Shown here: one piece after another, positions 1 to 64,000 of the stretch
How the letters are laid out: every line of letters begins with the position of its first letter
Numbering within the stretch: the first letter of the stretch is position 1
Origin: Flavobacterium turcicum
GTDB lineage: Bacteria; Bacteroidota; Bacteroidia; Flavobacteriales; Flavobacteriaceae
Length of the DNA stretch: 64,000 bases
Direction of reading: 5' to 3'
NCBI RefSeq assembly: GCF_011365745.1
Contig: NZ_JAAOBY010000007.1
Location: 62,001 to 126,000, forward strand
Position numbers and translations under genes: made by a program
The notes under the pieces: generated by a model
Database searches by the model: none
What the model saw: the letters and a program-made list of their open reading frames with translations, nothing else
Told to the model about the DNA's origin: nothing

Positions 1-808
1 AAACCAGATTATTATCCTTCATCAATGCCCTGCGTATGGTCTCGTTCTTAGCACTGTTCAATACCCCCTGTGAAGTAATAAAAGCCAATATGCCACCCTC
101 ACGGAGCATATCAGTTCCTTTCAGGAAAAAGTAATTGTGTATGCTGCGGGCTGCTTGCACTTTTGCTGTGTCCCTGTTTCTGGAATAGGAAAGATCAAAA
201 ACGGAAGTATCACCGAAAGGGATATTACTAGCAACCACATCATAGCTATTTTGTTCTCTTTCTGGTATTTCTTCAAAACCGTTTATTCGGACAGAACTGT
301 CGGGATAGAGCTGCTTTAAAATTTTTCCTGTAAGCAGATCCTTTTCATAAGCGGTAACCTGAGGAGAGTCTCTATCGGCAAAAGATTTTATAAAAGAGCC
401 GATACCGGCAGAAGGTTCTAGAAATTTTCGGATGTTTATACCGTTTTCTTTTAAGGGAGCAGAAATAGCATCAATAACCAAAGGCGGAGTATAAAATGCA
501 GTCAGTACAGAACTCCGCATACTCTCCACATACCTTTGGTATTGCTTCTCGTCAGTTGCATTTTCTTTTAGAAGTTGATGGAGTTCTTGTGTAAGTGGAA
601 AGAGTTCGTGTTCAGTCTTCTTCCAATGGTTAATGTCTATCGGGTTTTGGGCAGGGTTCAACACGAATTTAAGACCGCCAAATCCGCTGTATTGCATCAT
701 TAGCAGTCTTTCTCCTATCGTGGCTTTCCGTTTCTCCCTTTCCAGTTCAAAAGCAATTCGTAAGGCATCAATATTCCTTTGGAGATGTTGACGTTTACTG
801 AAGCCCAT
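1..808 (-). CDS. N-6 DNA methylase/helicase of an ICE (5' part only; gene runs off the left edge)
   Basis: Translating the minus strand from the ATG at 808 gives an open frame of about 269 codons that reaches the window edge, so this is the N-terminal part of a longer protein. It contains a SAM-binding motif I (EPSAGIGSF), an upstream FYTPP motif and a motif IV-like SNIPFGD, which replaces the usual NPPY/F of adenine methylases. This is the pattern of the very large methylase-helicase proteins carried by Bacteroidetes conjugative transposons; a helicase half would lie outside the window. The start overlaps the end of the DUF1896 gene by 14 bases, as expected for translationally coupled genes. 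Its function in the element is inferred (element modification or anti-restriction); the methylase fold itself is well supported. Confidence 0.85.
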   Translation of the reverse strand, partial: MGFSKRQHLQRNIDALRIAFELEREKRKATIGERLLMMQYSGFGGLKFVLNPAQNPIDINHWKKTEHELFPLTQELHQLLKENATDEKQYQRYVESMRSSVLTAFYTPPLVIDAISAPLKENGINIRKFLEPSAGIGSFIKSFADRDSPQVTAYEKDLLTGKILKQLYPDSSVRINGFEEIPEREQNSYDVVASNIPFGDTSVFDLSYSRNRDTAKVQAARSIHNYFFLKGTDMLREGGILAFITSQGVLNSAKNETIRRALMKDNNLV

Positions 809-1232
809 TTTCTTCTATCCAAATGGCTATAGTTCCAGTCAGTTCGGTATAGAGCAGTTCAAACTCCGAAGAATAGGCAAAGTCATCCTCCAATTTGTAG
901 TTTGTAAAAACAGGGTCGCAAACAGGCAACATCTTGAAGGCAAACGGTCGTAGTTCTTCGTCTGCCATTGTAGTATCAAACTCATTGCAAACCACCTGAA
1001 AAACGGTATCAAATCTGGAGAAGTACAATCCTTCAAATAAAACATAGTCAGCAATATGATCGCATTGACTGACGGGGTTTCCTGCCCGAAATGCTCCTTC
1101 ATAAGCATTGGAAGCCCAACTTGAACGCTGGTCAATAAATTTAACATCATACGTTTTTTCGGGAAAGCTTGTAGTCAATAATTCTTGTAGTCGTAACCTG
1201 AAATAAGACAGGTCTTTTTGATGTGTTTCCAT
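795..1232 (-). CDS. DUF1896 family protein of a CTnDOT-type ICE
   Basis: This 145-residue soluble protein begins METHQKDLSYF and contains the WASNAYEGAFRAGNPV segment typical of DUF1896 proteins. Such proteins are regularly found directly upstream of the large DNA methylase in Bacteroidetes conjugative transposons. No signal peptide, membrane segment or catalytic motif is visible and the biochemical role is unknown. Its 3' end overlaps the methylase start by 14 bases. Upstream is the broken ORF6N gene, which seems to have been inserted into or left in the operon. The family call rests on sequence and position; no function is claimed. Confidence 0.8.
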   Translation of the reverse strand: METHQKDLSYFRLRLQELLTTSFPEKTYDVKFIDQRSSWASNAYEGAFRAGNPVSQCDHIADYVLFEGLYFSRFDTVFQVVCNEFDTTMADEELRPFAFKMLPVCDPVFTNYKLEDDFAYSSEFELLYTELTGTIAIWIEENGLQ

Positions 1233-1255
1233 ACTATATTTTGTTTATAATTTTG

Positions 1256-1673
1256 CTAAACGGATAAAATTTGAAGCATTCTGCCAATCTCAATATCCAT
1301 TCGTGAAAAGGCAAACCATTTTTTACCCAGATCTTTCAATGATACTCCAATATGATAGAGTTCGGTATTATCAATTATGAGAAAACGGTCGTGGTCATCC
1401 TTTTACGGCAGTATAGCTGCGGAGCACAGATAAGAGCATAGCGATACCTTGCTCGGTAAAAGCATAAGGCAGATAACGCCTTCCCGCATAATTCAAACTT
1501 GAGTTCACAAATTGTGACCTCAAGTTTATAGTATCAAATTCATCTTGGGTCAACTGGAAACGGAAGTTTTCAGGAAAGCGGTCTATATTCCGCTTTACAG
1601 CCTGATTAAAGACTTTAGTTTCTACCTGATAAATTAGATTTTTCAAATTCAAAGGAGCTTTCCCCTTTCTCAT
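1256..1673 (-). pseudogene. ORF6N-domain gene remnant (5'-truncated, internal deletion, frameshift)
   Basis: One frame (stop at 1395) carries the ORF6N core: a [13 protein letters not shown] segment followed by [11 protein letters not shown] and [13 protein letters not shown]. From about 1394 to 1256 a different minus-strand frame carries what I recognise as the C-terminal end of longer ORF6N proteins, with HDRFLIID and LKDLGKKWFAFS. The two pieces lie side by side and are out of frame by one base. The middle of the gene is missing, and so is the normal N-terminus upstream of VETKV. The remnant frame begins inside the 3' end of the topoisomerase gene, so the original start codon is gone. The 92-residue ORF could still be translated, but it would be only a fragment. 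Confidence 0.75.
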
Positions 1674-3705
1674 TCAATACAATATAGGCCTCGAATTTCT
1701 TTCCAGCTTTACTTTTCATTCCTCTTATAAGAGAAGTTTTGCCAGTATTGACAAGACTTTCTATATCAGTTATGCTTAAATGCACACCACATACATTTCG
1801 GAACTGTACCCAGTTGCAGACCTCATCAGAACATTTAACAATTTTATCTCTAATAATCAGTTGCTGCTTTTTGCATTTAGGACAAACAAGGCTAGGTAGG
1901 TTTTCTTGTACAATAGCCGTTTGCAGCAATTCATTGGTAATAGACGTGGCATAGATTTCCATTTCTTTTTGAAAAACTTCCGCATTACTTTCGTTGTTTT
2001 CAATTTTCTGCAAAGCTAGCTCCCACTCTGCGGTCATTGCTACATCGGCAATTTTCTTGTCTTTGACCAGTTCATAGACTTGCAATCCTTTATCGGTAGG
2101 TAACAGGGATTTATTTCCCCTTTGGATATAGTTACGGCTAAACAGGGTTTCAATAATGGAGGCTCTTGTGGCTGGTGTACCAATACCTACGTTTTGCATT
2201 GCTTTGCGTCCCTCTTCATTTTCAATCTCCTTTCCTGCCGTTTCCATAGCTGATAAAAGTCCGGCCTCAGTATAAAGCACAGGTGGTCTGGTTTTTTTTT
2301 CCAAAACCGAAGCATCTTTGATTTTGAGTTCATCACCTTTTTTCAGTTCGGGTAATTCCTGCACAGGTCCAGTATCATTATCGGAAAAACTGCCTTTGAT
2401 GGAACGCCAACCTGGTTCCAATATCTTGCAGCCTCTTAAGGCAAAATCATAATGCAGCGCCTGTAAAGTAATATCGGTTATCTCTTTTGTACAGGCTTGT
2501 GAAATTGCTTCCAGTAGTCGAAAGGCAATCATATTGTAAACAGCATTTTCCTTGGCCTGTAATGCTGATGGGATTTTGTCCGTAATCAGCAGACCATGAT
2601 GATCGGTAACACGAAGGTCATTTACGATACGTTTATTGAAATGCCCCCATTTCACTTTGGTTACTGCTTGCTTGAAGGCTCCCATATCCTGTAAAGCCCT
2701 TATCAGATTTGGAATCTCTGCCCACATATCTTCAGGAATATATTTACTCCCAGTACGTGGGTAAGTAATAAATTTCTTTTCATACAGGCTTTGGGCAATG
2801 TTCAAGGTTTCTTCAGCCGTCAGATTCAACTTTTTATTGGCTTCTTTTTGCAAGCCAGTCAGATCAAACAGCAAAGGCGGTTGTTCCGTCACGCTTTTGG
2901 TTTCTACAGTGGTAACCGTAACTGTATTGCCATTTCTTTCGATGGACTTTAATATATTTTCCACAAGCTTTTTATCTTGCCATTTGTTTTTGGAAAGGCT
3001 TTTAAAATCTATGAACTCTTTTGTATGGGACACCTGTATTTGCCAGTATTGCTGCACCGAAAAATTTCTATTTTCCAGATAACGTCTGCATATTAAAGCA
3101 AGTGTAGGTGTCTGCACTCTACCAAGTGAATAGATACCATTTCCTACAGCAATACTTAATGCCTGAGAAGCGTTGATGCCCAAAAGCCAATCAGCTCGGC
3201 TCCTGCCCTGCGCTGCCTGATATAATCCGTCAAAATCGCTACCAGGTTTTAAGTTGTCTAAACCCTGCCTGATTGCCTTTTCGGTCAGCGAATTAATCCA
3301 AAGACGATCAAAGGGTTTGTTGCTTTTGAGGTATTCATAGATATAGCGGAATATCAGTTCACCCTCACGCCCGGCATCGGTTGCGACAATTATCTTTTCA
3401 CTACGATCAATGAGATGTTCAATTACATTTAACTGCTTTAACGCTCCTGCATCTGCTGTATAGATTTTCTCTTTTTTGACTTTTCGGACGGTCAATAAAA
3501 AAGGATCGGGAAGTATCGGCAGGGACGATTTCTGAAACCCGGAAATGCCGTAATCTTCCGGCATACCCAATCCTACCAAATGTCCAAAAGCCCACGTAAC
3601 ATAATAGCCGTTGCCCAGTAGGTAGCCATCTTTCTTTTCGGTGGCTCCTAACAGGGCTGCTATTTCACGGGCTACGCTTGGTTTTTCTGCAATCACTACT
3701 TTCAT
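1615..3705 (-). CDS. topB: DNA topoisomerase III (Exc-like, ICE excision operon)
   Basis: This 696-residue type IA topoisomerase relaxes or decatenates single-stranded regions of DNA. Residues 1-10 ([10 protein letters not shown]) start the Toprim domain and ATDAGREGE at 108-116 provides its metal-binding acids. [10 protein letters not shown] lies at 195-204, and the catalytic tyrosine is Tyr315 in FITYPRTGS. The C-terminus has a CPKCKK...CNW cysteine cluster that probably binds zinc. In CTnDOT the equivalent gene, exc, encodes a type IA topoisomerase in the excision operon; the order here (HTH protein, DUF3945 protein, topoisomerase) matches that operon. The last residues after FEFEKSN may be altered, because the 3' end runs straight into the ORF6N remnant. 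Confidence 0.93.
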
Positions 3706-3765
3706 GTGTTTATTTTTACAGTTTTTTATTTGTCACATGGAATGCAAAAGGCATTTCATGACACA

Positions 3766-5220
3766 TTACATTTTACGTCCTTTAGATTTGGCCGGCGCTT
3801 TGTCTGCTTCCTGTTCCTCCATCTGTTCCTTGCTATCGGGACTTTTTTGTCCTGATTTTAAAGGCTCTTTGATATTCTTGGTAGCATCATTGGTTTTGCC
3901 TTCAGAATTGACTGCCGTTTGTGTTTTATGAGCTTCAGTAGGTTTTGCCTCTTCTTTGATTTTGTTCGGGTTTTGAAAAGAAAAATCTGTTTTGTTTGTC
4001 TCTTTGTTGAAAGTGATGTAACCTTTGTATTCTTTACCTTTCTTATCCACCAATCCACTCACATAGACAGTCTGACCGTCTTTGAACTTTTGATATTGCT
4101 CATTATCCAGTTCTTTTCCTCTAAAAGTTTTCGGAGTTTCCTTCGACTGGCTTTGCTCATTGTTTTGCAATTGCTTATTGGTATTATTTCTGTCAAACAA
4201 GAACTCTACAAAACGTTTGTCGGCATTGAATTGTACTTCTGCATCAAACGAAGTCCCTTTTTTGGAAGTCATACCCTCTATATGAAGCGGCTTACCCTCC
4301 ATTAAGGTTTGCTTTTGTACATCATCAAGTTTCACGCCTTTGATCTCATCAGGGATTTTGATTTTGTCTGTTCGCAGAGCAACAAGCTCATTAGTCAGCC
4401 TATCCACGCTGACAATAGAGGGTATGGTCTCATTCGTTTTAGGATTGGTCAGATTGACCACACGCCCCATATTGCCTGTTTTAAGTAGATTTTCTTTATC
4501 TTCTTTAGAGAACTCATGACCGAAAAAAGCAAAATTCAGGATAGGTTCTTTACGGATACCGTGAATGGCAACCACAACCACTCCTTCATCATTTTGTTGC
4601 AGAGACAGCCTTGCATCCATTCGGGTAACGGCAGTGCCTAGATTAAGGCTTACAGGCACAAGCTCATTTGTTTTAAACCCTCTCAATAATGGGTCAAGGA
4701 GGTTCATCTTTTCAAGTTTTTCTTTGTTCAGCCCAAGATTGTTCATTGTTTGCCAATCGATCTGTTCTGGTTTGTAGCGGTATTCGCTTGTTTCTGATGT
4801 TGTCTGTGTTGTTGTCATACTATTTTTATTTTCTTGTTTATTATTGCTTTTATCGGGTTCTGCTTTCACTTCGTGCTGCTTCATCAGCTGTTCCCCTTCG
4901 GGAGTTGGTCTATCCATCTGTTTTTGCATTTCATTTGTCATATCAATAGCGACAGGTTCAGGAACTTTGAAAAAGGAAAAATTAGTTGGGTTCTTTAACT
5001 GGCTGACGAAGTTGGAAAAGAAATTGGAAAAGAAATCACCCTGCTTATCCACACGCATAAACTGATTCTGATTTTTTTTATTAGTATCTACGGTTTCGAG
5101 TTTGCCATTATTATCAATGCCCTTTACAGCCTGAATTTTATTTTTCTCTTTGTCCAGTAACAATAATATCTCTGATAATTGTTCAGGAGACTCATGTATA
5201 TCTAACGTTTGTTTGCTCAT
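3766..5220 (-). CDS. DUF4099/DUF3945 domain protein (CTnDOT orf3-like)
   Basis: This hydrophilic 484-residue protein is rich in Gln, Asn, Lys and Glu. Residues about 160-215 (YKPEQIDWQTMNNLGL, EKLEKMNLL, LLRGFKTNELVP) match the DUF4099 region. The later repeats with a GKEY-GYITFN or GTSFDAEVQFN pattern followed by a hydrophobic FLFD or FSFQ tail match DUF3945. The end is low-complexity and basic (KSKGRKM). It has no signal peptide or membrane segment. It sits between the HTH gene and the topoisomerase gene, the place of orf3 in the CTnDOT excision operon. Its function is not known; a DNA-processing accessory role is only a guess from context. Confidence 0.8.
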   Translation of the reverse strand: MSKQTLDIHESPEQLSEILLLLDKEKNKIQAVKGIDNNGKLETVDTNKKNQNQFMRVDKQGDFFSNFFSNFVSQLKNPTNFSFFKVPEPVAIDMTNEMQKQMDRPTPEGEQLMKQHEVKAEPDKSNNKQENKNSMTTTQTTSETSEYRYKPEQIDWQTMNNLGLNKEKLEKMNLLDPLLRGFKTNELVPVSLNLGTAVTRMDARLSLQQNDEGVVVVAIHGIRKEPILNFAFFGHEFSKEDKENLLKTGNMGRVVNLTNPKTNETIPSIVSVDRLTNELVALRTDKIKIPDEIKGVKLDDVQKQTLMEGKPLHIEGMTSKKGTSFDAEVQFNADKRFVEFLFDRNNTNKQLQNNEQSQSKETPKTFRGKELDNEQYQKFKDGQTVYVSGLVDKKGKEYKGYITFNKETNKTDFSFQNPNKIKEEAKPTEAHKTQTAVNSEGKTNDATKNIKEPLKSGQKSPDSKEQMEEQEADKAPAKSKGRKM

Positions 5221-5303
5221 AATCTGAATATTTTCTATTTCAATATTGAAAGTAAAGAAGCTGCCACTGTTTCTCTTTGATTGGCTTTAATTGACATCAT
5301 TTG

Positions 5304-5618
5304 TCAGCCGTTGACTTTTACTTTGGACATGGGAGCGGTAAAGCTTTCTCTGATGAACTGGTGCACATCTGAGAGCTTATAATAAATTTTTCCACTAATA
5401 GTATAATAGGGTAACTTACCGGAAGAGCGGTAACGCTGCAAGGATCGTGGGCTTATCTTCAGTATTTGTAAAATATCCTGATTGTCCAACAGCTCTTCTC
5501 CATCAATAATCGCATGTTGATTTTTAGTCCCACTTGCCAATTCCATAAGGATGTCAAATCGCTCCATTATTCGCTCCATCCAAGCCATAAATTCTATTCT
5601 GTCGATATTCATAATCAA
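5304..5618 (-). CDS. Helix-turn-helix DNA-binding protein (Xis2d/excisionase-like)
   Basis: This 104-residue protein has a C-terminal winged-helix/MerR-type HTH: LDNQDILQILKISPRSLQRYRSSGKLPYY spans the recognition helix, and YKLSDVHQFI follows it. This architecture is shared by the small HTH proteins (Xis2c/Xis2d) that act as recombination directionality factors in CTnDOT-type ICEs. It is the first gene of the minus-strand run toward the topoisomerase. The 475 bases upstream contain a duplicated 70-bp element and the terminator of the rteC operon, so its promoter must lie in that gap. CTnDOT has two such HTH genes, xis2c and xis2d; only one is found here. Confidence 0.8.
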   Translation of the reverse strand: MIMNIDRIEFMAWMERIMERFDILMELASGTKNQHAIIDGEELLDNQDILQILKISPRSLQRYRSSGKLPYYTISGKIYYKLSDVHQFIRESFTAPMSKVKVNG

Positions 5619-5665
5619 AAATTTAGGTTCAATACGCAGTATGTAGCAATTCTTCCAGATAGAGG

Positions 5666-5735
5666 TACTGTTTAAAATGCTTTTACAAAATTCAGTTGCT
5701 TTTGTTAGATTTTATCCCAATGGCTTTCGTAGTAC
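5666..5735. repeat. 70-bp direct repeat, copy 1 (upstream of the excision-type operon)
   Basis: The element begins TACTGTTTAAAATGC and ends GGCTTTCGTAGTAC. A second copy starts exactly 240 bases further on, at 5906. I count about 9 mismatches over 70 positions by eye. GTACT at the left edge and AGTAC at the right edge are inverted with respect to each other. The copy lies about 50 bases upstream of the HTH gene start, on its promoter side. Confidence 0.8.
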
Positions 5736-5905
5736 TGAAAAACTTTAACATTTAAAATTCTTAAAGCCTTGGTTTTACTGGAAAATAATTCTCCATAAAA
5801 TGATGATTTCTTATTCGATTTAAAATATTCTCTTTTTAGGCTCCAATTATTTGAGTGATCTTGTCATAAAAAATGAGTGCAACCATGATTTCTGTTTTAG
5901 ATTAG

Positions 5906-5975
5906 TACTGTTTAGTATGTTTTTATAAAATTCAGCAGCTTTTATTGGATTTTATCCCCATGGCTTTCGTAGTAC
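5906..5975. repeat. 70-bp direct repeat, copy 2
   Basis: This is the second copy of the element at 5666-5735, with the same length and the same ends (TACTG and GGCTTTCGTAGTAC). It lies between the rteC terminator and copy 1. The 170 bases between the copies hold no convincing gene. The pair may be duplicated regulatory sequence, for example RteC-responsive or promoter DNA, but nothing in the sequence proves this. Confidence 0.8.
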
Positions 5976-6030
5976 GAAAAAAATAAAAACCTTAATTTTT
6001 CTGGTATTGTTCTTTGATTGATTCTGGCAT

Positions 6031-6072
6031 AAAAAAAAGCAGTATATCCTTTTAAATCAGGATTTACTGCTT
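6031..6072 (-). terminator. Intrinsic terminator of the rteC operon
   Basis: On the minus strand the arm AAGCAGTAAATCCT pairs with AGGATATACTGCTT around a short loop, with one internal mismatch, and is followed by a run of eight T. It lies 22 bases after the rteC stop codon and separates rteC from the excision-type operon. Confidence 0.85.
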
Positions 6073-6093
6073 GTGGGCATAGTGGTTAAGGCT

Positions 6094-6927
6094 TTATTCT
6101 TGGTCTTCTCTGTACATTTTTTGCTGTAGGTTTAGCGTTAATTCCTCCAGAAATTTTGTCTTACTGCTTTTACGTGCTTTAATTTCAGTATAGGTTTTAT
6201 AGATGTTATCTAGTTTGATGTTGAAAAAATCTTCAAAGGATGTCGTTATCGTATTAATATCTGCCGCACCATGATTGATTGTTCCATTAGAAAACAAGGC
6301 GTAGATTAATTCTGTCAAAGCTGTTTTTGGCCCTGTCCATACCAATACTTTATGCTTTTTTTCTTCAAAAATATCAGAATCATCCACTTTTAGTCTTTTT
6401 AGTGCTTGTCGGATGTAATGAATAAATCGATACATCGCCTTTACTTTTGCCCAGAGCATGTCTTGCGATGTTGAAAATTCCGGAAATTGGTAATAATCAG
6501 TCATAGGTGTAAAGGGAAAATTATCGCGATGGTTTCGAGTAAAGAATTGATGATCCAGATAACTGTATCCTTGTTCCATATAATGCACAAAATCGGCATT
6601 TCTGTAAAAGAACTTATTAATTTTCCGCAATTCTTTTTGGAGGAATTCGACTTTATAAGTGTTACCCGCTTTTGGCATTCTTAGCTCGCAGGAACGCACT
6701 TCTGTAAAATAGATCAATAAACTCATAGGAACGGGTTTGATATTTTTGAAAAAATCGATCTCCTCCGGAACGGTGTTGAAATCATTTTTATCAACTATCT
6801 CTTTTAAGTTCGTTAATGTTTTATTACACAATACAATTCCATTACAAGCCTTATTTTGCATTGTATCGTTTGCCTCTAAAATTTCATTGCAGACAGCATT
6901 AAATGATTCGATCGCTTTTTCAAACAT
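6094..6927 (-). CDS. rteC: RteC-family transcriptional activator of ICE excision
   Basis: This 277-residue cytoplasmic protein resembles RteC over its length: an N-terminal helical region, LLIYFTEVRSCELRMP near residue 75, a FFYRNADFVHYMEQ segment near 108, and a C-terminal WTGPKTALTELIYAL segment near 200 in the part that forms the winged-helix region in RteC. In CTnDOT, RteC binds upstream of the xis operon and turns on excision. The excision-type operon lies immediately downstream here, behind a terminator. The gene starts 31 bases after the oxoamine synthase stop codon and no promoter is evident between them, so the two are probably one transcript. In CTnDOT rteC is controlled by the RteA/RteB two-component system; no such pair is seen here. 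Confidence 0.88.
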   Translation of the reverse strand: MFEKAIESFNAVCNEILEANDTMQNKACNGIVLCNKTLTNLKEIVDKNDFNTVPEEIDFFKNIKPVPMSLLIYFTEVRSCELRMPKAGNTYKVEFLQKELRKINKFFYRNADFVHYMEQGYSYLDHQFFTRNHRDNFPFTPMTDYYQFPEFSTSQDMLWAKVKAMYRFIHYIRQALKRLKVDDSDIFEEKKHKVLVWTGPKTALTELIYALFSNGTINHGAADINTITTSFEDFFNIKLDNIYKTYTEIKARKSSKTKFLEELTLNLQQKMYREDQE

Positions 6928-6958
6928 CTTTTTAAATATTAGTTGTCAATATCTATCG

Positions 6959-9388
6959 TCATTTTGCAATTGATTTGTAATCATTTTGCAAAGTATTCAT
7001 AAGTTCCATTGCGTAATTATCTCTTGTCTGAACATAGGCTACTTTTGGAATTATCCTAGCTCCTAATTTTCTTTTTTCAAATGAGGCTGACACTCCAAAA
7101 TCTATCTTTTGAAGTTGCAAATCATTAGCTCTTTTTATGGTTTGAAATAACAATTGCCTGTACAGTTGGTATTCTTTCGCCCATTTATAATCCATACCTA
7201 TTAATTCCGGTACATAGGTATGATTGTCATTTTTGTAGCAAAACATAACTCCTACAAATGGATTTTCAGGCTCTACTTTCAGGGCTAATACTATAAATTC
7301 CCAGTTGGGACTTTCATTCATGTTTTCGAAAATTTCTTGGGTGTATCGGAATGTATTGATAGCGCAATTATTGTCTTTTACATTGTTGTAAAGTTGATAT
7401 GCTCTTGATATTTCTGATTTGCTCAATTTATCTTTTATTGCAACATCATAGTACTTCTCATAAGGTTCTATATCTTTATTGAAATGTTTACGGGAACGCA
7501 ACGATAATGTTTTTGTAAACTCTTCGTGTGAATGCCAAACTTGGTTTTCAATTACACAGGATTCCGGCATGTCTATTTTGAAATAACCTTGATCTACTAT
7601 TGTTTTGTTGTAGCTGTTTTCTTTTTCGAAATCTCTTAAAACTAGCATGTCTGCATTTAATTCATTGTATTTTTCTTCCAGCTTATCCAATAATAGTTTC
7701 AATGCTTTTTCTGCAAAAGGATGTTCCTGATTGATATAGCAGTGTTCTCCTTCGGTAAATAGAGAGCCCATACCCAATACTCTTGAGGTCAGGTATAAAG
7801 GATTAGTCTTTCTTATTTCTTCCAAATGGATGGAAACCGATTCAGTAGCCAGCATGTCGTCTTTCCAAAGACCATAGGTAACAAAGGTCATTAATACTAT
7901 GATACCTTTGTTGTCTTTAATGGTATAATAGTAAAAATCCCATTGGTTGGTTGGGTCTGGATGCTGACTAAATGTTTTTTCTAAATAAACCAGTCCATCC
8001 CAATCGAAAATATTTTGTTTTCCCATGTATTGATTCCATTCTGATTTTTCAATATCTTGAATGGTATTTTTTTCTTCGATAAAAAGCTCCTGCTCTTTTA
8101 ATTCTGAAATGTTTTCTGCTTTTTTATTGTCCATTCCAAAAGCCTGTCTGATTTTGATTTCACTATTATTTGTATCTTCCAAAGTTTTAGGAAAATGATA
8201 TTCCATCGCTTCAGCTAAGGCTGTAATATCCTCTAGCTGGTTGTGGCTCGATAATGTTATTCTGATTCCTGTGTTCTTTATTGGAACTGCAGGATAAATT
8301 CCCAAGTTCAGAAAATATCCTTCTTTAAATAGGCTATGCACAAACTTATAAGCTGTTGCAGGCGTACCCATACCCAAAAAGAACACTGGCGAATCATTTT
8401 TTGAAATTATGGGGAGGTTTCCGTTTGATAATAACTGGTTAAAATAATCGATTTTATCAGCTAGGCCTTTTTGTTTCAATTCTATTTCAGGAGATAAATG
8501 AATGTCTGCCGAAGCGATTGCTGCTGCTACAGATGCAGGTTCTAACTGAGCGGAAAAGGTTAATGGTCCGCCAAAATTTTTGATTTTATCTCTTAGTTTC
8601 TGATTCCTGCAAAATACCGTCGCACCACTGGCTCCAAAAGTTTTGCTTAGTGTACTCACCACAATACAATTTTCGGGAAGTTCTTTTATTGCATCAAAAA
8701 TAAAACCAGTTCCATTTTTACCTCGCCAACTCATACCATGAACATCGTCAAAATAGAGATTAAGCTGAGGATATTTTTGAGTTAAAGCCAATAATTCTGG
8801 GATAGGTGCATAATCACCAAACATGGAATATACTCCATCAGCCATATACCAGATTTTATTGCATTTGGTAATTAATTGTTTGATTTTATCTTCTAACATA
8901 TCCAAATTGCTATGTCTGATCATTTCTACTGGAATTCCCCGTAGCTTTAAAAGCTGACACGCATTTTGTACACTCCAATGTACTTGATGATCCATTATTA
9001 CGGCATCTTCATCTCTTAACAATGTCGGAATAACAGCTAAATGTCCTAATGTACTGTTCTTTGTTATAATTGGTGGTATGCCATACATTAATTCTATTTT
9101 TTGCTCTAGTTCACTGTAAAGCGGATGTGAAATATATGACTTAGAAAGTGGGAATTGTGTACCATAATTGTTTATGGCTGCTATTGCAGCCTGTTTCAAC
9201 CGAATGTCTTGTTCGAGTCCCAAGTAGCCAGTTGTACCAAAATGAAACATTTCTTTTCCTTTAATTTTGATTGTTCTACCTGTCAATATTTTGTCTTCAG
9301 CATAGAGATGTAGTACTCCTTCTTTTTTTGCTCCTGATAAAACCTCATCGACTGTGTCTATGAAATTATTGTGCTTAATTTTTGCCAT
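6959..9388 (-). CDS. Fused alpha-oxoamine synthase (PLP enzyme) / GNAT-like acyltransferase
   Basis: This 809-residue protein has two enzyme parts. Residues about 30-420 are a class II alpha-oxoamine synthase of the KBL/BioF/SPT/CqsA superfamily. The PLP lysine is Lys249 in STLSKTFGASG, the DDVHG motif at 214-218 replaces DEAHS, and His137 in DHQVHW is the likely ring-stacking histidine. Such enzymes condense an amino acid with an acyl thioester and release CO2. Residues about 450-809 resemble the GNAT-like acyltransferases found fused to this enzyme in Bacteroidetes. No signal peptide is seen, so it acts in the cytosol. It heads an operon with rteC and is divergent from the DUF7793 and AraC genes. 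The substrates are unknown; a signal molecule or modified lipid precursor are both possible. Confidence 0.85.
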   Translation of the reverse strand: MAKIKHNNFIDTVDEVLSGAKKEGVLHLYAEDKILTGRTIKIKGKEMFHFGTTGYLGLEQDIRLKQAAIAAINNYGTQFPLSKSYISHPLYSELEQKIELMYGIPPIITKNSTLGHLAVIPTLLRDEDAVIMDHQVHWSVQNACQLLKLRGIPVEMIRHSNLDMLEDKIKQLITKCNKIWYMADGVYSMFGDYAPIPELLALTQKYPQLNLYFDDVHGMSWRGKNGTGFIFDAIKELPENCIVVSTLSKTFGASGATVFCRNQKLRDKIKNFGGPLTFSAQLEPASVAAAIASADIHLSPEIELKQKGLADKIDYFNQLLSNGNLPIISKNDSPVFFLGMGTPATAYKFVHSLFKEGYFLNLGIYPAVPIKNTGIRITLSSHNQLEDITALAEAMEYHFPKTLEDTNNSEIKIRQAFGMDNKKAENISELKEQELFIEEKNTIQDIEKSEWNQYMGKQNIFDWDGLVYLEKTFSQHPDPTNQWDFYYYTIKDNKGIIVLMTFVTYGLWKDDMLATESVSIHLEEIRKTNPLYLTSRVLGMGSLFTEGEHCYINQEHPFAEKALKLLLDKLEEKYNELNADMLVLRDFEKENSYNKTIVDQGYFKIDMPESCVIENQVWHSHEEFTKTLSLRSRKHFNKDIEPYEKYYDVAIKDKLSKSEISRAYQLYNNVKDNNCAINTFRYTQEIFENMNESPNWEFIVLALKVEPENPFVGVMFCYKNDNHTYVPELIGMDYKWAKEYQLYRQLLFQTIKRANDLQLQKIDFGVSASFEKRKLGARIIPKVAYVQTRDNYAMELMNTLQNDYKSIAK

Positions 9389-9474
9389 TTTTAAATTGTT
9401 TAGGTTGTTTTAAAAATTAGATATCTAAAATTCATCATAAAAATTGAAAGTTATTTCATCTAATACCTCAATAC

Positions 9475-9552
9475 TCCCAATATAACAAGTCAAAGTCCCG
9501 AATTGACAACTAAAACATCCAAATTGCAACAAATAATCCCAAATTGGCAAGT
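9475..9552. promoter_or_regulatory. Four phased 16-bp direct repeats (probable AraC-type operator)
   Basis: The boxes are 9475 TCCCAATATAACAAGT, 9496 TCCCGAATTGACAACT, 9517 ATCCAAATTGCAACAA and 9537 TCCCAAATTGGCAAGT. Their starts are 21, 21 and 20 bases apart, close to two helical turns, so all would face the same side of the DNA. They lie in the divergent gap between the oxoamine synthase/rteC operon and the DUF7793/AraC operon. A matching box occurs upstream of the gene at 11041. AraC proteins typically bind such direct repeats; the regulator encoded at 10032 is the obvious candidate. Confidence 0.75.
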
Positions 9553-9572
9553 GACTTATTAATAGATGTTTA

Positions 9573-9580
9573 TATTTTTG
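9573..9580 (+). promoter_or_regulatory. Bacteroidetes -7 box (TATTTTTG) for the DUF7793/AraC operon
   Basis: TATTTTTG fits the TAnnTTTG consensus. The last 16-bp box ends 20 bases upstream, so it would abut the -33 region, a usual position for an activator. The coding start at 9610 is 29 bases downstream. Confidence 0.6.
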
Positions 9581-9609
9581 TTAAATTAGAAAAATTAAAT
9601 CCATAAAAC

Positions 9610-9993
9610 ATGATTGCAGCACATGATTTTTATGAGAATGATTTTGCCAGGTTTTGGATCTCTGGGGGCATTCTCTTTTTTGAATACAAACCTAACACTA
9701 CTATTGATTTAAGAGTAGCCCAGTGCGTTGTAACCGATAGAATTCATTTTCAAAACGAATGCACTTATCCTATTTTATGTGATATTAGAGGTGTTGTTGC
9801 TACTGAGAAAGCTGGAAGAGATCATTTAGCACAGTCGGGCTCTATTTTGACGCAAGCAGTAGCACTTATTGTACATGAAAAACTTTCCTTGATTATTAGT
9901 ACTTTTTATGTAGAGATTAGTAAGCCCTCTGTACCTACTCAAATTTTCACGAAAGAAGATGACGCTTTAATTTATCTAAAAGGGTTTGTTTAG
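9610..9993 (+). CDS. DUF7793 (STAS/SpoIIAA-like fold) protein
   Basis: This 127-residue cytoplasmic protein begins MIAAHDFYENDFARFWI and has alternating hydrophobic strands (GGILFFEYKP, YPILCDIRGV) as in the DUF7793/STAS-like family of Bacteroidetes. No membrane segment or enzyme motif is visible. Proteins of this kind are often encoded next to PAS/AraC regulators and may act as partner or sensor proteins. Here it is the first gene of a two-gene operon, 38 bases before the AraC-type regulator, and it follows the phased repeats and a good -7 box. The family assignment is moderately sure; the role is inferred from position. Confidence 0.7.
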   Translation: MIAAHDFYENDFARFWISGGILFFEYKPNTTIDLRVAQCVVTDRIHFQNECTYPILCDIRGVVATEKAGRDHLAQSGSILTQAVALIVHEKLSLIISTFYVEISKPSVPTQIFTKEDDALIYLKGFV

Positions 9994-10031
9994 CGTTTAA
10001 TTTAAGAAAAAAGAATTAAAAGTTGAATCTT

Positions 10032-10952
10032 ATGAATAAAACATACAACGAAGAGCGTATTGTTACAATTCATCAAATGTTATTTGAGATGGCACGTGGC
10101 AATTTCAACACTCGCATTCCTTTAAGTTCAAATGATGAAGAATTGGAAACGATAGTTGTTTTAATTAATATGGTAGCGGAAGAAATGAAGGAGTCGGTTT
10201 TTCAAATTGGTTACATTAATACACATAAGACCTTTCAAGTTACAGCTCGAAGTACATTTGTTTTAGATTTCTCTTTTTTAATCAAGAGCTTTACTCCTGA
10301 AGTTACTTCCTTTTTGGGTCATTCCGAATCTGAGTTGATAAACCTATCTTTGGCGGACATTATTACTACAGTTTCTTTTGAACAACTTCAAGAAGTACTT
10401 GATGCAAATAGTACTTTGCCTATAACTATTACATTAGATTTTACACCTAAAGAACATTTACCTATTTCGATTGCCAGTAACATTGTAAGGTTGGTTAATC
10501 GTTCGGAAATTATAATAAATCTGGTTACTCCTGCACGTCAAGATACTTATAGTCCTTTACTGTATGGGAATGAAAACGAGAAACATAATAAAACTCGAAA
10601 GGCAGATGCATTATTGATTCAAAAACTTTATGATTATATTTTAGCACACCTTGAAGAACCCCTTCCCTCCTTAAAGGTACTTTCTTCTAAATTTGGTACT
10701 AATGAACATAAATTAAAAGATGGTTTTCGCCATTTTTTTAAGACTAGTATTTATCAGTTTTATAATCAAGAGCGACTCAAAAGAGCTTTCTTTATGATTG
10801 AACATACTGGAATACCGTTAAAAAACATTTCTGTCATGAATGGTTTTAATAATTATCCCAATTTCTCAAAATCTTTTAAAAAACAATTTGGTTTTTCTCC
10901 GAACGAATTAAAGCGAAATGAAGTTGATTTTATTTTGGTAGACGAGGATTAA
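10032..10952 (+). CDS. AraC-family regulator with PAS-like sensor domain
   Basis: The ATG at 10032 is preferred over the in-frame TTG three codons earlier, giving 306 residues. The N-terminus (about 1-60: FEMARGNFNTRIPLSS, ELETIVVLINMVAEEM) is HAMP-like or helical. Residues about 75-165 look like a PAS fold (SFTPEVTSFLGHSESELINLSL). The C-terminus (about 195-300) is a double HTH of the AraC type: LSSKFGTNEHKLKDGFRHFF, then GFNNYPNFSKSFKKQFGFSPNELKR. No membrane segment is seen, so it probably binds a soluble ligand or a partner. Boxes that fit AraC binding lie upstream of its own operon and of the gene at 11041, suggesting autoregulation and control of that operon, and possibly of the divergent synthase/rteC operon. 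Confidence 0.85.
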   Translation: MNKTYNEERIVTIHQMLFEMARGNFNTRIPLSSNDEELETIVVLINMVAEEMKESVFQIGYINTHKTFQVTARSTFVLDFSFLIKSFTPEVTSFLGHSESELINLSLADIITTVSFEQLQEVLDANSTLPITITLDFTPKEHLPISIASNIVRLVNRSEIIINLVTPARQDTYSPLLYGNENEKHNKTRKADALLIQKLYDYILAHLEEPLPSLKVLSSKFGTNEHKLKDGFRHFFKTSIYQFYNQERLKRAFFMIEHTGIPLKNISVMNGFNNYPNFSKSFKKQFGFSPNELKRNEVDFILVDED

Positions 10953-10957
10953 ATTTA

Positions 10958-11021
10958 TCCCTTTTAGATATCTCTTACTCCCAAAAAGACAAGTGTTGTT
11001 ATTTTATAATTCAGAATTTTG
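10958..11021 (+). promoter_or_regulatory. Operator boxes and promoter of the MauE-like/DUF6520 operon
   Basis: A box TCCCAAAAAGACAAGT at 10979-10994 closely matches those at 9475-9552. A weaker TCCCTTTTAGATATCT lies exactly 21 bases earlier, at 10958. GAATTTTG at 11014-11021 matches 5 of the 6 fixed positions of the TAnnTTTG box. The spacing from box end to -7 box is 19 bases, against 20 at the other promoter. The gene start is at 11041. Confidence 0.6.
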
Positions 11022-11040
11022 CTTTTAAATATAAAGCAAT

Positions 11041-12519
11041 ATGAAACTGAATATTAAATTACAAAATGTATTTTTAGAAATGGTGTGCTTCCTGTATATC
11101 GTTTTATTTACTTATGCTGCGATCAGTAAACTAATTGATTTTGAAAACTTTCAAACACAATTAGGCCAGTCTCCACTTTTAAGTGCTTATGCTGCTTCTA
11201 TCTCGTTTCTTGTAATTTTTGCGGAATTGGGACTAGTAGTTGCTTTATCTCTGCGAGTAAGTCGAATAAAGGCCCTTTATTTATCAGTGGGCTTAATGAC
11301 TGTTTTTACTACATATATTATTTTGAATTTTAGTTCGTTTATTCCATGCTCTTGTGGTGGAATTTTAGAAAAGTTAGGATGGACTGAACACTTGATTTTC
11401 AACCTTTTTTTCATTTTCATAGGTAGTTGCAGTCTGTTGCTTCATCAATATGATAAAAAAGGGATTATCTCACTGTTATTAATAGTAGTATCAAGTGTGC
11501 TTTTCGTTGTTTTTTTATTTCTATCATCAGAGGATACTATGCAGAAGCAAAATCCATTTATTCGTCGATTTACTCCTAACGTTGTATCAAGAACTCTAAC
11601 AAAAAATTTAAATAATTATGGATTTTACTTTGCCGGCCACTCTAAAGGAAAGATCTATTTAGGAAACACCATTTCTCCATTAACTATCATTGAGTTTAAC
11701 AGCACATTGCAACATAAAAAACAATATTCTATTCAACTTATTCCGGATACTTTACCTTTTAGAGCCGTTAAAACAAAAATTGTGGGTGCTCATTTTTTTC
11801 TTTATGATGGTTCTATTCCTATCATTTATCGGGGTTTAGTTTCAGATTGGAAAGCTACCATTTGGGTTACCAAAAAACCTTACTTTACTACATTACAACC
11901 AATTGATTCTACTCTTTGTGTATTTAGAGGGCAACAATTAGGTACTTACGAAAATATATTGGGTACCATAGCTTTAGATGATTCTTTAAAAATTAGAAAG
12001 CAAAAGCACTTATTGCAAAAACAAATAGACGGTATTTTTGACACGGACGGAACCCTGACTTACAGTGAGGGTTTAAAGAAAATCGTTTACACGTATTTTT
12101 ATCGAAATCAATTTATTGTAGCCGATACAGCTTTACAACTTGTCCATCGCGTTACGACTATTGATACCACTACCAAAGCTAAATTAAAAGTAGTCAGAGT
12201 CAAAAAATCAGGGGATAGTAAACTTGCAGCTCCGCCTTATACTGTTAATTTAAGAAGTGCTGCCTTTGATCAACTTTTGTTTAATCAATCAGGGCTTCGT
12301 GGTCGTTATGAAAGTAAAAAAAATTGGAACTATGCTTCTATAATTGATGTTTATGATATTACGAAAAAAATCTATCTATTCAGTTTCTACATCTACCACG
12401 AAAATAAAATGAAAATGAGTGATTTATTGATAACTGAAAAGGCCTTGTATGCAATAGTAGGACATCAAATTGTAAAATATACTTTTGGAGCCCCAATTTT
12501 AACGCAACTAAAAAAATAA
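11041..12519 (+). CDS. MauE/DoxX-like redox membrane protein with large C-terminal domain
   Basis: This 492-residue protein has a MauE/DoxX-like membrane part with hydrophobic segments near residues 12-30, 48-70, 77-97, 115-135 and 141-162. A CxC pair, Cys103 and Cys105 in IPCSCGG, lies at a membrane edge. MauE-type proteins are thought to support disulfide chemistry in the periplasm. The remaining 320 residues are beta-rich and probably periplasmic, and I recognise no family in them. The gene has its own regulatory boxes shared with the AraC operon and is followed after 89 bases by a small secreted cysteine protein (DUF6520). An oxidase or transport role for that small protein is inferred from this pairing only. 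Confidence 0.75.
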   Translation: MKLNIKLQNVFLEMVCFLYIVLFTYAAISKLIDFENFQTQLGQSPLLSAYAASISFLVIFAELGLVVALSLRVSRIKALYLSVGLMTVFTTYIILNFSSFIPCSCGGILEKLGWTEHLIFNLFFIFIGSCSLLLHQYDKKGIISLLLIVVSSVLFVVFLFLSSEDTMQKQNPFIRRFTPNVVSRTLTKNLNNYGFYFAGHSKGKIYLGNTISPLTIIEFNSTLQHKKQYSIQLIPDTLPFRAVKTKIVGAHFFLYDGSIPIIYRGLVSDWKATIWVTKKPYFTTLQPIDSTLCVFRGQQLGTYENILGTIALDDSLKIRKQKHLLQKQIDGIFDTDGTLTYSEGLKKIVYTYFYRNQFIVADTALQLVHRVTTIDTTTKAKLKVVRVKKSGDSKLAAPPYTVNLRSAAFDQLLFNQSGLRGRYESKKNWNYASIIDVYDITKKIYLFSFYIYHENKMKMSDLLITEKALYAIVGHQIVKYTFGAPILTQLKK

Positions 12520-12608
12520 AATTAAAGATATACTGGCCAGTATCAGGGGTAAGATCGAAAACCTGTAGAAAAGAGTAGATCGAAATAATAATTATTAATT
12601 TTTTTATT

Positions 12609-12887
12609 ATGAAAACAGATTTTTTAAAATTGATGGTGCTTCCAATGGTAGCATTCTCATTGGCTAGTGCTGCTGCTGTAACCACTAGTACGGCTACAGA
12701 AAGCCAAACGGCTACTGCAATTATTAATGGTTATATCCATTCACCACTCCCTTCCAGTTGTAAACTGGTAAACGTAGATTGCGATGTTACTGGAAATGCT
12801 TTTTGTATGAGTGGTTCTTCACAAGTATACGATAAAGATAGTGAAACGAACTGTGCTACGCCGCTTTTTAGAACTGTTAATCCGTAG
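12609..12887 (+). CDS. DUF6520 small secreted protein with four cysteines
   Basis: This 92-residue protein has a signal-peptide-like N-terminus (MKTDFLKLMVLPMVAFSLASA) with a probable cut near residue 22. The mature part carries exactly four cysteines (Cys51, 58, 66 and 82), enough for two disulfide bonds. It resembles the DUF6520 family, which is restricted to Bacteroidetes and has no known function. It follows the MauE-like gene and ends at a strong terminator, so the two form a likely operon. Possible roles are a secreted peptide, a carrier or a redox substrate; none can be chosen from sequence. Confidence 0.7.
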   Translation: MKTDFLKLMVLPMVAFSLASAAAVTTSTATESQTATAIINGYIHSPLPSSCKLVNVDCDVTGNAFCMSGSSQVYDKDSETNCATPLFRTVNP

Positions 12888-12894
12888 ATTAACG

Positions 12895-12931
12895 AATAAG
12901 TGCAGTTTATTCAAACTGCACTTATTTTTTT
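12895..12931. terminator. Terminator between convergent DUF6520 and S9 peptidase genes
   Basis: The arms AATAAGTGCAGTTT and AAACTGCACTTATT form a perfect 14-bp stem with a 4-base loop, followed by a T run on the plus strand. A-rich sequence on the other side gives it some value in both directions. Confidence 0.9.
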
Positions 12932-15512
12932 ATTCCTTTAAATATTGGTCAAACCAATCGGTAATTCGTTTTGTAAGGTCCATTTTATTCTCCTTGATTA
13001 CAATTACATGCTGGTCTTTTGGGTATACTAATAATACATTCTTTTTCTTGGCTCTCCTCAATGCATTATAAAAAAGTAAACTCTGTTCGTAGGGTAAATT
13101 AGTCTCCATTTTACCCACCCAAGACAGTAATGGTGTAGTAACATTATCTGCATAAAGTATTGGTGAATTTTTTAGGTACAACTCTTTGTCTTCATAAATA
13201 GATTTTCCTATTCTCCATTGTTGCGATTCACTTCTCCATAATTCTGGAATATTGAGACTTTTTGAGTTACTAAAATACCAACTTACCATGTCTGAAATTG
13301 CTGCACCCGATACTGCTGCTGCAAAAATATTCGATTTTGTAATGATGTAATTTGTTTCATAACCTCCGAAAGAATGCCCTATTAAGCCAATATGTTTTGA
13401 GTCAATCATTCCTGTTTTTACAACTGCATTGTTTGCAGCAACAACACAATCCAGTGCACTATTTCCGGTTTCTCCTTCATAATATTTCACATCAGGCATT
13501 AGTACAAAATAATTCTGTTGCACAAAATGTTTCACATTAAAACCGGTATCGTTGTATAAAGTCGGAATGCAATATTCGTGCAATGAGTTAGTGATTTGCG
13601 AGTAAACATTGATTATCATCGGATATTTTTTGCCTACTTCATAATTTACCGGATAATATAATAATCCTTGCAGTTTGTCTCCTTTTGAATTCGAAAATGA
13701 AATTAGTTCTACCTTTCCTTGATTGAAATTTTTATCATGGCTATTGCTTTCAAACAGAACTTTATTTACACCATTTTTAAAAGATACAATTCTTGGAGAC
13801 TGATTGTGTGATTGTTCTCGATAGACATAGACTTCATTATTGGCTCTACGCAATTCATCTGATTTTGTATCATTATTTGCTACTGGAATTAAAATATTGG
13901 ATGTCGAAACTAATTTGAATTGTTGTGCTTTGGTGGTTGCATTTCTTGATGAAACGATTAAATCATTATCTGAATTAATTTCAGTAAGAGCCCAACCGTT
14001 GTAATTATCATTTCCTACTTGCTTGATGTTCGAACCATCTACAGTGAAGTAAGTACCGCTTTCTCGTCCGTTTGTAATGCGTTTTAGTTTATTTGCTTTG
14101 ATATTAAATTTAAAAATATCAAACTCATCTTGTACCAAAAGGTATTCTCCATCATCACTCCATCCTTTCATTCCAAAAACATGTGGTCTTGTTATATACT
14201 TTAAATCATTTGAAACCCATTCGGAACCTTTAGGTGGCATAATTGACACTGTAGATTGTGTTTTTATATTGTACAGCCACCAATTTTTATCTTTAAAATA
14301 GCATATGTACGCTCCATTTGGAGAAAAAGACAATAAGTAATTTTCACCAGGTTGCTTTTCTAAAAATAGCTTTTTGGTACCATCAGCCAGATTGTACAAG
14401 AAATAGTCAACCTCACCATAGCGTTTAAAATGAGGTGCATATGCAGTGGGATTGTAAAGTAATGCAACTGATTTACTGCCGTTAACCTGTACAAAAGGGA
14501 GTTCTTTACTTGTAATCGCATTCCAGCGCTTTTCTTCAATAAACCAAACCGATAAAGTGGAGTATCCCTCAAGATTTTCCCTACTTGCTTTTGGATAAAT
14601 CCATAAATCTTCTGTATCCCAAACCTCGACATCTTCTTTTTTTGGTGTTGCCTCTTCTTTGAGTTTCGCGATTCCAAAAAATACTCTTTTACCATCACTT
14701 GAAATTTTGAAAGATTTTTTGGCAACAATTTCATGCTTTTCTGGAAAATTTAAGAATGATTTTGGTTCAAAGGTTTGAATACTGTTATCTTGGGTTTTGT
14801 AGAAGTTCAGTTTTGTGTATTTCCCGTTAATGCCCTCTTCGAGCCAAAAAACACCTTTTCCATATTCTGCTAATATCAGACCAGATAATTTGTTTTGCGT
14901 TGTGTGATATTCTGTTTTTTGGTTTGTCCTAAGATTTATTGTTCCGAAATTACTTTTCCCTTCATGGCTAGTGTGATAAAACAGGATATTGTTAGGCTGA
15001 TCCAATTGGTATTCCGTTACATTTGGAACACGGATGATTTCTTTGTTTTTTATTGTTCTCATGATTAATTGCCCATCATTGGAATAGCTCACAATAATTT
15101 TCCCACTATTTGCAAATTCAAAAGCAGCACTATTCGCTATAACATAACTTTCACTACTTTCTAAGTTGGTTACTATTACTTTATCTCCTTGAAAGGCACC
15201 AAATGCAATTTCACCGCCAAATTTGCCCTGTGTTCCTAGTGGAAAGCTAAATCCAATATTTTTCTGCGTATGTTTTACGAAGAGTGTATCTGAACCATTG
15301 CTGTACTGCATATCAAATGATATCCAGTTTCCCTTTTGGGAAATAGCTCTGTTTTCTAATTTGCCCCACCTTTCATACTCTACTTCAGCAATATTCTTTT
15401 TGGAATGATCCTGCCCGTAAATAGAGCAGGATATTACTATGCAAAATGATAGAATTGTTTTTTTACAAGAATAACTGAAAGCGGTAGTACTATTTTTTTT
15501 AAATAGTTTCAT
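12930..15512 (-). CDS. S9-family serine peptidase (prolyl oligopeptidase type), exported
   Basis: The ATG at 15512 (MKLFKKNS) is preferred over one 15 codons upstream, which lies inside the SusD gene; this gives 860 residues. A hydrophobic signal segment (TILSFCIVISCSIYG) follows the basic start. The middle is beta-propeller-like (repeated SSDGKRVFF, SPNGAYI, DDGEYLLV segments). The C-terminal alpha/beta-hydrolase domain has the nucleophile in GHSFGGYE (Ser about 714) and the catalytic histidine in PKDQHVIV (about 835). It probably cuts oligopeptides in the periplasm or at the surface. The gene starts 4 bases after the SusD stop codon, so it belongs to the SusC/SusD operon, which suggests the imported substrate is peptide-like. 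Confidence 0.85.
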   Translation of the reverse strand: MKLFKKNSTTAFSYSCKKTILSFCIVISCSIYGQDHSKKNIAEVEYERWGKLENRAISQKGNWISFDMQYSNGSDTLFVKHTQKNIGFSFPLGTQGKFGGEIAFGAFQGDKVIVTNLESSESYVIANSAAFEFANSGKIIVSYSNDGQLIMRTIKNKEIIRVPNVTEYQLDQPNNILFYHTSHEGKSNFGTINLRTNQKTEYHTTQNKLSGLILAEYGKGVFWLEEGINGKYTKLNFYKTQDNSIQTFEPKSFLNFPEKHEIVAKKSFKISSDGKRVFFGIAKLKEEATPKKEDVEVWDTEDLWIYPKASRENLEGYSTLSVWFIEEKRWNAITSKELPFVQVNGSKSVALLYNPTAYAPHFKRYGEVDYFLYNLADGTKKLFLEKQPGENYLLSFSPNGAYICYFKDKNWWLYNIKTQSTVSIMPPKGSEWVSNDLKYITRPHVFGMKGWSDDGEYLLVQDEFDIFKFNIKANKLKRITNGRESGTYFTVDGSNIKQVGNDNYNGWALTEINSDNDLIVSSRNATTKAQQFKLVSTSNILIPVANNDTKSDELRRANNEVYVYREQSHNQSPRIVSFKNGVNKVLFESNSHDKNFNQGKVELISFSNSKGDKLQGLLYYPVNYEVGKKYPMIINVYSQITNSLHEYCIPTLYNDTGFNVKHFVQQNYFVLMPDVKYYEGETGNSALDCVVAANNAVVKTGMIDSKHIGLIGHSFGGYETNYIITKSNIFAAAVSGAAISDMVSWYFSNSKSLNIPELWRSESQQWRIGKSIYEDKELYLKNSPILYADNVTTPLLSWVGKMETNLPYEQSLLFYNALRRAKKKNVLLVYPKDQHVIVIKENKMDLTKRITDWFDQYLKE

Positions 15513-15516
15513 AACT

Positions 15517-16926
15517 TTAATAACCTGTGTTTTGTGGTTGTAAATTTGGATTTGCATTCAATTCTAGCTCAGGGATAGGCCACAAAATATCGGAACTGTT
15601 CCAGCCTGGTTTTGAAACAGATAGTACTTCATCGACTGATCCAGTGCGCTTTAAATCAAAAAAGCGATGGCCGTGTTCCGTAAAAAATTCAAATCTTCGT
15701 TGTTTTTGAATTTCAGATAAAATTTCAGTTGCAATAGTTGAGGTAATTATTGGTAAACCAGCGGTCGTTCTTATCTTATTTAAATCCTCTTTTGCGCCTG
15801 TTAAATCGCCTAGTTTTGCTCTTGCCTCGGCTCTAATCAAATATTGTTCTGCTAAGCGCAACACAATAGAATATTCCTGCGAACTTGTAGTTGCGGTGCG
15901 CAGTTTGTATTTATTGGGATGATTCCATGTATTTAGTCCGGTGGTAACTGACTTTGTCCAATTCACTTTGCGTTGGTCGCCTGTTTCAAATGCATTCATA
16001 AAATCGGTACGAAGCGCACAAACTGGTGGCGGTCCTGATACGAAAATAAAAGTTGTACCTTCATTACTGTTTCGTACCGCAGTTGCTGATGCTAATTGCC
16101 AAATAGTAGTTTTACTATTTCTTAGAAAAATCTTGTTTAAATCCGTTTCCCAAGCATAAAGCGGACTATTGATAACAGTAGTTGCTTCATTTGCTGCTTC
16201 TGTATTTTTATTCATGTATAAATATACTCTGGCCAGCATGGCTTTGGCCACCATTTTATTGGGTTTTGCACGATCCGAAGAACTATAATTTTCAGGCAAT
16301 CTTGAACTGGCGCTTTCTAAATCCTTCGCGATTGCTGCATATACTTGATCCGCAGAACTGCGCGTAACTTTTCTATTAATTTCATAATTAGTTCCTGTTA
16401 TATATGGGATGCTACCATAAATTTGTAACAGATAAAAATGCACTAGAGCACGAACAAATAGTGCTTCACCCGACACTCTGTTTTTAACTACAATAGGCAA
16501 CCCAGTCGAATTTTCAACACCTTGAATAACTGAATTTGCGTTATATATTTGACTATAGCTTGAAGTCCAAAGTGACGCCACAGTAGCATTGTCAGCCGTA
16601 AGCGCATTGTTGTAAATAGGTAGGGCAATTGTAGAGTTCGTATAATCTTGTAATTCATCAGCGTACAATCCCATTCTGACAGATGCACCAGTAGGTAACC
16701 CAGATAGGATGCCGCCGTCACGAAGTTGTGCATAGATTTGTGCCATTGCTGCATTTGCTGTCAATTCACTTTCAAACACTGTAGTTCCTGTAAGCTGAGA
16801 ATTAGGCAATGGAACCTCCACAAAATCACTACAGGAACTTGAAGACAGTATCAGTGCCAAAACCAAAAGAATGCGATACACCTGAAATGGCTTTGTTAGT
16901 ACCATTATAAATTGTAAATTTTTCAT
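15517..16926 (-). CDS. RagB/SusD-family surface lipoprotein
   Basis: This 469-residue nutrient-binding lipoprotein has a hydrophobic leader ending in the lipobox-like SSSSCSDF, so the mature protein would start at that cysteine. The SusD fold shows as TPR-like helices (ALVHFYLLQIYGSIPYI, MVAKAMLARVYLYM) and the C-terminal LAEQYLIRAEARAKLGD and FFTEHGHRFFDLKRTG segments, which are classic for the family. It caps the SusC channel in the outer membrane. It starts 19 bases after the SusC stop codon and is coupled to the S9 peptidase. Confidence 0.93.
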   Translation of the reverse strand: MKNLQFIMVLTKPFQVYRILLVLALILSSSSCSDFVEVPLPNSQLTGTTVFESELTANAAMAQIYAQLRDGGILSGLPTGASVRMGLYADELQDYTNSTIALPIYNNALTADNATVASLWTSSYSQIYNANSVIQGVENSTGLPIVVKNRVSGEALFVRALVHFYLLQIYGSIPYITGTNYEINRKVTRSSADQVYAAIAKDLESASSRLPENYSSSDRAKPNKMVAKAMLARVYLYMNKNTEAANEATTVINSPLYAWETDLNKIFLRNSKTTIWQLASATAVRNSNEGTTFIFVSGPPPVCALRTDFMNAFETGDQRKVNWTKSVTTGLNTWNHPNKYKLRTATTSSQEYSIVLRLAEQYLIRAEARAKLGDLTGAKEDLNKIRTTAGLPIITSTIATEILSEIQKQRRFEFFTEHGHRFFDLKRTGSVDEVLSVSKPGWNSSDILWPIPELELNANPNLQPQNTGY

Positions 16927-16945
16927 ATTACTATTTTTTTGAGGA

Positions 16946-19939
16946 TTAAAAGTTTAATGTCATTCCACCACTGATCACTTTTAGCGGAGGGAGGAATCCT
17001 GAGAACTTAAACTCGGGATCACCTGCTTTGTAAGATGTAAATGTGAGTAGGTTTTGACATTGAATAAAAAGTTTACATTTTACATTAGTGGTCGCTTGTA
17101 ACGGAATATCATAGGAAAGTGATATGTTTTTTAGTCTGATAAAAGAGCCGTCTGTAATTACAGCATCGCTTTCTATGTATCTATAATAAGCGCTTACCGC
17201 AGCACCATTTAGTCCCGTAGTGTGCAGTTGCGAACTGCTTTGATCCCCAATTTGCTGCCAAGCATCACCACTAGTGTTGCTTTGGTTTACTTGACCACCT
17301 CCCGGAACATTTGAAATGTAATCGTAATTGTCTCTTTTTACGAACTGAAATAAAAAATCCAATTGCCAATTTTTATAGTCCAATTGGTTTTGGATGCCTC
17401 CAAAATATTTAGGAGATAAGTCCTTGCTAATTTGCTTGTCGCCTGCTGTTATGCTTCCATCCCCATTTAAATCTACAAAATCGTATAATCCTGTTTGTGG
17501 ATTAACACCTTTGCTTTGGTATAATTTTACAATATCAATGGATTGTCCAATCACATACCGATTTGCAAAAGTGGAACCTGAAAGATTCGGAAAAGAAAGT
17601 AGTTTATTTTTTGCAACGGCCACATTGAAGTTTGTTGACCATTTAAAAGAGTTTGAATCAATATTTAGGGTTCGTACGGAAAATTCAAAACCTGAATTTT
17701 CAACGGTAGCATCAAGATTCGCATTCAATGACAAGAAACCTGTTGTAGCTGGCATAGGAATACCCACCAATTGATCGGACGAACGATTCTTATACAACGC
17801 TAGCGTACTAAAAATTCGGTCTTTAAAAAAACCAGTTTCTAAAGCTAATTCTAGTTTACGATTGGTTTCCCATCCAAAATCGGCATTATAAAGTCGTGTA
17901 GGTTGTAACCCAATTATGCCCTGATAATTAGCACCAGTTGTACCGTAGGTATCATAAAATTGATAATCTCCAATTTGATCATTGCCCGTAGTTCCATAAC
18001 TAAAACGGAGTTTTCCAAAACTCATTTTACTATTTTCTGGATTGAATTTTTCTTTGCTAAAAATCCATGCAGCACCAATAGCACCAAAATTAGCATATTG
18101 TTTGCCTGGTCCAAATCGGCTAGAGCCATCTCGACGACCTGTAAAGTTTAAAAAGTATTTTTCGTTGTAACTGTAATTAACGCGACCAAAAAAAGCTTGA
18201 TAACGGTATAAAAAGATATCGCTATTGGTTGTGTTTTTTGTAATTGCAGATGCTAAGTTATTAATCAGATTGTTGTTTGCAAAACCAATACCCGATTGGA
18301 ATAGGCGTTCTGTGCGTTGTTGCTGGCTTGTCATCCCCAGTAGTACATCAAATTTGTGGTTTCCAAAAGTTTTGAAACCTCTTATTTGTGGCTCAATAAT
18401 CCATGATTGTCTGCTGGTATGGTTTAAGTATAGTAAGGAATTGTCACTCCCAACTTCGTAAACGGGATTGTAAATCGTGGATGGTATCGTTCTGACTTCT
18501 TTGGTTTTTAAATCGGTAAAACCAAAGTTTGATTTTATTTCTAAACCTGGAATTAGTTCATATGACAACACACTGTTGGCCACCAAGTCATTGGTGTTCG
18601 CACGGTAGGTGCTATTTAGAGGTGCCAAAGGATTTTCGAAGGTATCATTTTCCCAATTCAGATTTCCATTTGAATCGTAGAGTGCGGGAGCGTTTGGTGC
18701 CAAATAACGCGCTGTTAATGTCAAATCTGTCGCTGCTTGTAGATTATCTTGCGCCGTGTAATTTCCCGAAAAAGAGATTTTGAATTTCTTATCTAAAGAA
18801 GTGTGGTTTATTGAGCTAAGAATACCGCCTTTAATATACCTAAAATCTCCCGGAAGGACTGTTCCCTCGGTTCTGTAGTTCCCACTAATCAAGAATTGTG
18901 TTGTTTCACTGCCACCAGAGATACTAGTTCTCAAATCATTAATTGTTGCTGAACCGCCTAATAATTCCTTTTGCCAATTAGTATATCGGGTTTGATCCCA
19001 AGCCCCATTTACATCATAATCAGTATCCGAGATTGGAATTCCATCATTGATAAATGCTTGTTTACGCATCGATAAATATTCCTCCGTATTCATAAGATCT
19101 ACAAATTTTGTCGCTGTACCAACGGCTGTTGAGGCCGTTACTGAAATGTTTGTTTTACCTGATTTTCCTTTTTTTCTAGTAATTAAGACCACACCATTTG
19201 CTCCCCTTGAGCCGTAAATTGCAGTCGCATCGGCATCTTTTAATACTTCGATGCTTTCAATGTCATTGGGGTTAATACTGTTGAGCGGGCTGGCTTGGCT
19301 TGGTAATGCTGTTGAAGTGTTTGTGCTACCTATGGACTCGTTTGAATAGGGAACTCCATCAATAATGTATAATGGTTCATTCCCATCAAGACGAATGCTG
19401 TTGCGACCTCTAATTTTAATTTGGAAACCACCACCAGGAGTTCCCCCATCTTGAATGATATTGACACCTGCCATTCTTCCTTGCATTGCGGCTAATACAT
19501 TTGTGACAGGTTGCTTGTCGATATCTTTTGCAGTCATTCTTGCAATGCTACCGGTTTGCTCTTTTTCTTTAATAGAATAATATCCGGCATTTATTACGAT
19601 TTCTTTTAAAGTCGTTGCATCTTCAGTCAATTTTACATTGATAGTTACTTGATTTGCAACTACAATTTGAATCGTTTTATAGCCTAGATAGGAAAAAACC
19701 AAAACATCATTCGCCGCTGCTAGTATAGTGTAATTGCCGTTTTCATCAGAAAATGCTGTTGTTGGCTTATTATTAACCTTTATGGTTACCCCAGGAACTG
19801 TGCTGGTATCATCGGTAATTTTACCTTTGATAGATCGTGTTTGCGCATTTAATCCTGTTATGAAGCACAGGAAAAGGATGCAGTACAGTTTGGACAGTTG
19901 TGTTGTTGTCCAAAACTTCAAAAATGATTTTTTTTTCAT
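16946..19939 (-). CDS. SusC/RagA-family TonB-linked outer membrane transporter
   Basis: This 997-residue protein has a signal peptide ending FITGLNAQ, then a carboxypeptidase-D-like domain (about 33-115, IKGKITDDTSTVPGVTI). A plug follows with the SusC signature IRGRNSIRLDGNEPLYIIDGVP near residue 180 and SIEVLKDADATAIYGSRGANGV near 235. The rest is the beta-barrel, ending in an aromatic residue (GGMTLNF) as expected for outer membrane insertion. It imports a ligand captured by the SusD partner; the S9 peptidase in the same operon suggests a peptide. The first gene of the operon, it is preceded by a hairpin in its leader. No anti-sigma or sigma gene is next to it, so control is not of the usual ECF type. 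Confidence 0.95.
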   Translation of the reverse strand: MKKKSFLKFWTTTQLSKLYCILFLCFITGLNAQTRSIKGKITDDTSTVPGVTIKVNNKPTTAFSDENGNYTILAAANDVLVFSYLGYKTIQIVVANQVTINVKLTEDATTLKEIVINAGYYSIKEKEQTGSIARMTAKDIDKQPVTNVLAAMQGRMAGVNIIQDGGTPGGGFQIKIRGRNSIRLDGNEPLYIIDGVPYSNESIGSTNTSTALPSQASPLNSINPNDIESIEVLKDADATAIYGSRGANGVVLITRKKGKSGKTNISVTASTAVGTATKFVDLMNTEEYLSMRKQAFINDGIPISDTDYDVNGAWDQTRYTNWQKELLGGSATINDLRTSISGGSETTQFLISGNYRTEGTVLPGDFRYIKGGILSSINHTSLDKKFKISFSGNYTAQDNLQAATDLTLTARYLAPNAPALYDSNGNLNWENDTFENPLAPLNSTYRANTNDLVANSVLSYELIPGLEIKSNFGFTDLKTKEVRTIPSTIYNPVYEVGSDNSLLYLNHTSRQSWIIEPQIRGFKTFGNHKFDVLLGMTSQQQRTERLFQSGIGFANNNLINNLASAITKNTTNSDIFLYRYQAFFGRVNYSYNEKYFLNFTGRRDGSSRFGPGKQYANFGAIGAAWIFSKEKFNPENSKMSFGKLRFSYGTTGNDQIGDYQFYDTYGTTGANYQGIIGLQPTRLYNADFGWETNRKLELALETGFFKDRIFSTLALYKNRSSDQLVGIPMPATTGFLSLNANLDATVENSGFEFSVRTLNIDSNSFKWSTNFNVAVAKNKLLSFPNLSGSTFANRYVIGQSIDIVKLYQSKGVNPQTGLYDFVDLNGDGSITAGDKQISKDLSPKYFGGIQNQLDYKNWQLDFLFQFVKRDNYDYISNVPGGGQVNQSNTSGDAWQQIGDQSSSQLHTTGLNGAAVSAYYRYIESDAVITDGSFIRLKNISLSYDIPLQATTNVKCKLFIQCQNLLTFTSYKAGDPEFKFSGFLPPLKVISGGMTLNF

Positions 19940-19981
19940 ACTTTTGAATTGGTTTAGTTAGACTTCGGTTTAGTTTGCTTT

Positions 19982-20026
19982 GGTCCTCTATTCGTCCGCC
20001 AAGAAGAGTTAGAGGGCCTTTTTTTT
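19982..20026. other. Stable hairpin upstream of susC
   Basis: GGTCCTCTA (19982-19990) can pair with TAGAGGGCC (20010-20018) over 9 bp, including one G-U pair, and eight T follow on the plus strand. No plus-strand gene is seen upstream to terminate. On the minus strand the hairpin lies in the leader of the SusC operon, about 40 bases before the start codon. Confidence 0.5.
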
Positions 20027-20168
20027 GTGATTAGCCTCGAAAGCGCTAAGGCATAGATTTTATTTTTTATTAAGTCATAGGCGTTATCTGTATTTTATTA
20101 GGTGTTGTCACATCTAAGCAAGCCGTGTGATGTGAAAATAAATAGTTATTTTTCTTAGTTATTGCTGT

Positions 20169-20261
20169 TTATATAAAAGCATTGGAACCATAAAGCCAAC
20201 AAATTATCAGTGTAATTAAAGCTAGAATTAAAGTAACTTTTATAGTTTTATAGTATTTCAT
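20169..20261 (-). CDS. Possible 30-residue hydrophobic peptide
   Basis: A short frame starting MKYYKTIKVTLILALI has a basic start and then a single strongly hydrophobic stretch followed by CWLYGSNAFI and a stop. It would be a one-pass membrane peptide, or simply a chance frame. It lies about 230 bases upstream of susC on the same strand, in a stretch of 870 bases without a larger gene. I recognise no family. Confidence 0.25.
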   Translation of the reverse strand: MKYYKTIKVTLILALITLIICWLYGSNAFI

Positions 20262-20384
20262 GTTTTTGTTGTTTGTTTCCTGTTTTTCAATTTATTATTT
20301 CGATTTGCGCTATTACTGTTACCACAAACCTTGAGAACACTCTTTTTTGGGTGCAAAGGCGTTTGAATTTAAGTTGTTTTTTTA

Positions 20385-20436
20385 GGAAAGTACACTGCCG
20401 TTGCCAGTTGCAGCCCAACGCAGGCAGTGCGTTTCC
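20385..20436. other. Imperfect 52-base hairpin
   Basis: Three nested stems stack: GGAAA with TTTCC (20385-20389, 20432-20436), CACTGCC with GGCAGTG (20393-20399, 20423-20429) and GTTG with CAAC (20400-20403, 20416-20419). No T run follows on either strand, so it is not a simple terminator. It lies just before the larger structured element at 20511. Confidence 0.5.
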
Positions 20437-20510
20437 AAACTAACTAATTCAATTAATTGATTGATTTACGATACTGTAAAAAAGAAGATTTGCTAAGAAT
20501 AAAAGGGAGT

Positions 20511-20639
20511 AACTTTTGCGCATAAAAAATGGCATGGAACTCAGCTTACTGCCCTTGAGGTACTGGTATACCGTGCAACAATAAGTGAGCCCACGCCATG
20601 GGACGTGAGCATCTTACTTATCATCTAGTTGCAAAAATT
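20511..20639. ncRNA. Putative structured RNA, about 130 bases (6S-like shape)
   Basis: Long-range pairing closes the whole element: AACTTTTGC (20511-20519) pairs with GCAAAAATT (20631-20639), with one mismatch. ATGGCATGG (20529-20537) pairs with CCACGCCAT (20591-20599). CTCAGCTTA (20540-20548) pairs with TAAGTGAG (20582-20589) with one bulged base. A side hairpin GTGAG/CTTAC lies in the 3' half. A rod with a large internal bulge and a small hairpin on the 3' side recalls 6S RNA, and a 6S-Flavo class is known in this group, but I cannot confirm the match or the strand. A leader element of the susC operon on the minus strand is the alternative. Confidence 0.4.
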
Positions 20640-20814
20640 ACCAGTTTTCAAGAGCTAGATTCTAAGCGAATGCTTCAATATTTTATTTGAAGGATCGCAA
20701 AAATACAATTCATTTCTGAATAGGAAACAAATATAGAAATATTTTTTAAATACTGGCATATATCCCAACAATATTTTTATTAATAAAATGGAAATTGCTT
20801 GAAAACATATTAAA

Positions 20815-21066
20815 ATGGAATTTAATGCAGATTTACAAAAATATATAGGAAGAAGAATTTCTGAAATAAGATTAAAGAATAACCAAACTCAACAGGACAT
20901 TGAATTTTTGACTGGTATTGATTCTGCAGAGGTAAGTAAGTATGAAAGTGGTAAACGAAATTTAACGCTAAAAACTTTAATGAAGTTTGCTAGAGCTTTA
21001 CAAGTTCATCCTAAAGAATTGTTTGATTTTGAATTTGATATTAAAAAATACCGAGTTGATGAGTAA
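20815..21066 (+). CDS. XRE-family HTH regulator
   Basis: This 83-residue protein is almost only a Cro/C1-type HTH: IGRRISEIRLKNNQTQQDIEFLTGI, then the recognition part AEVSKYESGKRNLTLKTL and a final helix. The tail ELFDFEFDIKKY is common in small Bacteroidetes XRE regulators. It stands alone between the structured region and the mercury-type block, with its own terminator. The target is unknown. Confidence 0.85.
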   Translation: MEFNADLQKYIGRRISEIRLKNNQTQQDIEFLTGIDSAEVSKYESGKRNLTLKTLMKFARALQVHPKELFDFEFDIKKYRVDE

Positions 21067-21070
21067 ACAA

Positions 21071-21121
21071 AAAATAAGAATTTGAAAGATGCCTAAGCAT
21101 CTTTCAAATTCTTATTTTTTA
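21071..21121 (+). terminator. Perfect 22-bp stem terminator after the XRE gene
   Basis: The arms 21071-21092 and 21097-21118 are exactly complementary around the loop CTAA, and the right arm runs into a T tract. The A-rich left side would also allow it to work on the minus strand. Confidence 0.93.
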
Positions 21122-21198
21122 ATGAGGAAAACCGTAAAAAATAGTAGAAGTGGTTTTGTATATTTCATTAATAGTAATATTATCTCTAAATTAGCAAA

Positions 21199-21522
21199 GT
21201 GAAAATATGGGTGACAATACTATCGTTTATTGTGCTGTTTCTTTCAGCAGTACCATGCTCTGCATACGCTAAACATTCAGAATGTAGTATGGAGAAAAGC
21301 TGTGAGAATGATTCTCATGAATGCGGTAATGATTGTAACGGAAAGTGTTCTCCATTTTACACATGTGGGACTTGTGTTGGATTTACAATAAATTGCAGTA
21401 CTTTTTACTTTGTTCAAAAACCTGATTTTAATTCAGATATCGCCATCGCGATAATATCATACGATAAGTTTGTTAATTCTTCCTACATCTGCAAAATCTG
21501 GCAACCTCCTAAAATTTCTTAA
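21199..21522 (+). CDS. Small secreted Cys-rich protein (DUF6660-like) of the mercury-type block
   Basis: The best start is GTG at 21199, giving 107 residues with a signal peptide (VTILSFIVLFLSAVPCSAYA). The mature part is rich in Cys and His (HSECSMEKSCENDSHECGNDC, then CGTC) and ends IWQPPKIS. Three other small proteins in this window share this layout and ending (27684, 46469 and 47542). Proteins of this kind sit at the head of metal-resistance operons in Bacteroidetes and may bind the metal in the periplasm. It is 77 bases upstream of a TonB-dependent receptor. Confidence 0.7.
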   Translation: MKIWVTILSFIVLFLSAVPCSAYAKHSECSMEKSCENDSHECGNDCNGKCSPFYTCGTCVGFTINCSTFYFVQKPDFNSDIAIAIISYDKFVNSSYICKIWQPPKIS

Positions 21523-21599
21523 TATATTACTTGTTTTAAGTTGCTTGATGCTAAAATCGATGCAACATTATTTTATATATTAATATTAAGAAATTATAA

Positions 21600-23768
21600 A
21601 TGTTTAAATATTTTTTATTGATTGTGGCAATAGCGACTATTGGCACTGCACAAGGGCAGAATAAATTTAAAACCGTTGTTAAAGATTCTGAAACCAATGA
21701 ACCGATTGCAGGTGTAACTGCCAAAATTGAAGTTTTGAATCTAGTATCTGTATCCGATCCTAATGGGTTTATTACTTTTGAAAACGTTCCTGATGGAGCA
21801 CATACCATATCATTTTTCATTGATGGTTATAAGGAGCACACACAATCATTTCAAATGCCGTTTATAGGCGAACTTCTTGAAATATCATTAGAAAGCGAAG
21901 CGGAAGAGATGGATGAGATTATAGTGACTTCAACCAGAGGCACGCGAACTATTAGTAACATTCCTACCAGAGTGGAATTCATTGCTGGAGAAGAATTGGA
22001 AGAAAAAGCCAATATGAAACCTGGAGATATACGAATGATGCTTAATGAAAGTACAGGTATACAAACACAGCAAACCTCTGCAACTTCAGGAAATTCATCG
22101 ATTAGAATCCAAGGACTAGACGGAAGGTATACTCAAATATTAAAAGACGGTTTTCCTGTTTATTCTGGCGCTTCAAGTGGATTGGGTTTATTACAAACCC
22201 CACCGTTAGATTTGAAACAGGTTGAGATAATTAAAGGTTCTGCTTCTACTCTATATGGTGGTGGAGCAATCGCAGGTTTGGTAAATCTTATATCAAAAAC
22301 ACCTACAAAAGAAAGAGAATTGCGTTTTTTACTTAACGGTACGTCGGCACTTGGGTTGGACATTAATGGTTTTTATTCTCAGCGATTTAATAAAATAGGA
22401 TTGACCGTTTTTGCATCGCATGATAGAAATGCACCTTATGACCCTGCGGACATTGGCCTAACGGCTATTCCAAAGTTTGAGCGTTTTAATTTTAATCCAA
22501 AAATATTTGTTTATTTTAATGAAAACACAAAACTTGATTTTGGTGTAAATGCTGTTTTTGAAGACCGTATTGGAGGCGATATCGATTATATAAATGATGA
22601 AAGCGGTCATCCTGATAGTTATTTTGAAAAGAACAAAACCAGAAGATTAAGTACTCAATTTGTAATTACACATAAGTTTAATGAAAAAGAATTATTGACG
22701 GTACGTAATAGCTTTAATAATTTTAGTCGTGCAATAAACATCCCTGATTACACCTTCGATGGTTTGCAAAACAGTACCTTTTCTGAAATTACATATTCTT
22801 ATAATGGCAATGTATCTGAGTGGGTTACAGGAGCTAATTTATATACAGATAATTTTTCTGAAAAGGAAATAACATCTTTTCCTTTAAGAAATTACAGTCA
22901 GATAACGTACGGAGCTTTTGTTCAAAATACTGTAAAAGCCAAAGAATGGCTTGATATTGAAACTGGTTTACGAGGCGATTATTTTATTGATTATGGATTT
23001 TCGCTTTTGCCAAGAATTTCAGCATTATTTAAAATCAGTAATAAACTTACGTCAAGACTTGGTGGAGGATTAGGTTATAAAACACCAACCATCTTTACGG
23101 AGGAAAGTGAGCGTATACAATACCGAAATGTTCTTCCCATCAATAGTGATTTTAATACTCTTGAAAAAAGTTATGGTGTTAATTTTGACGTTAATTACAA
23201 AACAAATATTTCCGAAGAGATATTACTTTCTTTTAACCAGTTATTCTTTTATACAAATGTAAATAACCCTCTAATTCTAACTCCTGTGCCAAATGAAATC
23301 TATCAGTTTGTAAATGTTGATGGCTATTTAGACACCAAAGGAACTGAAACAAATATCAAATTAGGATATAAAGATTTCAAACTATTTCTGGGTTATACCT
23401 ACACAGATGCTTCAATAGACAATAATGGTATAAAATCTCAAAATCCTTTAACAGCAAAACATAGACTTAATAATGTTTTGATGTATGAAGTGGAAGATAA
23501 ATGGAAAGCAGGTTTGGAGGCGTATTATTATAGCCCGCAAAAATTAAATGATGGTTCTACGGGAAGAGATTACTGGATTTTCGGTTTTATGATTGAGAAA
23601 TTATGGGAAAACTTTTCTATCTATGCGAACTTTGAGAATTTTACAGATACCAGACAAACGAAATTTGGAAGTATCTACAGTGGTCCAATTACAGACCCAG
23701 TATTTAAAGATATCTATGCTCCTCTAGATGGATTTGTAGTAAATGCAGGAATTAAAATAAAACTATAA
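21600..23768 (+). CDS. TonB-dependent receptor of the mercury-type block
   Basis: This 722-residue outer membrane receptor has a signal peptide (LLIVAIATIGTAQGQ), a carboxypeptidase-like domain (about 24-95, VVKDSETNEPIAGVT) and a plug (DEIIVTSTRGTRTISNIPTRVEFI, then EIIKGSASTLYGGGAIAGLVNLI). The remainder is a barrel ending in IKIKL. It is of the BtuB/FepA/CirA type, not SusC, since no SusD partner is present. It lies between a small Cys-rich secreted protein and a MerC-like protein, so a metal or metal-complex ligand is likely; the exact ligand is not visible. Confidence 0.88.
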   Translation: MFKYFLLIVAIATIGTAQGQNKFKTVVKDSETNEPIAGVTAKIEVLNLVSVSDPNGFITFENVPDGAHTISFFIDGYKEHTQSFQMPFIGELLEISLESEAEEMDEIIVTSTRGTRTISNIPTRVEFIAGEELEEKANMKPGDIRMMLNESTGIQTQQTSATSGNSSIRIQGLDGRYTQILKDGFPVYSGASSGLGLLQTPPLDLKQVEIIKGSASTLYGGGAIAGLVNLISKTPTKERELRFLLNGTSALGLDINGFYSQRFNKIGLTVFASHDRNAPYDPADIGLTAIPKFERFNFNPKIFVYFNENTKLDFGVNAVFEDRIGGDIDYINDESGHPDSYFEKNKTRRLSTQFVITHKFNEKELLTVRNSFNNFSRAINIPDYTFDGLQNSTFSEITYSYNGNVSEWVTGANLYTDNFSEKEITSFPLRNYSQITYGAFVQNTVKAKEWLDIETGLRGDYFIDYGFSLLPRISALFKISNKLTSRLGGGLGYKTPTIFTEESERIQYRNVLPINSDFNTLEKSYGVNFDVNYKTNISEEILLSFNQLFFYTNVNNPLILTPVPNEIYQFVNVDGYLDTKGTETNIKLGYKDFKLFLGYTYTDASIDNNGIKSQNPLTAKHRLNNVLMYEVEDKWKAGLEAYYYSPQKLNDGSTGRDYWIFGFMIEKLWENFSIYANFENFTDTRQTKFGSIYSGPITDPVFKDIYAPLDGFVVNAGIKIKL

Positions 23769-23800
23769 ATATCGCCCAAAATAATACTAAAAAACAACTA

Positions 23801-24409
23801 ATGAAAATAAAAAATAATATCGACAAACTCGGATTAAGCGGCATTATTATAACTGCTTTTTTATCACCTTGTTGTTTTCCTCTTTTTGCTTTTGGAGCAT
23901 CAGCTTTAGGCTTGGGTAATTTTGAATTATTTGGTGGTTGGACATTGTGGGTTTTTCAAGCAATGGTTTTAATTTCGATTGGAGGGCTTTATATTTCTTA
24001 TCGAAAGCATCTTTGCCTTTATCCTTTAATGATAGCAATTCCGAGTGGTGTAATAATATTTTATGCTTATCTTTTCAGTAAACTTCAAAACTCAACTTAC
24101 TTGATTTACGCAGGAATGTTTGGGTTTTTTATAGCAACTGCTGTAAATTATTATCGCAACAAACTGCATGGAAATTGTAAGGCATGTGCAATATATGAAG
24201 GAAAAAAAGTAGAATTAGAATCAACTATTACATGCCCAAATTGTGGTCATAAAAAAACAGAAATGATGCCTACAAATGCTTGTGAATTTTTTTTTGAATG
24301 TGAAAATTGTAAAACAAGATTGCGTCCACTCGAAGGAGATTGTTGCGTGTATTGCAGTTACGGAACTGTGAAATGTCCCCCAATTCAAGCTGGTTCTGGT
24401 TGTTGTTAA
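23801..24409 (+). CDS. MerC-like membrane protein fused to a GDCCVxC domain
   Basis: This 202-residue protein starts with a MerC-type membrane part: the cysteine pair in FLSPCCFPLFAFGASALGL near residue 24 and further hydrophobic segments near 45-65, 72-92 and 95-115. After that come the cysteine-rich cytoplasmic segments CKACAIYE, CPNCGHKKTEMMP and CENCKTRLRP, and the GDCCVYCSYG signature before CPPIQAGSGCC. MerC imports Hg(II) through the inner membrane for reduction by MerA, and GDCCVxC proteins occur with mercury genes. No merA or merR is in the window, so mercury is the best but not the only candidate. Confidence 0.8.
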   Translation: MKIKNNIDKLGLSGIIITAFLSPCCFPLFAFGASALGLGNFELFGGWTLWVFQAMVLISIGGLYISYRKHLCLYPLMIAIPSGVIIFYAYLFSKLQNSTYLIYAGMFGFFIATAVNYYRNKLHGNCKACAIYEGKKVELESTITCPNCGHKKTEMMPTNACEFFFECENCKTRLRPLEGDCCVYCSYGTVKCPPIQAGSGCC

Positions 24410-24634
24410 TTAGTCCTACCGATAACAGCTATCGTTACGAGCGGACAAGAACAATGAAATCTGTGTTGAACGGAACTAGAGGTAGTTTTAAAAAGAGAAA
24501 TTTCTTAGCCAAAGCTATATCCCATTTGTTTCAACACCTTTCGATTTTTGTGTAGATGGATTTTTTTGATTGTTATTTCAGACAAATAAGCCAATTTTGT
24601 CTGAAGTAACAAATATTTAGTATGATTCTCATAA

Positions 24635-24674
24635 AAATACCCCCCAAATAGTGTCTAACTTTTGAGGGGTATTT
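24635..24674. terminator. Terminator between the MerC-like gene and the convergent porin gene
   Basis: AAATACCCC (left) pairs with GGGGTATTT (right), extended by an AAA/TTT match next to the loop. It lies between two converging genes and is A/T-rich on both flanks, so it can serve both. Confidence 0.8.
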
Positions 24675-24704
24675 CATATTTGGAGCGTTTTTTTTTATGA
24701 TATT

Positions 24705-25928
24705 TTAAAAATAAGTCGAAATCCCAATGTTAAACCCAGCAGTAGTTGCAGGAGGGTTTCCTAAAATATCGGTTTGTTTCTGAAAGCGATAATTTAGTCT
24801 AAAAACAGTCTGTGAGGTAGGACGGAAACTTAACGCAGGCATGATGCTCCAAATATCTTCTCCAATATTTCCACCGGTCTCTTTAAAAGTCCCTACGTTC
24901 CAGTCTACATATTCTACTCGACAAGCGATGTTTAATACCGCGTTTTCCCATCCTAAAATGTTTTTTTTAAGAATTGGTTGAACTACATCCATAAAGCCAC
25001 CAAACTGTTTGTTTCCAAATTGCTGTCCGTATGTTTTCGGAACATCTACTTTAATCCATGCCCATTCACCTGTTATAAATGTTTTTACTTTTGGCAAAGT
25101 AGTGTTAAAGTCTATTGCAAAAACATCAACACGTCTTTTTTCGTCTATTATTACCCCATCATCTTGATACTTATTGAAGACCCCTCCCATATAGGATAGT
25201 CCTAACTCCCCAATTTTACTGTTTCGAATAGCAATTTTACCAGTAAATAACGGTGTACCACTATTTATTTCTTCAAAACGTTCCGGATTGTTTTTGGCAG
25301 CTGGTAGAAAAGTTTTGTTCTCTGTATTTTCAATTATCGAATTATCGAAACTTCCTGAAAAATAAGCTTCATATCCAATCATCCAATTGTTCGAATATTT
25401 TTTTCCAAAAAGCCCAGCCCCAGCATTGCTAAAAGTGCTCGGTAACATTTGTGTTGCTGAAATGGGTCTATCGGTAAATTCCCATTTTGGACCATCATGA
25501 TTCTGATTGAAAGCCCCAATAGGATTCATGATTATTCCTCCTCTAAAATTAACCAAGGGATTAAATTCAACATCGACAGAGGCGAATTCTATAGCGATTT
25601 CCTTTCCACCTTCTTCAAATTCGATCTCGCTTAAAAATTTCACACGTTTGCTGATTGCCGATGACATAAAAATGGTTAATCGTCTGGCTTGAAATTGATG
25701 TCCTTCGGAAACGCCATCGGTGGAAAGGCGTTGCCAATTAGCTTCCAGATAACCTCCAACGGCTATGGGTGTTTTTCCAATATTTAAAAAAGGACGATTA
25801 TAAACAGCATCCATATTTAAAGCTTGTTTTGTACTGTCTTTAGACGTCCTTTTTAGTAAAACAGGGTCGATTTGTGAATAGAAATTTATAGAAAATAAAA
25901 ATGTTATGAATAGGAGTTTTAGTCTCAT
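24705..25928 (-). CDS. Phosphate-selective-porin-like outer membrane protein
   Basis: This 407-residue protein has a signal peptide (LLFITFLFSINFYSQ) and a beta-barrel pattern: alternating strands, GYLEANWQRL at the start, RRLTIFMSSAISKRVKFLSEIEFEEGG, and a final strand ending FNIGISTYF with an aromatic terminus. This fits the OprO/OprP-like porins of Bacteroidetes. Its ATG overlaps the stop codon of the Rieske gene by 4 bases (ATGA), so the two are translationally coupled. With the di-heme cytochrome gene it forms a three-gene operon; the solute is not known. Confidence 0.78.
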   Translation of the reverse strand: MRLKLLFITFLFSINFYSQIDPVLLKRTSKDSTKQALNMDAVYNRPFLNIGKTPIAVGGYLEANWQRLSTDGVSEGHQFQARRLTIFMSSAISKRVKFLSEIEFEEGGKEIAIEFASVDVEFNPLVNFRGGIIMNPIGAFNQNHDGPKWEFTDRPISATQMLPSTFSNAGAGLFGKKYSNNWMIGYEAYFSGSFDNSIIENTENKTFLPAAKNNPERFEEINSGTPLFTGKIAIRNSKIGELGLSYMGGVFNKYQDDGVIIDEKRRVDVFAIDFNTTLPKVKTFITGEWAWIKVDVPKTYGQQFGNKQFGGFMDVVQPILKKNILGWENAVLNIACRVEYVDWNVGTFKETGGNIGEDIWSIMPALSFRPTSQTVFRLNYRFQKQTDILGNPPATTAGFNIGISTYF

Positions 25929-26365
25929 TTTAATGATATTTTAAGGGTGCCGTTATCTATTATGATCGGAAAATTTCGTAAATTTCTATCAGCCGGGCCG
26001 TTTTCTAAACTTCCTTTGTTGCTAAATTCACTTCCATGTGCCGGACATTGTAATTTATCTCCAAAAACCTGCAGTTCTGCTCCTTGATGAGTGCATTGCA
26101 TAAATAGTGCGCTATAATTATTCGCGTCAAAACGATAAACACAAATAGGATGGGTCAGTTTTTCGTTTTGTATGATTACGTATTTTTTATATTCTATGAT
26201 TCCCTTATTTTTGATTTCAAAATCAGTCAATGGAACTAGAATATCTGAACCTTTTATCTCTTTTTCCAAAATTTTAGATGTGCTGCAGCTTTGTAATAAA
26301 GTAAGAGTTGAAATTCCTGCTAAACAACCAAAACCACATGTTTTTAAAAAATCTTTTCTGTTCAT
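25925..26365 (-). CDS. Rieske [2Fe-2S] protein, exported or lipid-anchored
   Basis: This 146-residue protein begins MNRKDFLKTCGFGCLAG with a hydrophobic leader and a possible lipobox in LLQSCSTS. The Rieske cluster motifs are CTHQGAEL and CPAHGSEFSNKGS, with two Cys and two His ligands in standard spacing. It carries electrons in the periplasm. It lies 2 bases after the di-heme gene and overlaps the porin gene by 4, so all three are made together. Confidence 0.88.
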   Translation of the reverse strand: MNRKDFLKTCGFGCLAGISTLTLLQSCSTSKILEKEIKGSDILVPLTDFEIKNKGIIEYKKYVIIQNEKLTHPICVYRFDANNYSALFMQCTHQGAELQVFGDKLQCPAHGSEFSNKGSLENGPADRNLRNFPIIIDNGTLKISLK

Positions 26366-26367
26366 AA

Positions 26368-27573
26368 TTACAATGATTTTATAAATTTTAGTAATGCCTC
26401 TCTGTCTGATTGTGAAAGATTTTGATAGCCTGTTTTACTGTTGTTTGCTTCGCCACCATGCATTAAAATGGCACTTTCAATACTATTTGCTCTACCATCG
26501 TGCATTAAGAAATAGTTCCCTCCTTGTGCGTCTTCAGAAAGCCCTATTCCCCATAGTGGTGGTGTTCTCCATTCGTAAGTTTTTGCGCTTCCTTCAGTAT
26601 AACCATCGTCTAAACCGCTTCCCATATCGTGTAATAACAAATCGGTGTAAGGAGCGAATGTTTTATTTGAAAGGGCCTTAATAGGTGAATAACCTGTTTT
26701 CAATTCAGATTTATGACAGCTTGCGCAATTAATTTGGTTAAAAATGGTTGCTCCTTGTTTAACAACTGCATCACCTTGATTGCGTTGAATTGGTGCTTTT
26801 AATGTTTGCAAGTAAAAAACAACGTCGTTTACGGTACTTGTCGCAATTTCAGGATCAATTTCCAGATTAGTATAAACGTCAATAGGATTAAATATAGAGG
26901 TAATTCCGATGTCTTGGTTGTAAGCATTTACGGTTTGGTGCAATAAATCAAAAGCCGCGGCTTTTTTGCCAAAACGGCCTATATATTTTCCGTTTTGAGA
27001 AACAGCATTTGATGTTGGGATTACAAAGTCAGGAATGTCTATCCAGTTTGGAACACCCGATATTCCATCGCCATTAACGTCATTAGGATCTGCCATTGCC
27101 AGGATAGTTGCATCTGTAACAGATTCTAAAAATCCTAAACCTGTATTTGCTGGTGGCGTAAATTTAGCAAAAGTAGCTCCAGATGGGATTTGTTCGGGTA
27201 AAAATCCGGGTAGCGATCTATTTTGTAATTGTGGGCCACCTTGGTTTAGGAACAAGTTTCCTGTTTCATCAATTTGTCCAAAACGGGTAAGTGTGGTAGA
27301 GGGGTGTCCTTTACCGTCGCCAGCATGACAACTGATACAGCTTGACGCAACAAAGGTAGGACCAAGTCCTGTTTCACGGGTAAAAACCTCATTGAATGCC
27401 GCATCACCTTTTAAGAAACGTGCTAACTCTTCATGGGAGAGCCCTTCAACGGTTCCATCTAAAACTTCATCATCAGCAGGAATTTCAGTATAATTTTCAT
27501 CACAAGATGTGAATAACAGGATCAAGAGTATTGGTATAACCCAAAAAAAAAAGTGTATTGTTTTCATTTGCAT
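26368..27573 (-). CDS. Di-heme c-type oxidoreductase (DUF1111/thiol oxidoreductase-like lipoprotein)
   Basis: This 401-residue protein has a lipoprotein leader (ILLILLFTSCDENY) and two heme c sites, CISCHAG near residue 80 and CASCHKSE near 278. LWGIGLSED and FLMHDGRANSIESAILMHGGEA near the end are typical of the family, which is related to bacterial cytochrome c peroxidases. It is the first gene of an operon with the Rieske protein and the porin. In other bacteria this family occurs with iron-uptake genes. Electron transfer at the cell surface linked to metal handling is a reasonable inference here. ATGs at 27573 and 27567 are both possible starts. Confidence 0.85.
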   Translation of the reverse strand: MQMKTIHFFFWVIPILLILLFTSCDENYTEIPADDEVLDGTVEGLSHEELARFLKGDAAFNEVFTRETGLGPTFVASSCISCHAGDGKGHPSTTLTRFGQIDETGNLFLNQGGPQLQNRSLPGFLPEQIPSGATFAKFTPPANTGLGFLESVTDATILAMADPNDVNGDGISGVPNWIDIPDFVIPTSNAVSQNGKYIGRFGKKAAAFDLLHQTVNAYNQDIGITSIFNPIDVYTNLEIDPEIATSTVNDVVFYLQTLKAPIQRNQGDAVVKQGATIFNQINCASCHKSELKTGYSPIKALSNKTFAPYTDLLLHDMGSGLDDGYTEGSAKTYEWRTPPLWGIGLSEDAQGGNYFLMHDGRANSIESAILMHGGEANNSKTGYQNLSQSDREALLKFIKSL

Positions 27574-27670
27574 AAATTAAATTTTAGGCAAAGCTAAATA
27601 AATATTTCGTATTAAATAAAAATATAATAATAAAAATTAATTAATCCCTAAATCATATAAATTTTATTGT

Positions 27671-27678
27671 TACTTTTG
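27671..27678 (+). promoter_or_regulatory. -7 box (TACTTTTG) for the DUF6660/CzcA operon
   Basis: TACTTTTG fits TAnnTTTG exactly. The GTG start codon at 27684 follows 5 bases after the box, so the transcript would start at or next to the start codon and have almost no leader. The divergent di-heme operon starts about 100 bases upstream. Confidence 0.55.
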
Positions 27679-27683
27679 TATTA

Positions 27684-28007
27684 GTGAAATGGATGAACCT
27701 CATACTATCAATTTATCTAACAGCACTTTCATTTTTGCCTTGTGCTGATTTGGAAGTAAATAGTTTGGTACATACATCAAAGGAACTTTCCTCCTATAAA
27801 GAAAACCATTCCCACAATAAAGAAAAAGATTTGTGTTCTCCTTTCTGCGCTTGCAATTGTTGTGGAGTGCAAATATTAAGTCATTTTCCAATTAAATTCG
27901 ATTTTCCTTTAATTTCTGCGGTTATAAAAACCAAAGAGCCATTCTATAAATCTATTTTTGCTTCCAATTTCTTCGGAAGTATTTGGCAACCGCCTCAAAT
28001 AGCATAA
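27684..28007 (+). CDS. DUF6660 family small secreted protein
   Basis: This 107-residue protein starts at GTG. It has a signal peptide (LILSIYLTALSFLPCADL), a charged His/Lys stretch, then a CSPFCACNCCG cysteine cluster, and ends FGSIWQPPQIA. The family is found at the start of heavy-metal efflux operons in Flavobacteriia. The likely job is periplasmic metal binding or sensing. The CzcA-TolC gene follows 96 bases later. Confidence 0.78.
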   Translation: MKWMNLILSIYLTALSFLPCADLEVNSLVHTSKELSSYKENHSHNKEKDLCSPFCACNCCGVQILSHFPIKFDFPLISAVIKTKEPFYKSIFASNFFGSIWQPPQIA

Positions 28008-28103
28008 TGATGCCCGAGTAATTTCGGGTTAGAAAATTGTGACCTTTTCACAAATAATGGCAAATATTCTATTTGCTGATTTCTAATTCATTATAATATT
28101 TCA

Positions 28104-31100
28104 ATGTTAGACAAAATCATACAATTTAGTATAAAGAACAAGTTCATTATACTCTTATTTACCCTTGTGCTTATAGCCTGGGGAAGTTATTCTATTAAAA
28201 ATTTACCGCTGGATGCCTTGCCAGATGTAACTAATAATCAAGTACAAATAATTACTACTGCCCCTACTTTAGCAAGTCAGGAAGTAGAACAATTAATTAC
28301 CTATCCACTCGAACAAGCTGTAAAAACGATTCCAAAAGTAATTGAATTACGAAGCATTTCTCGTTTTGGATTATCTGTGGTAACTGTTGTTTTCAAAGAC
28401 GATGTAGATATATATTGGGCAAGAGAGCAAATTTTTCAACGCTTAAAGCAAGCTGAAGAAAACATACCTAAATATGCAGGTTCTCCAGAATTAGGACCTA
28501 TTTCTACAGGTCTAGGAGAAATATATCAATACGATGTATATGCCAAAAAAGGCTATGAAGATAAATACGATGCCGTAAAATTACGAACCATTCAGGATTG
28601 GATTATCACTCCACAATTACAGGGTATTGAAGGTGTTGCCGAAGTCAGTACCTGGGGAGGAAAATTAAAACAATACGAAGTGGCTATTAATCCAAATAAA
28701 CTAAATAGTTTAGGAATAACCATTACCGATATTTTTGAGGCTTTAGAAAAAAATAATCAAAACACAGGCGGTGCTTACATTGAAAAAGACCAATACTCTT
28801 ATTTCATTCGTGGTGTTGGTATGGCTACAGGCATCAAAGATTTAGAAAATATAGTGGTTGCCAATAAAAACGGTGCACCTATTTTAATTCGAAATGTAGC
28901 CGAAGTTAGAGAAGGTGTAGCACTACGTTATGGGGCATCTACTAAAGACGGAAAAGGAGAAATTGTATGTGGAATGGCTCTTATGCTAAAAGGAGAAAAT
29001 TCAAGTGCAGTTGTCAATAGAGTAAAAGAAAAAATGGATCAGATCAACAAAACTCTTCCAGAGGGAGTGGTTGCTGAAGCTTTTATCGATAGAGGAAAAT
29101 TAGTAGATAGTGCCATAGGAACTGTTACTAAAAACCTATTGGAAGGTGCATTAATAGTAATATTTGTATTGATCTTATTTCTTGGAAATCTTCGTGCAGG
29201 ACTAATTGTAGCATCTGTAATTCCATTATCAATGCTTTTCGCTGTGATTTTGATGAATACCTTTGGAGTAAGCGGAAATCTAATGAGTTTAGGAGCAATC
29301 GATTTTGGAATTATTGTCGATGGTGCGGTTATAATTGTCGAAGCAACAATGCATCATTTGCAAAAACTCAAAAGAAAAAAAGATTTATCCCAATCTGAAA
29401 TGGATGAAGAGGTATATCAATCGGCTTCCAAAATTAGAAACAGTGCCGCTTTTGGGGAAATAATTATCTTAATCGTGTATTTGCCAATCCTGGCATTAGT
29501 TGGCACAGAAGGTAAAATGTTCCGACCAATGGCAATGACAGTAGGATTTGCAGTAATAGGTGCATTTGTTATGTCTTTAACTTATGTACCAATGATGAGT
29601 GCGATGTTCTTATCCAAAAATACAGAACACAAAACCAATTTTAGTGATAGAATGATGGCTTGGTTCGAGGGAATATATACCCCGTTTTTAGAAAAAGCAT
29701 TGCGTTTCAAAAAAGCAGTTTTGGCAATTTCATTAGGTCTATTTGTATTGGCGCTAGTAATTTTTCAAAATATGGGTGGCGAATTCATTCCAACAATTGA
29801 AGAAGGAGATTTAGCCTTAAATGCTACAATTATGACCGGAAGTTCGCTTTCGCAAATGGTAAAAACAACCACAGAATATGAAAAAATTCTAAAAGCTAAA
29901 TTTCCCGAAATTAAAACCATAGTAACCAAAATTGGAAGTGGTGAAATTCCAACGGATCCAATGCCTATAGAAAGTGGGGATATGATTATTGTACTTAAAG
30001 ACAAAAGTGAATGGACAGGTGATTACGACAATTGGGAAGATTTAGCCAATGCAATGAAAGAAGAAATGGAAGCCATTCCAGGTGCTAATATTGAAGTTTC
30101 ACAACCAATTCAAATGCGATTCAACGAGTTAATGACCGGAAGCCGAAGTGATATAGCCATTAAAATTTTTGGTGATGATTTAGAAATTTTAGATACTAAA
30201 GCCAAAGAATTGATTGCTAAAGTCAATAATATTGAAGGCATTGGAGACTTAAAAGCAGATAAAGTAACAGGCTTACCGCAAATTACTGTAAAATACGATT
30301 ACAATAAAATTGCATTATATGGTTTGAATATTACCGATATCAACCAAATCATCCGCTCTTCATTTGCAGGAGAAAGCGCAGGTAAAATCTATGAAGAAAG
30401 CAAACGATTTGATGTAGTGGTGAGAATGGATGCAGCTAGCCGAACAGATATTACAGATGTGAGTAATCTATTTATTCCTTTACCAAACGGACAACAAGTA
30501 CCACTATCACAAGTAGCAACGGTTTCTTATGAGCAAGGCCCTGTTCAGGTTTCTCGTGAGAATGGTAAACGTAGAATTACTGTTGGATTAAACGTTCGTG
30601 GTCGAGATATAAAAAGCGTTGTCGAAGAAATTCAGGCTAAACTTGATAAAGATTTCAAACTTCCCCCAGGTTATTATGTTACTTATGGAGGACAATTCGA
30701 AAACTTGATTGAAGCTACTAAAAGACTTTCGGTTGCTTTACCTATTGCATTAGCATTAATAATGGTGCTGCTATATTTTACTTTCAATAGTATGAAACAA
30801 TCTTTGCTAATATTTACCGCCATCCCATTATCAGCCATTGGAGGTGTTTTCGCACTATGGATGAGGGGAATGCCTTTCAGTATTTCGGCAGGAATTGGAT
30901 TTATAGCCCTTTTCGGAATCGCAGTGTTAAACGGAATTGTATTGATTTCTTATTTCAATCAATTGAAATCTGAAGGAATAACCGATCCATTACAAAGAGT
31001 TTTAATGGGTACAAAAACACGGTTACGACCTGTTTTAATGACAGCTGCTGTTGCGTCTTTAGGATTTATGCCAATGGCATTATCCACCAGCGGTGGAGCT

Positions 31101-32423
31101 GAAGTACAAAAACCATTGGCAACGGTTGTTATTGGAGGATTATTATCGGCTACATTATTGACGTTGATTGTTTTACCAATACTTTATTTATTGTTTGAAA
31201 AAGGAATTAAAGCAAGAAGAAAAATAAAAACACCAATCGTTACCCTAATAGTTTTATTGATAAGTAGTTTTTCTTTTGCTCAAAATAGCCAGCCTATTTC
31301 ATTACAAAAAGCTATCGAAATTGCAAAAACCAATAATATTGATTTAAAGATTGCTGATAAGGAAATTGAGAAACAAACGGTTCTGAAAAAGACAGCATTT
31401 CAAGCAGATCCTTTGCAAGTGCAATATCAGGGTGGGCAATTCAATAGTAAATATTATGATAGCAATGTTTCGATACAGCAGTATTTTCCAATTGGAAGAA
31501 TTACAAAAGCCAATCGTCAATTGCAGGAAGAATTGGTGAAACTAGCTGAAAAACGAAAAGCATTATCCGAATATGAAATCGAAAAAGCAGTAACAATCGC
31601 CTACTATCAATATTTATATGGTGTTTCTGTACAAAAACTAAATGCAGATTTATTGGAAATTTATTCTAAATTCCTAAAGAATGCAGAACTACGTTTTGAA
31701 ACAGGCGAAAGCGGAAAAATTGAAGTAATCAGTGCCAAAGCAAAGTCAAAAGAAATAGAAACACAGCAAGCGCAACTCGAATTTGATTTGGCAATTTACC
31801 AAAAACAATTACAATTTTTTATTCAAACGGAAGAGAATATTGTACCCGATAGTACAACGCCAATGCAATATTCATTTCAACCGAATGAAAACCAATCCAA
31901 AGTAGAAACGTTGGTAACCGATTATTATACACAGCAAATTTCGGTGTATCAAAAAGAAGCCAATACTTTTAAAGCATTGCGAACACCAAAATTAGGATTA
32001 GGTTATTTTGGACAAACCATTGATACCAAATCTTATTTTCAAGGGTTTACGGCAGGTTTACAAATTCCTTTATTTGGTGGGGTAAATTCAGCTAAAGCTA
32101 AAGCATCTGCTATCAGTATTTCGCAATCCCAATTAGAATTAGACAAAAATAAATTGACTTTGAAATTACAAATGCAGGAATTGAAAAATGATTTCGAAAA
32201 GCAACAAAAAGCATTAGATTATTATCAAAAGGAAGGTTTGCTATATGCAGAACAAATAATTGCAACGGCTCAAAAAAGTTATGCCAATGGTGATATGAGT
32301 TATTGGTATTACATCAGTTTTTTGAATCAGGCTATCGACATCAAAAAGCAAAATGCCGAAGCTACCAATGCTTATAATCAAAGTGCTATTCAATTGCAAT
32401 TTCCATCTATTTCTAACAAATAA
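28104..32423 (+). CDS. czcA: CzcA-type heavy-metal RND pump fused to a TolC-like outer membrane protein
   Basis: Residues 1-1035 form a complete HME-RND pump. It has YPLEQAVKTIPKV and the porter domains; TM4 carries DFGIIVDGAVIIVE, the signature of divalent-cation pumps (Zn, Co, Cd, Ni). TM segments also occur near residues 345-460, 530 and 870-1030. At about 1043-1060 a hydrophobic stretch ending SSFSFAQ looks like an internal signal peptide. A TolC-type efflux protein of 380 residues follows (ISLQKAIEIAKTNNIDLKI...). So the pump and its outer membrane channel are encoded as one 1,439-residue chain, which must be cut or use the internal segment as an export signal. The adaptor gene follows after 11 bases. 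Fusions of this kind occur in Bacteroidetes. Confidence 0.93.
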   Translation: MLDKIIQFSIKNKFIILLFTLVLIAWGSYSIKNLPLDALPDVTNNQVQIITTAPTLASQEVEQLITYPLEQAVKTIPKVIELRSISRFGLSVVTVVFKDDVDIYWAREQIFQRLKQAEENIPKYAGSPELGPISTGLGEIYQYDVYAKKGYEDKYDAVKLRTIQDWIITPQLQGIEGVAEVSTWGGKLKQYEVAINPNKLNSLGITITDIFEALEKNNQNTGGAYIEKDQYSYFIRGVGMATGIKDLENIVVANKNGAPILIRNVAEVREGVALRYGASTKDGKGEIVCGMALMLKGENSSAVVNRVKEKMDQINKTLPEGVVAEAFIDRGKLVDSAIGTVTKNLLEGALIVIFVLILFLGNLRAGLIVASVIPLSMLFAVILMNTFGVSGNLMSLGAIDFGIIVDGAVIIVEATMHHLQKLKRKKDLSQSEMDEEVYQSASKIRNSAAFGEIIILIVYLPILALVGTEGKMFRPMAMTVGFAVIGAFVMSLTYVPMMSAMFLSKNTEHKTNFSDRMMAWFEGIYTPFLEKALRFKKAVLAISLGLFVLALVIFQNMGGEFIPTIEEGDLALNATIMTGSSLSQMVKTTTEYEKILKAKFPEIKTIVTKIGSGEIPTDPMPIESGDMIIVLKDKSEWTGDYDNWEDLANAMKEEMEAIPGANIEVSQPIQMRFNELMTGSRSDIAIKIFGDDLEILDTKAKELIAKVNNIEGIGDLKADKVTGLPQITVKYDYNKIALYGLNITDINQIIRSSFAGESAGKIYEESKRFDVVVRMDAASRTDITDVSNLFIPLPNGQQVPLSQVATVSYEQGPVQVSRENGKRRITVGLNVRGRDIKSVVEEIQAKLDKDFKLPPGYYVTYGGQFENLIEATKRLSVALPIALALIMVLLYFTFNSMKQSLLIFTAIPLSAIGGVFALWMRGMPFSISAGIGFIALFGIAVLNGIVLISYFNQLKSEGITDPLQRVLMGTKTRLRPVLMTAAVASLGFMPMALSTSGGAEVQKPLATVVIGGLLSATLLTLIVLPILYLLFEKGIKARRKIKTPIVTLIVLLISSFSFAQNSQPISLQKAIEIAKTNNIDLKIADKEIEKQTVLKKTAFQADPLQVQYQGGQFNSKYYDSNVSIQQYFPIGRITKANRQLQEELVKLAEKRKALSEYEIEKAVTIAYYQYLYGVSVQKLNADLLEIYSKFLKNAELRFETGESGKIEVISAKAKSKEIETQQAQLEFDLAIYQKQLQFFIQTEENIVPDSTTPMQYSFQPNENQSKVETLVTDYYTQQISVYQKEANTFKALRTPKLGLGYFGQTIDTKSYFQGFTAGLQIPLFGGVNSAKAKASAISISQSQLELDKNKLTLKLQMQELKNDFEKQQKALDYYQKEGLLYAEQIIATAQKSYANGDMSYWYYISFLNQAIDIKKQNAEATNAYNQSAIQLQFPSISNK

Positions 32424-32434
32424 AATTTCTCAAA

Positions 32435-33685
32435 ATGAAAAATATAAATTCAAAATTCAAAATTTTCTTAATACTTAATACTTTATTCTTACTACTTCTC
32501 ACCTCTTGTGGAGAAAAGAAAACAGAAGAAGCAGGTCACGAAGAAGAAAAATCAGAAAACGAAGTAGCATTAACAGCCTTACAATTCAAAACAGTTGGTA
32601 TTCAAACAGGTTCTGTAGAAAACAGGAATCTTAATTTAGTGATTAAAGCCAATGGATATACGACAGTTCCACCACAAAATATGGCTAACATTTCAACCTT
32701 AATTGGAGGAACGGTTAAGGATATTTTTGTTTTAGAAGGCACCTATGTAAACAAAGGAAAAGTACTGGCAACTATTCAAAATTTAGAAGTAGTTGGAATG
32801 CAGGAAGATTATAATTCGGCTGTTGCCAATATTGAATACCTGCAATTAGAATACAATCGCCAGAAGACATTAACTGATGAAAATGTAAACCCTAGAAAAG
32901 TACTTCAGGAAGTAAAATCAAAACTAGCTGTTGAAAGAGCCAGAGCAAAAGCTGCAAAAAACAAATTGCAAGCCCTGAATATGAGTACAAGCGGATCAAG
33001 TTTGGTACCGATAGTTTCACCAATATCCGGTTATGTTGGAAAAATCAGCATTGCCAAAGGAGCATTTGCCGAAACAGGAATAACCCTTTTTGAAGTCGTG
33101 GATAATAGCCAGATGCACTTGGACTTAAACGTTTATGAAAAAGATTTGGAATCAATTTCTGTGGGGCAAACGATAGACTTTATTTTGACTAATCAAGGAA
33201 ACAAATCCATTAAAGGAAAAATATTTGGTATCAATAAATCCTTTTCAAATGAAAGCAAAACCGTTGCTGTTCACGCCAAAATTAATCCAGCTGATTCCAA
33301 AGATTTAATTTCTGGAATGTATGTTTCTGCCAATATCAATATTAAAAATGCAACCGTCCCTGCCCTACCCAAAGATGCTGTTGTAAAAAATGGAGATAAA
33401 TACTTTGTCTATATCCAAGAAGAACACGAAGAAAAAGCCACAGGTAAAAAAGCAGAAGCTCACGAACACAAAGAAGGCGAAGCACATTCTGAAGAAGCTG
33501 TTGGCGAGGAAGAAGGACACAACGAAGTACATTTCAAAGCAATAGAAGTTGTACCAGGAACAACAGATTTAGGGTATACCGAAGTGAAATTTGTTGAAGC
33601 AATTCCTGCCGATGCAAAAATTGTAATTAAAGGAGCTTTTTATTTACTGTCTGCTATGAAAGGTGGCGGTGAGCATACACATTAA
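32435..33685 (+). CDS. CzcB/CusB-type periplasmic adaptor lipoprotein
   Basis: This 416-residue adaptor has a lipobox (LLLLTSCGEK), an acidic/His region (EEAGHEEEK) and the lipoyl-barrel halves around a coiled coil: MANISTLIGGTVKDIFVLEGTYV, then IEYLQLEYNRQKTL, then SPISGYVGKISIAKGAFAETG. A His- and Glu-rich insert near residues 330-360 (EEHEEKATGKKAEAHEHKEGE) probably binds metal. It links the CzcA pump to the TolC-like domain of the neighbouring fusion protein. Confidence 0.9.
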   Translation: MKNINSKFKIFLILNTLFLLLLTSCGEKKTEEAGHEEEKSENEVALTALQFKTVGIQTGSVENRNLNLVIKANGYTTVPPQNMANISTLIGGTVKDIFVLEGTYVNKGKVLATIQNLEVVGMQEDYNSAVANIEYLQLEYNRQKTLTDENVNPRKVLQEVKSKLAVERARAKAAKNKLQALNMSTSGSSLVPIVSPISGYVGKISIAKGAFAETGITLFEVVDNSQMHLDLNVYEKDLESISVGQTIDFILTNQGNKSIKGKIFGINKSFSNESKTVAVHAKINPADSKDLISGMYVSANINIKNATVPALPKDAVVKNGDKYFVYIQEEHEEKATGKKAEAHEHKEGEAHSEEAVGEEEGHNEVHFKAIEVVPGTTDLGYTEVKFVEAIPADAKIVIKGAFYLLSAMKGGGEHTH

Positions 33686-33746
33686 TAAGTAGTTTAAGAA
33701 GCATTAGTAAATTTTATTCACAACAATAGCTCGAATCGAACGAAGT

Positions 33747-33920
33747 GTGATAAAAAATATCCTAAAACGTTATGGGCAATTAGAAAATTTAAGACTATCT
33801 AAAACCGCTAGTATTATTTGTATTGGCGGTTGTGATAGTAAATTAATTGATGAAGACTATGCCCCCAAAATAATATTAGAAAAATCATTAATTGCTGAAT
33901 ATGAAAACAACAAAATATAG
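33747..33920 (+). other. 57-codon frame of unknown family (possible remnant)
   Basis: A GTG-started frame reads VIKNILKRYGQLENLRLSKTASII and then a GGCDSKLIDED tail, ending inside the next gene. A related piece (NILKR ... LKNLNLSQTASII) occurs at 36009-36152. The two share NILKR and L-NL-LS-TASII. I do not recognise the family. They look like short paralogues or remnants of one gene. Confidence 0.4.
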
Positions 33921-34575
33921 TTTTCTGCGAAATACTAGCGGAATAAAAAAGATAATAATTTGTCTTACCTTATCATTATTGTTGTATTTCATTTTACTGT
34001 TTTTTAAAATTGATATTAAAAACAGGATAATTTTATCCTGGGATATCTTTTGTCTTTCTCTAATTATATTTAGCTGGGCATTGTTTTTTACTACCACAAA
34101 TAAAGATCTATGTGAGGTGGTAGATCGTCAGGATGATGGACTTAAAGTGATTTTTACGATAGTGCTCATTGCTGTTTGTGTTAGTTTGTTTGGTACTTTA
34201 CTTCTTTTAAAAGGTACAGAAGAATCGTCCTTTAACAGAATATTTGATGCAATCGTTTCATTATCGCCCATTTTAGTGTCGTGGACATTGCTTCATACAA
34301 TTTTTACAATTCGGTATGCACACTTATATCACGACCATAATCAATTAAAAACGGGTAGTAATGTTGGAGGTATCAAATTTCCTTGTAAGGAGGAGCCTGA
34401 TTATATTGATTTCGCCTATTTCTCATTCGTAATTGGTATGACATTTCAAGTTTCAGATGTCCAAGTAAGCTCAAAGGTTATCAGAAGATTTGTTTTGTTG
34501 CACAGTCTAATTTCATTTGCGTTCAATACAATTATTGTGGCACTGACTATTAATAGTATTGCCAGTTTTAAATAA
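33901..34575 (+). CDS. DUF1345 family membrane protein
   Basis: The ATG at 33901 is preferred over the TTG three codons upstream, giving 224 residues. Hydrophobic segments lie near residues 17-37, 45-65, 85-105, 115-130 and 200-220. The motifs SWTLLHTIFTIRYAHLYH and DYIDFAYFSFVIGMTFQVSDVQVSS are highly typical of DUF1345. This is an inner membrane protein of unknown function. It sits after the Czc pump genes, but the gap and the remnant in it argue against one transcript. Confidence 0.88.
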   Translation: MKTTKYSFLRNTSGIKKIIICLTLSLLLYFILLFFKIDIKNRIILSWDIFCLSLIIFSWALFFTTTNKDLCEVVDRQDDGLKVIFTIVLIAVCVSLFGTLLLLKGTEESSFNRIFDAIVSLSPILVSWTLLHTIFTIRYAHLYHDHNQLKTGSNVGGIKFPCKEEPDYIDFAYFSFVIGMTFQVSDVQVSSKVIRRFVLLHSLISFAFNTIIVALTINSIASFK

Positions 34576-34600
34576 CTATTTAATATAAAAAATTTAGAAA

Positions 34601-34678
34601 ATGAACAAAAGACTCAATTGTTGGAAGTGTGTATTAATGCTTTCAGGTTTGCTTGGAATGGCTACCATTTTTTCATAA
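34601..34678 (+). CDS. Possible 25-residue peptide
   Basis: A frame beginning MNKRLNCWKCVLMLSGLLGM and ending at a stop after ATIFS has a basic start and a hydrophobic rest, like a bare signal peptide. It could be a truncated gene or a small membrane peptide. There is no other support. Confidence 0.2.
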   Translation: MNKRLNCWKCVLMLSGLLGMATIFS

Positions 34679-34769
34679 TAACATTAACGAAGGATCAAAT
34701 TAGGGTTTTAAATAATTCCTATTTGCACTCTCTTTTATATAATTTAAGAAACATTTTAAATCTAATTTG

Positions 34770-35027
34770 ATGAAAAAATTAATCATACTAGGAATTATAA
34801 ATATTGCAATAATGACGATTGTTTTTTCCTGTAAAGAAGAGAAAAAAGTACAAAAGGTTCATATTCACAAAAAGGCAGAAGCCCATATGATAGTCTACGA
34901 ATGCCCTATGAAATGTGAAAAAGGGAAATTTTATGACATTTCTGGAAAATGTCCTGTTTGCAAAATGTCATTAATAAAAATTGAACACGAAGAAAATAAA
35001 AACCATTTAGAACATAATCATAAATAA
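34770..35027 (+). CDS. Heavy-metal-binding-domain lipoprotein
   Basis: The ATG at 34770 is chosen over an upstream TTG, giving 85 residues. It has a lipoprotein leader (IMTIVFSCKEEK), then the heavy-metal-binding domain YECPMKCEKGKFYDISGKC followed by PVCKMSLI. A His-rich tail (HEENKNHLEHNHK) follows. The CPM...CPVCxM pattern is the same zinc- and copper-linked domain found in several proteins from 50,000 to 60,300. It probably buffers metal in the periplasm. Confidence 0.82.
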   Translation: MKKLIILGIINIAIMTIVFSCKEEKKVQKVHIHKKAEAHMIVYECPMKCEKGKFYDISGKCPVCKMSLIKIEHEENKNHLEHNHK

Positions 35028-35039
35028 CTAAAAAAGAAA

Positions 35040-35176
35040 CACCAACACAAATATGATGCAAACAGTAAACAGCTTTGGTGCAGACAGGAAGAAAAAATAA
35101 ATCACCAAACAAACAATCAGGTTGTTCTATTCACAATGATTCAGAAAATCATTCTGATGATGTTCATAAACGCTAA
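35040..35176 (+). pseudogene. Remnant of the N-terminal leader of a metal P-type ATPase
   Basis: The DNA from 35040 gives HQHKYDANSKQLWCRQEEKIN, which matches KHKHTYDAQGKMTCCSQEEKIN at the start of the intact ATPase at 39637. A shifted frame from 35123 gives CSIHNDSENHSDDVHKR and a stop, matching the CCSNEHDDTK part. No ATPase body follows. So this is a decayed second copy of the gene's start, with a frameshift. Confidence 0.65.
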
Positions 35177-35317
35177 AGCGAAAGAAATGTCTGCCGAAGA
35201 TAAATAAAACGGCTGTTCGCACGATCTAGAGCACAAGCATTAAAAAGTAGAACATAAATGAGTATTGTTTTCTGTATCCATTTGCATTATAAAAATTTTG
35301 ATTAAAAAGACAGAAGA

Positions 35318-35950
35318 ATGAAAAACAAAATAAATTTGTTACAAATAACCAATTTAGCGGTGTTGTTTTTTTGCATAAACTTTGCAAATGCCCAGAATTT
35401 AGACATTGATGTTTTAAGAAACATAAATCATAATAGGAACAAATCACTGGATCCAGCATCAAAAGGAATTACAAATAGTCTAGCTCCTGTAAGTATTGGA
35501 ACTCCAATTATTATGTACTCTGTCGGATTGATAATGAAAGATAGTACAGTCAAAAAGAAAGCTATTTTTATTGGAGAAGCCTTTTTGGCTTCAGGATTTA
35601 TAACATTTGCTTTAAAAAAAACAGTAAATAGAGAACGACCATTTGTAACTTATCCAGATATTGAGCAAGTTACAACAGCAACCGGACCTTCTTTCCCATC
35701 AGGGCACGCTTCTTTAGCTTTTGCAACTGCCACTTCCTTGAGTATGGCGTATCCAAAATGGTACATTATTGCTCCTTCGTTTGCGTGGGCAAGTGCAGTA
35801 AGCTATTCTCGTATGGTATTGGGTGTTCATTATCCAAGTGACGTGTTAGCTGGCGCAATCATAGGAAGCGGATCAGCTTATCTTTCCTATAAATTGAATA
35901 AATGGGTTAATAAAAAACAGAGGAAAAAAATCCCACAACTTTGGGAATAA
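35318..35950 (+). CDS. PAP2-family phosphatase, membrane/periplasmic
   Basis: This 210-residue protein has a signal peptide (LAVLFFCINFANAQ) and the three phosphatase motifs: KKTVNRERP, PSGHASLAF and SYSRMVLGVHYPSDVLAG, with the catalytic His in the last motif. Such enzymes remove phosphate from lipid or isoprenoid phosphates in the envelope. Its neighbours are an LtaS-like membrane enzyme and metal genes. The substrate is unknown. Confidence 0.88.
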   Translation: MKNKINLLQITNLAVLFFCINFANAQNLDIDVLRNINHNRNKSLDPASKGITNSLAPVSIGTPIIMYSVGLIMKDSTVKKKAIFIGEAFLASGFITFALKKTVNRERPFVTYPDIEQVTTATGPSFPSGHASLAFATATSLSMAYPKWYIIAPSFAWASAVSYSRMVLGVHYPSDVLAGAIIGSGSAYLSYKLNKWVNKKQRKKIPQLWE

Positions 35951-36008
35951 ATAGTTCTTTTTATTTAAAATCAAATACTTATGTTTTATATATAGTAAAA
36001 ATAAAAAG

Positions 36009-36152
36009 GTTACAAACATTCTAAAACGAAAGAAATACCCAACATCTGCAATGAAGTCTTTAAAAAACTTAAACCTATCCCAAACTGCCAGTATCATTGA
36101 TGATTTTGAAAACTATTTCAAGGCAGTAGAACCGATTAGGCAATGCTTTTAG
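36009..36152 (+). other. Short frame related to 33747-33920 (possible remnant)
   Basis: The frame reads VTNILKRKKYPTSAMKSLKN then LNLSQTASIIDDFENYFKAVEP and a stop. Another frame (MLLGSTFLLIKDEGEMVSGFS) continues from 36144 to about 36209, which may be the same gene after a frameshift. The first half is similar to the piece at 33747. Family and function are unknown. Confidence 0.35.
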
Positions 36153-36229
36153 GAAGTACATTTCTTTTAATAAAAGATGAAGGAGAAATGGTCTCTGGAT
36201 TCTCATAACTAAAAATACAATTTAAAAAA

Positions 36230-38191
36230 ATGAAAAATATATTTAACAAACGATTTTCATTACTATATTCATTTATATCAACTTATGTTCTGATTTCTTT
36301 CGGGATAAGAATTTCCCTTTATGCTTTATCATTTGATGATATTGATTTTTCTCTTATTTCAATTATCAAAATTTTCAGTTTAGGATTTTTCTTTGACCTA
36401 TCAGTAGCTTTGTTTTTTTCTACAATTTATTATTCATATCTACTTGCTTTACCTTCAAAACTTGTCGGTAGCATACTTGATAAGGTAATTACTTATTTTT
36501 TAATGGGTATTTTACTATTCATTAGTATTTTTTCTTTTGTTGCGGAATTTCCATTTTGGGAGGAATTCAATACAAGGTTTAACTTTATTGCTGTTGATTA
36601 TTTAATATATACTTACGAAGTTTTTGAAAATATAAATCAATCCTATCCAATCCCATTAATAATTTTGGTTCTATTTACTTTAATCTTCATTATATATGTC
36701 ATTTATAAGAAGAAAAATGTTTTTAGGGAAACATTCACAGAAAAACCAAAATTTAAAGAAAGGCTTTTTAATGTTTTACCTTTATTACTAGTAACATTAC
36801 TTTTCGCTTTTTTTGCAAAAAATAAACTTGCAGAATGGAGCATCAATAATTATGAAAATGAATTAAGCAAAAATGGTGTTTTCTCTTTTTTTTCAGCATT
36901 GCATTCAAACGAGTTAGATTATACAACATTTTATAAAACATTGCCTAACAAAGAAGCATATAAAATAGTAAAAAAGGAATTGCTTCAAAACAATCAAGAA
37001 TTTACAAATCAAGAAAAAGATGCGATTACAAGAAACGTAAGTGGCTCAAAAGAACAAGCCCCTAACATAGTTTTAATTGCTATTGAAAGTTTTAGTGCCG
37101 ATTTTTTAAAACAATTTGGAAACCAACAAAATCTAACACCTAATTATGAAGCATTAGCAAAAAACAGCATATTCTTTACTAATATGTATGCTACAGGTAC
37201 AAGAACTGTTCGAGGTATGGAAGCACTCACTCTCTGCGTTCCACCAACACCAGGAAACAGTATTGTAAGAAGACCAAATAATGAAAGTATATTTTCAATA
37301 GCTACGATATTAAAAAAGAAAAATTATGATTTAAGTTTTATATATGGAGGCGATGGCTATTTTGATAATATGAACACTTTTTTTGGCGGTCAAGGGTTTA
37401 ATATAATAGATAGAAACAGAGGAAATCCGCTATCTGATAATATTAAAACAAAACGATTTGCAATAGAAGACAACGAAGTAACATTTGAAAATGCTTGGGG
37501 AATTTGTGATGAAGATAGTTATACTCAATCTATAAAATATGCCAATATAAATTCAAAAAAAAACAAACCTTTTTTTCAATTTATAATGACAACATCTAAC
37601 CATAAACCCTATTCATTTCCTAATGGAAGAATAAATATGGTACAAGGAAGTAGAGAAAGTGCAGTAAAATATACTGATTTTGCTTTAGGACAATATATCA
37701 AAAAAGTGAAAACAAAACCTTGGTTTTCAAATACAATTTTTGTAATTGTTGCTGACCATTGTGCCAATAGTGCTGGTAAATGGGAAATAAATATTGAAAA
37801 TCATCATATTCCAGCAATGATTTACAATTTGAATAATCAAAAACAAAAAATCAATAAACTTGTATCGCAAATTGACCTAATGCCAACAGTATTTGGATAT
37901 TTGAATTGGAATTATCAAACAGAACTTTATGGCAAAGATATTAATATAATGAAACCTAATGAAGAAAGAGCTTTAATTGGAAATTATAGAACATTAGGAT
38001 TATTAAAGAATAAATATTTTACAGAAATAAATGACCGAAAAAAAGTAAATAATTATATATGGGATGCAGAAAAGAAAATAATGAAAAAAATAGAAAATAA
38101 AAATTTAATTGATTTAGAAAAATTAACTGTTTCTTATTACCAAACTGCGAGTGAACGATTCAAAAATGGTAAGATGAAACAAAGTAATTAA
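36230..38191 (+). CDS. LtaS-like sulfatase-family membrane protein
   Basis: This 653-residue protein has five N-terminal membrane segments (about 10-185) and a C-terminal sulfatase-type domain. The metal-binding start is NIVLIAIESFSADFL near residue 283 and the nucleophile region is TGTRTVRGMEAL near 323. Later come FIYGGDGYFDNM and ADHCANS (near 505). LtaS-like enzymes transfer phosphoglycerol or related groups to envelope glycans or lipids. Bacteroidetes have no lipoteichoic acid, so the acceptor here is unknown. It lies between the PAP2 and bestrophin genes. Confidence 0.85.
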   Translation: MKNIFNKRFSLLYSFISTYVLISFGIRISLYALSFDDIDFSLISIIKIFSLGFFFDLSVALFFSTIYYSYLLALPSKLVGSILDKVITYFLMGILLFISIFSFVAEFPFWEEFNTRFNFIAVDYLIYTYEVFENINQSYPIPLIILVLFTLIFIIYVIYKKKNVFRETFTEKPKFKERLFNVLPLLLVTLLFAFFAKNKLAEWSINNYENELSKNGVFSFFSALHSNELDYTTFYKTLPNKEAYKIVKKELLQNNQEFTNQEKDAITRNVSGSKEQAPNIVLIAIESFSADFLKQFGNQQNLTPNYEALAKNSIFFTNMYATGTRTVRGMEALTLCVPPTPGNSIVRRPNNESIFSIATILKKKNYDLSFIYGGDGYFDNMNTFFGGQGFNIIDRNRGNPLSDNIKTKRFAIEDNEVTFENAWGICDEDSYTQSIKYANINSKKNKPFFQFIMTTSNHKPYSFPNGRINMVQGSRESAVKYTDFALGQYIKKVKTKPWFSNTIFVIVADHCANSAGKWEINIENHHIPAMIYNLNNQKQKINKLVSQIDLMPTVFGYLNWNYQTELYGKDINIMKPNEERALIGNYRTLGLLKNKYFTEINDRKKVNNYIWDAEKKIMKKIENKNLIDLEKLTVSYYQTASERFKNGKMKQSN

Positions 38192-38252
38192 TTATAAATG
38201 ATTATGTTTTTGTTCTAGATGGATTTTGTCTAAATAATTAAAAAATTAATTT

Positions 38253-39122
38253 ATGCTATTAAATAAAAGAATATCAATATTCACATTTTTGAAACAAATA
38301 AAATTTGACATAACTGCCATTCTAATCTATGCTATAGTAGTAGGAATTGCTGACCAGTACGGTTTTCTGTCAAAAATAGAAATACCAATTGCTATGAGTG
38401 CCATAATCGGAACTGCATTATCATTATTACTGGCTTTTAGAACAGCCCATGCTTATGAAAGATGGTGGGAAGCAAGAATAATTTGGGGTGCAATAGTAAA
38501 CGATTCAAGAACTTTAATACGTCAAGTAAAGCAATTTTTACCAGAAAAAGACACTAAAATTGTGCAGGATTTTGCGTACCGTCAAATAATTTGGTGTTAT
38601 GTTTTAGGAGAATCGTTGCGAAAATTATCGTATTCAAAAAAAGTATACGACTATGTTAAAGAACATAAATTATCAAAAAACAACATCCCAAATGCAATAA
38701 TTAATCAACATAGTGAAGCACTATCTAAACTAGAAATTAGCGATTTCAAGCAAATACAGATTGACAGTACTTTAAGTCGCTTGTGCGACTCTATGGGAAA
38801 ATGCGAACGTATTAAAAACACCGTTTTTCCAAAATCATACAGCTTATTGGTACATTTTTTTATTTATGTTTTTGCCACGCTTTTACCATTTGGGTTAGAT
38901 GATAAATATGTTTTAGTAGAAATATTTTTAACAGCTTTGATACCTATAATATTTATAGCCATAGAACGAACGGCAATTATATTACAAGATCCGTTCGAAA
39001 ATGTAACAACCGACATTCCAATGACAAGTCTTGCAATAACAATAGAAATAAATATTAAAGAATTGATAGGCGATACAGATTTACCAATTGTAGAAAAGCC
39101 AAAATCGTTTTATATAATGTAA
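38253..39122 (+). CDS. Bestrophin-family channel
   Basis: This 289-residue protein shows the bestrophin pattern: ALSLLLAFRTAHAYERWWEAR near residue 58, WGAIVNDSRTLIRQV, and the C-terminal DPFENVTTDIPM region. Hydrophobic segments lie near 20-37, 47-62, 200-217 and 223-240. Bacterial bestrophins form pentameric ion channels. The gene ends 10 bases before the MgtC-like gene, so the two are co-transcribed. Confidence 0.9.
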   Translation: MLLNKRISIFTFLKQIKFDITAILIYAIVVGIADQYGFLSKIEIPIAMSAIIGTALSLLLAFRTAHAYERWWEARIIWGAIVNDSRTLIRQVKQFLPEKDTKIVQDFAYRQIIWCYVLGESLRKLSYSKKVYDYVKEHKLSKNNIPNAIINQHSEALSKLEISDFKQIQIDSTLSRLCDSMGKCERIKNTVFPKSYSLLVHFFIYVFATLLPFGLDDKYVLVEIFLTALIPIIFIAIERTAIILQDPFENVTTDIPMTSLAITIEINIKELIGDTDLPIVEKPKSFYIM

Positions 39123-39132
39123 TATATAAATT

Positions 39133-39600
39133 ATGGATATAAATGCAGAATTAATTATTGTTTCCAAACTGATTGTCTCCTTTTTATTAGGAGGATTTAT
39201 TGGTTTAGATAGAGAAAAACACTGTCAAGATGCAGGAATAAGAACGTATGCAGCCGTATGTATTGGCGCAACTTTGTTTACAGCTATTACAGCCCATTTG
39301 GTAAATAACCCAGCGGATACTTCAAGAGTAATTGCAAATATTGTAACAGGCGTTGGTTTTCTAGGTGCTGGAATTATTTATCGCAATTCTACTGCAGGAA
39401 CATCACACGGATTAACAACAGCAGCAACCGTATGGTGTACATCAGCAGTTGGTGTTGCGGTAGGATTAGATATGTTTATTATAGCTATAATAGGTGCTTG
39501 CGCATTGTATTTTCTACTTTCATTACACCATCAAAAATGGTATATAAAATGGAAGCAAAATATGATAATAAAACACGGTAAGGAAAACGAAAATGATTAA
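39133..39600 (+). CDS. MgtC/SapB-family membrane protein
   Basis: This 155-residue protein has the family hallmark GGFIGLDREKHCQDAGIRTYAAVCIGATLF at residues about 20-50, then ANIVTGVGFLGAGIIYRNS and GLTTAATVWCTSAVGVAVG. It has four to five membrane segments. The family is linked to magnesium limitation and control of membrane potential. It sits between bestrophin and a metal P-type ATPase, a plausible ion-homeostasis set. Confidence 0.9.
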   Translation: MDINAELIIVSKLIVSFLLGGFIGLDREKHCQDAGIRTYAAVCIGATLFTAITAHLVNNPADTSRVIANIVTGVGFLGAGIIYRNSTAGTSHGLTTAATVWCTSAVGVAVGLDMFIIAIIGACALYFLLSLHHQKWYIKWKQNMIIKHGKENEND

Positions 39601-39636
39601 ATAAAATATTCTTAATTAATTTAAAATGATTAAAAA

Positions 39637-41733
39637 ATGAAAAATACAGATCCAAAACACAAGCACACTTATGATGCTCAAGGTAAAATGACTTGCTGTT
39701 CACAAGAAGAAAAAATAAATAAAATGGCAGATAAGCAGGTAAAAAAGAAAACTAAAAAAGAAAGCTGTTGTAGCAACGAACACGATGATACAAAGGCTAA
39801 AAAAATAGTAAAGGACCAGCACAATCACGATGAGCATTCGGATGATGACGGACACGACCATTCAGGCGGTAATCAAACGACGTTTCAAATGTTCTTGCCA
39901 GCAGTTATAAGTTTTGTGCTATTACTCATTGCTATTGGTTTTGATAATTATTTTCCACAAACTTGGTTCACTGGCTGGGTCCGTATTTCTTGGTATGTAG
40001 TAGCTTATGCTCCTGTTGGTTTTCCGGTAATAAAAGAAGCTTTTGAAAGCATACGTAAAGGCGAAATCTTTTCAGAATTCCTATTAATGAGTATTGCTAC
40101 AATCGGAGCATTCGCTATTGGTGAATATCCCGAAGGTGTTGCCGTAATGCTATTTTATGCCGTTGGCGAAGTATTTCAAACACTGGCAGTTCAAAGAGCA
40201 AAAAACAACATCAAATTATTGTTGGATCAAAGACCAGATACCGCTACAGTTATCAAAGAGGGCAATACTATTGATAAAAAAGCAGCTGAAATTGTCATTG
40301 GAGAAATAATCCAATTACGCCCAGGAGAAAAATTAGCACTCGACGGAAAATTACTTTCAGATAATGCTTCCTTAAACACAGCAGCATTAACAGGAGAAAG
40401 CAAACCAGATACAAAACAAAAAGGAGAAACCGTTCTTGCAGGAATGATTAACCTGAATACAGTTGTTCAAGTCGAAGTGACAACGGCTTACACTGATAGT
40501 AAGTTGTCAAAAATCCTTGAGATGGTGCAAGATGCCACGGCTAAAAAAGCACCTACCGAACTATTTATTCGAAGATTTGCTAAAATATACACCCCAATAG
40601 TTGTGTTTTTGGCAATCTGTATTTGTTTAGTTCCAATGATATTCATAGAAAATTATATCTTCAACGATTGGTTATACCGAGCTTTAGTTTTCTTGGTTAT
40701 TTCCTGTCCTTGTGCGCTGGTAATTTCTATTCCTTTGGGATATTTTGGAGGTATTGGTGCAGCAAGTAAAAATGGAATTTTAGTAAAAGGCTCGAATTTT
40801 CTAGATATAATGGCATCTATTCAAACAGTAGTTATGGACAAAACTGGAACGCTGACCAAAGGCGTTTTTAAAGTTCAAAAAGTGGTAGCCGTTGATATTC
40901 CGGAAGCTGATTTAATAAAATTCACAGCAGCATTAGAAACCAAATCCACACATCCGGTAGGAACTGCTATTATTGAATATGCCAAAGGTTCAGAAAAAGA
41001 GGTAACAGTTACCGATGTCGAAGAAATTGCAGGACACGGATTGAAAGGTAATGTAGAAGGAAAAGAAATATTGGCAGGAAATGTAAAATTAATGAAGAAA
41101 TTCAATATCAGTTACGATGCTGAAATCGACAACACACCATTTACAATAATAGTTATTGCCATCAATCAAAAATATGCAGGATACTTTCTAATTGCTGACG
41201 AAATAAAAGAAGATGCAAAAACAGCTATCGAAAGTTTGCATAAAATAAACATCAAAACCGTAATGCTTTCGGGAGATAAACAAGCCGTTGCAGATGCTGT
41301 TGCAAAAGAATTAAATATCGATCAAGCCTATGGCGATTTGTTGCCTGAAAACAAAGTGGAAAAAGTTGAGGAATTAAAATCTCAAAACTTAAAAATTGCT
41401 TTTGTGGGCGATGGTGTAAACGATGCGCCAGTGGTTGCCCTTGCCGATGCCGGAATTGCAATGGGTGGTTTAGGAAGCGATGCCACTATTGAAACTGCAG
41501 ATATTGTTATTCAAAATGACCAGCCTACAAAAATTTTTACAGCTATAAATATTGGTAAAAAAACAAAACAAATAGTGTATCAGAACATTGGATTAGCATT
41601 CGCTGTAAAAGCAGTTGTTTTGGTTCTTGGTGCAGGAGGTTTAGCTACAATGTGGGAAGCCGTTTTTGCAGATGTTGGTGTAGCAATGTTAGCTATTTTA
41701 AATGCTATTAGAATTCAAAGAATGAAGTTTTAA
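39637..41733 (+). CDS. P1B-2-type metal ATPase (Zn/Cd/Pb exporter)
   Basis: This 698-residue inner membrane exporter has a Cys- and His-rich N-terminal tail (CCSQEEK, ESCCSNEHDD, HNHDEHSDDDGHDHSGG) instead of an HMA domain. It then has the usual ATPase parts: LTGESKPD, the metal site CPC in ISCPCALV, the phosphorylation motif DKTGTLTKG, HPVGTAI and GDGVNDAPVVAL. The last segments have FAVKA and ADVGVAML; this Lys/Asp pair together with CPC marks Zn2+/Cd2+/Pb2+ pumps. It lies at the end of the envelope block and is followed by a terminator. A decayed copy of its start is at 35040. Confidence 0.93.
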   Translation: MKNTDPKHKHTYDAQGKMTCCSQEEKINKMADKQVKKKTKKESCCSNEHDDTKAKKIVKDQHNHDEHSDDDGHDHSGGNQTTFQMFLPAVISFVLLLIAIGFDNYFPQTWFTGWVRISWYVVAYAPVGFPVIKEAFESIRKGEIFSEFLLMSIATIGAFAIGEYPEGVAVMLFYAVGEVFQTLAVQRAKNNIKLLLDQRPDTATVIKEGNTIDKKAAEIVIGEIIQLRPGEKLALDGKLLSDNASLNTAALTGESKPDTKQKGETVLAGMINLNTVVQVEVTTAYTDSKLSKILEMVQDATAKKAPTELFIRRFAKIYTPIVVFLAICICLVPMIFIENYIFNDWLYRALVFLVISCPCALVISIPLGYFGGIGAASKNGILVKGSNFLDIMASIQTVVMDKTGTLTKGVFKVQKVVAVDIPEADLIKFTAALETKSTHPVGTAIIEYAKGSEKEVTVTDVEEIAGHGLKGNVEGKEILAGNVKLMKKFNISYDAEIDNTPFTIIVIAINQKYAGYFLIADEIKEDAKTAIESLHKINIKTVMLSGDKQAVADAVAKELNIDQAYGDLLPENKVEKVEELKSQNLKIAFVGDGVNDAPVVALADAGIAMGGLGSDATIETADIVIQNDQPTKIFTAINIGKKTKQIVYQNIGLAFAVKAVVLVLGAGGLATMWEAVFADVGVAMLAILNAIRIQRMKF

Positions 41734-41750
41734 ATCTGATATTAATAAGA

Positions 41751-41775
41751 AGCGTCCATTAATAGGGACGCTCTT
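41751..41775 (+). terminator. Terminator after the P1B-2 ATPase gene
   Basis: AGCGTCC pairs with GGACGCT around a short loop and the right arm is followed by CTTT. It lies 17 bases after the ATPase stop codon. Confidence 0.7.
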
Positions 41776-41783
41776 TAAAATAT

Positions 41784-41870
41784 TTATGATTTTTTTGGAG
41801 GTGTTTTTCCTCCTGCACAACAAGAACCATCTACACTACAAGATTTTTTCTCATTAGAGACTAGAACCAT
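41784..41870 (-). CDS. Possible 28-residue Cys/Lys-rich peptide
   Basis: A minus-strand frame starting MVLVSNEKKSCSVDGSCCAG ends with a Lys- and Pro-rich tail (GGKTPPKKS). It holds three cysteines in a CSVDGSCC cluster and resembles small metallothionein-like or metal-binding tails. It lies after the dsbD terminator and in front of the ATPase terminator. It could be a real small metal-binding peptide or the last part of a lost gene. Confidence 0.4.
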   Translation of the reverse strand: MVLVSNEKKSCSVDGSCCAGGKTPPKKS

Positions 41871-41932
41871 TACCCAATAAAATCAAAGTATTTTAAAAGT
41901 TATTATTTTTAACCCTAAAAATATTGCGTTAT

Positions 41933-41969
41933 AAAAAAAGCTGTCCAAATCATTTTAGACAGCTTTTTT
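41933..41969. terminator. Bidirectional terminator between dsbD and the small peptide frame
   Basis: AAAAAAAGCTGTC pairs with GACAGCTTTTTT. A tracts and T tracts on both sides allow use in both directions. It directly follows the dsbD stop codon at 41970 on the minus strand. Confidence 0.9.
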
Positions 41970-43940
41970 CTATTTTTGAAACTGTTTAATGCCATATTTC
42001 AGCCATTGTTCATATTCAGTAATGTCTGGCATATATCCAACTGGTTGGTTTAAACTTTTCTCTTTTGTATCCAAAATGATATAATACGGCTGAGCGTTTG
42101 CCTTATAACGAGTGATTTGGAAATCACTCCATTTGTTTCCTATTGATTTTATCTTTTTGCCAGTTTCTTTAGAGACATATTGTTCCTCGATAGGCAATTC
42201 TCTTTTGTCATCAACATATAGTGAAATAAGAACTACTTCATTATTTAAAATAGATAAAATGCGAGGATCCGACCAAACATAATCTTCCATTTTTCGGCAA
42301 TTTACACAAGCAAATCCTGTAAAATCCAAGAGAATAGGTTTGTTTACACTTTTGGCATAAGCCAATCCTTTTTCATAATCGGTAAAAGCCATAATATCAT
42401 GTGGTCCTTTATGTGCTCCGTCTGGTAATGCTATTGCTGATGTAGATTCTCTGTTGGAGCCGCCTACACCGTATGGAGATTCGCTATAGGTCATAGGTGG
42501 AGGAAAGCCACTTATTAATTTTAATGGAGCACCCCATAAACCTGGAATAAGATATATTGTAAATACCAATATTAATAATCCAACAGATAAACGTCCTACC
42601 GAAATAGAAGATGAAGGAGAATCATGTGGCAAAGTTATCTTTCCGAATAAGTAGAATGCCAAAGTACCGAATATCGCTATCCAAATGGCTAAAAATATTT
42701 CTCTTTCAAACCAGTGCAATTGCAATACTAAATCGGCATTAGACAAGAATTTAAATGCTAAAGCTAATTCTATAAAACCTAAAAATACTTTTACTGTATT
42801 TAACCATCCGCCAGATTTTGGTAATGTATTTAACCAACCTGGGAACATGGCAAATAACATAAAGGGTAATGCTAAAGCAAAAGAAAAACCTAACATTCCT
42901 ACAATTGGTGCGATACCTCCTTTGGAAGCTGCTTCAACCAGTAAAGTTCCTATAATTGGTCCGGTACAAGAAAAGGAAACGATTGCAAGAGCCAATGCCA
43001 TGAATACGATTCCTAATATTCCACCTTTATCCGCTTGACGGTCTACCTTATTTGCCCAAGAATTAGGTAACATGATTTCGAAAGCACCTAAAAATGATAA
43101 CGAAAATACAACTAATAATACAAAGAAAATAACATTAAACCATACATTGGTAGATAATGCATTTAGTGCATCGGCACCAAAAATTAAGGTAATTACTGTT
43201 CCCAAAAATACATAAATCAAGATAATCGAAATACCATAAATAATCGCATTTTTGATCCCTTTGGCTTTGGTTTTACTTTGTTTTGTAAAGAAACTTACCG
43301 TCATGGGAATCATAGGAAATACGCAAGGAGTAAGCAAGGCTGCAAAACCAGATAAGAAAGCGATAAAGAAAATCATATATAAACTCGAATCAGATTCTTT
43401 CGATTCTGGTTGTTTTTCTATTGTGGAATTCGCATCAGTTTTAGTAGTTTTCTCATTTACAATATCCGCAGCTTGGATTTCTTTTGCTTCAAGCGTTTTA
43501 AGATTAAACTCAAAGTATTTTGTTTCGCTAATACAGTTTTCCTTGCAAACTTGGTAAGAAAGCTCCACTTGTATAATTTCCTTTTCTGGATTAATCTGTT
43601 TGATTAATTGGGTAAAAGTAACTTTATCGGAAAAGAAGATTTCATCGACACCAAAGATTTCATTAAACTCTCGTTTGGTTTCACTTTCGGTTGCTTTTCC
43701 AATAAATTCATAATTGCTTTTGTTATCATGAAAAATGAATTCGGCAGGAAGAGGACCATCTTCAGGTGTAAATTGAGAATATACGTGCCAACCTGCTTCG
43801 ATATTACCATTAAAAGTAAGTACATATTCTGAGGTGGATTTCTTCTCGATTCTAGGTTCCCATTTCACAGGATTTATAATCTGTGCCTGGACTTTGACAA
43901 AAACAAAGCCCAAGAGTAATAAATAAAAGATTTTCTTCAT
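41970..43940 (-). CDS. dsbD: DsbD-type thiol:disulfide transmembrane reductase
   Basis: This 656-residue protein has a signal peptide (YLLLLGFVFVKVQAQ). An N-terminal DsbD-alpha domain (about 20-160, with YQVCKENCISETKYFEF) is followed by an eight-segment membrane domain whose active cysteines sit in LLTPCVFPMIPM and VSFSCTGPI. A C-terminal thioredoxin domain has GFACVNCRKMEDYVW. It moves electrons from cytosolic thioredoxin to periplasmic proteins. Near it lie TlpA-type and HMA-type genes on the same strand; a terminator-like hairpin at 44017-44051 separates it from that group. Copper stress oxidises periplasmic thiols, so a role in that response is likely. Confidence 0.93.
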   Translation of the reverse strand: MKKIFYLLLLGFVFVKVQAQIINPVKWEPRIEKKSTSEYVLTFNGNIEAGWHVYSQFTPEDGPLPAEFIFHDNKSNYEFIGKATESETKREFNEIFGVDEIFFSDKVTFTQLIKQINPEKEIIQVELSYQVCKENCISETKYFEFNLKTLEAKEIQAADIVNEKTTKTDANSTIEKQPESKESDSSLYMIFFIAFLSGFAALLTPCVFPMIPMTVSFFTKQSKTKAKGIKNAIIYGISIILIYVFLGTVITLIFGADALNALSTNVWFNVIFFVLLVVFSLSFLGAFEIMLPNSWANKVDRQADKGGILGIVFMALALAIVSFSCTGPIIGTLLVEAASKGGIAPIVGMLGFSFALALPFMLFAMFPGWLNTLPKSGGWLNTVKVFLGFIELALAFKFLSNADLVLQLHWFEREIFLAIWIAIFGTLAFYLFGKITLPHDSPSSSISVGRLSVGLLILVFTIYLIPGLWGAPLKLISGFPPPMTYSESPYGVGGSNRESTSAIALPDGAHKGPHDIMAFTDYEKGLAYAKSVNKPILLDFTGFACVNCRKMEDYVWSDPRILSILNNEVVLISLYVDDKRELPIEEQYVSKETGKKIKSIGNKWSDFQITRYKANAQPYYIILDTKEKSLNQPVGYMPDITEYEQWLKYGIKQFQK

Positions 43941-44016
43941 TTTATAAGTTTAATCAGAACGATTTGTTCTGGTGATAATTTGATTTTACACGTGTCATTT
44001 CCCGATAAGCCATAGG

Positions 44017-44051
44017 AAGTGTTTCGATGGTCTTTTGCCATCGAAACACTT
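44017..44051. terminator. Perfect 14-bp hairpin between the 44096 gene and dsbD
   Basis: AAGTGTTTCGATGG pairs exactly with CCATCGAAACACTT around a 7-base loop. It follows the 44096 gene on the minus strand but has no strong T run on that side. Confidence 0.65.
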
Positions 44052-44095
44052 ATTTTATGAACTTTAGATTTAAATTAAAATCTTGGCGAAGTAAT

Positions 44096-44902
44096 TTATT
44101 TGGTCACATTAAAAAAAGTATATTCCAGTTTTAAGAAAACACCATCAGATGTGGCACGTTGCATCGAGCTATACAATTCTTTTTTGTATGCAAGGTCAAT
44201 TCTCGCCTGACTGTTAATGATAAACTGAATCGAAGGAACTACATCCAGATATGATTTTCCGTTTTCGGTTATCGTTTGTCCAGTAAATTCCAGCATCGCA
44301 TTGATGTTGGTTTGTTTAAAACTTGTATAATTTTTTGGATACATTAATTTCCCTACTGAGAACGTATAATTTACTGCGCTGTTACCCAAAAAATCCGGAA
44401 AGCTATAATCACTGTTATTAAGTGCCCGCGCGTAACTTACAGAAGAACTTATGGCAACTTTATGGATTAACTGAGTAGCTACCAGACCAGCTTCGTAACC
44501 AGAGTTTCCTCCCATTAAGTCTATAGCTTCCTGATTAATAAAAGAGTTATTATAACTGTATCGTCCAAAGGCAGCCATCCTAAAATGACTTTGTAAATCA
44601 TCTACAGAAAAGAAACGATATTTAGCATAAAAACCACCACCTTTAAGTCCCAATCCATTTTCTTGGTTACTAAGAAAAGCTGAGGTACGAACCATGATAT
44701 TTTTATTTATTCCCCAAGTAACTTCGGGCGTTAAATTATACATAGACCCACTTTCCAGTTGATTTTTCATAAGAGATTGACCAACCCGAACCCCAATAGA
44801 ACCCGCCGGAACATTACTAGCGGGTTCGGTTACTACAAATAATTCCTGTGCATCTATTTTGAATGAAACAAGTAATAAGAAAACAATTGATAGATATTTC
44901 AT
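44096..44902 (-). CDS. Predicted outer membrane beta-barrel protein of unknown family
   Basis: This 268-residue protein has a signal peptide (YLSIVFLLLVSFKIDAQ) and alternating strands such as NAMLEFTGQTI, ending FLKLEYTFFNVTK. The ASNVPAGSIGVRVGQSLM start and GGGFYAKYRFF suggest a transporter-like barrel. It begins 3 bases before the stop of the upstream HMA protein gene, so it is in the same operon as HMA and TlpA genes. The function is unknown; a metal-related role is inferred from the neighbours. Confidence 0.65.
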   Translation of the reverse strand: MKYLSIVFLLLVSFKIDAQELFVVTEPASNVPAGSIGVRVGQSLMKNQLESGSMYNLTPEVTWGINKNIMVRTSAFLSNQENGLGLKGGGFYAKYRFFSVDDLQSHFRMAAFGRYSYNNSFINQEAIDLMGGNSGYEAGLVATQLIHKVAISSSVSYARALNNSDYSFPDFLGNSAVNYTFSVGKLMYPKNYTSFKQTNINAMLEFTGQTITENGKSYLDVVPSIQFIINSQARIDLAYKKELYSSMQRATSDGVFLKLEYTFFNVTK

Positions 44903-44904
44903 TT

Positions 44905-45432
44905 TTATAAGGCTTTTAAATAATAATCATTTTCATTTTCCGTGGCATAACCAGGATATTTTGAATATGATTTAATTAGTTTTTTATACTCTTTTTGGGT
45001 TACAAAACCTTTATCCAAAACTCTGAATTTTGCTTCTGTATCAGCTACTGCGTTTTTAGTATCTATAAAAGTATACGTAACATCATCGATTTTTACTGTT
45101 GCATTATCTTCAATTTTTGGAGTATCAAACTTTGCGGTCAAGACCATAGAACCTACAAAAAAACCAGCTTTCTCAACCGCATTTTTCAACACTTTAGGTT
45201 GTAATGTATTTTTTTTCTTAAAGTAAACAGTAAAGGTATTGGTGTTTAAATCGGTACCAATACTATCAACTTGAGTTAAGGATTTTAACTGTTTGTTTAT
45301 AGCATTAGAACACATAGAGCAAGTTAATCCTGTTGCCATTATTTCGGCTTTAGTGATTTGAGAATATGATTTTACACCAGTTAATAATACTAAAAGTGTA
45401 GCGGCTACGAATTTTATATGTAATGTTTTCAT
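44905..45432 (-). CDS. Exported HMA-domain protein
   Basis: The ATG at 45432 (MKTLHIKFVAATLLVLL) gives a normal signal peptide; the longer reading starts inside the previous gene. It has 175 residues. After the signal comes the HMA domain with GLTCSMCSNAINKQL, whose CxxC binds Cu(I) or another soft metal, and AVEKAGFF at its end. The remainder has no known motif. It lies 1 base after the TlpA gene and directly before the outer membrane barrel gene. It is a likely periplasmic metal chaperone. Confidence 0.8.
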   Translation of the reverse strand: MKTLHIKFVAATLLVLLTGVKSYSQITKAEIMATGLTCSMCSNAINKQLKSLTQVDSIGTDLNTNTFTVYFKKKNTLQPKVLKNAVEKAGFFVGSMVLTAKFDTPKIEDNATVKIDDVTYTFIDTKNAVADTEAKFRVLDKGFVTQKEYKKLIKSYSKYPGYATENENDYYLKAL

Positions 45433-45433
45433 T

Positions 45434-45922
45434 TTATTTTTTGTTTTTTTTGATTTGAGCAATTATTTGTGCTTCGGTTGGGTTTATGGCAATCAGTTTT
45501 CCTGATGCATCAAAAAGATAGGTTTCAGGCAGTGCTTCAACTCCAAAAGCCACAGCCGTTTTGGCATCAAAACCTTTCGGGTCGATTAATTGCTGGTGTT
45601 TCATTTTGTCTTTTTCAATGGCTTTTAACCATTTTGATTTATCGATATCAATTGAAATTCCAACAATTTCAAAATTCTGACCTTTGTATTGGTCATACAT
45701 TTTTACCAATTTTTTGTTAGCCATTCGGCAAGGTGCGCACCATGATGCCCAAAAATCTACCAAAACTGTTTTTCCTTTAAAAGTATTTAGTTTAACTGTA
45801 GCGTTCTTATTGTTTTGAAGCTGAACATCTGGAAAAGAATCTCCTATTTTTATTTGTGCACTTGCTATAGAAACAGTTGCTATCAGGGAGAGTAATGTGA
45901 TTATATTTTTTATTTTGAACAT
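45434..45922 (-). CDS. TlpA-like periplasmic thioredoxin
   Basis: The ATG at 45922 (MFKIKNIITLLSLIATVSIASA) gives a clear signal peptide and 162 residues; a longer frame starts inside the upstream gene. The active site is WASWCAPCRMANKKL and the fold elements IGDSFPDVQLQN, TVLVDFWAS and VEALPETYLFDASG are those of the TlpA/ResA family. It reduces disulfides in the periplasm and is probably fed by the DsbD encoded nearby. It lies between two HMA genes. Confidence 0.88.
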   Translation of the reverse strand: MFKIKNIITLLSLIATVSIASAQIKIGDSFPDVQLQNNKNATVKLNTFKGKTVLVDFWASWCAPCRMANKKLVKMYDQYKGQNFEIVGISIDIDKSKWLKAIEKDKMKHQQLIDPKGFDAKTAVAFGVEALPETYLFDASGKLIAINPTEAQIIAQIKKNKK

Positions 45923-45950
45923 GAAATTTAATTTAAATGATTGATTATGA

Positions 45951-46313
45951 TTACTCCGCTTTTTTAGGACTTGCTTCTCTATCATATTGGCAACATCCAT
46001 GCAATTCATCGTAAACAGCATTTGGGGCACTAAATTTTTCATTGTCATATCCAGCATCTGCAACACGTTTTAGTATGGCATCAAGATTGGTTTTCTTAGT
46101 ATCGTAGGTAACTGTAGCGGTTTTGGTGTTCGTGTCCCAATTTACTTTGGCAACTTTATCAATGTTTGCAGCCGTTTCAATAGTTTTTTTGCACATGCCA
46201 CAATTACCATTGATTTTTACGGTTTCAGTTGTTTTGTTTTTTATTTGCGCGCTGGCGAAAGTGACTGATAGCAATAGAGTCATTGCCATCAATAATTTTT
46301 TTATTGAGTTCAT
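45951..46313 (-). CDS. Exported HMA-domain metal chaperone
   Basis: This 120-residue protein has a signal peptide (LLMAMTLLLSVTFASAQ), then an HMA domain with GNCGMCKKTIETAANI, and ends with a GCCQYDREASPKK tail. It is clearly paralogous to the first 120 residues of the protein at 48064, with the same signal and the same GCCQYDREA ending. CxxC and CC sites point to binding of Cu or a similar metal in the periplasm. Confidence 0.85.
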   Translation of the reverse strand: MNSIKKLLMAMTLLLSVTFASAQIKNKTTETVKINGNCGMCKKTIETAANIDKVAKVNWDTNTKTATVTYDTKKTNLDAILKRVADAGYDNEKFSAPNAVYDELHGCCQYDREASPKKAE

Positions 46314-46468
46314 TGTTTTTATAATTTTGAATGAATTAATCCTAGAGCATGACAGAAACCATAGTATTTAGAGCTATGAATAGCGTTGATTGGATTAATA
46401 TTTAATGATTTTTTAAGCCATAAAACAGGCTTTGGATTAGACAGATTTGTAACTGTCAGGAAATGAAT

Positions 46469-46825
46469 CTAGCTTATTTTAGGTGGAAGCCAGATAGAAC
46501 GGAAATCTGAAGAAATAAAGATTTCTGAATAATAGTAATTTTGTTTCCTTTCTGAAAAACTAAAAAGAGAATTATTTTCTGTTTGGAAAGAAAGTATCGA
46601 GGAATAACCGCAGTAAGCAGTTGGGCAACCACAAGAATTACCTACACAGCTATTATCGCAATTGTGTTCTTTCTTATTAGAATCTTTTTTCTTGCAACAG
46701 TCTTTTACTGTAAATTCTTTTTTACAACATGGCATTTCTTTTTTTGTCCCATGCGCATAAGTAAGCGTTGGTCCCAAAAGAAAACCAAGCATAACGAGTA
46801 GCAATATGTAGAACTTTTTTGTCAT
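46469..46825 (-). CDS. Small secreted Cys-rich protein ending in WLPPKIS
   Basis: The ATG at 46825 (MTKKFYILLLVMLG) is preferred over a GTG three codons upstream, giving 118 residues. It has a signal peptide (GFLLGPTLTYAHG), a run of Cys pairs (MPCCKKEFTVKDCCKKKD, then CDNSCVGNSCGCP) and the ending FRSIWLPPKIS shared with three other genes here. A -7 box TAGATTTG lies 8 bases before the start codon. It is the first gene of the HMA/TlpA/barrel group. Metal binding is likely from the cysteines. Confidence 0.75.
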   Translation of the reverse strand: MTKKFYILLLVMLGFLLGPTLTYAHGTKKEMPCCKKEFTVKDCCKKKDSNKKEHNCDNSCVGNSCGCPTAYCGYSSILSFQTENNSLFSFSERKQNYYYSEIFISSDFRSIWLPPKIS

Positions 46826-47068
46826 ACTGGGCACAAATCTACAATTTTATTAGCTGACTCGAATGTTAATTTTTTTGTAAATGTTCTATTATAATTGATT
46901 CTTCAATTATGTTTAGTGACACCCCGCTGAAATAAAAACAGTTTAATTAATTGATAATCAGTATTTTTTGTTTTTAGGACTAAAAGATCGTTTTTAATTT
47001 ACTGAACACTTGTAACATGTAGATTAGTAATTTTTACAAATTAAAAGAAATATAATTGTTGATTATGA

Positions 47069-47419
47069 AACCAGTTAATTGATAACGTATCCCAACTGAA
47101 GAACTGGAAATTCATCGCTTTTATTCCACAAACGGAAAGAATTGATAAAATTATCGATGGATTTGAATAGTCATATATCTTCCATGAAATTACATTAAAA
47201 GCTAGTGAATTCAAATTTCTAACTTTAGATTATGATGAGAAAACTCAAAATTTCGATATAATAGTTTTCCTGAAAAACTAAAATTTATATCAACTGGCTC
47301 AAATACCAGATAATAATGAGGAATTAATCCATTTATATGATTTAAATTTTTACATAGATGAGATTAACACTCATAACAAAGATTTAAGTAGTTTAGTCTT
47401 CATCTATTTGCTTCCCTAA
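47069..47419 (+). pseudogene. Broken frame of unknown family (two in-frame stops)
   Basis: One frame over 116 codons has only two stop codons (TAG at 47168 and TAA at 47279) and reads protein-like: NQLIDNVSQLKNWKFIAFIP, then ITLKASEFKFLTLDYDEKTQ, then LAQIPDNNEELIHLYDLNFY. In such AT-rich DNA about ten stops would be expected by chance. No start codon fits. I do not recognise the family. Confidence 0.4.
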
Positions 47420-47509
47420 TAATACTTTTAATGAGAATATAAATCAAAACAAAATAGTAGTGATGAAATTTTTTTAACAAGTCTTTATTGAAAATTAAGA
47501 TTATTTCTC

Positions 47510-47517
47510 TAACTTTG
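47510..47517 (+). promoter_or_regulatory. -7 box (TAACTTTG) for the 47542 gene
   Basis: TAACTTTG fits TAnnTTTG exactly and a TTG at 47488-47490 lies 19 bases upstream as a -33 element. The promoter lies inside the longer frame that begins with TTG at 47488, which supports the ATG at 47542 as the true start. Confidence 0.65.
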
Positions 47518-47541
47518 TCCAATATTAGATTTTCTATACAA

Positions 47542-47910
47542 ATGAAAAAGTTTCACATTTTATTAATCGTTGTACTTGGCTTCTTCTTGATGCCAATGGT
47601 AACTTTTGCGTGTGGAAACAATTCAGAAAAACAATCTTGCAAAAAAGAAATCTCTTCTAAAACAGATAAAAAAGATTGTTGCGAAGGTGATAATCATTCG
47701 AAGAATAAAAATCATAAAGGTTGTGGAGGAAAATGCAGCCATTCTAAATGTGGTTGTGCTTCTTCTTGCAACACATCTGTTTCTATTAATGAATTGAACT
47801 TTAATAAAAATATTTTTAATTTCTTTTCAGAAAAACAAAATTTTTACAATTACGAAACCTCCATTTCTTCTGGTTTCAATTCTTTATGGCTTATACCAAA
47901 AATAGGCTAA
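47542..47910 (+). CDS. Small secreted Cys/His-rich protein ending in LWLIPKIG
   Basis: This 122-residue protein has a signal peptide (FHILLIVVLGFFLMPMVTFA). A Lys-, Cys- and His-rich segment follows (KKDCCEGDNHSKNKNHKGCG, then CSHSKCGCASSC), and it ends SGFNSLWLIPKIG. It is similar to the gene at 46469 in the signal and the ending. Its start has a good -7 box, and the HMA/DUF3347 gene follows 153 bases later. It looks like a periplasmic metal-binding protein. Confidence 0.72.
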   Translation: MKKFHILLIVVLGFFLMPMVTFACGNNSEKQSCKKEISSKTDKKDCCEGDNHSKNKNHKGCGGKCSHSKCGCASSCNTSVSINELNFNKNIFNFFSEKQNFYNYETSISSGFNSLWLIPKIG

Positions 47911-48063
47911 ATTTTAAATTTGATAGCCATAATTGTGTCAAATCAAAAGCAATTATTGCTTTAAATCATTTACTTTCTCAGTTAATTTCATTTTCAAAAG
48001 GCTGGCTTTGTTGTGCTGTCATTTTGTTCTTGTTTAACTAATTCAATTTAAAATTATTTTACA

Positions 48064-48909
48064 ATGAAATCACTAAAAAAAATAGTGATGGCAATAACTC
48101 TATTGCTATCATTCACAGTGTCTAATGCGCAAATCAAAAACGCTAAAACTGAAACCGTAAAAATATTCGGGAATTGTGGAATGTGCGAAACCACCATAGA
48201 AAAAGCAGGAAGTCTCAAGAAAATTGCGAATGTTGATTGGAATAAAGACACCAAAATGGCTACGCTTACTTATGATGCTAAAAAAACCAATCAAGATGAA
48301 ATCTTAAAACGTATTGCACTTGCGGGTTATGATAGCGAAAAATTCCTTGCTCCAGATGCTGCATATTCAAAACTTCCGGGATGTTGTCAATACGATCGTG
48401 AAGCAAAAGTTGCAGTAAAAACGGAAACAAAATCCGAAGAAACTAAAATGGAAATGAACGACCATTCTACAATGACTGAAAACCAAGGAACAGACCAACT
48501 AAAACCAGTTTTCGATAATTATTTTTCATTGAAAGATGCCTTGGTAAAAACAGATAGTAAAATGGCTTCTGCAAAGTCAAAAGATTTATTAACCGCAATC
48601 ACTGTCGTAAAAATGGAAACATTGAAAATGGATGTACATATGACTTGGATGAAAGTTTATAAAGATTTAACTGCTGATGCAAAAAATATTTCTGAAACAC
48701 AGGATATCAAAAAGCAAAGAGAACTTTTCAAATCATTATCTAAAAATACGTATGAGTTGATAAAAGTTTCAAAATTTACTGAACCGGTTTATTATCAATA
48801 TTGCCCGATGCAAGATGCCAATTGGTTAAGTAAAGAAAATACAATTAAAAATCCTTACTACGGATCACAAATGTTGAGTTGTGGTAAAACAGTAGAAACA
48901 ATAAAATAA
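48064..48909 (+). CDS. HMA plus DUF3347 exported protein
   Basis: This 281-residue protein has a signal peptide (ITLLLSFTVSNAQ), an HMA domain (about 25-95, GNCGMCETTIEKAG) and the GCCQYDREAK motif. A Met/His linker (MEMNDHSTM) and a DUF3347 domain follow (about 140-281, with VFDNYFSLKDALV, YYQYCPMQDANWLS and NPYYGSQMLSCG). HMA binds soft metals; DUF3347 often occurs in copper resistance genes of Bacteroidetes. It is a likely periplasmic copper-binding protein. The first half duplicates the 45951 gene. Confidence 0.85.
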   Translation: MKSLKKIVMAITLLLSFTVSNAQIKNAKTETVKIFGNCGMCETTIEKAGSLKKIANVDWNKDTKMATLTYDAKKTNQDEILKRIALAGYDSEKFLAPDAAYSKLPGCCQYDREAKVAVKTETKSEETKMEMNDHSTMTENQGTDQLKPVFDNYFSLKDALVKTDSKMASAKSKDLLTAITVVKMETLKMDVHMTWMKVYKDLTADAKNISETQDIKKQRELFKSLSKNTYELIKVSKFTEPVYYQYCPMQDANWLSKENTIKNPYYGSQMLSCGKTVETIK

Positions 48910-48929
48910 TAAAATTAAAACTTTAAAAA

Positions 48930-49982
48930 ATGAAGAATATATCTTTTACCGCATCAATAATTGGAGCAATACTTTTATCATCTTGTAATAAAGATGATAA
49001 TATGGATATGACAAATGCAGCATTAAACGTTAATTATCCAGCAGCGTATGTTGTCAATGGTGAAGATGCAACAATTTCAGTAATCAAATTATCAACTAAT
49101 GAAGTTACAGGAACTATTCCATTGATGGGAACCGATACAGATATGATAATGTGGCCACACCATATTTCTTCACATTCAAATCATCTTGCAATTGGAGTTC
49201 CGGGAATGGATTTAAGCGCAGGACACGCAGTGACAGGAACTATGTCGGGTAAACTTGTTGTTATTGATGCAACAACTGGTTCAATTGTTAAAAAAATGGG
49301 TTTACCTGTAATGAACCACAATACTATTTATTCTCCAAATGGTACAGAAATTTGGGTGCCTCAAATGGATATGAACGGAAAAGTATTGGTGTATGACGCT
49401 ACAACTTATGCGTTGAAAAGTACAATTACTGTAGGTATGATGCCTGCAGAATTAACTTTCTCTTCGGACGGGACAAAAGCCTATGTTGCTAATGGCGATG
49501 ATGATAACGTTTCAGTAATCAATGTAGCATCAAAATCAGTAGTTGCAACGGTTACAGTTGGTAACAATCCTGTTGGAGCTTGGACTGGTACAGATGGTAA
49601 AATGTATGTTGATAACGAAGACGGACAATCTATTTCTGTTATAAATGTAGCTACAAATGCCGTTGACCAAACTATTATTTTAGGATTTATGCCCGGAATT
49701 GCCTCACACAACGGAACAAAAAGCGAATTATGGGTTTCAGATCCAATGAATGGAAAAGTACATTATTGGACTTGGGATGCTGGTATGATGATGTGGATCC
49801 ACGGTGGCGCTTTTAATACGGGTGCTGGTGCTCACGCAATTTCTTTCACTATGGACGGAAACACTGCCTATGTAACCAACCAAACAGCAAATACAGTTTC
49901 TGTTGTAAATGTTACCAATCATACCGTTACTAAAACAATCAATGTTGGTAAAAAACCAAATGGGGTTGTAATAAAAATGTAA
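48930..49982 (+). CDS. Met-rich YncE-like beta-propeller lipoprotein
   Basis: This 350-residue protein has a lipobox (IGAILLSSCNKDDNMDM) and repeated propeller blades: ATISVIKLSTNEVTGTIPL, VSVINVASKSVVATVTVGNNP, ISVINVATNAVDQTIIL, VSVVNVTNHTVTKTINVGKKP. It is unusually rich in Met near the surface loops (DTDMIMWPHH, VGMMPAE, DAGMMMWIHGG), which would suit Cu(I) binding. A similar propeller starts at 63606. It lies in the copper block and probably acts outside the inner membrane. Confidence 0.82.
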   Translation: MKNISFTASIIGAILLSSCNKDDNMDMTNAALNVNYPAAYVVNGEDATISVIKLSTNEVTGTIPLMGTDTDMIMWPHHISSHSNHLAIGVPGMDLSAGHAVTGTMSGKLVVIDATTGSIVKKMGLPVMNHNTIYSPNGTEIWVPQMDMNGKVLVYDATTYALKSTITVGMMPAELTFSSDGTKAYVANGDDDNVSVINVASKSVVATVTVGNNPVGAWTGTDGKMYVDNEDGQSISVINVATNAVDQTIILGFMPGIASHNGTKSELWVSDPMNGKVHYWTWDAGMMMWIHGGAFNTGAGAHAISFTMDGNTAYVTNQTANTVSVVNVTNHTVTKTINVGKKPNGVVIKM

Positions 49983-50085
49983 ACTATTAATTTCTAAAAT
50001 ATCAAATGTAAATTTGATAAACGATTAAAATGGCTTGCAATTGATCAGTGTTAATATTATAAACAATTAATTAAAACTGTAAAAA

Positions 50086-50712
50086 ATGAAAAATCTAATT
50101 ATCGTACTAAGCGTATTCTTAGCAGTTAGCACAGTAGCATCAGCTCAAGAAGCTACAAAATCTTCGCAAAAGGAAGCTCAAAAAACAACTTATACTTGCC
50201 CAATGCATCCAGAAGAAGTGAGTTTAATAGAAGGAAAATGTAGCAAATGTGGAATGACAATGGTAAAAACCACTGAAAAAATAGATACTCACGCTACAAA
50301 AGGCAGTCAACCTAAAACTAAAATTGTAACAAAATATGTTTGTCCAATGGACGGCTCAACTTCTGATACCGAAGGGAAATGTTCTAAATGTGGAACTAGG
50401 ATGGTAAAAATTACCGAAAAGATAGATACTCACGCTACAAAAGGCAGTCAACCTAAAACTAAAATTGTAACAAAATATGTTTGTCCAATGGACGGCTCAA
50501 CTTCTGATACCGAAGGGAAATGTTCTAAATGTGGAACTGGAATGGTAAAAATTACCGAAAAGATAGATACTCACGCTACAAAAGGCAGTCAACCTAAAAC
50601 TAAAATTGTAACAAAATATGTTTGTCCAATGGATGGCTCAACTTCTGACAAACCGGGGGAATGTCCTAAATGTGGAATGGAAATGACTAAAACGGAGGGT
50701 AAGAAAAAATAA
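50086..50712 (+). CDS. Exported protein with four heavy-metal-binding domains
   Basis: This 208-residue protein has a signal peptide (IIVLSVFLAVSTVASAQ), then one heavy-metal-binding domain (TYTCPMHPEEV...CSKCGM) and three more of the form KYVCPMDGSTSD, CSKCGTxM or CPKCGMEM. The three later domains are joined by identical KIDTHATKGSQPKTKIVT linkers that form a 47-residue tandem repeat (141 bp). Each domain offers CPM and CxxC groups. It is probably a multi-site periplasmic copper buffer. Confidence 0.85.
   Translation: MKNLIIVLSVFLAVSTVASAQEATKSSQKEAQKTTYTCPMHPEEVSLIEGKCSKCGMTMVKTTEKIDTHATKGSQPKTKIVTKYVCPMDGSTSDTEGKCSKCGTRMVKITEKIDTHATKGSQPKTKIVTKYVCPMDGSTSDTEGKCSKCGTGMVKITEKIDTHATKGSQPKTKIVTKYVCPMDGSTSDKPGECPKCGMEMTKTEGKKK
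50281..50652 (+). repeat. Tandem 141-bp repeats inside the heavy-metal-binding gene
   Basis: The unit begins ATAGATACTCACGC at 50281, 50422 and 50563, so the period is exactly 141 bases and keeps the reading frame. The first two units are nearly identical and the third is cut short after about 90 bases by divergence. Such recent duplication can expand or shrink the number of metal-binding units. Confidence 0.92.
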
Positions 50713-50902
50713 TCCAGTCGCATAAATTTTAAATTTCCTTTTAGTTTAATTCAATGCACATGATACCAATAATAAGGATGCAATGATTTTAATGACCCTA
50801 TAAAACGAAAAAATTAATTTCTATATAAAAATGGGTTTTCAAAAAAATATTCATCAAAAAATGTTGCAAATACCAACAATATCAATTAAAAAAAATAATA
50901 AA

Positions 50903-51637
50903 ATGAAAAATCTAATCCTTTCAGCCATAGCGATGGCATTTGTACTAGTTTCTTGTAATCAAAAAAATAAAGAAGCTGCAACAACTAATTCGGAAACAAC
51001 AGAGAGTACCTCGCAATTATACGCGTGTCCTATGCACCCAGAGGTTACAGGAAAAAAAGGTGAAAAATGTTCAAAATGTGGAATGGAATTAACCGAACCA
51101 GTTGTACAAAATGAAGCAGCTCATGATCATACTGATGGTAGTCATAGTCATAATGATACAACAACAGTTGAAGTTAATACTGAAGCTACATCGGTTACCC
51201 AAACAACATTTTCAACAAGCGAAATAATCTCTGGCTATTTAAAACTCAAAAACGCACTCACAAAAGACGATACAAAAGGAGCAGCCAATGCGGGTAAAGC
51301 ATTATATGCAACTTTCAATAAAGTCAATACCAATGCAATAGATCCAAAATTGAAAACAGAATATATTGATATTTCTGATGATGCTAAAGAACAGGCAGAA
51401 CACATTGGTGATAATGGCGGGAAAATTGACCACCAAAGAGAACATTTTGCGATGTTGAGTAAAGATGTGAATGATTTGATAAAAATATTTGGAGCAAAAC
51501 AAAAACTATATCAAGATTTTTGTCCTATGTATAATGAAGGAAAAGGGGCTATTTGGATAAGTGAAAGCAAAGAAATAAAAAATCCATACTACGGTTCGAA
51601 AATGCTTACTTGTGGTTCTATGAAAAAACAATTATAA
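50903..51637 (+). CDS. Heavy-metal-binding plus DUF3347 lipoprotein
   Basis: The ATG at 50903 (MKNLILSAIAMAFVLVSC) gives a standard lipobox; the longer frame starts outside it. It has 244 residues. The heavy-metal-binding domain LYACPMHPEV...CSKCGMELT is followed by a His-rich linker (HDHTDGSHSHND). A DUF3347 domain ends with DFCPMYNEGKGAIW and NPYYGSKMLTCGS. It is related to the gene at 48064 and likely binds copper at the membrane. It ends 1 base before the heme-binding gene. Confidence 0.85.
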   Translation: MKNLILSAIAMAFVLVSCNQKNKEAATTNSETTESTSQLYACPMHPEVTGKKGEKCSKCGMELTEPVVQNEAAHDHTDGSHSHNDTTTVEVNTEATSVTQTTFSTSEIISGYLKLKNALTKDDTKGAANAGKALYATFNKVNTNAIDPKLKTEYIDISDDAKEQAEHIGDNGGKIDHQREHFAMLSKDVNDLIKIFGAKQKLYQDFCPMYNEGKGAIWISESKEIKNPYYGSKMLTCGSMKKQL

Positions 51638-51638
51638 A

Positions 51639-52109
51639 ATGAAAAAAATCATCAAGAAAATACTCATAATCGGGTTTGTTATTTTTTTGTTGATGCAGTT
51701 ATATCAACCTGCTCGTAATGAAAGTTATGAGCAGGAATTAACTGCAAATTTTACAAAAATGTACGATGTTCCTAAAAATGTTGAAACTATTTTACGGACA
51801 TCTTGCTACGATTGTCACAGTAACAATACTAATTATCCATTATATTCTTACATTCAGCCAGCACGGTTTTTTATGGAAGAACACATTAAAGATGGTAAGA
51901 AGGATTTGAACTTTAATGAATTTGGAAAGTACTCCAAGCGAAAACAAGAAAACAAATTAGAAGCTATCATCAAACAAATAAAATCTGATGAAATGCCCTT
52001 AGCGTCCTACACGTTACTTCATAAAAATGCAATAGTAACACCTGCTCAAAAAGAGGAAGTAATCAATTGGATAAATAAAACAAAAGATAGTCTTTCATTA
52101 GAAAACTAA
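51639..52109 (+). CDS. Heme-binding-domain protein (single c-type heme), membrane-anchored
   Basis: This 156-residue protein has an N-terminal hydrophobic anchor (ILIIGFVIFLLMQLY) and one heme c motif CYDCHSNN near residue 52. The helix YSYIQPARFFMEEHIKDGKKDLNFNEF and the ending TPAQKEEVINWIN are typical of the haem-binding domain family of Bacteroidetes. It lies 5 bases before the split cusA. It could carry electrons for copper oxidation; that is inference. Confidence 0.85.
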   Translation: MKKIIKKILIIGFVIFLLMQLYQPARNESYEQELTANFTKMYDVPKNVETILRTSCYDCHSNNTNYPLYSYIQPARFFMEEHIKDGKKDLNFNEFGKYSKRKQENKLEAIIKQIKSDEMPLASYTLLHKNAIVTPAQKEEVINWINKTKDSLSLEN

Positions 52110-52114
52110 ACATT

Positions 52115-53395
52115 ATGGTAGAAAAATTAATAACATTCTCACTACGAAATCGAGCCGTTGTCTTGCTGGTTTCAGCTTGCTTATTTGCTTGGGGAGTTTA
52201 CAGCGTCCAACAAAACCCCATTGACGCCATTCCTGATTTATCCGAAAATCAAGTTATTGTGTTTACGGAGTGGATGGGAAGAAGTCCACAGGTTATCGAA
52301 GCCCAAGTAACATATCCCTTGGTTTCCAACCTGCAAGGTATTCCTAAGGTTAAAAACATTCGAGGCGCATCTATGTTTGGGATGAGCTTTGTTTACATCA
52401 TTTTTGAAGATGATGTCGATATTTATTGGGCAAGAACCCGTGTATTGGAAAGACTAAATTATGCCCAACGCTTGTTGCCTCAAAATGTAGTTCCAACACT
52501 TGGACCCGATGGCACAGGTGTGGGTCACGTTTTTTGGTATCATTTAGAGGCTAACGGTATGGACTTGGGAGAACAAAGAGCTTTACAAGATTGGTACGTG
52601 AAATTTGCATTACAAACTGTTCCCGGCGTGGCTGAAGTAGCATCATTTGGGGGTTTTGAAAAACAGTACCAATTAGTGTTAGATCCCTTGAAAATGCAGT
52701 ACTACAATGTGAGTATGATGGAAGTGATGAATGCAGTCAAGGCTAATAATAACGATGTTGGTGGGCGAAAATTCGAAATGAGTGATATGTCATACATTAT
52801 AAGAGGATTAGGATATATCAAAAACATAAAGGACGTGGAAGAGATTGCTATTAAAAATTATAATTCCGTTCCTGTAAAAGTTAAAGACATTGGTTCAATA
52901 CAAATGGGTGGCGATTTGAGACTAGGTATTTTTGATGAAAATGGCACTGGTGAAGTTGTTGGCGGAATTGTGGTAATGCGTTATGGCGAAAATGCTGATA
53001 AGGTAATAACGGCAGTCAAGGAAAAAATGAAAGAAGTTGAAAAAGGATTGCCTGAAGGGGTTACTTTTAAAACCTCTTATGACCGAAGTGATTTAATAGA
53101 AAAAGCAATCGCATCAGTTAAAGGAACTTTAATCGAAATTATGATTACTGTTTCTCTTGTGGTTCTTCTTTTCCTTTTTCATTGGCGAAGTGCTTTAATT
53201 ATACTCATTCAATTACCTATTTCTGTGTCTATTGGCTTTATTTTACTTGAAGCATTTGGCATTTCATCTAATATTATGTCATTAACGGGTATTGCTCTGG
53301 CAATTGGTGTTGTTGTTGATGATGGTATTGTAATGGTTGAGAATGCCTACAGGACAGTTTCGGAGAAACAAGAAGAAATGGACAATAATCAGTAA
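52115..53395 (+). CDS. cusA: CusA-type Cu/Ag RND pump, N-terminal half (split gene)
   Basis: This 426-residue frame carries the first part of an HME-RND pump: TM1 (AVVLLVSACLFAWGVYS), the first porter subdomains, and TM2-TM4. TM4 contains AIGVVVDDGIVMVENAYR, closer to Cu/Ag pumps than to the divalent type. It stops at 53393-53395 in the cytosolic loop after TM4 (EKQEEMDNNQ). The rest of the pump starts 11 bases later in another frame. Reading the second frame across the junction gives SVIGNKMKNK, so a single-base change would restore one protein of about 1,075 residues. It may be a true frameshift, a sequencing error, or a functional split. Confidence 0.9.
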   Translation: MVEKLITFSLRNRAVVLLVSACLFAWGVYSVQQNPIDAIPDLSENQVIVFTEWMGRSPQVIEAQVTYPLVSNLQGIPKVKNIRGASMFGMSFVYIIFEDDVDIYWARTRVLERLNYAQRLLPQNVVPTLGPDGTGVGHVFWYHLEANGMDLGEQRALQDWYVKFALQTVPGVAEVASFGGFEKQYQLVLDPLKMQYYNVSMMEVMNAVKANNNDVGGRKFEMSDMSYIIRGLGYIKNIKDVEEIAIKNYNSVPVKVKDIGSIQMGGDLRLGIFDENGTGEVVGGIVVMRYGENADKVITAVKEKMKEVEKGLPEGVTFKTSYDRSDLIEKAIASVKGTLIEIMITVSLVVLLFLFHWRSALIILIQLPISVSIGFILLEAFGISSNIMSLTGIALAIGVVVDDGIVMVENAYRTVSEKQEEMDNNQ

Positions 53396-53406
53396 TTGGA
53401 AATAAG

Positions 53407-55344
53407 ATGAAAAATAAAATTAAAAATATATTCAAAAAAGAAAACGATCCACTATCTCCTGAAGATAAGTTGAAGCTTATAGAAAGCTCTTCCAAATTAG
53501 TAGGCCCAGGTGTTTTCTACTCAACAATAATTGTAATTACATCCTTTTTGCCTGTATTTCTTCTCACAGGAATGGAAGGCAAGTTATTTGGACCATTGGC
53601 TTGGACGAAATCTTTTATTCTGATAGTTGATGCCTTTTTAGCCATTACACTTGTACCAGTGCTAATTAGTTTTTTACTAAAAGGAAAACTTCGTCCAGAA
53701 AATAAAAATCCAATTAACAAAAAATTGGAAAGCATTTATACACCCATTTTGATTTTTTGTTTAAAATGGAGGAAAACGGTATTGGGCATCAACATCATTG
53801 CCTTGCTGATTGGTGTATTAATGTTTACTCGTTTAGGTTCAGAATTTATGCCCCCTTTAGATGAAGGATCTGTACTGTTTATGCCAGTAACCTTACCCGA
53901 TGTATCCAACTCCGAAGTAAAGAGAATTCTTCAAGTTCAAGACAAATTGATTAAGTCGATTCCCGAAGTGGCTCACGTGTTGGGAAAAGCAGGCAGGGCA
54001 AATACGGCAACTGATAACAGTCCAATAAGTATGGTTGAAACCATTATTTTGCTAAAACCTCAAGCAGAATGGCGAGAAGACAAAACCAAGAATGATATTA
54101 TCACGGAAATAAACAACAAACTGCAAATCCCTGGTGTGACCAATGGTTTTACGCAACCTATTATCAACCGTATCAATATGCTTTCAACAGGAATCAGAAC
54201 CGATGTAGGAATCAAAATCTACGGAGCAAGTTTAGACACCATCAATGTTTTGGCTCAAAAAATTAAAAAAACATTGGAAGGAACTTCTGGAGTTAAAGAT
54301 TTGTATGCGGAACCCATAACAGGCGGAAAATATATTGACATTGAAGCAAAAAGAGACGTTATTGGTAGATATGGATTGACCATAGACGACATTAATAATG
54401 TGGTTGAAGCTTCTATTGGAGGTATGAAACTAACCACGACTATCGAGGGAAGACAGCGTTTTTCTGTAAATGCAAGATATGCTCAAGAATACCGTAACAG
54501 CATTGAAGCCTTAAAAAAACTACAGGTGCAAACAATGGATTTTGGCCCAATACCATTAGAAACTGTAGCTAATGTAAAAATAAGTGATGGCCCTCCAATG
54601 ATAAATAGCGAAAATGCAATGCTTCGGGGCACTGTGTTGTTCAATGTTCGGGAACGTGATTTAGGAAGTACTGTAAAAGAGGCGCAGAAAAAACTCGATG
54701 CAATGATGACTAAAATGCCAAAAGGATATTATGTGGAATGGAGCGGTCAATGGGAAAATCAAATTAGAGCCAACAAAACATTAAGTTTAATACTGCCTAT
54801 TGTTGTGGTCATTATATTTCTTGTTTTATATTTTACGTACCATTCAATGAAAGAGGCATTAATCACGATGATTACAGTACCCTTTGCTTTAATTGGAGGA
54901 ATATTTATGGTTTATTTTTATGGCATTAATTTATCCGTTGCTGTTGCCGTTGGATTTATTGCCTTGTTTGGAATGGCAATCGAAACGGCAATGTTAATGA
55001 CCATCTATTTGAATGAAGCAATGAATAAAATGGTAGAAAAGTACGGAAACACGAAGGAAACCATAACTGAAGAAATATTGAAACAATATATTATTGATGG
55101 TTCAGCCAAAAGGTTAAGACCAAAATTGATGACGGTTTCAGTTTCCTTATTTGGATTAATCCCTATTCTTTGGGCAACAGGAACAGGATCTGATATAATG
55201 CTTCCCATTACTGTTCCACTAATTGGAGGTACAATTACTTCCACGATTTATGTATTATTAGTAACACCGATTGTTTTTGAAATGGTAAAACTTCGAGAAT
55301 TAAGAACAAAAGGAAAAATAGATCTTATAGATGTTAAAGAATAA
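53407..55344 (+). CDS. cusA: CusA-type Cu/Ag RND pump, C-terminal half (split gene)
   Basis: This 645-residue frame has a Lys-rich start (MKNKIKNIFKKEN), then the post-TM4 region LIESSSKLVGPGVFYSTIIVI (TM5), TM6 and the second porter subdomain. SEFMPPLDEGSVLFMP is present, and TM7-TM12 close the chain (IVVVIIFLVLYFTYHSM, VGFIALFGMAIETAMLMTIYLNEAM, TGSDIMLPITVPLIGG). It holds eight of the twelve membrane segments. It has its own ATG 11 bases after the stop of the first half, so it could be translated alone by re-initiation. It overlaps the TolC gene by 14 bases. Confidence 0.9.
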   Translation: MKNKIKNIFKKENDPLSPEDKLKLIESSSKLVGPGVFYSTIIVITSFLPVFLLTGMEGKLFGPLAWTKSFILIVDAFLAITLVPVLISFLLKGKLRPENKNPINKKLESIYTPILIFCLKWRKTVLGINIIALLIGVLMFTRLGSEFMPPLDEGSVLFMPVTLPDVSNSEVKRILQVQDKLIKSIPEVAHVLGKAGRANTATDNSPISMVETIILLKPQAEWREDKTKNDIITEINNKLQIPGVTNGFTQPIINRINMLSTGIRTDVGIKIYGASLDTINVLAQKIKKTLEGTSGVKDLYAEPITGGKYIDIEAKRDVIGRYGLTIDDINNVVEASIGGMKLTTTIEGRQRFSVNARYAQEYRNSIEALKKLQVQTMDFGPIPLETVANVKISDGPPMINSENAMLRGTVLFNVRERDLGSTVKEAQKKLDAMMTKMPKGYYVEWSGQWENQIRANKTLSLILPIVVVIIFLVLYFTYHSMKEALITMITVPFALIGGIFMVYFYGINLSVAVAVGFIALFGMAIETAMLMTIYLNEAMNKMVEKYGNTKETITEEILKQYIIDGSAKRLRPKLMTVSVSLFGLIPILWATGTGSDIMLPITVPLIGGTITSTIYVLLVTPIVFEMVKLRELRTKGKIDLIDVKE

Positions 55345-56584
55345 ATTATATATAGCAATAAGTTGTTTGATTTTGAGCGCCACTAATTTGGCAGCACAAA
55401 CACTTTCCTTGGATAATGTCTTGAGTACAATCAAGACAAACAATCCTCAACTAAAAATGTACGATGCCGACATTCAAAGTATGGATGCAGCGGCAAAAGG
55501 TGCCAGAAGTTGGATGCCACCACAAGTGGAAACGGGTTTCTTTATGACTCCTTACAATTCCAATCTTTGGAAAGCAAGCGAAATGGGACAAGGAATGGGA
55601 AATTATATGTTGGGTGTTACGCAAATGATACCCAATGCATCCAAGTTAAAAGCTGATTTTAATCTTATGAATGCAATGTCATCTGTTGAAAAAGAAAACA
55701 AAAACTATACAGTTAATCAATTGAAAGCATTGGCAAAAACAAATTATTATCAATGGTTGGTTTTAAATAAAAAAATAAAAATAGCCGATGATAATTTGTT
55801 GCTTTTAGATTATATGATTAAAAGTATGGAAATACGCTACCAGTATAATATGGATAAATTGCCTACTTATTACAAAGCAAAATCGCAATACAGCGCATTA
55901 GAGAGTATGATTCTAATGTTGCAAAATGACATTTCCCAAAAGCGAATTATGCTAAACACCTTGATGGCAAGAGATAAAAACACCAAATTTGAAATTGATG
56001 AAACTTACGAAATAAAAGATTTTAATTTGGCCATATCAGATACAACTTCTCTTTCTAAAAACCGAAGCGATGTGAAAGCCATAGAAAAAACGATGGAAAT
56101 AAATCAGCTCAAAATTGCAGCCGAAAAAACAAAATTATTGCCCGAGTTTGGTATAAAATACGACCATATGTTTGCTTTTGGAACACAACCTCAACAGTTC
56201 TCCTTAATGGGAATGATTACCATTCCTATGCCTTGGTCAACCAAAATGAATAAAGCCAACATCAATAGTTATCATATTAAAAATGAAAGTCTCAATTGGC
56301 AAAAAGAAATGATATTGAATGAAGCCACAGGAATGATTTCGGGTATGAGCAATGAATTGAACGCTTTAAAAAAACAATACGAAGTTGCCCAAAAAAGTAT
56401 TATCCCTGCTTTGAAGAAAAATTATGAAACAGCAATTTTGGCTTGGCAAAATAACACCGGTGATTTATTTGCCACTCTCGATGCTTGGGAAGCATTAAAT
56501 ATGGCTCAAATTGATGCTTTAGATAAATTGCAAAATATTTTGGCAGCACAAGTAGAAATTGAAAAACAATTAGAAACCAAATAA
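55331..56584 (+). CDS. cusC: CusC-like TolC-family outer membrane channel
   Basis: This 417-residue protein has a signal peptide (LYIAISCLILSATNLAAQ) and the TolC family pattern with two repeats: SLDNVLSTIKTNNPQLKMYDADI, long helices with TNYYQWLVLNKKIKIADDN, and the second half with QISQKRIML and SGMSNELNALKKQ. It is the outer membrane exit for the CusA pump. It overlaps the CusA C-terminal gene by 14 bases and the first adaptor follows 2 bases later. Confidence 0.88.
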   Translation: MLKNKLYIAISCLILSATNLAAQTLSLDNVLSTIKTNNPQLKMYDADIQSMDAAAKGARSWMPPQVETGFFMTPYNSNLWKASEMGQGMGNYMLGVTQMIPNASKLKADFNLMNAMSSVEKENKNYTVNQLKALAKTNYYQWLVLNKKIKIADDNLLLLDYMIKSMEIRYQYNMDKLPTYYKAKSQYSALESMILMLQNDISQKRIMLNTLMARDKNTKFEIDETYEIKDFNLAISDTTSLSKNRSDVKAIEKTMEINQLKIAAEKTKLLPEFGIKYDHMFAFGTQPQQFSLMGMITIPMPWSTKMNKANINSYHIKNESLNWQKEMILNEATGMISGMSNELNALKKQYEVAQKSIIPALKKNYETAILAWQNNTGDLFATLDAWEALNMAQIDALDKLQNILAAQVEIEKQLETK

Positions 56585-56586
56585 TT

Positions 56587-57834
56587 ATGAACAAGTATAT
56601 AAAGTATGGTTTAGCTCTTATTGGAATTTCCATTATCGGAATTGCAATCTATTTCTTTGCCAAAAAATCAGATAATCATTCGGAAATGGAGCATCAAAAC
56701 GAGGTTTACACTTGTTCGATGCACCCGGAAATCATTAGAGATAAACCCGGAAATTGTCCCATTTGCGGAATGACTTTAGTAAAAAAAATAACGGAGAATA
56801 ATTCAGTTGAAGATAATTCAATCGACAATCTTATAAAACCTACCGACAATTTTATAGTAGGAAATTATCAAACGACAACGGCAATAGACACTACTTTGAG
56901 CAGTGAAATAAATCTACCAGGAATTGTGGGGTATGATCCCAATTCATCGGTAAATATTGCAGCTCGAATGAGCGGAAGAATTGAGCGAATGTATGTCAAT
57001 TATAAATATCAAAAAGTAAATAAAGGACAAAAACTATTTGATTTATACAGCCCTGAATTACTGACGGAACAACAAAACTTCATTTATATGGTCATTAATG
57101 ATGTTGAAAATCCTTCGATTATTGATGCGTCCAGACAAAAATTGTTGCTTTATGGAATGACTCAAAATCAAATAAATGCGCTGTCTAATTCCAAAAAAGT
57201 AAACCCGCTAATAACAATTTATAGTCCTGCTTCCGGGATTATTGATGGAACAGCAACGATGGATAATACAACTATTCCTGTGATGCAAAGTGCGAATAAC
57301 AACACTGAAGTTTTGAATGTTAAAGAAGGGAGTTATATAAAAAAGGGAGAAGTCATTTTTAAACTATTAAATACGGATAAAGTATGGGGAATATTCAATG
57401 TTATCCAAGGATACAATAGTCTAATCAAAGCCAATCAATCCATCAGAATTACTTCCGAACTTGACAAAGATGAATTTATGGATGCAAAAATAAATTTTGT
57501 CGAAACACAATTAAACGCAGCTGATAAAACCAATAGAATTCGAGTTTATTTAAATAACAATAAATTGAAATTACCAGTTGGTTTGCGATTGCAAGGCGCA
57601 GTGAAAACAAATGCCGTAAAAGGAATTTGGATTCAAAAACAGGCAATGGTAAGTATTGGAAACAAGAAAATAGTTTTCTTAAAAATGGAGAATGGCTTTA
57701 AGGCATCGTCCATAAAAACAGGAATTGAAATAGATGATTTTATCCAAATTATGGAAGGTATTTCAGTAAAAGACACCATTGCCAAAAACGCACAATATTT
57801 AATTGACAGCGAAAGCTTTATTAAAACCGAATAA
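56587..57834 (+). CDS. cusB: CusB-like adaptor with heavy-metal-binding domain (first copy)
   Basis: This 415-residue membrane-anchored adaptor has an N-terminal hydrophobic segment (LALIGISIIGIAIYFFA). The heavy-metal-binding domain near residue 40 is TCSMHPEIIRDKPGNCPICGM. Then come the lipoyl and barrel domains (IAARMSGRIERMYVNYKYQKVNKGQ, IYSPASGIIDGTATM). It joins CusA to CusC and can receive Cu(I) through the Cys/Met groups. Its last base is the first base of the next gene. Confidence 0.9.
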   Translation: MNKYIKYGLALIGISIIGIAIYFFAKKSDNHSEMEHQNEVYTCSMHPEIIRDKPGNCPICGMTLVKKITENNSVEDNSIDNLIKPTDNFIVGNYQTTTAIDTTLSSEINLPGIVGYDPNSSVNIAARMSGRIERMYVNYKYQKVNKGQKLFDLYSPELLTEQQNFIYMVINDVENPSIIDASRQKLLLYGMTQNQINALSNSKKVNPLITIYSPASGIIDGTATMDNTTIPVMQSANNNTEVLNVKEGSYIKKGEVIFKLLNTDKVWGIFNVIQGYNSLIKANQSIRITSELDKDEFMDAKINFVETQLNAADKTNRIRVYLNNNKLKLPVGLRLQGAVKTNAVKGIWIQKQAMVSIGNKKIVFLKMENGFKASSIKTGIEIDDFIQIMEGISVKDTIAKNAQYLIDSESFIKTE

Positions 57835-59054
57835 TGATGAAGACAATAAAAAAAATAAGTTTACTATCAATACTATTTATGGTAATGGTGGCTTGTAATA
57901 CTAAAGAAAAAGAAGACCATAGCAAACACAATAAGAGTGCAGCAACAACATTTTACACTTGCTCAATGGATCCACAAGTCAAGGAAGACAAACCCGGAAA
58001 ATGCCCTATTTGCCATATGGAGTTAACCCCAATAAAACAAGATGATACAGAGGCAAACGAAATAAGTTTGAGTAAACAGCAAATACAGCTGGGAAATATC
58101 ACTACCCAAACTATTTCAGAAACCCAAAGCAGTTTAGAGCAAAATTATACGGGAGTCCTGACAATTAATCAAGAGAAAATCAAAACCATTTCTTCAAGAG
58201 CAATGGGAAGAATTGAAAAGTTGTATTTCAAGACCGTTGGTGATTATGTGGCTAAAAACCAAGCCGTATATCAATTGTATAGCGAAGATATTGCTATTGC
58301 TAAACAGGATTATTTTACGGCATACAAACAACTAACAATGCCTGGCGATTTTGGAAAGAATGCCCGAAATATGCTCAATGCAGCTAAACAAAAGCTGTTG
58401 TTCTTTGGTTTAACCAATGCCCAGATTGAAAGTATAAAAACCAGTAAGGAAGTTTCTCCTTATACCATTTTTTATAGCACTGCCAGTGGAACAATATCGG
58501 AAATAAGTACCACAGAAGGCAGTTATGCAATGGAAGGTTCCCCCATCATTAAATTGGCGGATTTAAACAGTCTTTGGTTAGAAACACAGGTAAACGTAAA
58601 CTATGCCAAGAATCTAAAAATAGGACAAAAAGCCCAAATTACATTTTCCGATTTTCCTGATAAAACCATAAATGCGCAAGTTTCTTTTATCAATCCTGAA
58701 ATAAATCCAGATACTCGTCTGCTTTTAATTCGAATGGAAGTGCCCAATCAAAACTTGCTGTTGAAACCCGGAATGCAGGCAATTGCAAGATTGACACAAT
58801 CCAATATAAAAGGAGTATTCATACCTACTGATGCTGTAATCAGGGAAGAAAATGCTTCTTACATCTGGATTGAAAAAAGACCAGGAGTATTTGAAAGCAT
58901 AATGGTGGAAACAGGAGTAGAAACCAATGGGATGATTGAAATTAAATCAGAAATGGATCCATCTAAAAAAGTAGTCATCACTGGAGCGTATGCCATAAAT
59001 AGCGAATATAAATTCCGAAAAGGAAATGATCCTATGGAGGGAATGAAAATGTAG
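57834..59054 (+). CDS. cusB: CusB-like adaptor lipoprotein with heavy-metal-binding domain (second copy)
   Basis: This 406-residue adaptor has a lipobox (LFMVMVACNTKEK), a heavy-metal-binding domain TCSMDPQVKEDKPGKC followed by PICHMEL, and the barrel and lipoyl parts (ISSRAMGRIEKLYFKTVGDYVAKNQ, FYSTASGTISEISTTEGSY). It differs clearly from the first copy, so the pair is not a recent duplication. RND pumps can use two different adaptors; each half of the operon may encode one partner. It is the last gene of the Cus run. Confidence 0.9.
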   Translation: MMKTIKKISLLSILFMVMVACNTKEKEDHSKHNKSAATTFYTCSMDPQVKEDKPGKCPICHMELTPIKQDDTEANEISLSKQQIQLGNITTQTISETQSSLEQNYTGVLTINQEKIKTISSRAMGRIEKLYFKTVGDYVAKNQAVYQLYSEDIAIAKQDYFTAYKQLTMPGDFGKNARNMLNAAKQKLLFFGLTNAQIESIKTSKEVSPYTIFYSTASGTISEISTTEGSYAMEGSPIIKLADLNSLWLETQVNVNYAKNLKIGQKAQITFSDFPDKTINAQVSFINPEINPDTRLLLIRMEVPNQNLLLKPGMQAIARLTQSNIKGVFIPTDAVIREENASYIWIEKRPGVFESIMVETGVETNGMIEIKSEMDPSKKVVITGAYAINSEYKFRKGNDPMEGMKM

Positions 59055-59202
59055 TGTTTAGAAAGAAATGACACATACCTATAGTATTATTGAGACGGCA
59101 CGTGTTCAAAAATAATATTATATTCGATCTGCGTGCTTTGCAAAAATCATAGCCAAAGGTTGAAAACCATAATAAATAGAAAACGAATTGAAACTAGTAT
59201 GA

Positions 59203-59781
59203 ATGAATTATGTTCTACTTGCAATTTTAAAAGTGATGAAAATGGACAATCAAAAAGTAGATACCAATTGGTATGTTATTACAGGTGGACCTAGTACAGG
59301 TAAAACAACAGTAATTGATATGTTATCGAAAAGGGGCTACAAAACAACTATTGAACACGCCAGACATTACATTGATAGCATGAGGGAAGAAGGTAAAAGT
59401 CTAGAAGAAATAAGAGAAAATAAAAGACAATTTCAATTAGCTGTGCTAGATATGCAAATTGAACAAGAAGCGGAATTATCACCTATTGAAACTGTTTTTC
59501 TTGACAGGGCTATTCCTGATGCGATGGCCTATTATCAGTTTTTAAATCTTGATTATGACGAAAAATTACTTAATGCCATTAAGAGGGTGTCTTATAAAAA
59601 GATTTTTATTTTAGACCGATTACCTTTTACAAAAGACTATGCAAGAACAGAAGACCAAGAAGCACAAAAAACCATTCATAGATTAATTTTCGAGGTTTAC
59701 AATTCATTAAGTTTTCCAGTCATTTTTGTTCCATTATTAACACCAAATGAAAGAGTAAATTTTATTTTAAAAAACATATGA
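59203..59781 (+). CDS. Small P-loop ATPase (AAA_28/NadR-like) coupled to copA
   Basis: This 192-residue cytosolic protein carries a Walker A motif GGPSTGKTT near residue 28 and a Walker B-like ETVFLDRAIPDAM near 104, which fits the AAA_28 family of small kinases or ATPases. The start may be the ATG at 59203, 59236 or 59242; the last is best placed before the domain. Its stop codon overlaps the copA start codon (ATGA), so the two are made together. The substrate is unknown, and the link to copper export is not obvious. Confidence 0.75.
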   Translation: MNYVLLAILKVMKMDNQKVDTNWYVITGGPSTGKTTVIDMLSKRGYKTTIEHARHYIDSMREEGKSLEEIRENKRQFQLAVLDMQIEQEAELSPIETVFLDRAIPDAMAYYQFLNLDYDEKLLNAIKRVSYKKIFILDRLPFTKDYARTEDQEAQKTIHRLIFEVYNSLSFPVIFVPLLTPNERVNFILKNI

Positions 59782-62315
59782 TACATACCTATAAAATTAC
59801 CGGAATGACTTGCGATAGCTGTCGTTCTAAAGTGGAAAAAACATTGAATGCCATCGATGGAATTCAAGCAACGGTTACTTTGAATCCTCCAATTGCAACT
59901 ATAACAATGGAAAAACACATTCCACTGGATCAATTTCAAGAGGCATTAACAACCGTTGGAAAGTACACTATAGAAATGAGTAGCGCTAACGATACAACTC
60001 ACAAAACTGTCAATGAGCCAATAACAAAATCGTGTTGCAGTACTAAAACTAGTGATAACATGGATACAATACCTTCACTAAGTAATGCTCAAGGCAAATA
60101 CTATTGTCCGATGCATTGTGAAGGAGACAAGGTTTACGATAAGCCCGGGAGTTGTCCAGTATGCGGAATGAATTTAGAAAAAGTTCATGAATTAAGTGCG
60201 GTTAAAAAATTATACACCTGTCCGATGCACCCGGAGGTAATCAAAGAAGAACCTGGCTCCTGCCCTATTTGCGGAATGGATTTAGTACCAATGGAACCTA
60301 CAGATAGTGAAGACAAAAAGGTTTACAATGATTTGCTTAAGAAAATGAAAGTAGCAACAGCCTTTACAATTCCTGTTTTCGCAATAGCTACTATAGAAAT
60401 GATGTCAAATAATCCGTTAGAAAAGATAATGGGCATTTCATACTGGAATTGGGTACAATTGATTTTGACGCTTCCCGTGGTTTTTTATGCGTGTTGGATG
60501 TTCTTTGTTCGCGCTTGGAAGTCAATTGTTACCTGGAATCTCAACATGTTTACGCTGATAGGAATTGGTACTGGAGTAGCTTTCTTGTTTAGTTTGGTTG
60601 GCATGTTTTTTCCTGATATTTTTCCAAATGAATTTAAAACCGAAAGCGGCACAGTGTTACTTTATTTTGAAGCAACAACGGTCATATTAACCTTGGTTTT
60701 GTTAGGCCAATTATTAGAAGCAAGAGCACACAGTCAAACTAGCGGTGCCATAAAAGAATTATTGAAATTAGCGCCCACCGAAGCGACTTTGGTTATCGAA
60801 GGAGGGGACAAAGTAATCTCGATTCACGACATCAAAAAAGGAGATTTATTACGAGTAAAACCGGGAGATAAAATTCCAGTAGATGGAAAAATTACTGATG
60901 GAGAAAGTACTATAGATGAATCTATGATTTCAGGAGAGCCTATTCCTGTTGATAAAAAGATTGATGATTCAGTTATAGCGGGAACCATAAACGGAAATAA
61001 ATCCTTTGTTATGATTGCCGAGAAAGTTGGTTCGGAAACCTTGCTTTCGCAAATTGTTAAGATGGTAAATGATGCGAGCCGATCCAAAGCACCCATTCAA
61101 AAACTCGCGGATAGCATTGCAAAATATTTTGTACCGATTGTAGTTGTAGTTTCTGTCTTAACCTTTTTTGTTTGGGCAAAATTTGGACCGGAACCTGCCC
61201 TAGTCTATGGTTTTATCAATGCCATTGCAGTATTAATAATTGCCTGTCCTTGTGCTTTGGGATTAGCCACACCAATGTCGGTAATGGTCGGCGTAGGTAA
61301 AGGAGCACTATCAGGTGTTTTGATAAAAAATGCTGAAGCATTAGAGAATATGAACAAGGTAAATGTTCTGATAACTGATAAAACAGGTACCATTACCGAA
61401 GGAAAACCTTCTGTCGAAAAAGTGTTCTCCTTACAAAATGACGAAAATGGGCTATTGCAAAATATCGCTTCTTTAAATCAGTACAGCGAACACCCATTGG
61501 CGCAAGCCGTAGTCAATTTTGCAAAAGCAAAAAATATTTCATTAATCGAAGTCAACGATTTTGAAGCCATTGCTGGAAAAGGAGTTATTGGGACGGTAAC
61601 CAATAAAAAAGTGGCCCTCGGAAATAAAAAACTAATGGAACAAGTGAACGCCACAGTTTCTGATGAATTGGAAAATAAAATTGTAGCCGAACAAAAACTA
61701 GGAAAAACAGTTTCTTATATTTCCATCGATGGGGTTGCTTTGGGTTTTGTAACCATTACAGACAAGATAAAAGAAACAAGCAAAGAAGCAATAAAAGAAC
61801 TGATGCGTCAGGGTGTTGAAGTAATAATGATAACGGGCGACAATGAAAACACCGCAAAAGCCGTCGCTGCCGAACTCGATCTTAGTTCATTCATCGCAGG
61901 AGCCCTCCCCGAAGACAAACTAAATGAAATTAAGCGCCTCCAATCCCTCGGAAAAATTGTCGCGATGGCAGGAGACGGCATCAACGATGCCCCTGCATTA
62001 GCACAGTCAGACATCGGAATTGCCATGGGTACCGGAACTGACGTGGCGATAGAAAGTGCTAAAATAACTTTAGTAAAAGGCGATTTACAAGGTATTGTGA
62101 AAGCCAAAAAATTGAGCCACGCAGTAATGAGTAACATTAAACAAAATTTGTTTTTTGCCTTTTTCTACAATGTTTTAGGTGTGCCAATTGCAGCCGGAGT
62201 TTTATATCCATTTTTCGGGATTTTACTTTCTCCTATGATAGCAGCTTTGGCAATGAGTTTTAGTTCAGTATCCGTAATTGTAAATGCGTTAAGATTAAGA
62301 CGTTTGAAACTTTAG
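59778..62315 (+). CDS. copA: P1B-1-type copper ATPase with HMA and two heavy-metal-binding domains
   Basis: This 845-residue inner membrane Cu(I)/Ag(I) exporter has an N-terminal HMA domain (ITGMTCDSCRSKVEKTL). Two heavy-metal-binding domains follow (YYCPMHCEGDKVYDKPGSC near 113, and TCPMHPEVIKEEPGSC near 150, each followed by a P-CGM end). The ATPase core has the metal site CPC in IACPCALGLATPM, DKTGTITEGK, HPLAQAVV and GDGINDAPAL. The last two membrane segments contain YNVLG and MSFSSVSV, the Cu(I) pattern. It is coupled to the P-loop ATPase gene upstream. Confidence 0.95.
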   Translation: MIHTYKITGMTCDSCRSKVEKTLNAIDGIQATVTLNPPIATITMEKHIPLDQFQEALTTVGKYTIEMSSANDTTHKTVNEPITKSCCSTKTSDNMDTIPSLSNAQGKYYCPMHCEGDKVYDKPGSCPVCGMNLEKVHELSAVKKLYTCPMHPEVIKEEPGSCPICGMDLVPMEPTDSEDKKVYNDLLKKMKVATAFTIPVFAIATIEMMSNNPLEKIMGISYWNWVQLILTLPVVFYACWMFFVRAWKSIVTWNLNMFTLIGIGTGVAFLFSLVGMFFPDIFPNEFKTESGTVLLYFEATTVILTLVLLGQLLEARAHSQTSGAIKELLKLAPTEATLVIEGGDKVISIHDIKKGDLLRVKPGDKIPVDGKITDGESTIDESMISGEPIPVDKKIDDSVIAGTINGNKSFVMIAEKVGSETLLSQIVKMVNDASRSKAPIQKLADSIAKYFVPIVVVVSVLTFFVWAKFGPEPALVYGFINAIAVLIIACPCALGLATPMSVMVGVGKGALSGVLIKNAEALENMNKVNVLITDKTGTITEGKPSVEKVFSLQNDENGLLQNIASLNQYSEHPLAQAVVNFAKAKNISLIEVNDFEAIAGKGVIGTVTNKKVALGNKKLMEQVNATVSDELENKIVAEQKLGKTVSYISIDGVALGFVTITDKIKETSKEAIKELMRQGVEVIMITGDNENTAKAVAAELDLSSFIAGALPEDKLNEIKRLQSLGKIVAMAGDGINDAPALAQSDIGIAMGTGTDVAIESAKITLVKGDLQGIVKAKKLSHAVMSNIKQNLFFAFFYNVLGVPIAAGVLYPFFGILLSPMIAALAMSFSSVSVIVNALRLRRLKL

Positions 62316-62349
62316 AACATGTGAATAGAAATTTATATGGTAAATTAAA

Positions 62350-63594
62350 ATGAATAACCTTACTCAAATAGTCCAACAATACAAAACCGATGCCGAAAGT
62401 GTTTATAATACTTGGTTTGTCGATAACGACCAAAGGCTAAAAGCATTTCGAACCATTCGTAGAGGAATTTTACAAGTCATTGACGATATCAAAGACAAGA
62501 CTTTTCCAAATGATTTTAAAGGGAGTAGTTTAGAATTTGTGTTGAGTTGTATTGCAGAACAAAAACAAATTTTTGTAGGTGTGGCACATCCTTTTTATTG
62601 GAAACCAAAATTAAGAATTCCAGATATTTACGAAAATCCAAACAATAAAATTGCTTTCGGCCAATTTCTCGAAAACTGCATCAATGCCAAAACCGAAGAA
62701 CAGATTATAAAAGAGATTGTTAAATTGGATGAGTTAAAAATAAAAGGTTTAGGTCCGGCGGTAGCCAGTATTTTATATTTCTTGCACCCCACTTGGTTTC
62801 CGCCATTCAATACGGCAATTCTCAACGGATTTAATTTTTTATTCAAAGACAAAAAGAAGTTAGGAAGTTGGACAGAATATTTAAAAATCCGAGAAACATT
62901 AATTGAAACTAACAGCAAACACAAAGCAGAATTATCTAACGATTTAGGAGCGATTGCCGGATTGTGTTTTGAGATTGGAACACAAAAAATGCTAATTGGT
63001 AACGATGAATATTTAAGCGAAGACGAACGCACAAAGTTCGAAAAGAATATACTAAAACGCCAAAAAGAAATTCAGGAAGAAAAATTAGCAGAAAACCTTC
63101 ATAACGAAATGCAATACCATTTGTTAAAAATTGGCAGTTCATTAGGTTACGATGTTACTCCGGCCAGTAATGATAAAAGCAAAGCATTCAATGGTCAAAG
63201 TTTTTCGTTTATATCAATTAGTAAATTTCCTGAATTACCAACAGATAAGGACACCCAAAATACGATTAAACTCATTGATGTACTTTGGTTTAAAAAAGGA
63301 ACAAACAAAATCATTGGAGCATTTGAAGTAGAAAAAAGCACCAGTATTTATTCAGGTATTTTACGTTTATCCGACTTGTATTTTAGTATTTCCAATGGCG
63401 AAGAGGTATTTTATATCATCATTCCAAACAGTCGCGAAAAAGATGTGATACAACAATTGAATAGACCTGTTGTTAAAAATTCAAAAATGAATATCAAATA
63501 CATACTATTTTCAGAATTGCGAAGTCAATGTGATGCGATTTGCAAGTTTGGTTCAGATTATTCCATTATGGAAAAAATAGCAAAATCAACTTAA
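62350..63594 (+). CDS. Putative nuclease: HhH-like region plus PD-(D/E)XK domain
   Basis: This 414-residue cytosolic protein shows no signal peptide or membrane segment. Residues about 125-155 look like a helix-hairpin-helix DNA-binding segment (KGLGPAVASILYFLHPTWFPPFN), as in HhH-GPD glycosylases. The C-terminal third has the order D (LIDVLWFKK, about 308), hydrophobic strand, ExEK (GAFEVEKST, about 326-329), which fits a PD-(D/E)XK nuclease core. A coiled linker (FEKNILKRQKEIQEEKLAENL) joins the parts. No methyltransferase is next to it, so a classical restriction-modification pair is not likely. It sits 35 bases after copA. I suggest a defence or DNA-repair nuclease; the fold assignment needs confirmation. 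Confidence 0.55.
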   Translation: MNNLTQIVQQYKTDAESVYNTWFVDNDQRLKAFRTIRRGILQVIDDIKDKTFPNDFKGSSLEFVLSCIAEQKQIFVGVAHPFYWKPKLRIPDIYENPNNKIAFGQFLENCINAKTEEQIIKEIVKLDELKIKGLGPAVASILYFLHPTWFPPFNTAILNGFNFLFKDKKKLGSWTEYLKIRETLIETNSKHKAELSNDLGAIAGLCFEIGTQKMLIGNDEYLSEDERTKFEKNILKRQKEIQEEKLAENLHNEMQYHLLKIGSSLGYDVTPASNDKSKAFNGQSFSFISISKFPELPTDKDTQNTIKLIDVLWFKKGTNKIIGAFEVEKSTSIYSGILRLSDLYFSISNGEEVFYIIIPNSREKDVIQQLNRPVVKNSKMNIKYILFSELRSQCDAICKFGSDYSIMEKIAKST

Positions 63595-63605
63595 ATAATA
63601 AAAAA

Positions 63606-64000
63606 ATGAAAAATCTTGTAGTACTCAAAAAATTTCAGATTATGGTAGTATTAGTAGTGGCTGGCTTAATAATTGGCAGCTGCAATAATCCTAAAAAAAC
63701 AATGCAATTAGCAAAAGTATATGTAGCCAATGAGGATGGAGGTAGCATTTCTGTTATAAACCTTCAGGACAGCACAAAAAATACAGAAATATCAATTAGT
63801 GACTCTTCAGGAATGATGTTTATGGCTCATAACGTACAAGTTGCACCTGATGGGAAATCCGTTTGGGTGACGGCGATACCTATGGATAGTACAGCAACAA
63901 ATCAATTGATAGTAATCGATCCAAACACTAATTCAATAAAAAAACGTATTGAACTTGGTAAGGATTTGCATCTGGCTCATGTAGTTTTAGATAATAAATC
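63606..64000 (+). CDS. YncE-like beta-propeller lipoprotein (5' part; runs off the right edge)
   Basis: The frame begins MKNLVVLKKFQIMVVLVVAG with a lipobox (LIIGSCNNPKK) and then propeller blades: VYVANEDGGSISVINLQDS, FMAHNVQVAPDGKSVWVTAI, LIVIDPNTNSIKKRIELG. It is 131 codons to the window edge, so the gene is incomplete. It is similar in type to the lipoprotein at 48930 and is likely part of the copper block. Its partner proteins are unknown. Confidence 0.8.
   Translation, partial: MKNLVVLKKFQIMVVLVVAGLIIGSCNNPKKTMQLAKVYVANEDGGSISVINLQDSTKNTEISISDSSGMMFMAHNVQVAPDGKSVWVTAIPMDSTATNQLIVIDPNTNSIKKRIELGKDLHLAHVVLDNK

Follow-up and report, generated by a model that had tools for sequence, protein, structure and literature searches.

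A candidate regulatory module of a fused oxoamine synthase, AraC and DUF7793 genes and rteC in an integrative and conjugative element of Flavobacterium turcicum

Introduction

What controls rteC, and through it excision, in an integrative and conjugative element (ICE) that carries this gene directly behind a biosynthetic gene? In CTnDOT, rteC is switched on by RteB, and production of the Rte proteins requires tetracycline (PMC1976400). The window analyzed here, a stretch of 64,000 nucleotides of Flavobacterium turcicum, raises the question in another form, and a preliminary description had proposed that the RteAB input is replaced by a metabolite, which is made by the synthase and sensed by an AraC/PAS protein. 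That interpretation as a whole is partly supported by the analysis discussed in the following sections: control of the synthase-rteC operon, and thereby of excision, by AraC/DUF7793 is most likely; a metabolite signal from the synthase is an inference.

Genes of the locus and the ICE setting

The gene arrangement described for 5304-12887 is confirmed. The genes are located as follows.

1615-5618, minus strand: excision-type operon of HTH_17, DUF3945/DUF4099 and topoisomerase III genes (Pfam)
1615-3705, minus strand: topoisomerase III
3766-5220, minus strand: DUF3945 (DUF3945/DUF4099)
5304-5618, minus strand: HTH_17
6094-6927, minus strand: rteC (PF09357, 208 bits), 31 bp 3' of the synthase gene
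6959-9388, minus strand: fused synthase, 809 aa (PF00155 and PF13480)
9610-9993, plus strand: DUF7793 (PF25056, 146 bits)
10023-10952, plus strand: AraC regulator, HTH_18, with a HAMP-like and PAS-like N-terminal part (Pfam)
11041-12519, plus strand: MauE-type membrane protein (PF07291)
12609-12887, plus strand: DUF6520 small protein (PF20130)
12930-19939, minus strand: linked cassette of S9-type peptidase, SusD-like and SusC-like genes (named by inspection)

Both rteC and the fused alpha-oxoamine synthase/GNAT gene before it were found as described, and the HTH, DUF3945 and topoisomerase genes beyond rteC, all on the same (minus) strand, presumably match the excision operon of CTnDOT. The MauE and DUF6520 genes lie inside the range of the preliminary description, which left them unnamed and missed the linked MauE/DUF6520/S9/SusCD cassette. 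The divergent DUF7793 and AraC operon stands as to its genes, but the PAS domain of the window protein stays below the cut-off (TIGR00229, 19.9 bits against 22.9). In an alignment of 19 AraC proteins, with matches accepted up to E 1, PAS_9 is matched in 11 (best 5e-6) and HAMP in 15 (best 6e-5). The AraC protein is without a membrane stretch (KD19 maximum 1.07). DUF7793 is perhaps STAS-like, as STAS-domain structures are among the weak matches, none at E 0.001 or better, of its predicted model, whose confidence is too low (pLDDT 56) for much to be built on it.

The element is an ICE of the CTnDOT/RteC type: it combines RteC and the HTH-DUF3945-topoisomerase operon with tra/mob genes, including TraG, a relaxase and a coupling protein, and with an integrase adjoining mnmE. 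A profile search of the ICE's contig returned zero matches to Sigma54_activat, the domain which we take to be the mark of the RteB type. Zero Rfam matches were obtained in 5200-13200, and a sigma-70 scan was at chance (29 vs 26). A hairpin noted by eye 3' of rteC (about 6033-6080) is unsupported, since a terminator scan found none.

Conservation of the layout

The ICE-type synthases, termed clade A, are represented by 37 intact fetched loci, 35 from the genus search and L100 and L101 from the phylum search. Outside this set are L122 and L136, both truncated where their contigs end, the broken synthases of L099, L102, L120, L121 and L143, and L083, which has the synthase start only; the loci named L005-L033 overlap the counted genomes and were kept out of the counts. 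The DUF7793-AraC pair is divergent to the synthase in all 37 loci, and RteC lies at most 1.5 kb behind the synthase in 29. The gap is at most 60 bp in 21 clade-A loci, 20 with an intact rteC and one (L133) with a remnant, and measures 74-297 bp in eight loci, where rteC may have its own promoter. In a search of 249 genomes from the genus, the 23 listed RteC matches at 68-100% identity all sit behind a synthase that is whole, cut, frameshifted or a remnant, and the next match listed has 42% identity; short high-identity RteC fragments, of which one is known (L133), may add to these counts. Conservation of the synthase beside rteC, which had been put forward as a check of the proposal, is thus observed. 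The layout is retained by clade-A synthases of as low as 51% identity. The host range is narrow: among 395 genomes spanning the phylum there are 8 hosts, and 7 of these belong to the same genus.

Departures from the layout also occur. Seven clade-A loci lack an rteC gene within 6 kb, and other ICE genes, with DUF1896 or mobilisation genes in the place of rteC, adjoin at least L101, L147 and L148. In L014/L133, rteC has been replaced by a swap. In six loci (L083, L099, L102, L120, L121 and L143) the synthase is broken or deleted yet DUF7793-AraC is intact. After the deletion in L083, the promoter is followed by the start of the synthase gene and an undamaged rteC. L085 and L087 carry a more distant DUF7793-AraC pair that stands directly opposite rteC without a synthase. 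With shared ancestry ignored, synthase identity correlates weakly with RteC identity (r 0.31) and moderately with that of AraC (0.66), HTH_17 (0.58) and TopB (0.53). AraC identity falls to 41-44% next to synthases at 89-93%, which is odd for the receptor of a fixed ligand.

Promoter repeats and candidate RteC targets

The noncoding features are given below.

5665-5755: 91-nt element, copy 1, 5' of the HTH gene, candidate RteC operator
5905-5995: 91-nt element, copy 2, 81% identical and 240 bp from copy 1
9446-9453, minus strand: TAACTTTC, which may be the -7 element for synthase transcription, at a distance of 20 bp from repeat 1
9474-9489, plus strand: repeat 1 of the 21-bp phased motif, 17.5 bits
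9495-9510, plus strand: repeat 2, 19.8 bits, matching the 14-base consensus TCCCRAWWTGACAA
about 9516-9531, plus strand: degenerate third repeat, below threshold, seen by eye
9536-9551, plus strand: repeat 4, 20.6 bits, adjoining the DUF7793 promoter
9573-9580, plus strand: TATTTTTG, fitting the Bacteroidetes -7 element, 21 bp past the last repeat
10978-10993, plus strand: repeat copy 5' of MauE, 17.6 bits

The four phased repeats of the preliminary description hold as three strong copies (17.5-20.6 bits), whereas the fourth is degenerate. The case for the repeats is made by their conservation in relatives, window statistics alone being insufficient: the window-only consensus scan was not significant (4 hits, 1.8 expected, equalled in 15 of 100 shuffles), and a repeat finder gave no significant direct repeat in the promoter. 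Genome-wide, the motif is no commoner than a reversed control (14 vs 12). The sole exact match to the 14-base consensus in the 3.4-Mb genome is repeat 2, and 4 of the 14 genome-wide sites with at most one mismatch fall within this 1.5 kb. In relatives, 36 of 37 shared promoters have at least one copy of the direct-repeat motif in the 400 bp before the synthase. This count is not independent of the matrix, which derives from the promoters of L005-L031 (L018 excepted), some of them counted here again. The sites 5' of MauE were absent from matrix building, and the finding of at least one in 31 of 37 relatives is therefore independent; by chance, at a threshold of 9 bits, the matrix gives 55 hits in 551,280 shuffled bases. 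The motif is retained though AraC identity drops to 26% and is kept across AraC types, and it is missing from the promoters of L100, L085/L087 and the second synthase clade (clade B).

The Bacteroidetes -7 element has the consensus TAnnTTTG. An element of this kind lies 20-21 bp past the last repeat in 16 of 36 relatives' promoters, against an expectation of 2.7 at any position of those 45 bp; on the synthase side the signal is weak (7 of 36 promoters vs 3.4 expected). Of the 22 fetched loci that have this RteC type, 18 contain an element related to the 91-nt copies, as against 0 of 13 with another type, and the two copies are candidate RteC operators.

These observations also bear on a reading in which SusC-SusD-S9-DUF6520-MauE-AraC-DUF7793-synthase is cargo bordering the ICE backbone and serves a trait of uptake, peptides or lipids that is regulated by the cassette's AraC; rteC would merely be the first backbone gene alongside, reached perhaps by read-through, with no selected control of excision. 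We regard this as a serious possibility, although clearly short of an even chance. The co-divergence of MauE with S9 and SusD (r 0.89-0.92, shared ancestry ignored), the repeat common to the MauE promoter, the weak synthase-RteC correlation, the one rteC swap and the cassettes of L101, L147 and L148, which adjoin DUF1896 or mobilisation genes rather than rteC, are all consistent with it. It is harder to reconcile with an RteC clade whose 23 members, among the matches listed, all stand behind the synthase or its remnant, with the gaps of at most 60 bp in 20 loci with intact rteC, and with a DUF7793-AraC pair opposite rteC even where the synthase is absent (L085, L087).

The fused synthase and its second clade

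The PLP-dependent alpha-oxoamine synthase (AOS) half comprises approximately residues 36-396, with Lys249, and is followed by a tandem-GNAT, FemX-like half at approximately residues 435-800. An alignment of 50 synthases from both clades contains 93 invariant columns, among them H137, D214, H217 and K249. The invariant Lys/Asp/His, together with AOS sequence and fold matches, places the first half among the alpha-oxoamine synthases of PLP fold type I: PDB sequence matches include Alb29 (E 1.4e-33), SPT and KBL, and AOS folds are matched structurally, though the model is weak in the PLP half. The suggested likeness to CqsA survives at the superfamily level only, as membership of the CqsA/LqsA family is rejected by a score of 72.2 bits against a cut-off of 428 (NF005526).

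The second half is predicted to adopt the tandem-GNAT Fem fold, in blocks mostly of 74-94 pLDDT. Its top structural matches are FemX (6snr, Z 22.8, rmsd 4.4, 303 aligned, 12% identity) and other aminoacyl-tRNA-dependent enzymes, and Sbb17 is a further match (Z 21.8), while comparison with PDB sequences gave a single match at E 1.8. At E up to 1, PF04339 (FemAB_like) is found in 4 of 16 synthase members and PF13480 in 16 of 16. A plain acetyltransferase was set aside, the fold favouring a FemX-type tandem GNAT. Both halves are under purifying selection, with dN/dS of ~0.04 in the PLP half and 0.09-0.11 in the second half in four pairs (dS 0.5-1.6); the two closest pairs, which differ by few changes, give higher ratios (0.15-0.34).

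Clade B consists of 14 loci, including L119 (split, at a contig end), L097 (731 aa) and L094 (in-frame stop), and its synthases are 34-41% identical to clade A. DUF7793 is located behind the synthase in all 14, and a relative of one kinase follows in 13, a HisKA-HATPase-REC hybrid in both that were scanned. This setting beside DUF7793 and kinase relatives favours a signalling role. Over their N-terminal 130 residues, the clade-B kinases show no membrane stretch (hydropathy maximum 0.6-0.9, or 1.53 for the shorter L097). Kinases are also neighbours of some distant DUF7793 genes.

Alternatively, the product of the synthase could be an N-acyl aminoketone lipid that resembles sphingolipids or sulfonolipids, has a structural or bioactive role and changes the envelope, e.g., for exclusion or competition, with AraC only adjusting the dose. 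The PLP half is near serine palmitoyltransferase and cysteate acyltransferase structures, the PF13480 acyltransferase match is common to all 16 members, and some bacterial ceramide synthases are GNAT-like, a point on which a literature search found nothing bearing. We consider a lipid product unlikely, given that sensor-regulator genes adjoin both synthase clades and that the second half resembles FemX and aminoacyl-tRNA-dependent enzymes most closely.

Proposed circuit

Tentatively, at somewhat below an even chance, we favour a regulatory module of AraC/DUF7793, synthase product, rteC and excision that is built into this RteC-type ICE family. The cytosolic HAMP/PAS-like AraC protein, with a perhaps STAS-like DUF7793, would bind the 21-bp repeats between the divergent promoters and before MauE, and would drive three operons, namely its own, MauE-DUF6520 and synthase-rteC; RteC would then act on the excision operon, perhaps via the two 91-nt elements. 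The PLP half would join an amino acid and an acyl thioester to an alpha-aminoketone, which the FemX-like half would then acylate or aminoacylate, and the product most likely feeds back on DUF7793/AraC, tying rteC expression to a self-made metabolite.

The linkage of the layout, an RteC clade that, among the matches listed, is confined to this setting, the conserved motif, the signalling context of clade B, selection on both halves and a 91-nt element that tracks RteC type argue for this circuit, as do the L085/L087 pair that faces rteC without a synthase and the L083 promoter that keeps rteC. Against it count the weak synthase-RteC correlation, the divergent AraC, six broken synthases, seven loci without rteC, the rteC swap, the 74-297 bp gaps, the loci lacking the motif, its reversed-control level and the PAS score.

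A more specific form holds that this single protein is dedicated to making an N-aminoacyl-aminoketone, or the DPO-like pyrazinone that arises from it by ring closure; the PLP half would supply the aminoketone, to which the FemX-like half would add an amino acid from aminoacyl-tRNA. The receptor would be DUF7793, paired with the AraC PAS part in the case of ICEs and with hybrid kinases in that of chromosomes, and these ICEs would possess a full quorum or self-sensing circuit governing rteC expression and excision; we hold this form to be decidedly unlikely. That the neighbourhood reflects the recent common descent of one ICE family with no functional link, as the narrow hosts and the many closely related loci might suggest, is very improbable in view of the layout kept to 51% identity in clade A, the motif kept across AraC types and the DUF7793 retained in clade B.

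Comparison with known systems

The module represents a conserved candidate circuit before rteC, through which excision of RteC-ICEs could proceed without tetracycline-driven RteA/RteB in environmental Bacteroidota. If the synthase product is the cue, the mobile element would carry a chemical switch of its own making, and the fusion of an oxoamine synthase with a FemX-like transferase would be a new kind of signal synthase. A literature search, outside which most subscription journals lay, did not find the synthase-rteC/DUF7793-AraC system described. A likely precedent for excision under quorum control is offered by the tripartite ICEs of Mesorhizobium, where it is reportedly AHL-based; they belong to another ICE family and have a different regulator and a different synthase chemistry.

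As in CTnDOT, RteC is carried by a conjugative element with tra/mob genes. Unlike CTnDOT, the contig has no RteB-type sigma-54 activator, and rteC stands in line with the synthase under the divergent AraC/DUF7793 promoter. The claim that the RteAB input has been replaced is weakened by the Riemerella element ICERanRCAD0133-1, likewise an RteC-bearing ICE, whose regulators as listed in the passages seen of PMC6491836 are AbiEi, TetR and RteC, with RteA/RteB not among them. In contrast to the present ICE, those passages mention no synthase (PMC6491836).

Clade B resembles CqsA/CqsS and LqsA/LqsS (PMC3376566) in having an alpha-oxoamine synthase fold beside a hybrid-type histidine kinase. The synthase here differs from CqsA/LqsA in its FemX-like half and its score far under the family cut-off; the six-helix membrane hybrid kinase partner is replaced by AraC in the ICE, and the clade-B kinases, unlike CqsS/LqsS, show no membrane stretch over their N-terminal 130 residues and have DUF7793 in between. 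The clade-B chromosomal relatives beside kinases offer a comparison for the signal-synthase reading. VqmA combines PAS with a LuxR-type HTH, whereas the HTH here is of the AraC type. The use of a transcription factor as receptor, proposed here, is known for DPO-VqmA (PMC12930378) and, on a mobile element, for DPO-sensing phages (PMC12802170). DPO itself apparently has no dedicated synthase, according to PMC12930378; the AOS and FemX-like halves of the fusion could make a product of this kind, an aminoketone joined to an amino acid.

Layout of the locus

The gene arrangement given in the preliminary description is correct, and it lies in an RteC-type ICE of a 3.4 Mb genome. The upstream part of the contig carries mnmE, a tyrosine integrase, tra genes, a relaxase, a coupling protein and a helicase. 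Genes for DUF1896, topoisomerase III, DUF3945, an HTH_17 protein, RteC and the fused synthase are located, in that order, on the minus strand; DUF7793, AraC, MauE and DUF6520 diverge from the synthase and are followed by S9, SusD and SusC. RteC and DUF7793 genes occur once each in the genome, both at this locus.

MauE, DUF6520, S9 peptidase, SusD and SusC (11041-19939) make up a cassette in linkage with the AraC module, and a second DUF6520 gene is present elsewhere in the genome. We also note a large block at 28104-62315 that resembles metal-resistance cargo, with CusA/CzcA-like pumps, P-type ATPases and heavy-metal-associated proteins as judged by eye from the ORFs.

Distribution of the synthase

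A pattern search of named genomes returned 29 loci. Most belong to Flavobacterium, which also supplies the near-identical relatives of the window, and there are isolated records from Gillisia, Lutibacter and others. In 27 of these loci DUF7793 and the synthase face each other; L018 has DUF7793 on the opposite side of the synthase, and L032 is partial. A survey of the genus (249 genomes) found the synthase's second half in 43, RteC in 128 and DUF7793 in 48; in a phylum-wide set of 395 genomes, the counts are 8 for the synthase (7 of them in the same genus) and 20 for DUF7793. Surroundings were fetched for 58 loci, namely 53 that represent every synthase match in the genus except the window's own and 5 further loci with synthase sequence. 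These comprise 37 intact ICE-type loci (clade A), 14 chromosomal loci of a second synthase clade (clade B) and 7 that are broken or cut.

DUF7793, AraC and MauE lie upstream of the synthase in all 37 clade A loci. RteC is within 1.5 kb of the synthase in 29, the gap being at most 60 bp in 21 (20 intact rteC genes and 1 remnant) and 74-297 bp in 8; no RteC was found within 6 kb in 7, and the 1 further locus meets a contig end.

Repeats in the divergent promoter

Within the promoter shared by the synthase and DUF7793, a motif resembling ACTCCCRAWWTGACAAS recurs in 21-bp steps. A matrix derived from related loci, for which 9 bits corresponds to a chance rate of roughly one hit in 10,000 shuffled bases, detects it in this promoter at 9474, 9495 and 9536 and also ahead of MauE at 10978. 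The sole exact motif site in the whole genome lies at this locus; with at most one mismatch there are 14 sites, 4 of them here, and a reversed control pattern gives 12. With the cut-off at 13 bits, 36/37 clade A loci have one or more copies in the 400 bp upstream of the synthase (32 have two or more), and 31/37 have one or more in the 320 bp before MauE. The motif is kept while AraC identity drops to 26%, the conserved parts of this protein being a HAMP-like start and an HTH end. Among 36 promoters, 16 have a TAnnTTTG box 20-21 bp after the last repeat, against 2.7 expected, and the synthase-side box is weak (7 promoters versus 3.4 expected). Such an arrangement is what an AraC-type activator in contact with two divergent promoters would be expected to show.

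The related locus L026 also has two motif copies in tandem (16.0 and 23.4 bits) at 17221-17257, about 5 kb beyond the synthase, with no gene identified behind them.

RteC types and candidate operators

With the window RteC as query against the 249 genomes, 23 listed loci, the window included, share 68-100% identity, and the next RteC among the matches listed reaches at most 42%. All 23 coincide with synthase loci, where the synthase is intact in 20, cut by the contig end in L136, frameshifted in L120 and reduced to a start remnant in L083. Other RteC types (27-36% identity) also stand beside the synthase, at 10 intact loci and the broken L102. The link between synthase and rteC is thus strong for one RteC clade but, seen from the synthase, not invariable. 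Behind the synthase of L133 and its named copy L014 (12481-13660), 32 residues that match the window RteC type at 75% precede a complete RteC of another type; this remnant shows replacement of rteC behind the same synthase, and hence exchange within an ICE. In two relatives without synthase or motif (L085:392-2730 and L087:8854-11216), DUF7793-AraC diverges directly from an rteC that is about 26% identical to the window's.

The stretch that separates rteC from the excision operon's HTH gene contains two 91-nt copies, 81% identical and 240 bp apart:
5665-5755, one 91-nt copy
5905-5995, the other 91-nt copy

Of the 22 fetched loci that have the RteC type of the window, 18 carry a related element as one or two copies (none was found in L150, L155, L156 or L157); of the 13 with another type, 0 carry it. 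L127 and L129 possess an HTH gene 90-100% identical to the window's together with another RteC type, yet lack the element. The elements may be RteC operators.

Control point or cargo

Identity matrices reveal three tight modules, AraC-DUF7793 (r 0.93), MauE-S9-SusD (~0.9) and HTH-DUF3945-TopB (0.80-0.88). The earlier interpretation is partly supported: a conserved AraC/DUF7793 control point ahead of a synthase-rteC operon is likely. Control of that operon, and hence of excision, by AraC/DUF7793 is the favoured reading. The main rival, in which the synthase is cargo, comes close behind, because synthase identity correlates moderately with AraC (0.66), HTH_17 (0.58) and TopB (0.53) and weakly with RteC (0.31), six loci with a broken synthase gene retain DUF7793-AraC, seven have no rteC nearby, and the motif was not found in the relative L100, in L085 and L087, or in any clade B locus.

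The second synthase clade

Clade B loci (L091-L098, L114-L119) carry the same fused synthase at 34-41% identity to clade A, and RteC was found in 0/14. DUF7793 lies directly downstream of the synthase in 14/14, as 1-3 genes, and a ~500-residue kinase of one family follows in 13; L092 has a PAS-HisKA_3 kinase instead. The L119 kinase is cut at the contig end and that of L097 has 413 aa. Pfam HisKA-HATPase-REC domains were identified in the two kinases scanned (L096, L118), and residues 1-130 include no membrane-like stretch in any of the 13. Synthase, DUF7793 and kinase possibly form a stand-alone signalling system. Several of these loci adjoin genes resembling rsgA, DTD and DAHP synthase.

Distant DUF7793 genes adjoin kinases, some of which have HAMP or PAS parts, in L103, L104, L110 and L112, and have unrelated-looking neighbours in L086, L105-L109 and L111. 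DUF7793 is read as a cytosolic sensor-regulator partner. The earlier proposal of a metabolite signal remains a plausible inference, now with a chromosomal parallel in clade B.

Relation of the enzyme to known synthases

Both halves of the synthase are under purifying selection. The second half, for which most of the model has a pLDDT of 74-94, finds its best structural alignments in FemX (Z 22.8) and other aminoacyl-tRNA-dependent enzymes; this predicted fold does not by itself prove the substrate. The PLP half belongs, by its sequence, to the α-oxoamine synthase family, an identity taken from sequence because much of the model of that half is weak. Its best PDB sequence match is Alb29 (1.4e-33), followed by serine palmitoyltransferase and KBL, and the match to CqsA is far weaker (5.7e-11). 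Alb29 reportedly combines L-glutamate and acyl-CoAs into aminoketones (PMC11906848). Taken together, the two halves suggest an N-acylated or N-aminoacylated aminoketone as the product.
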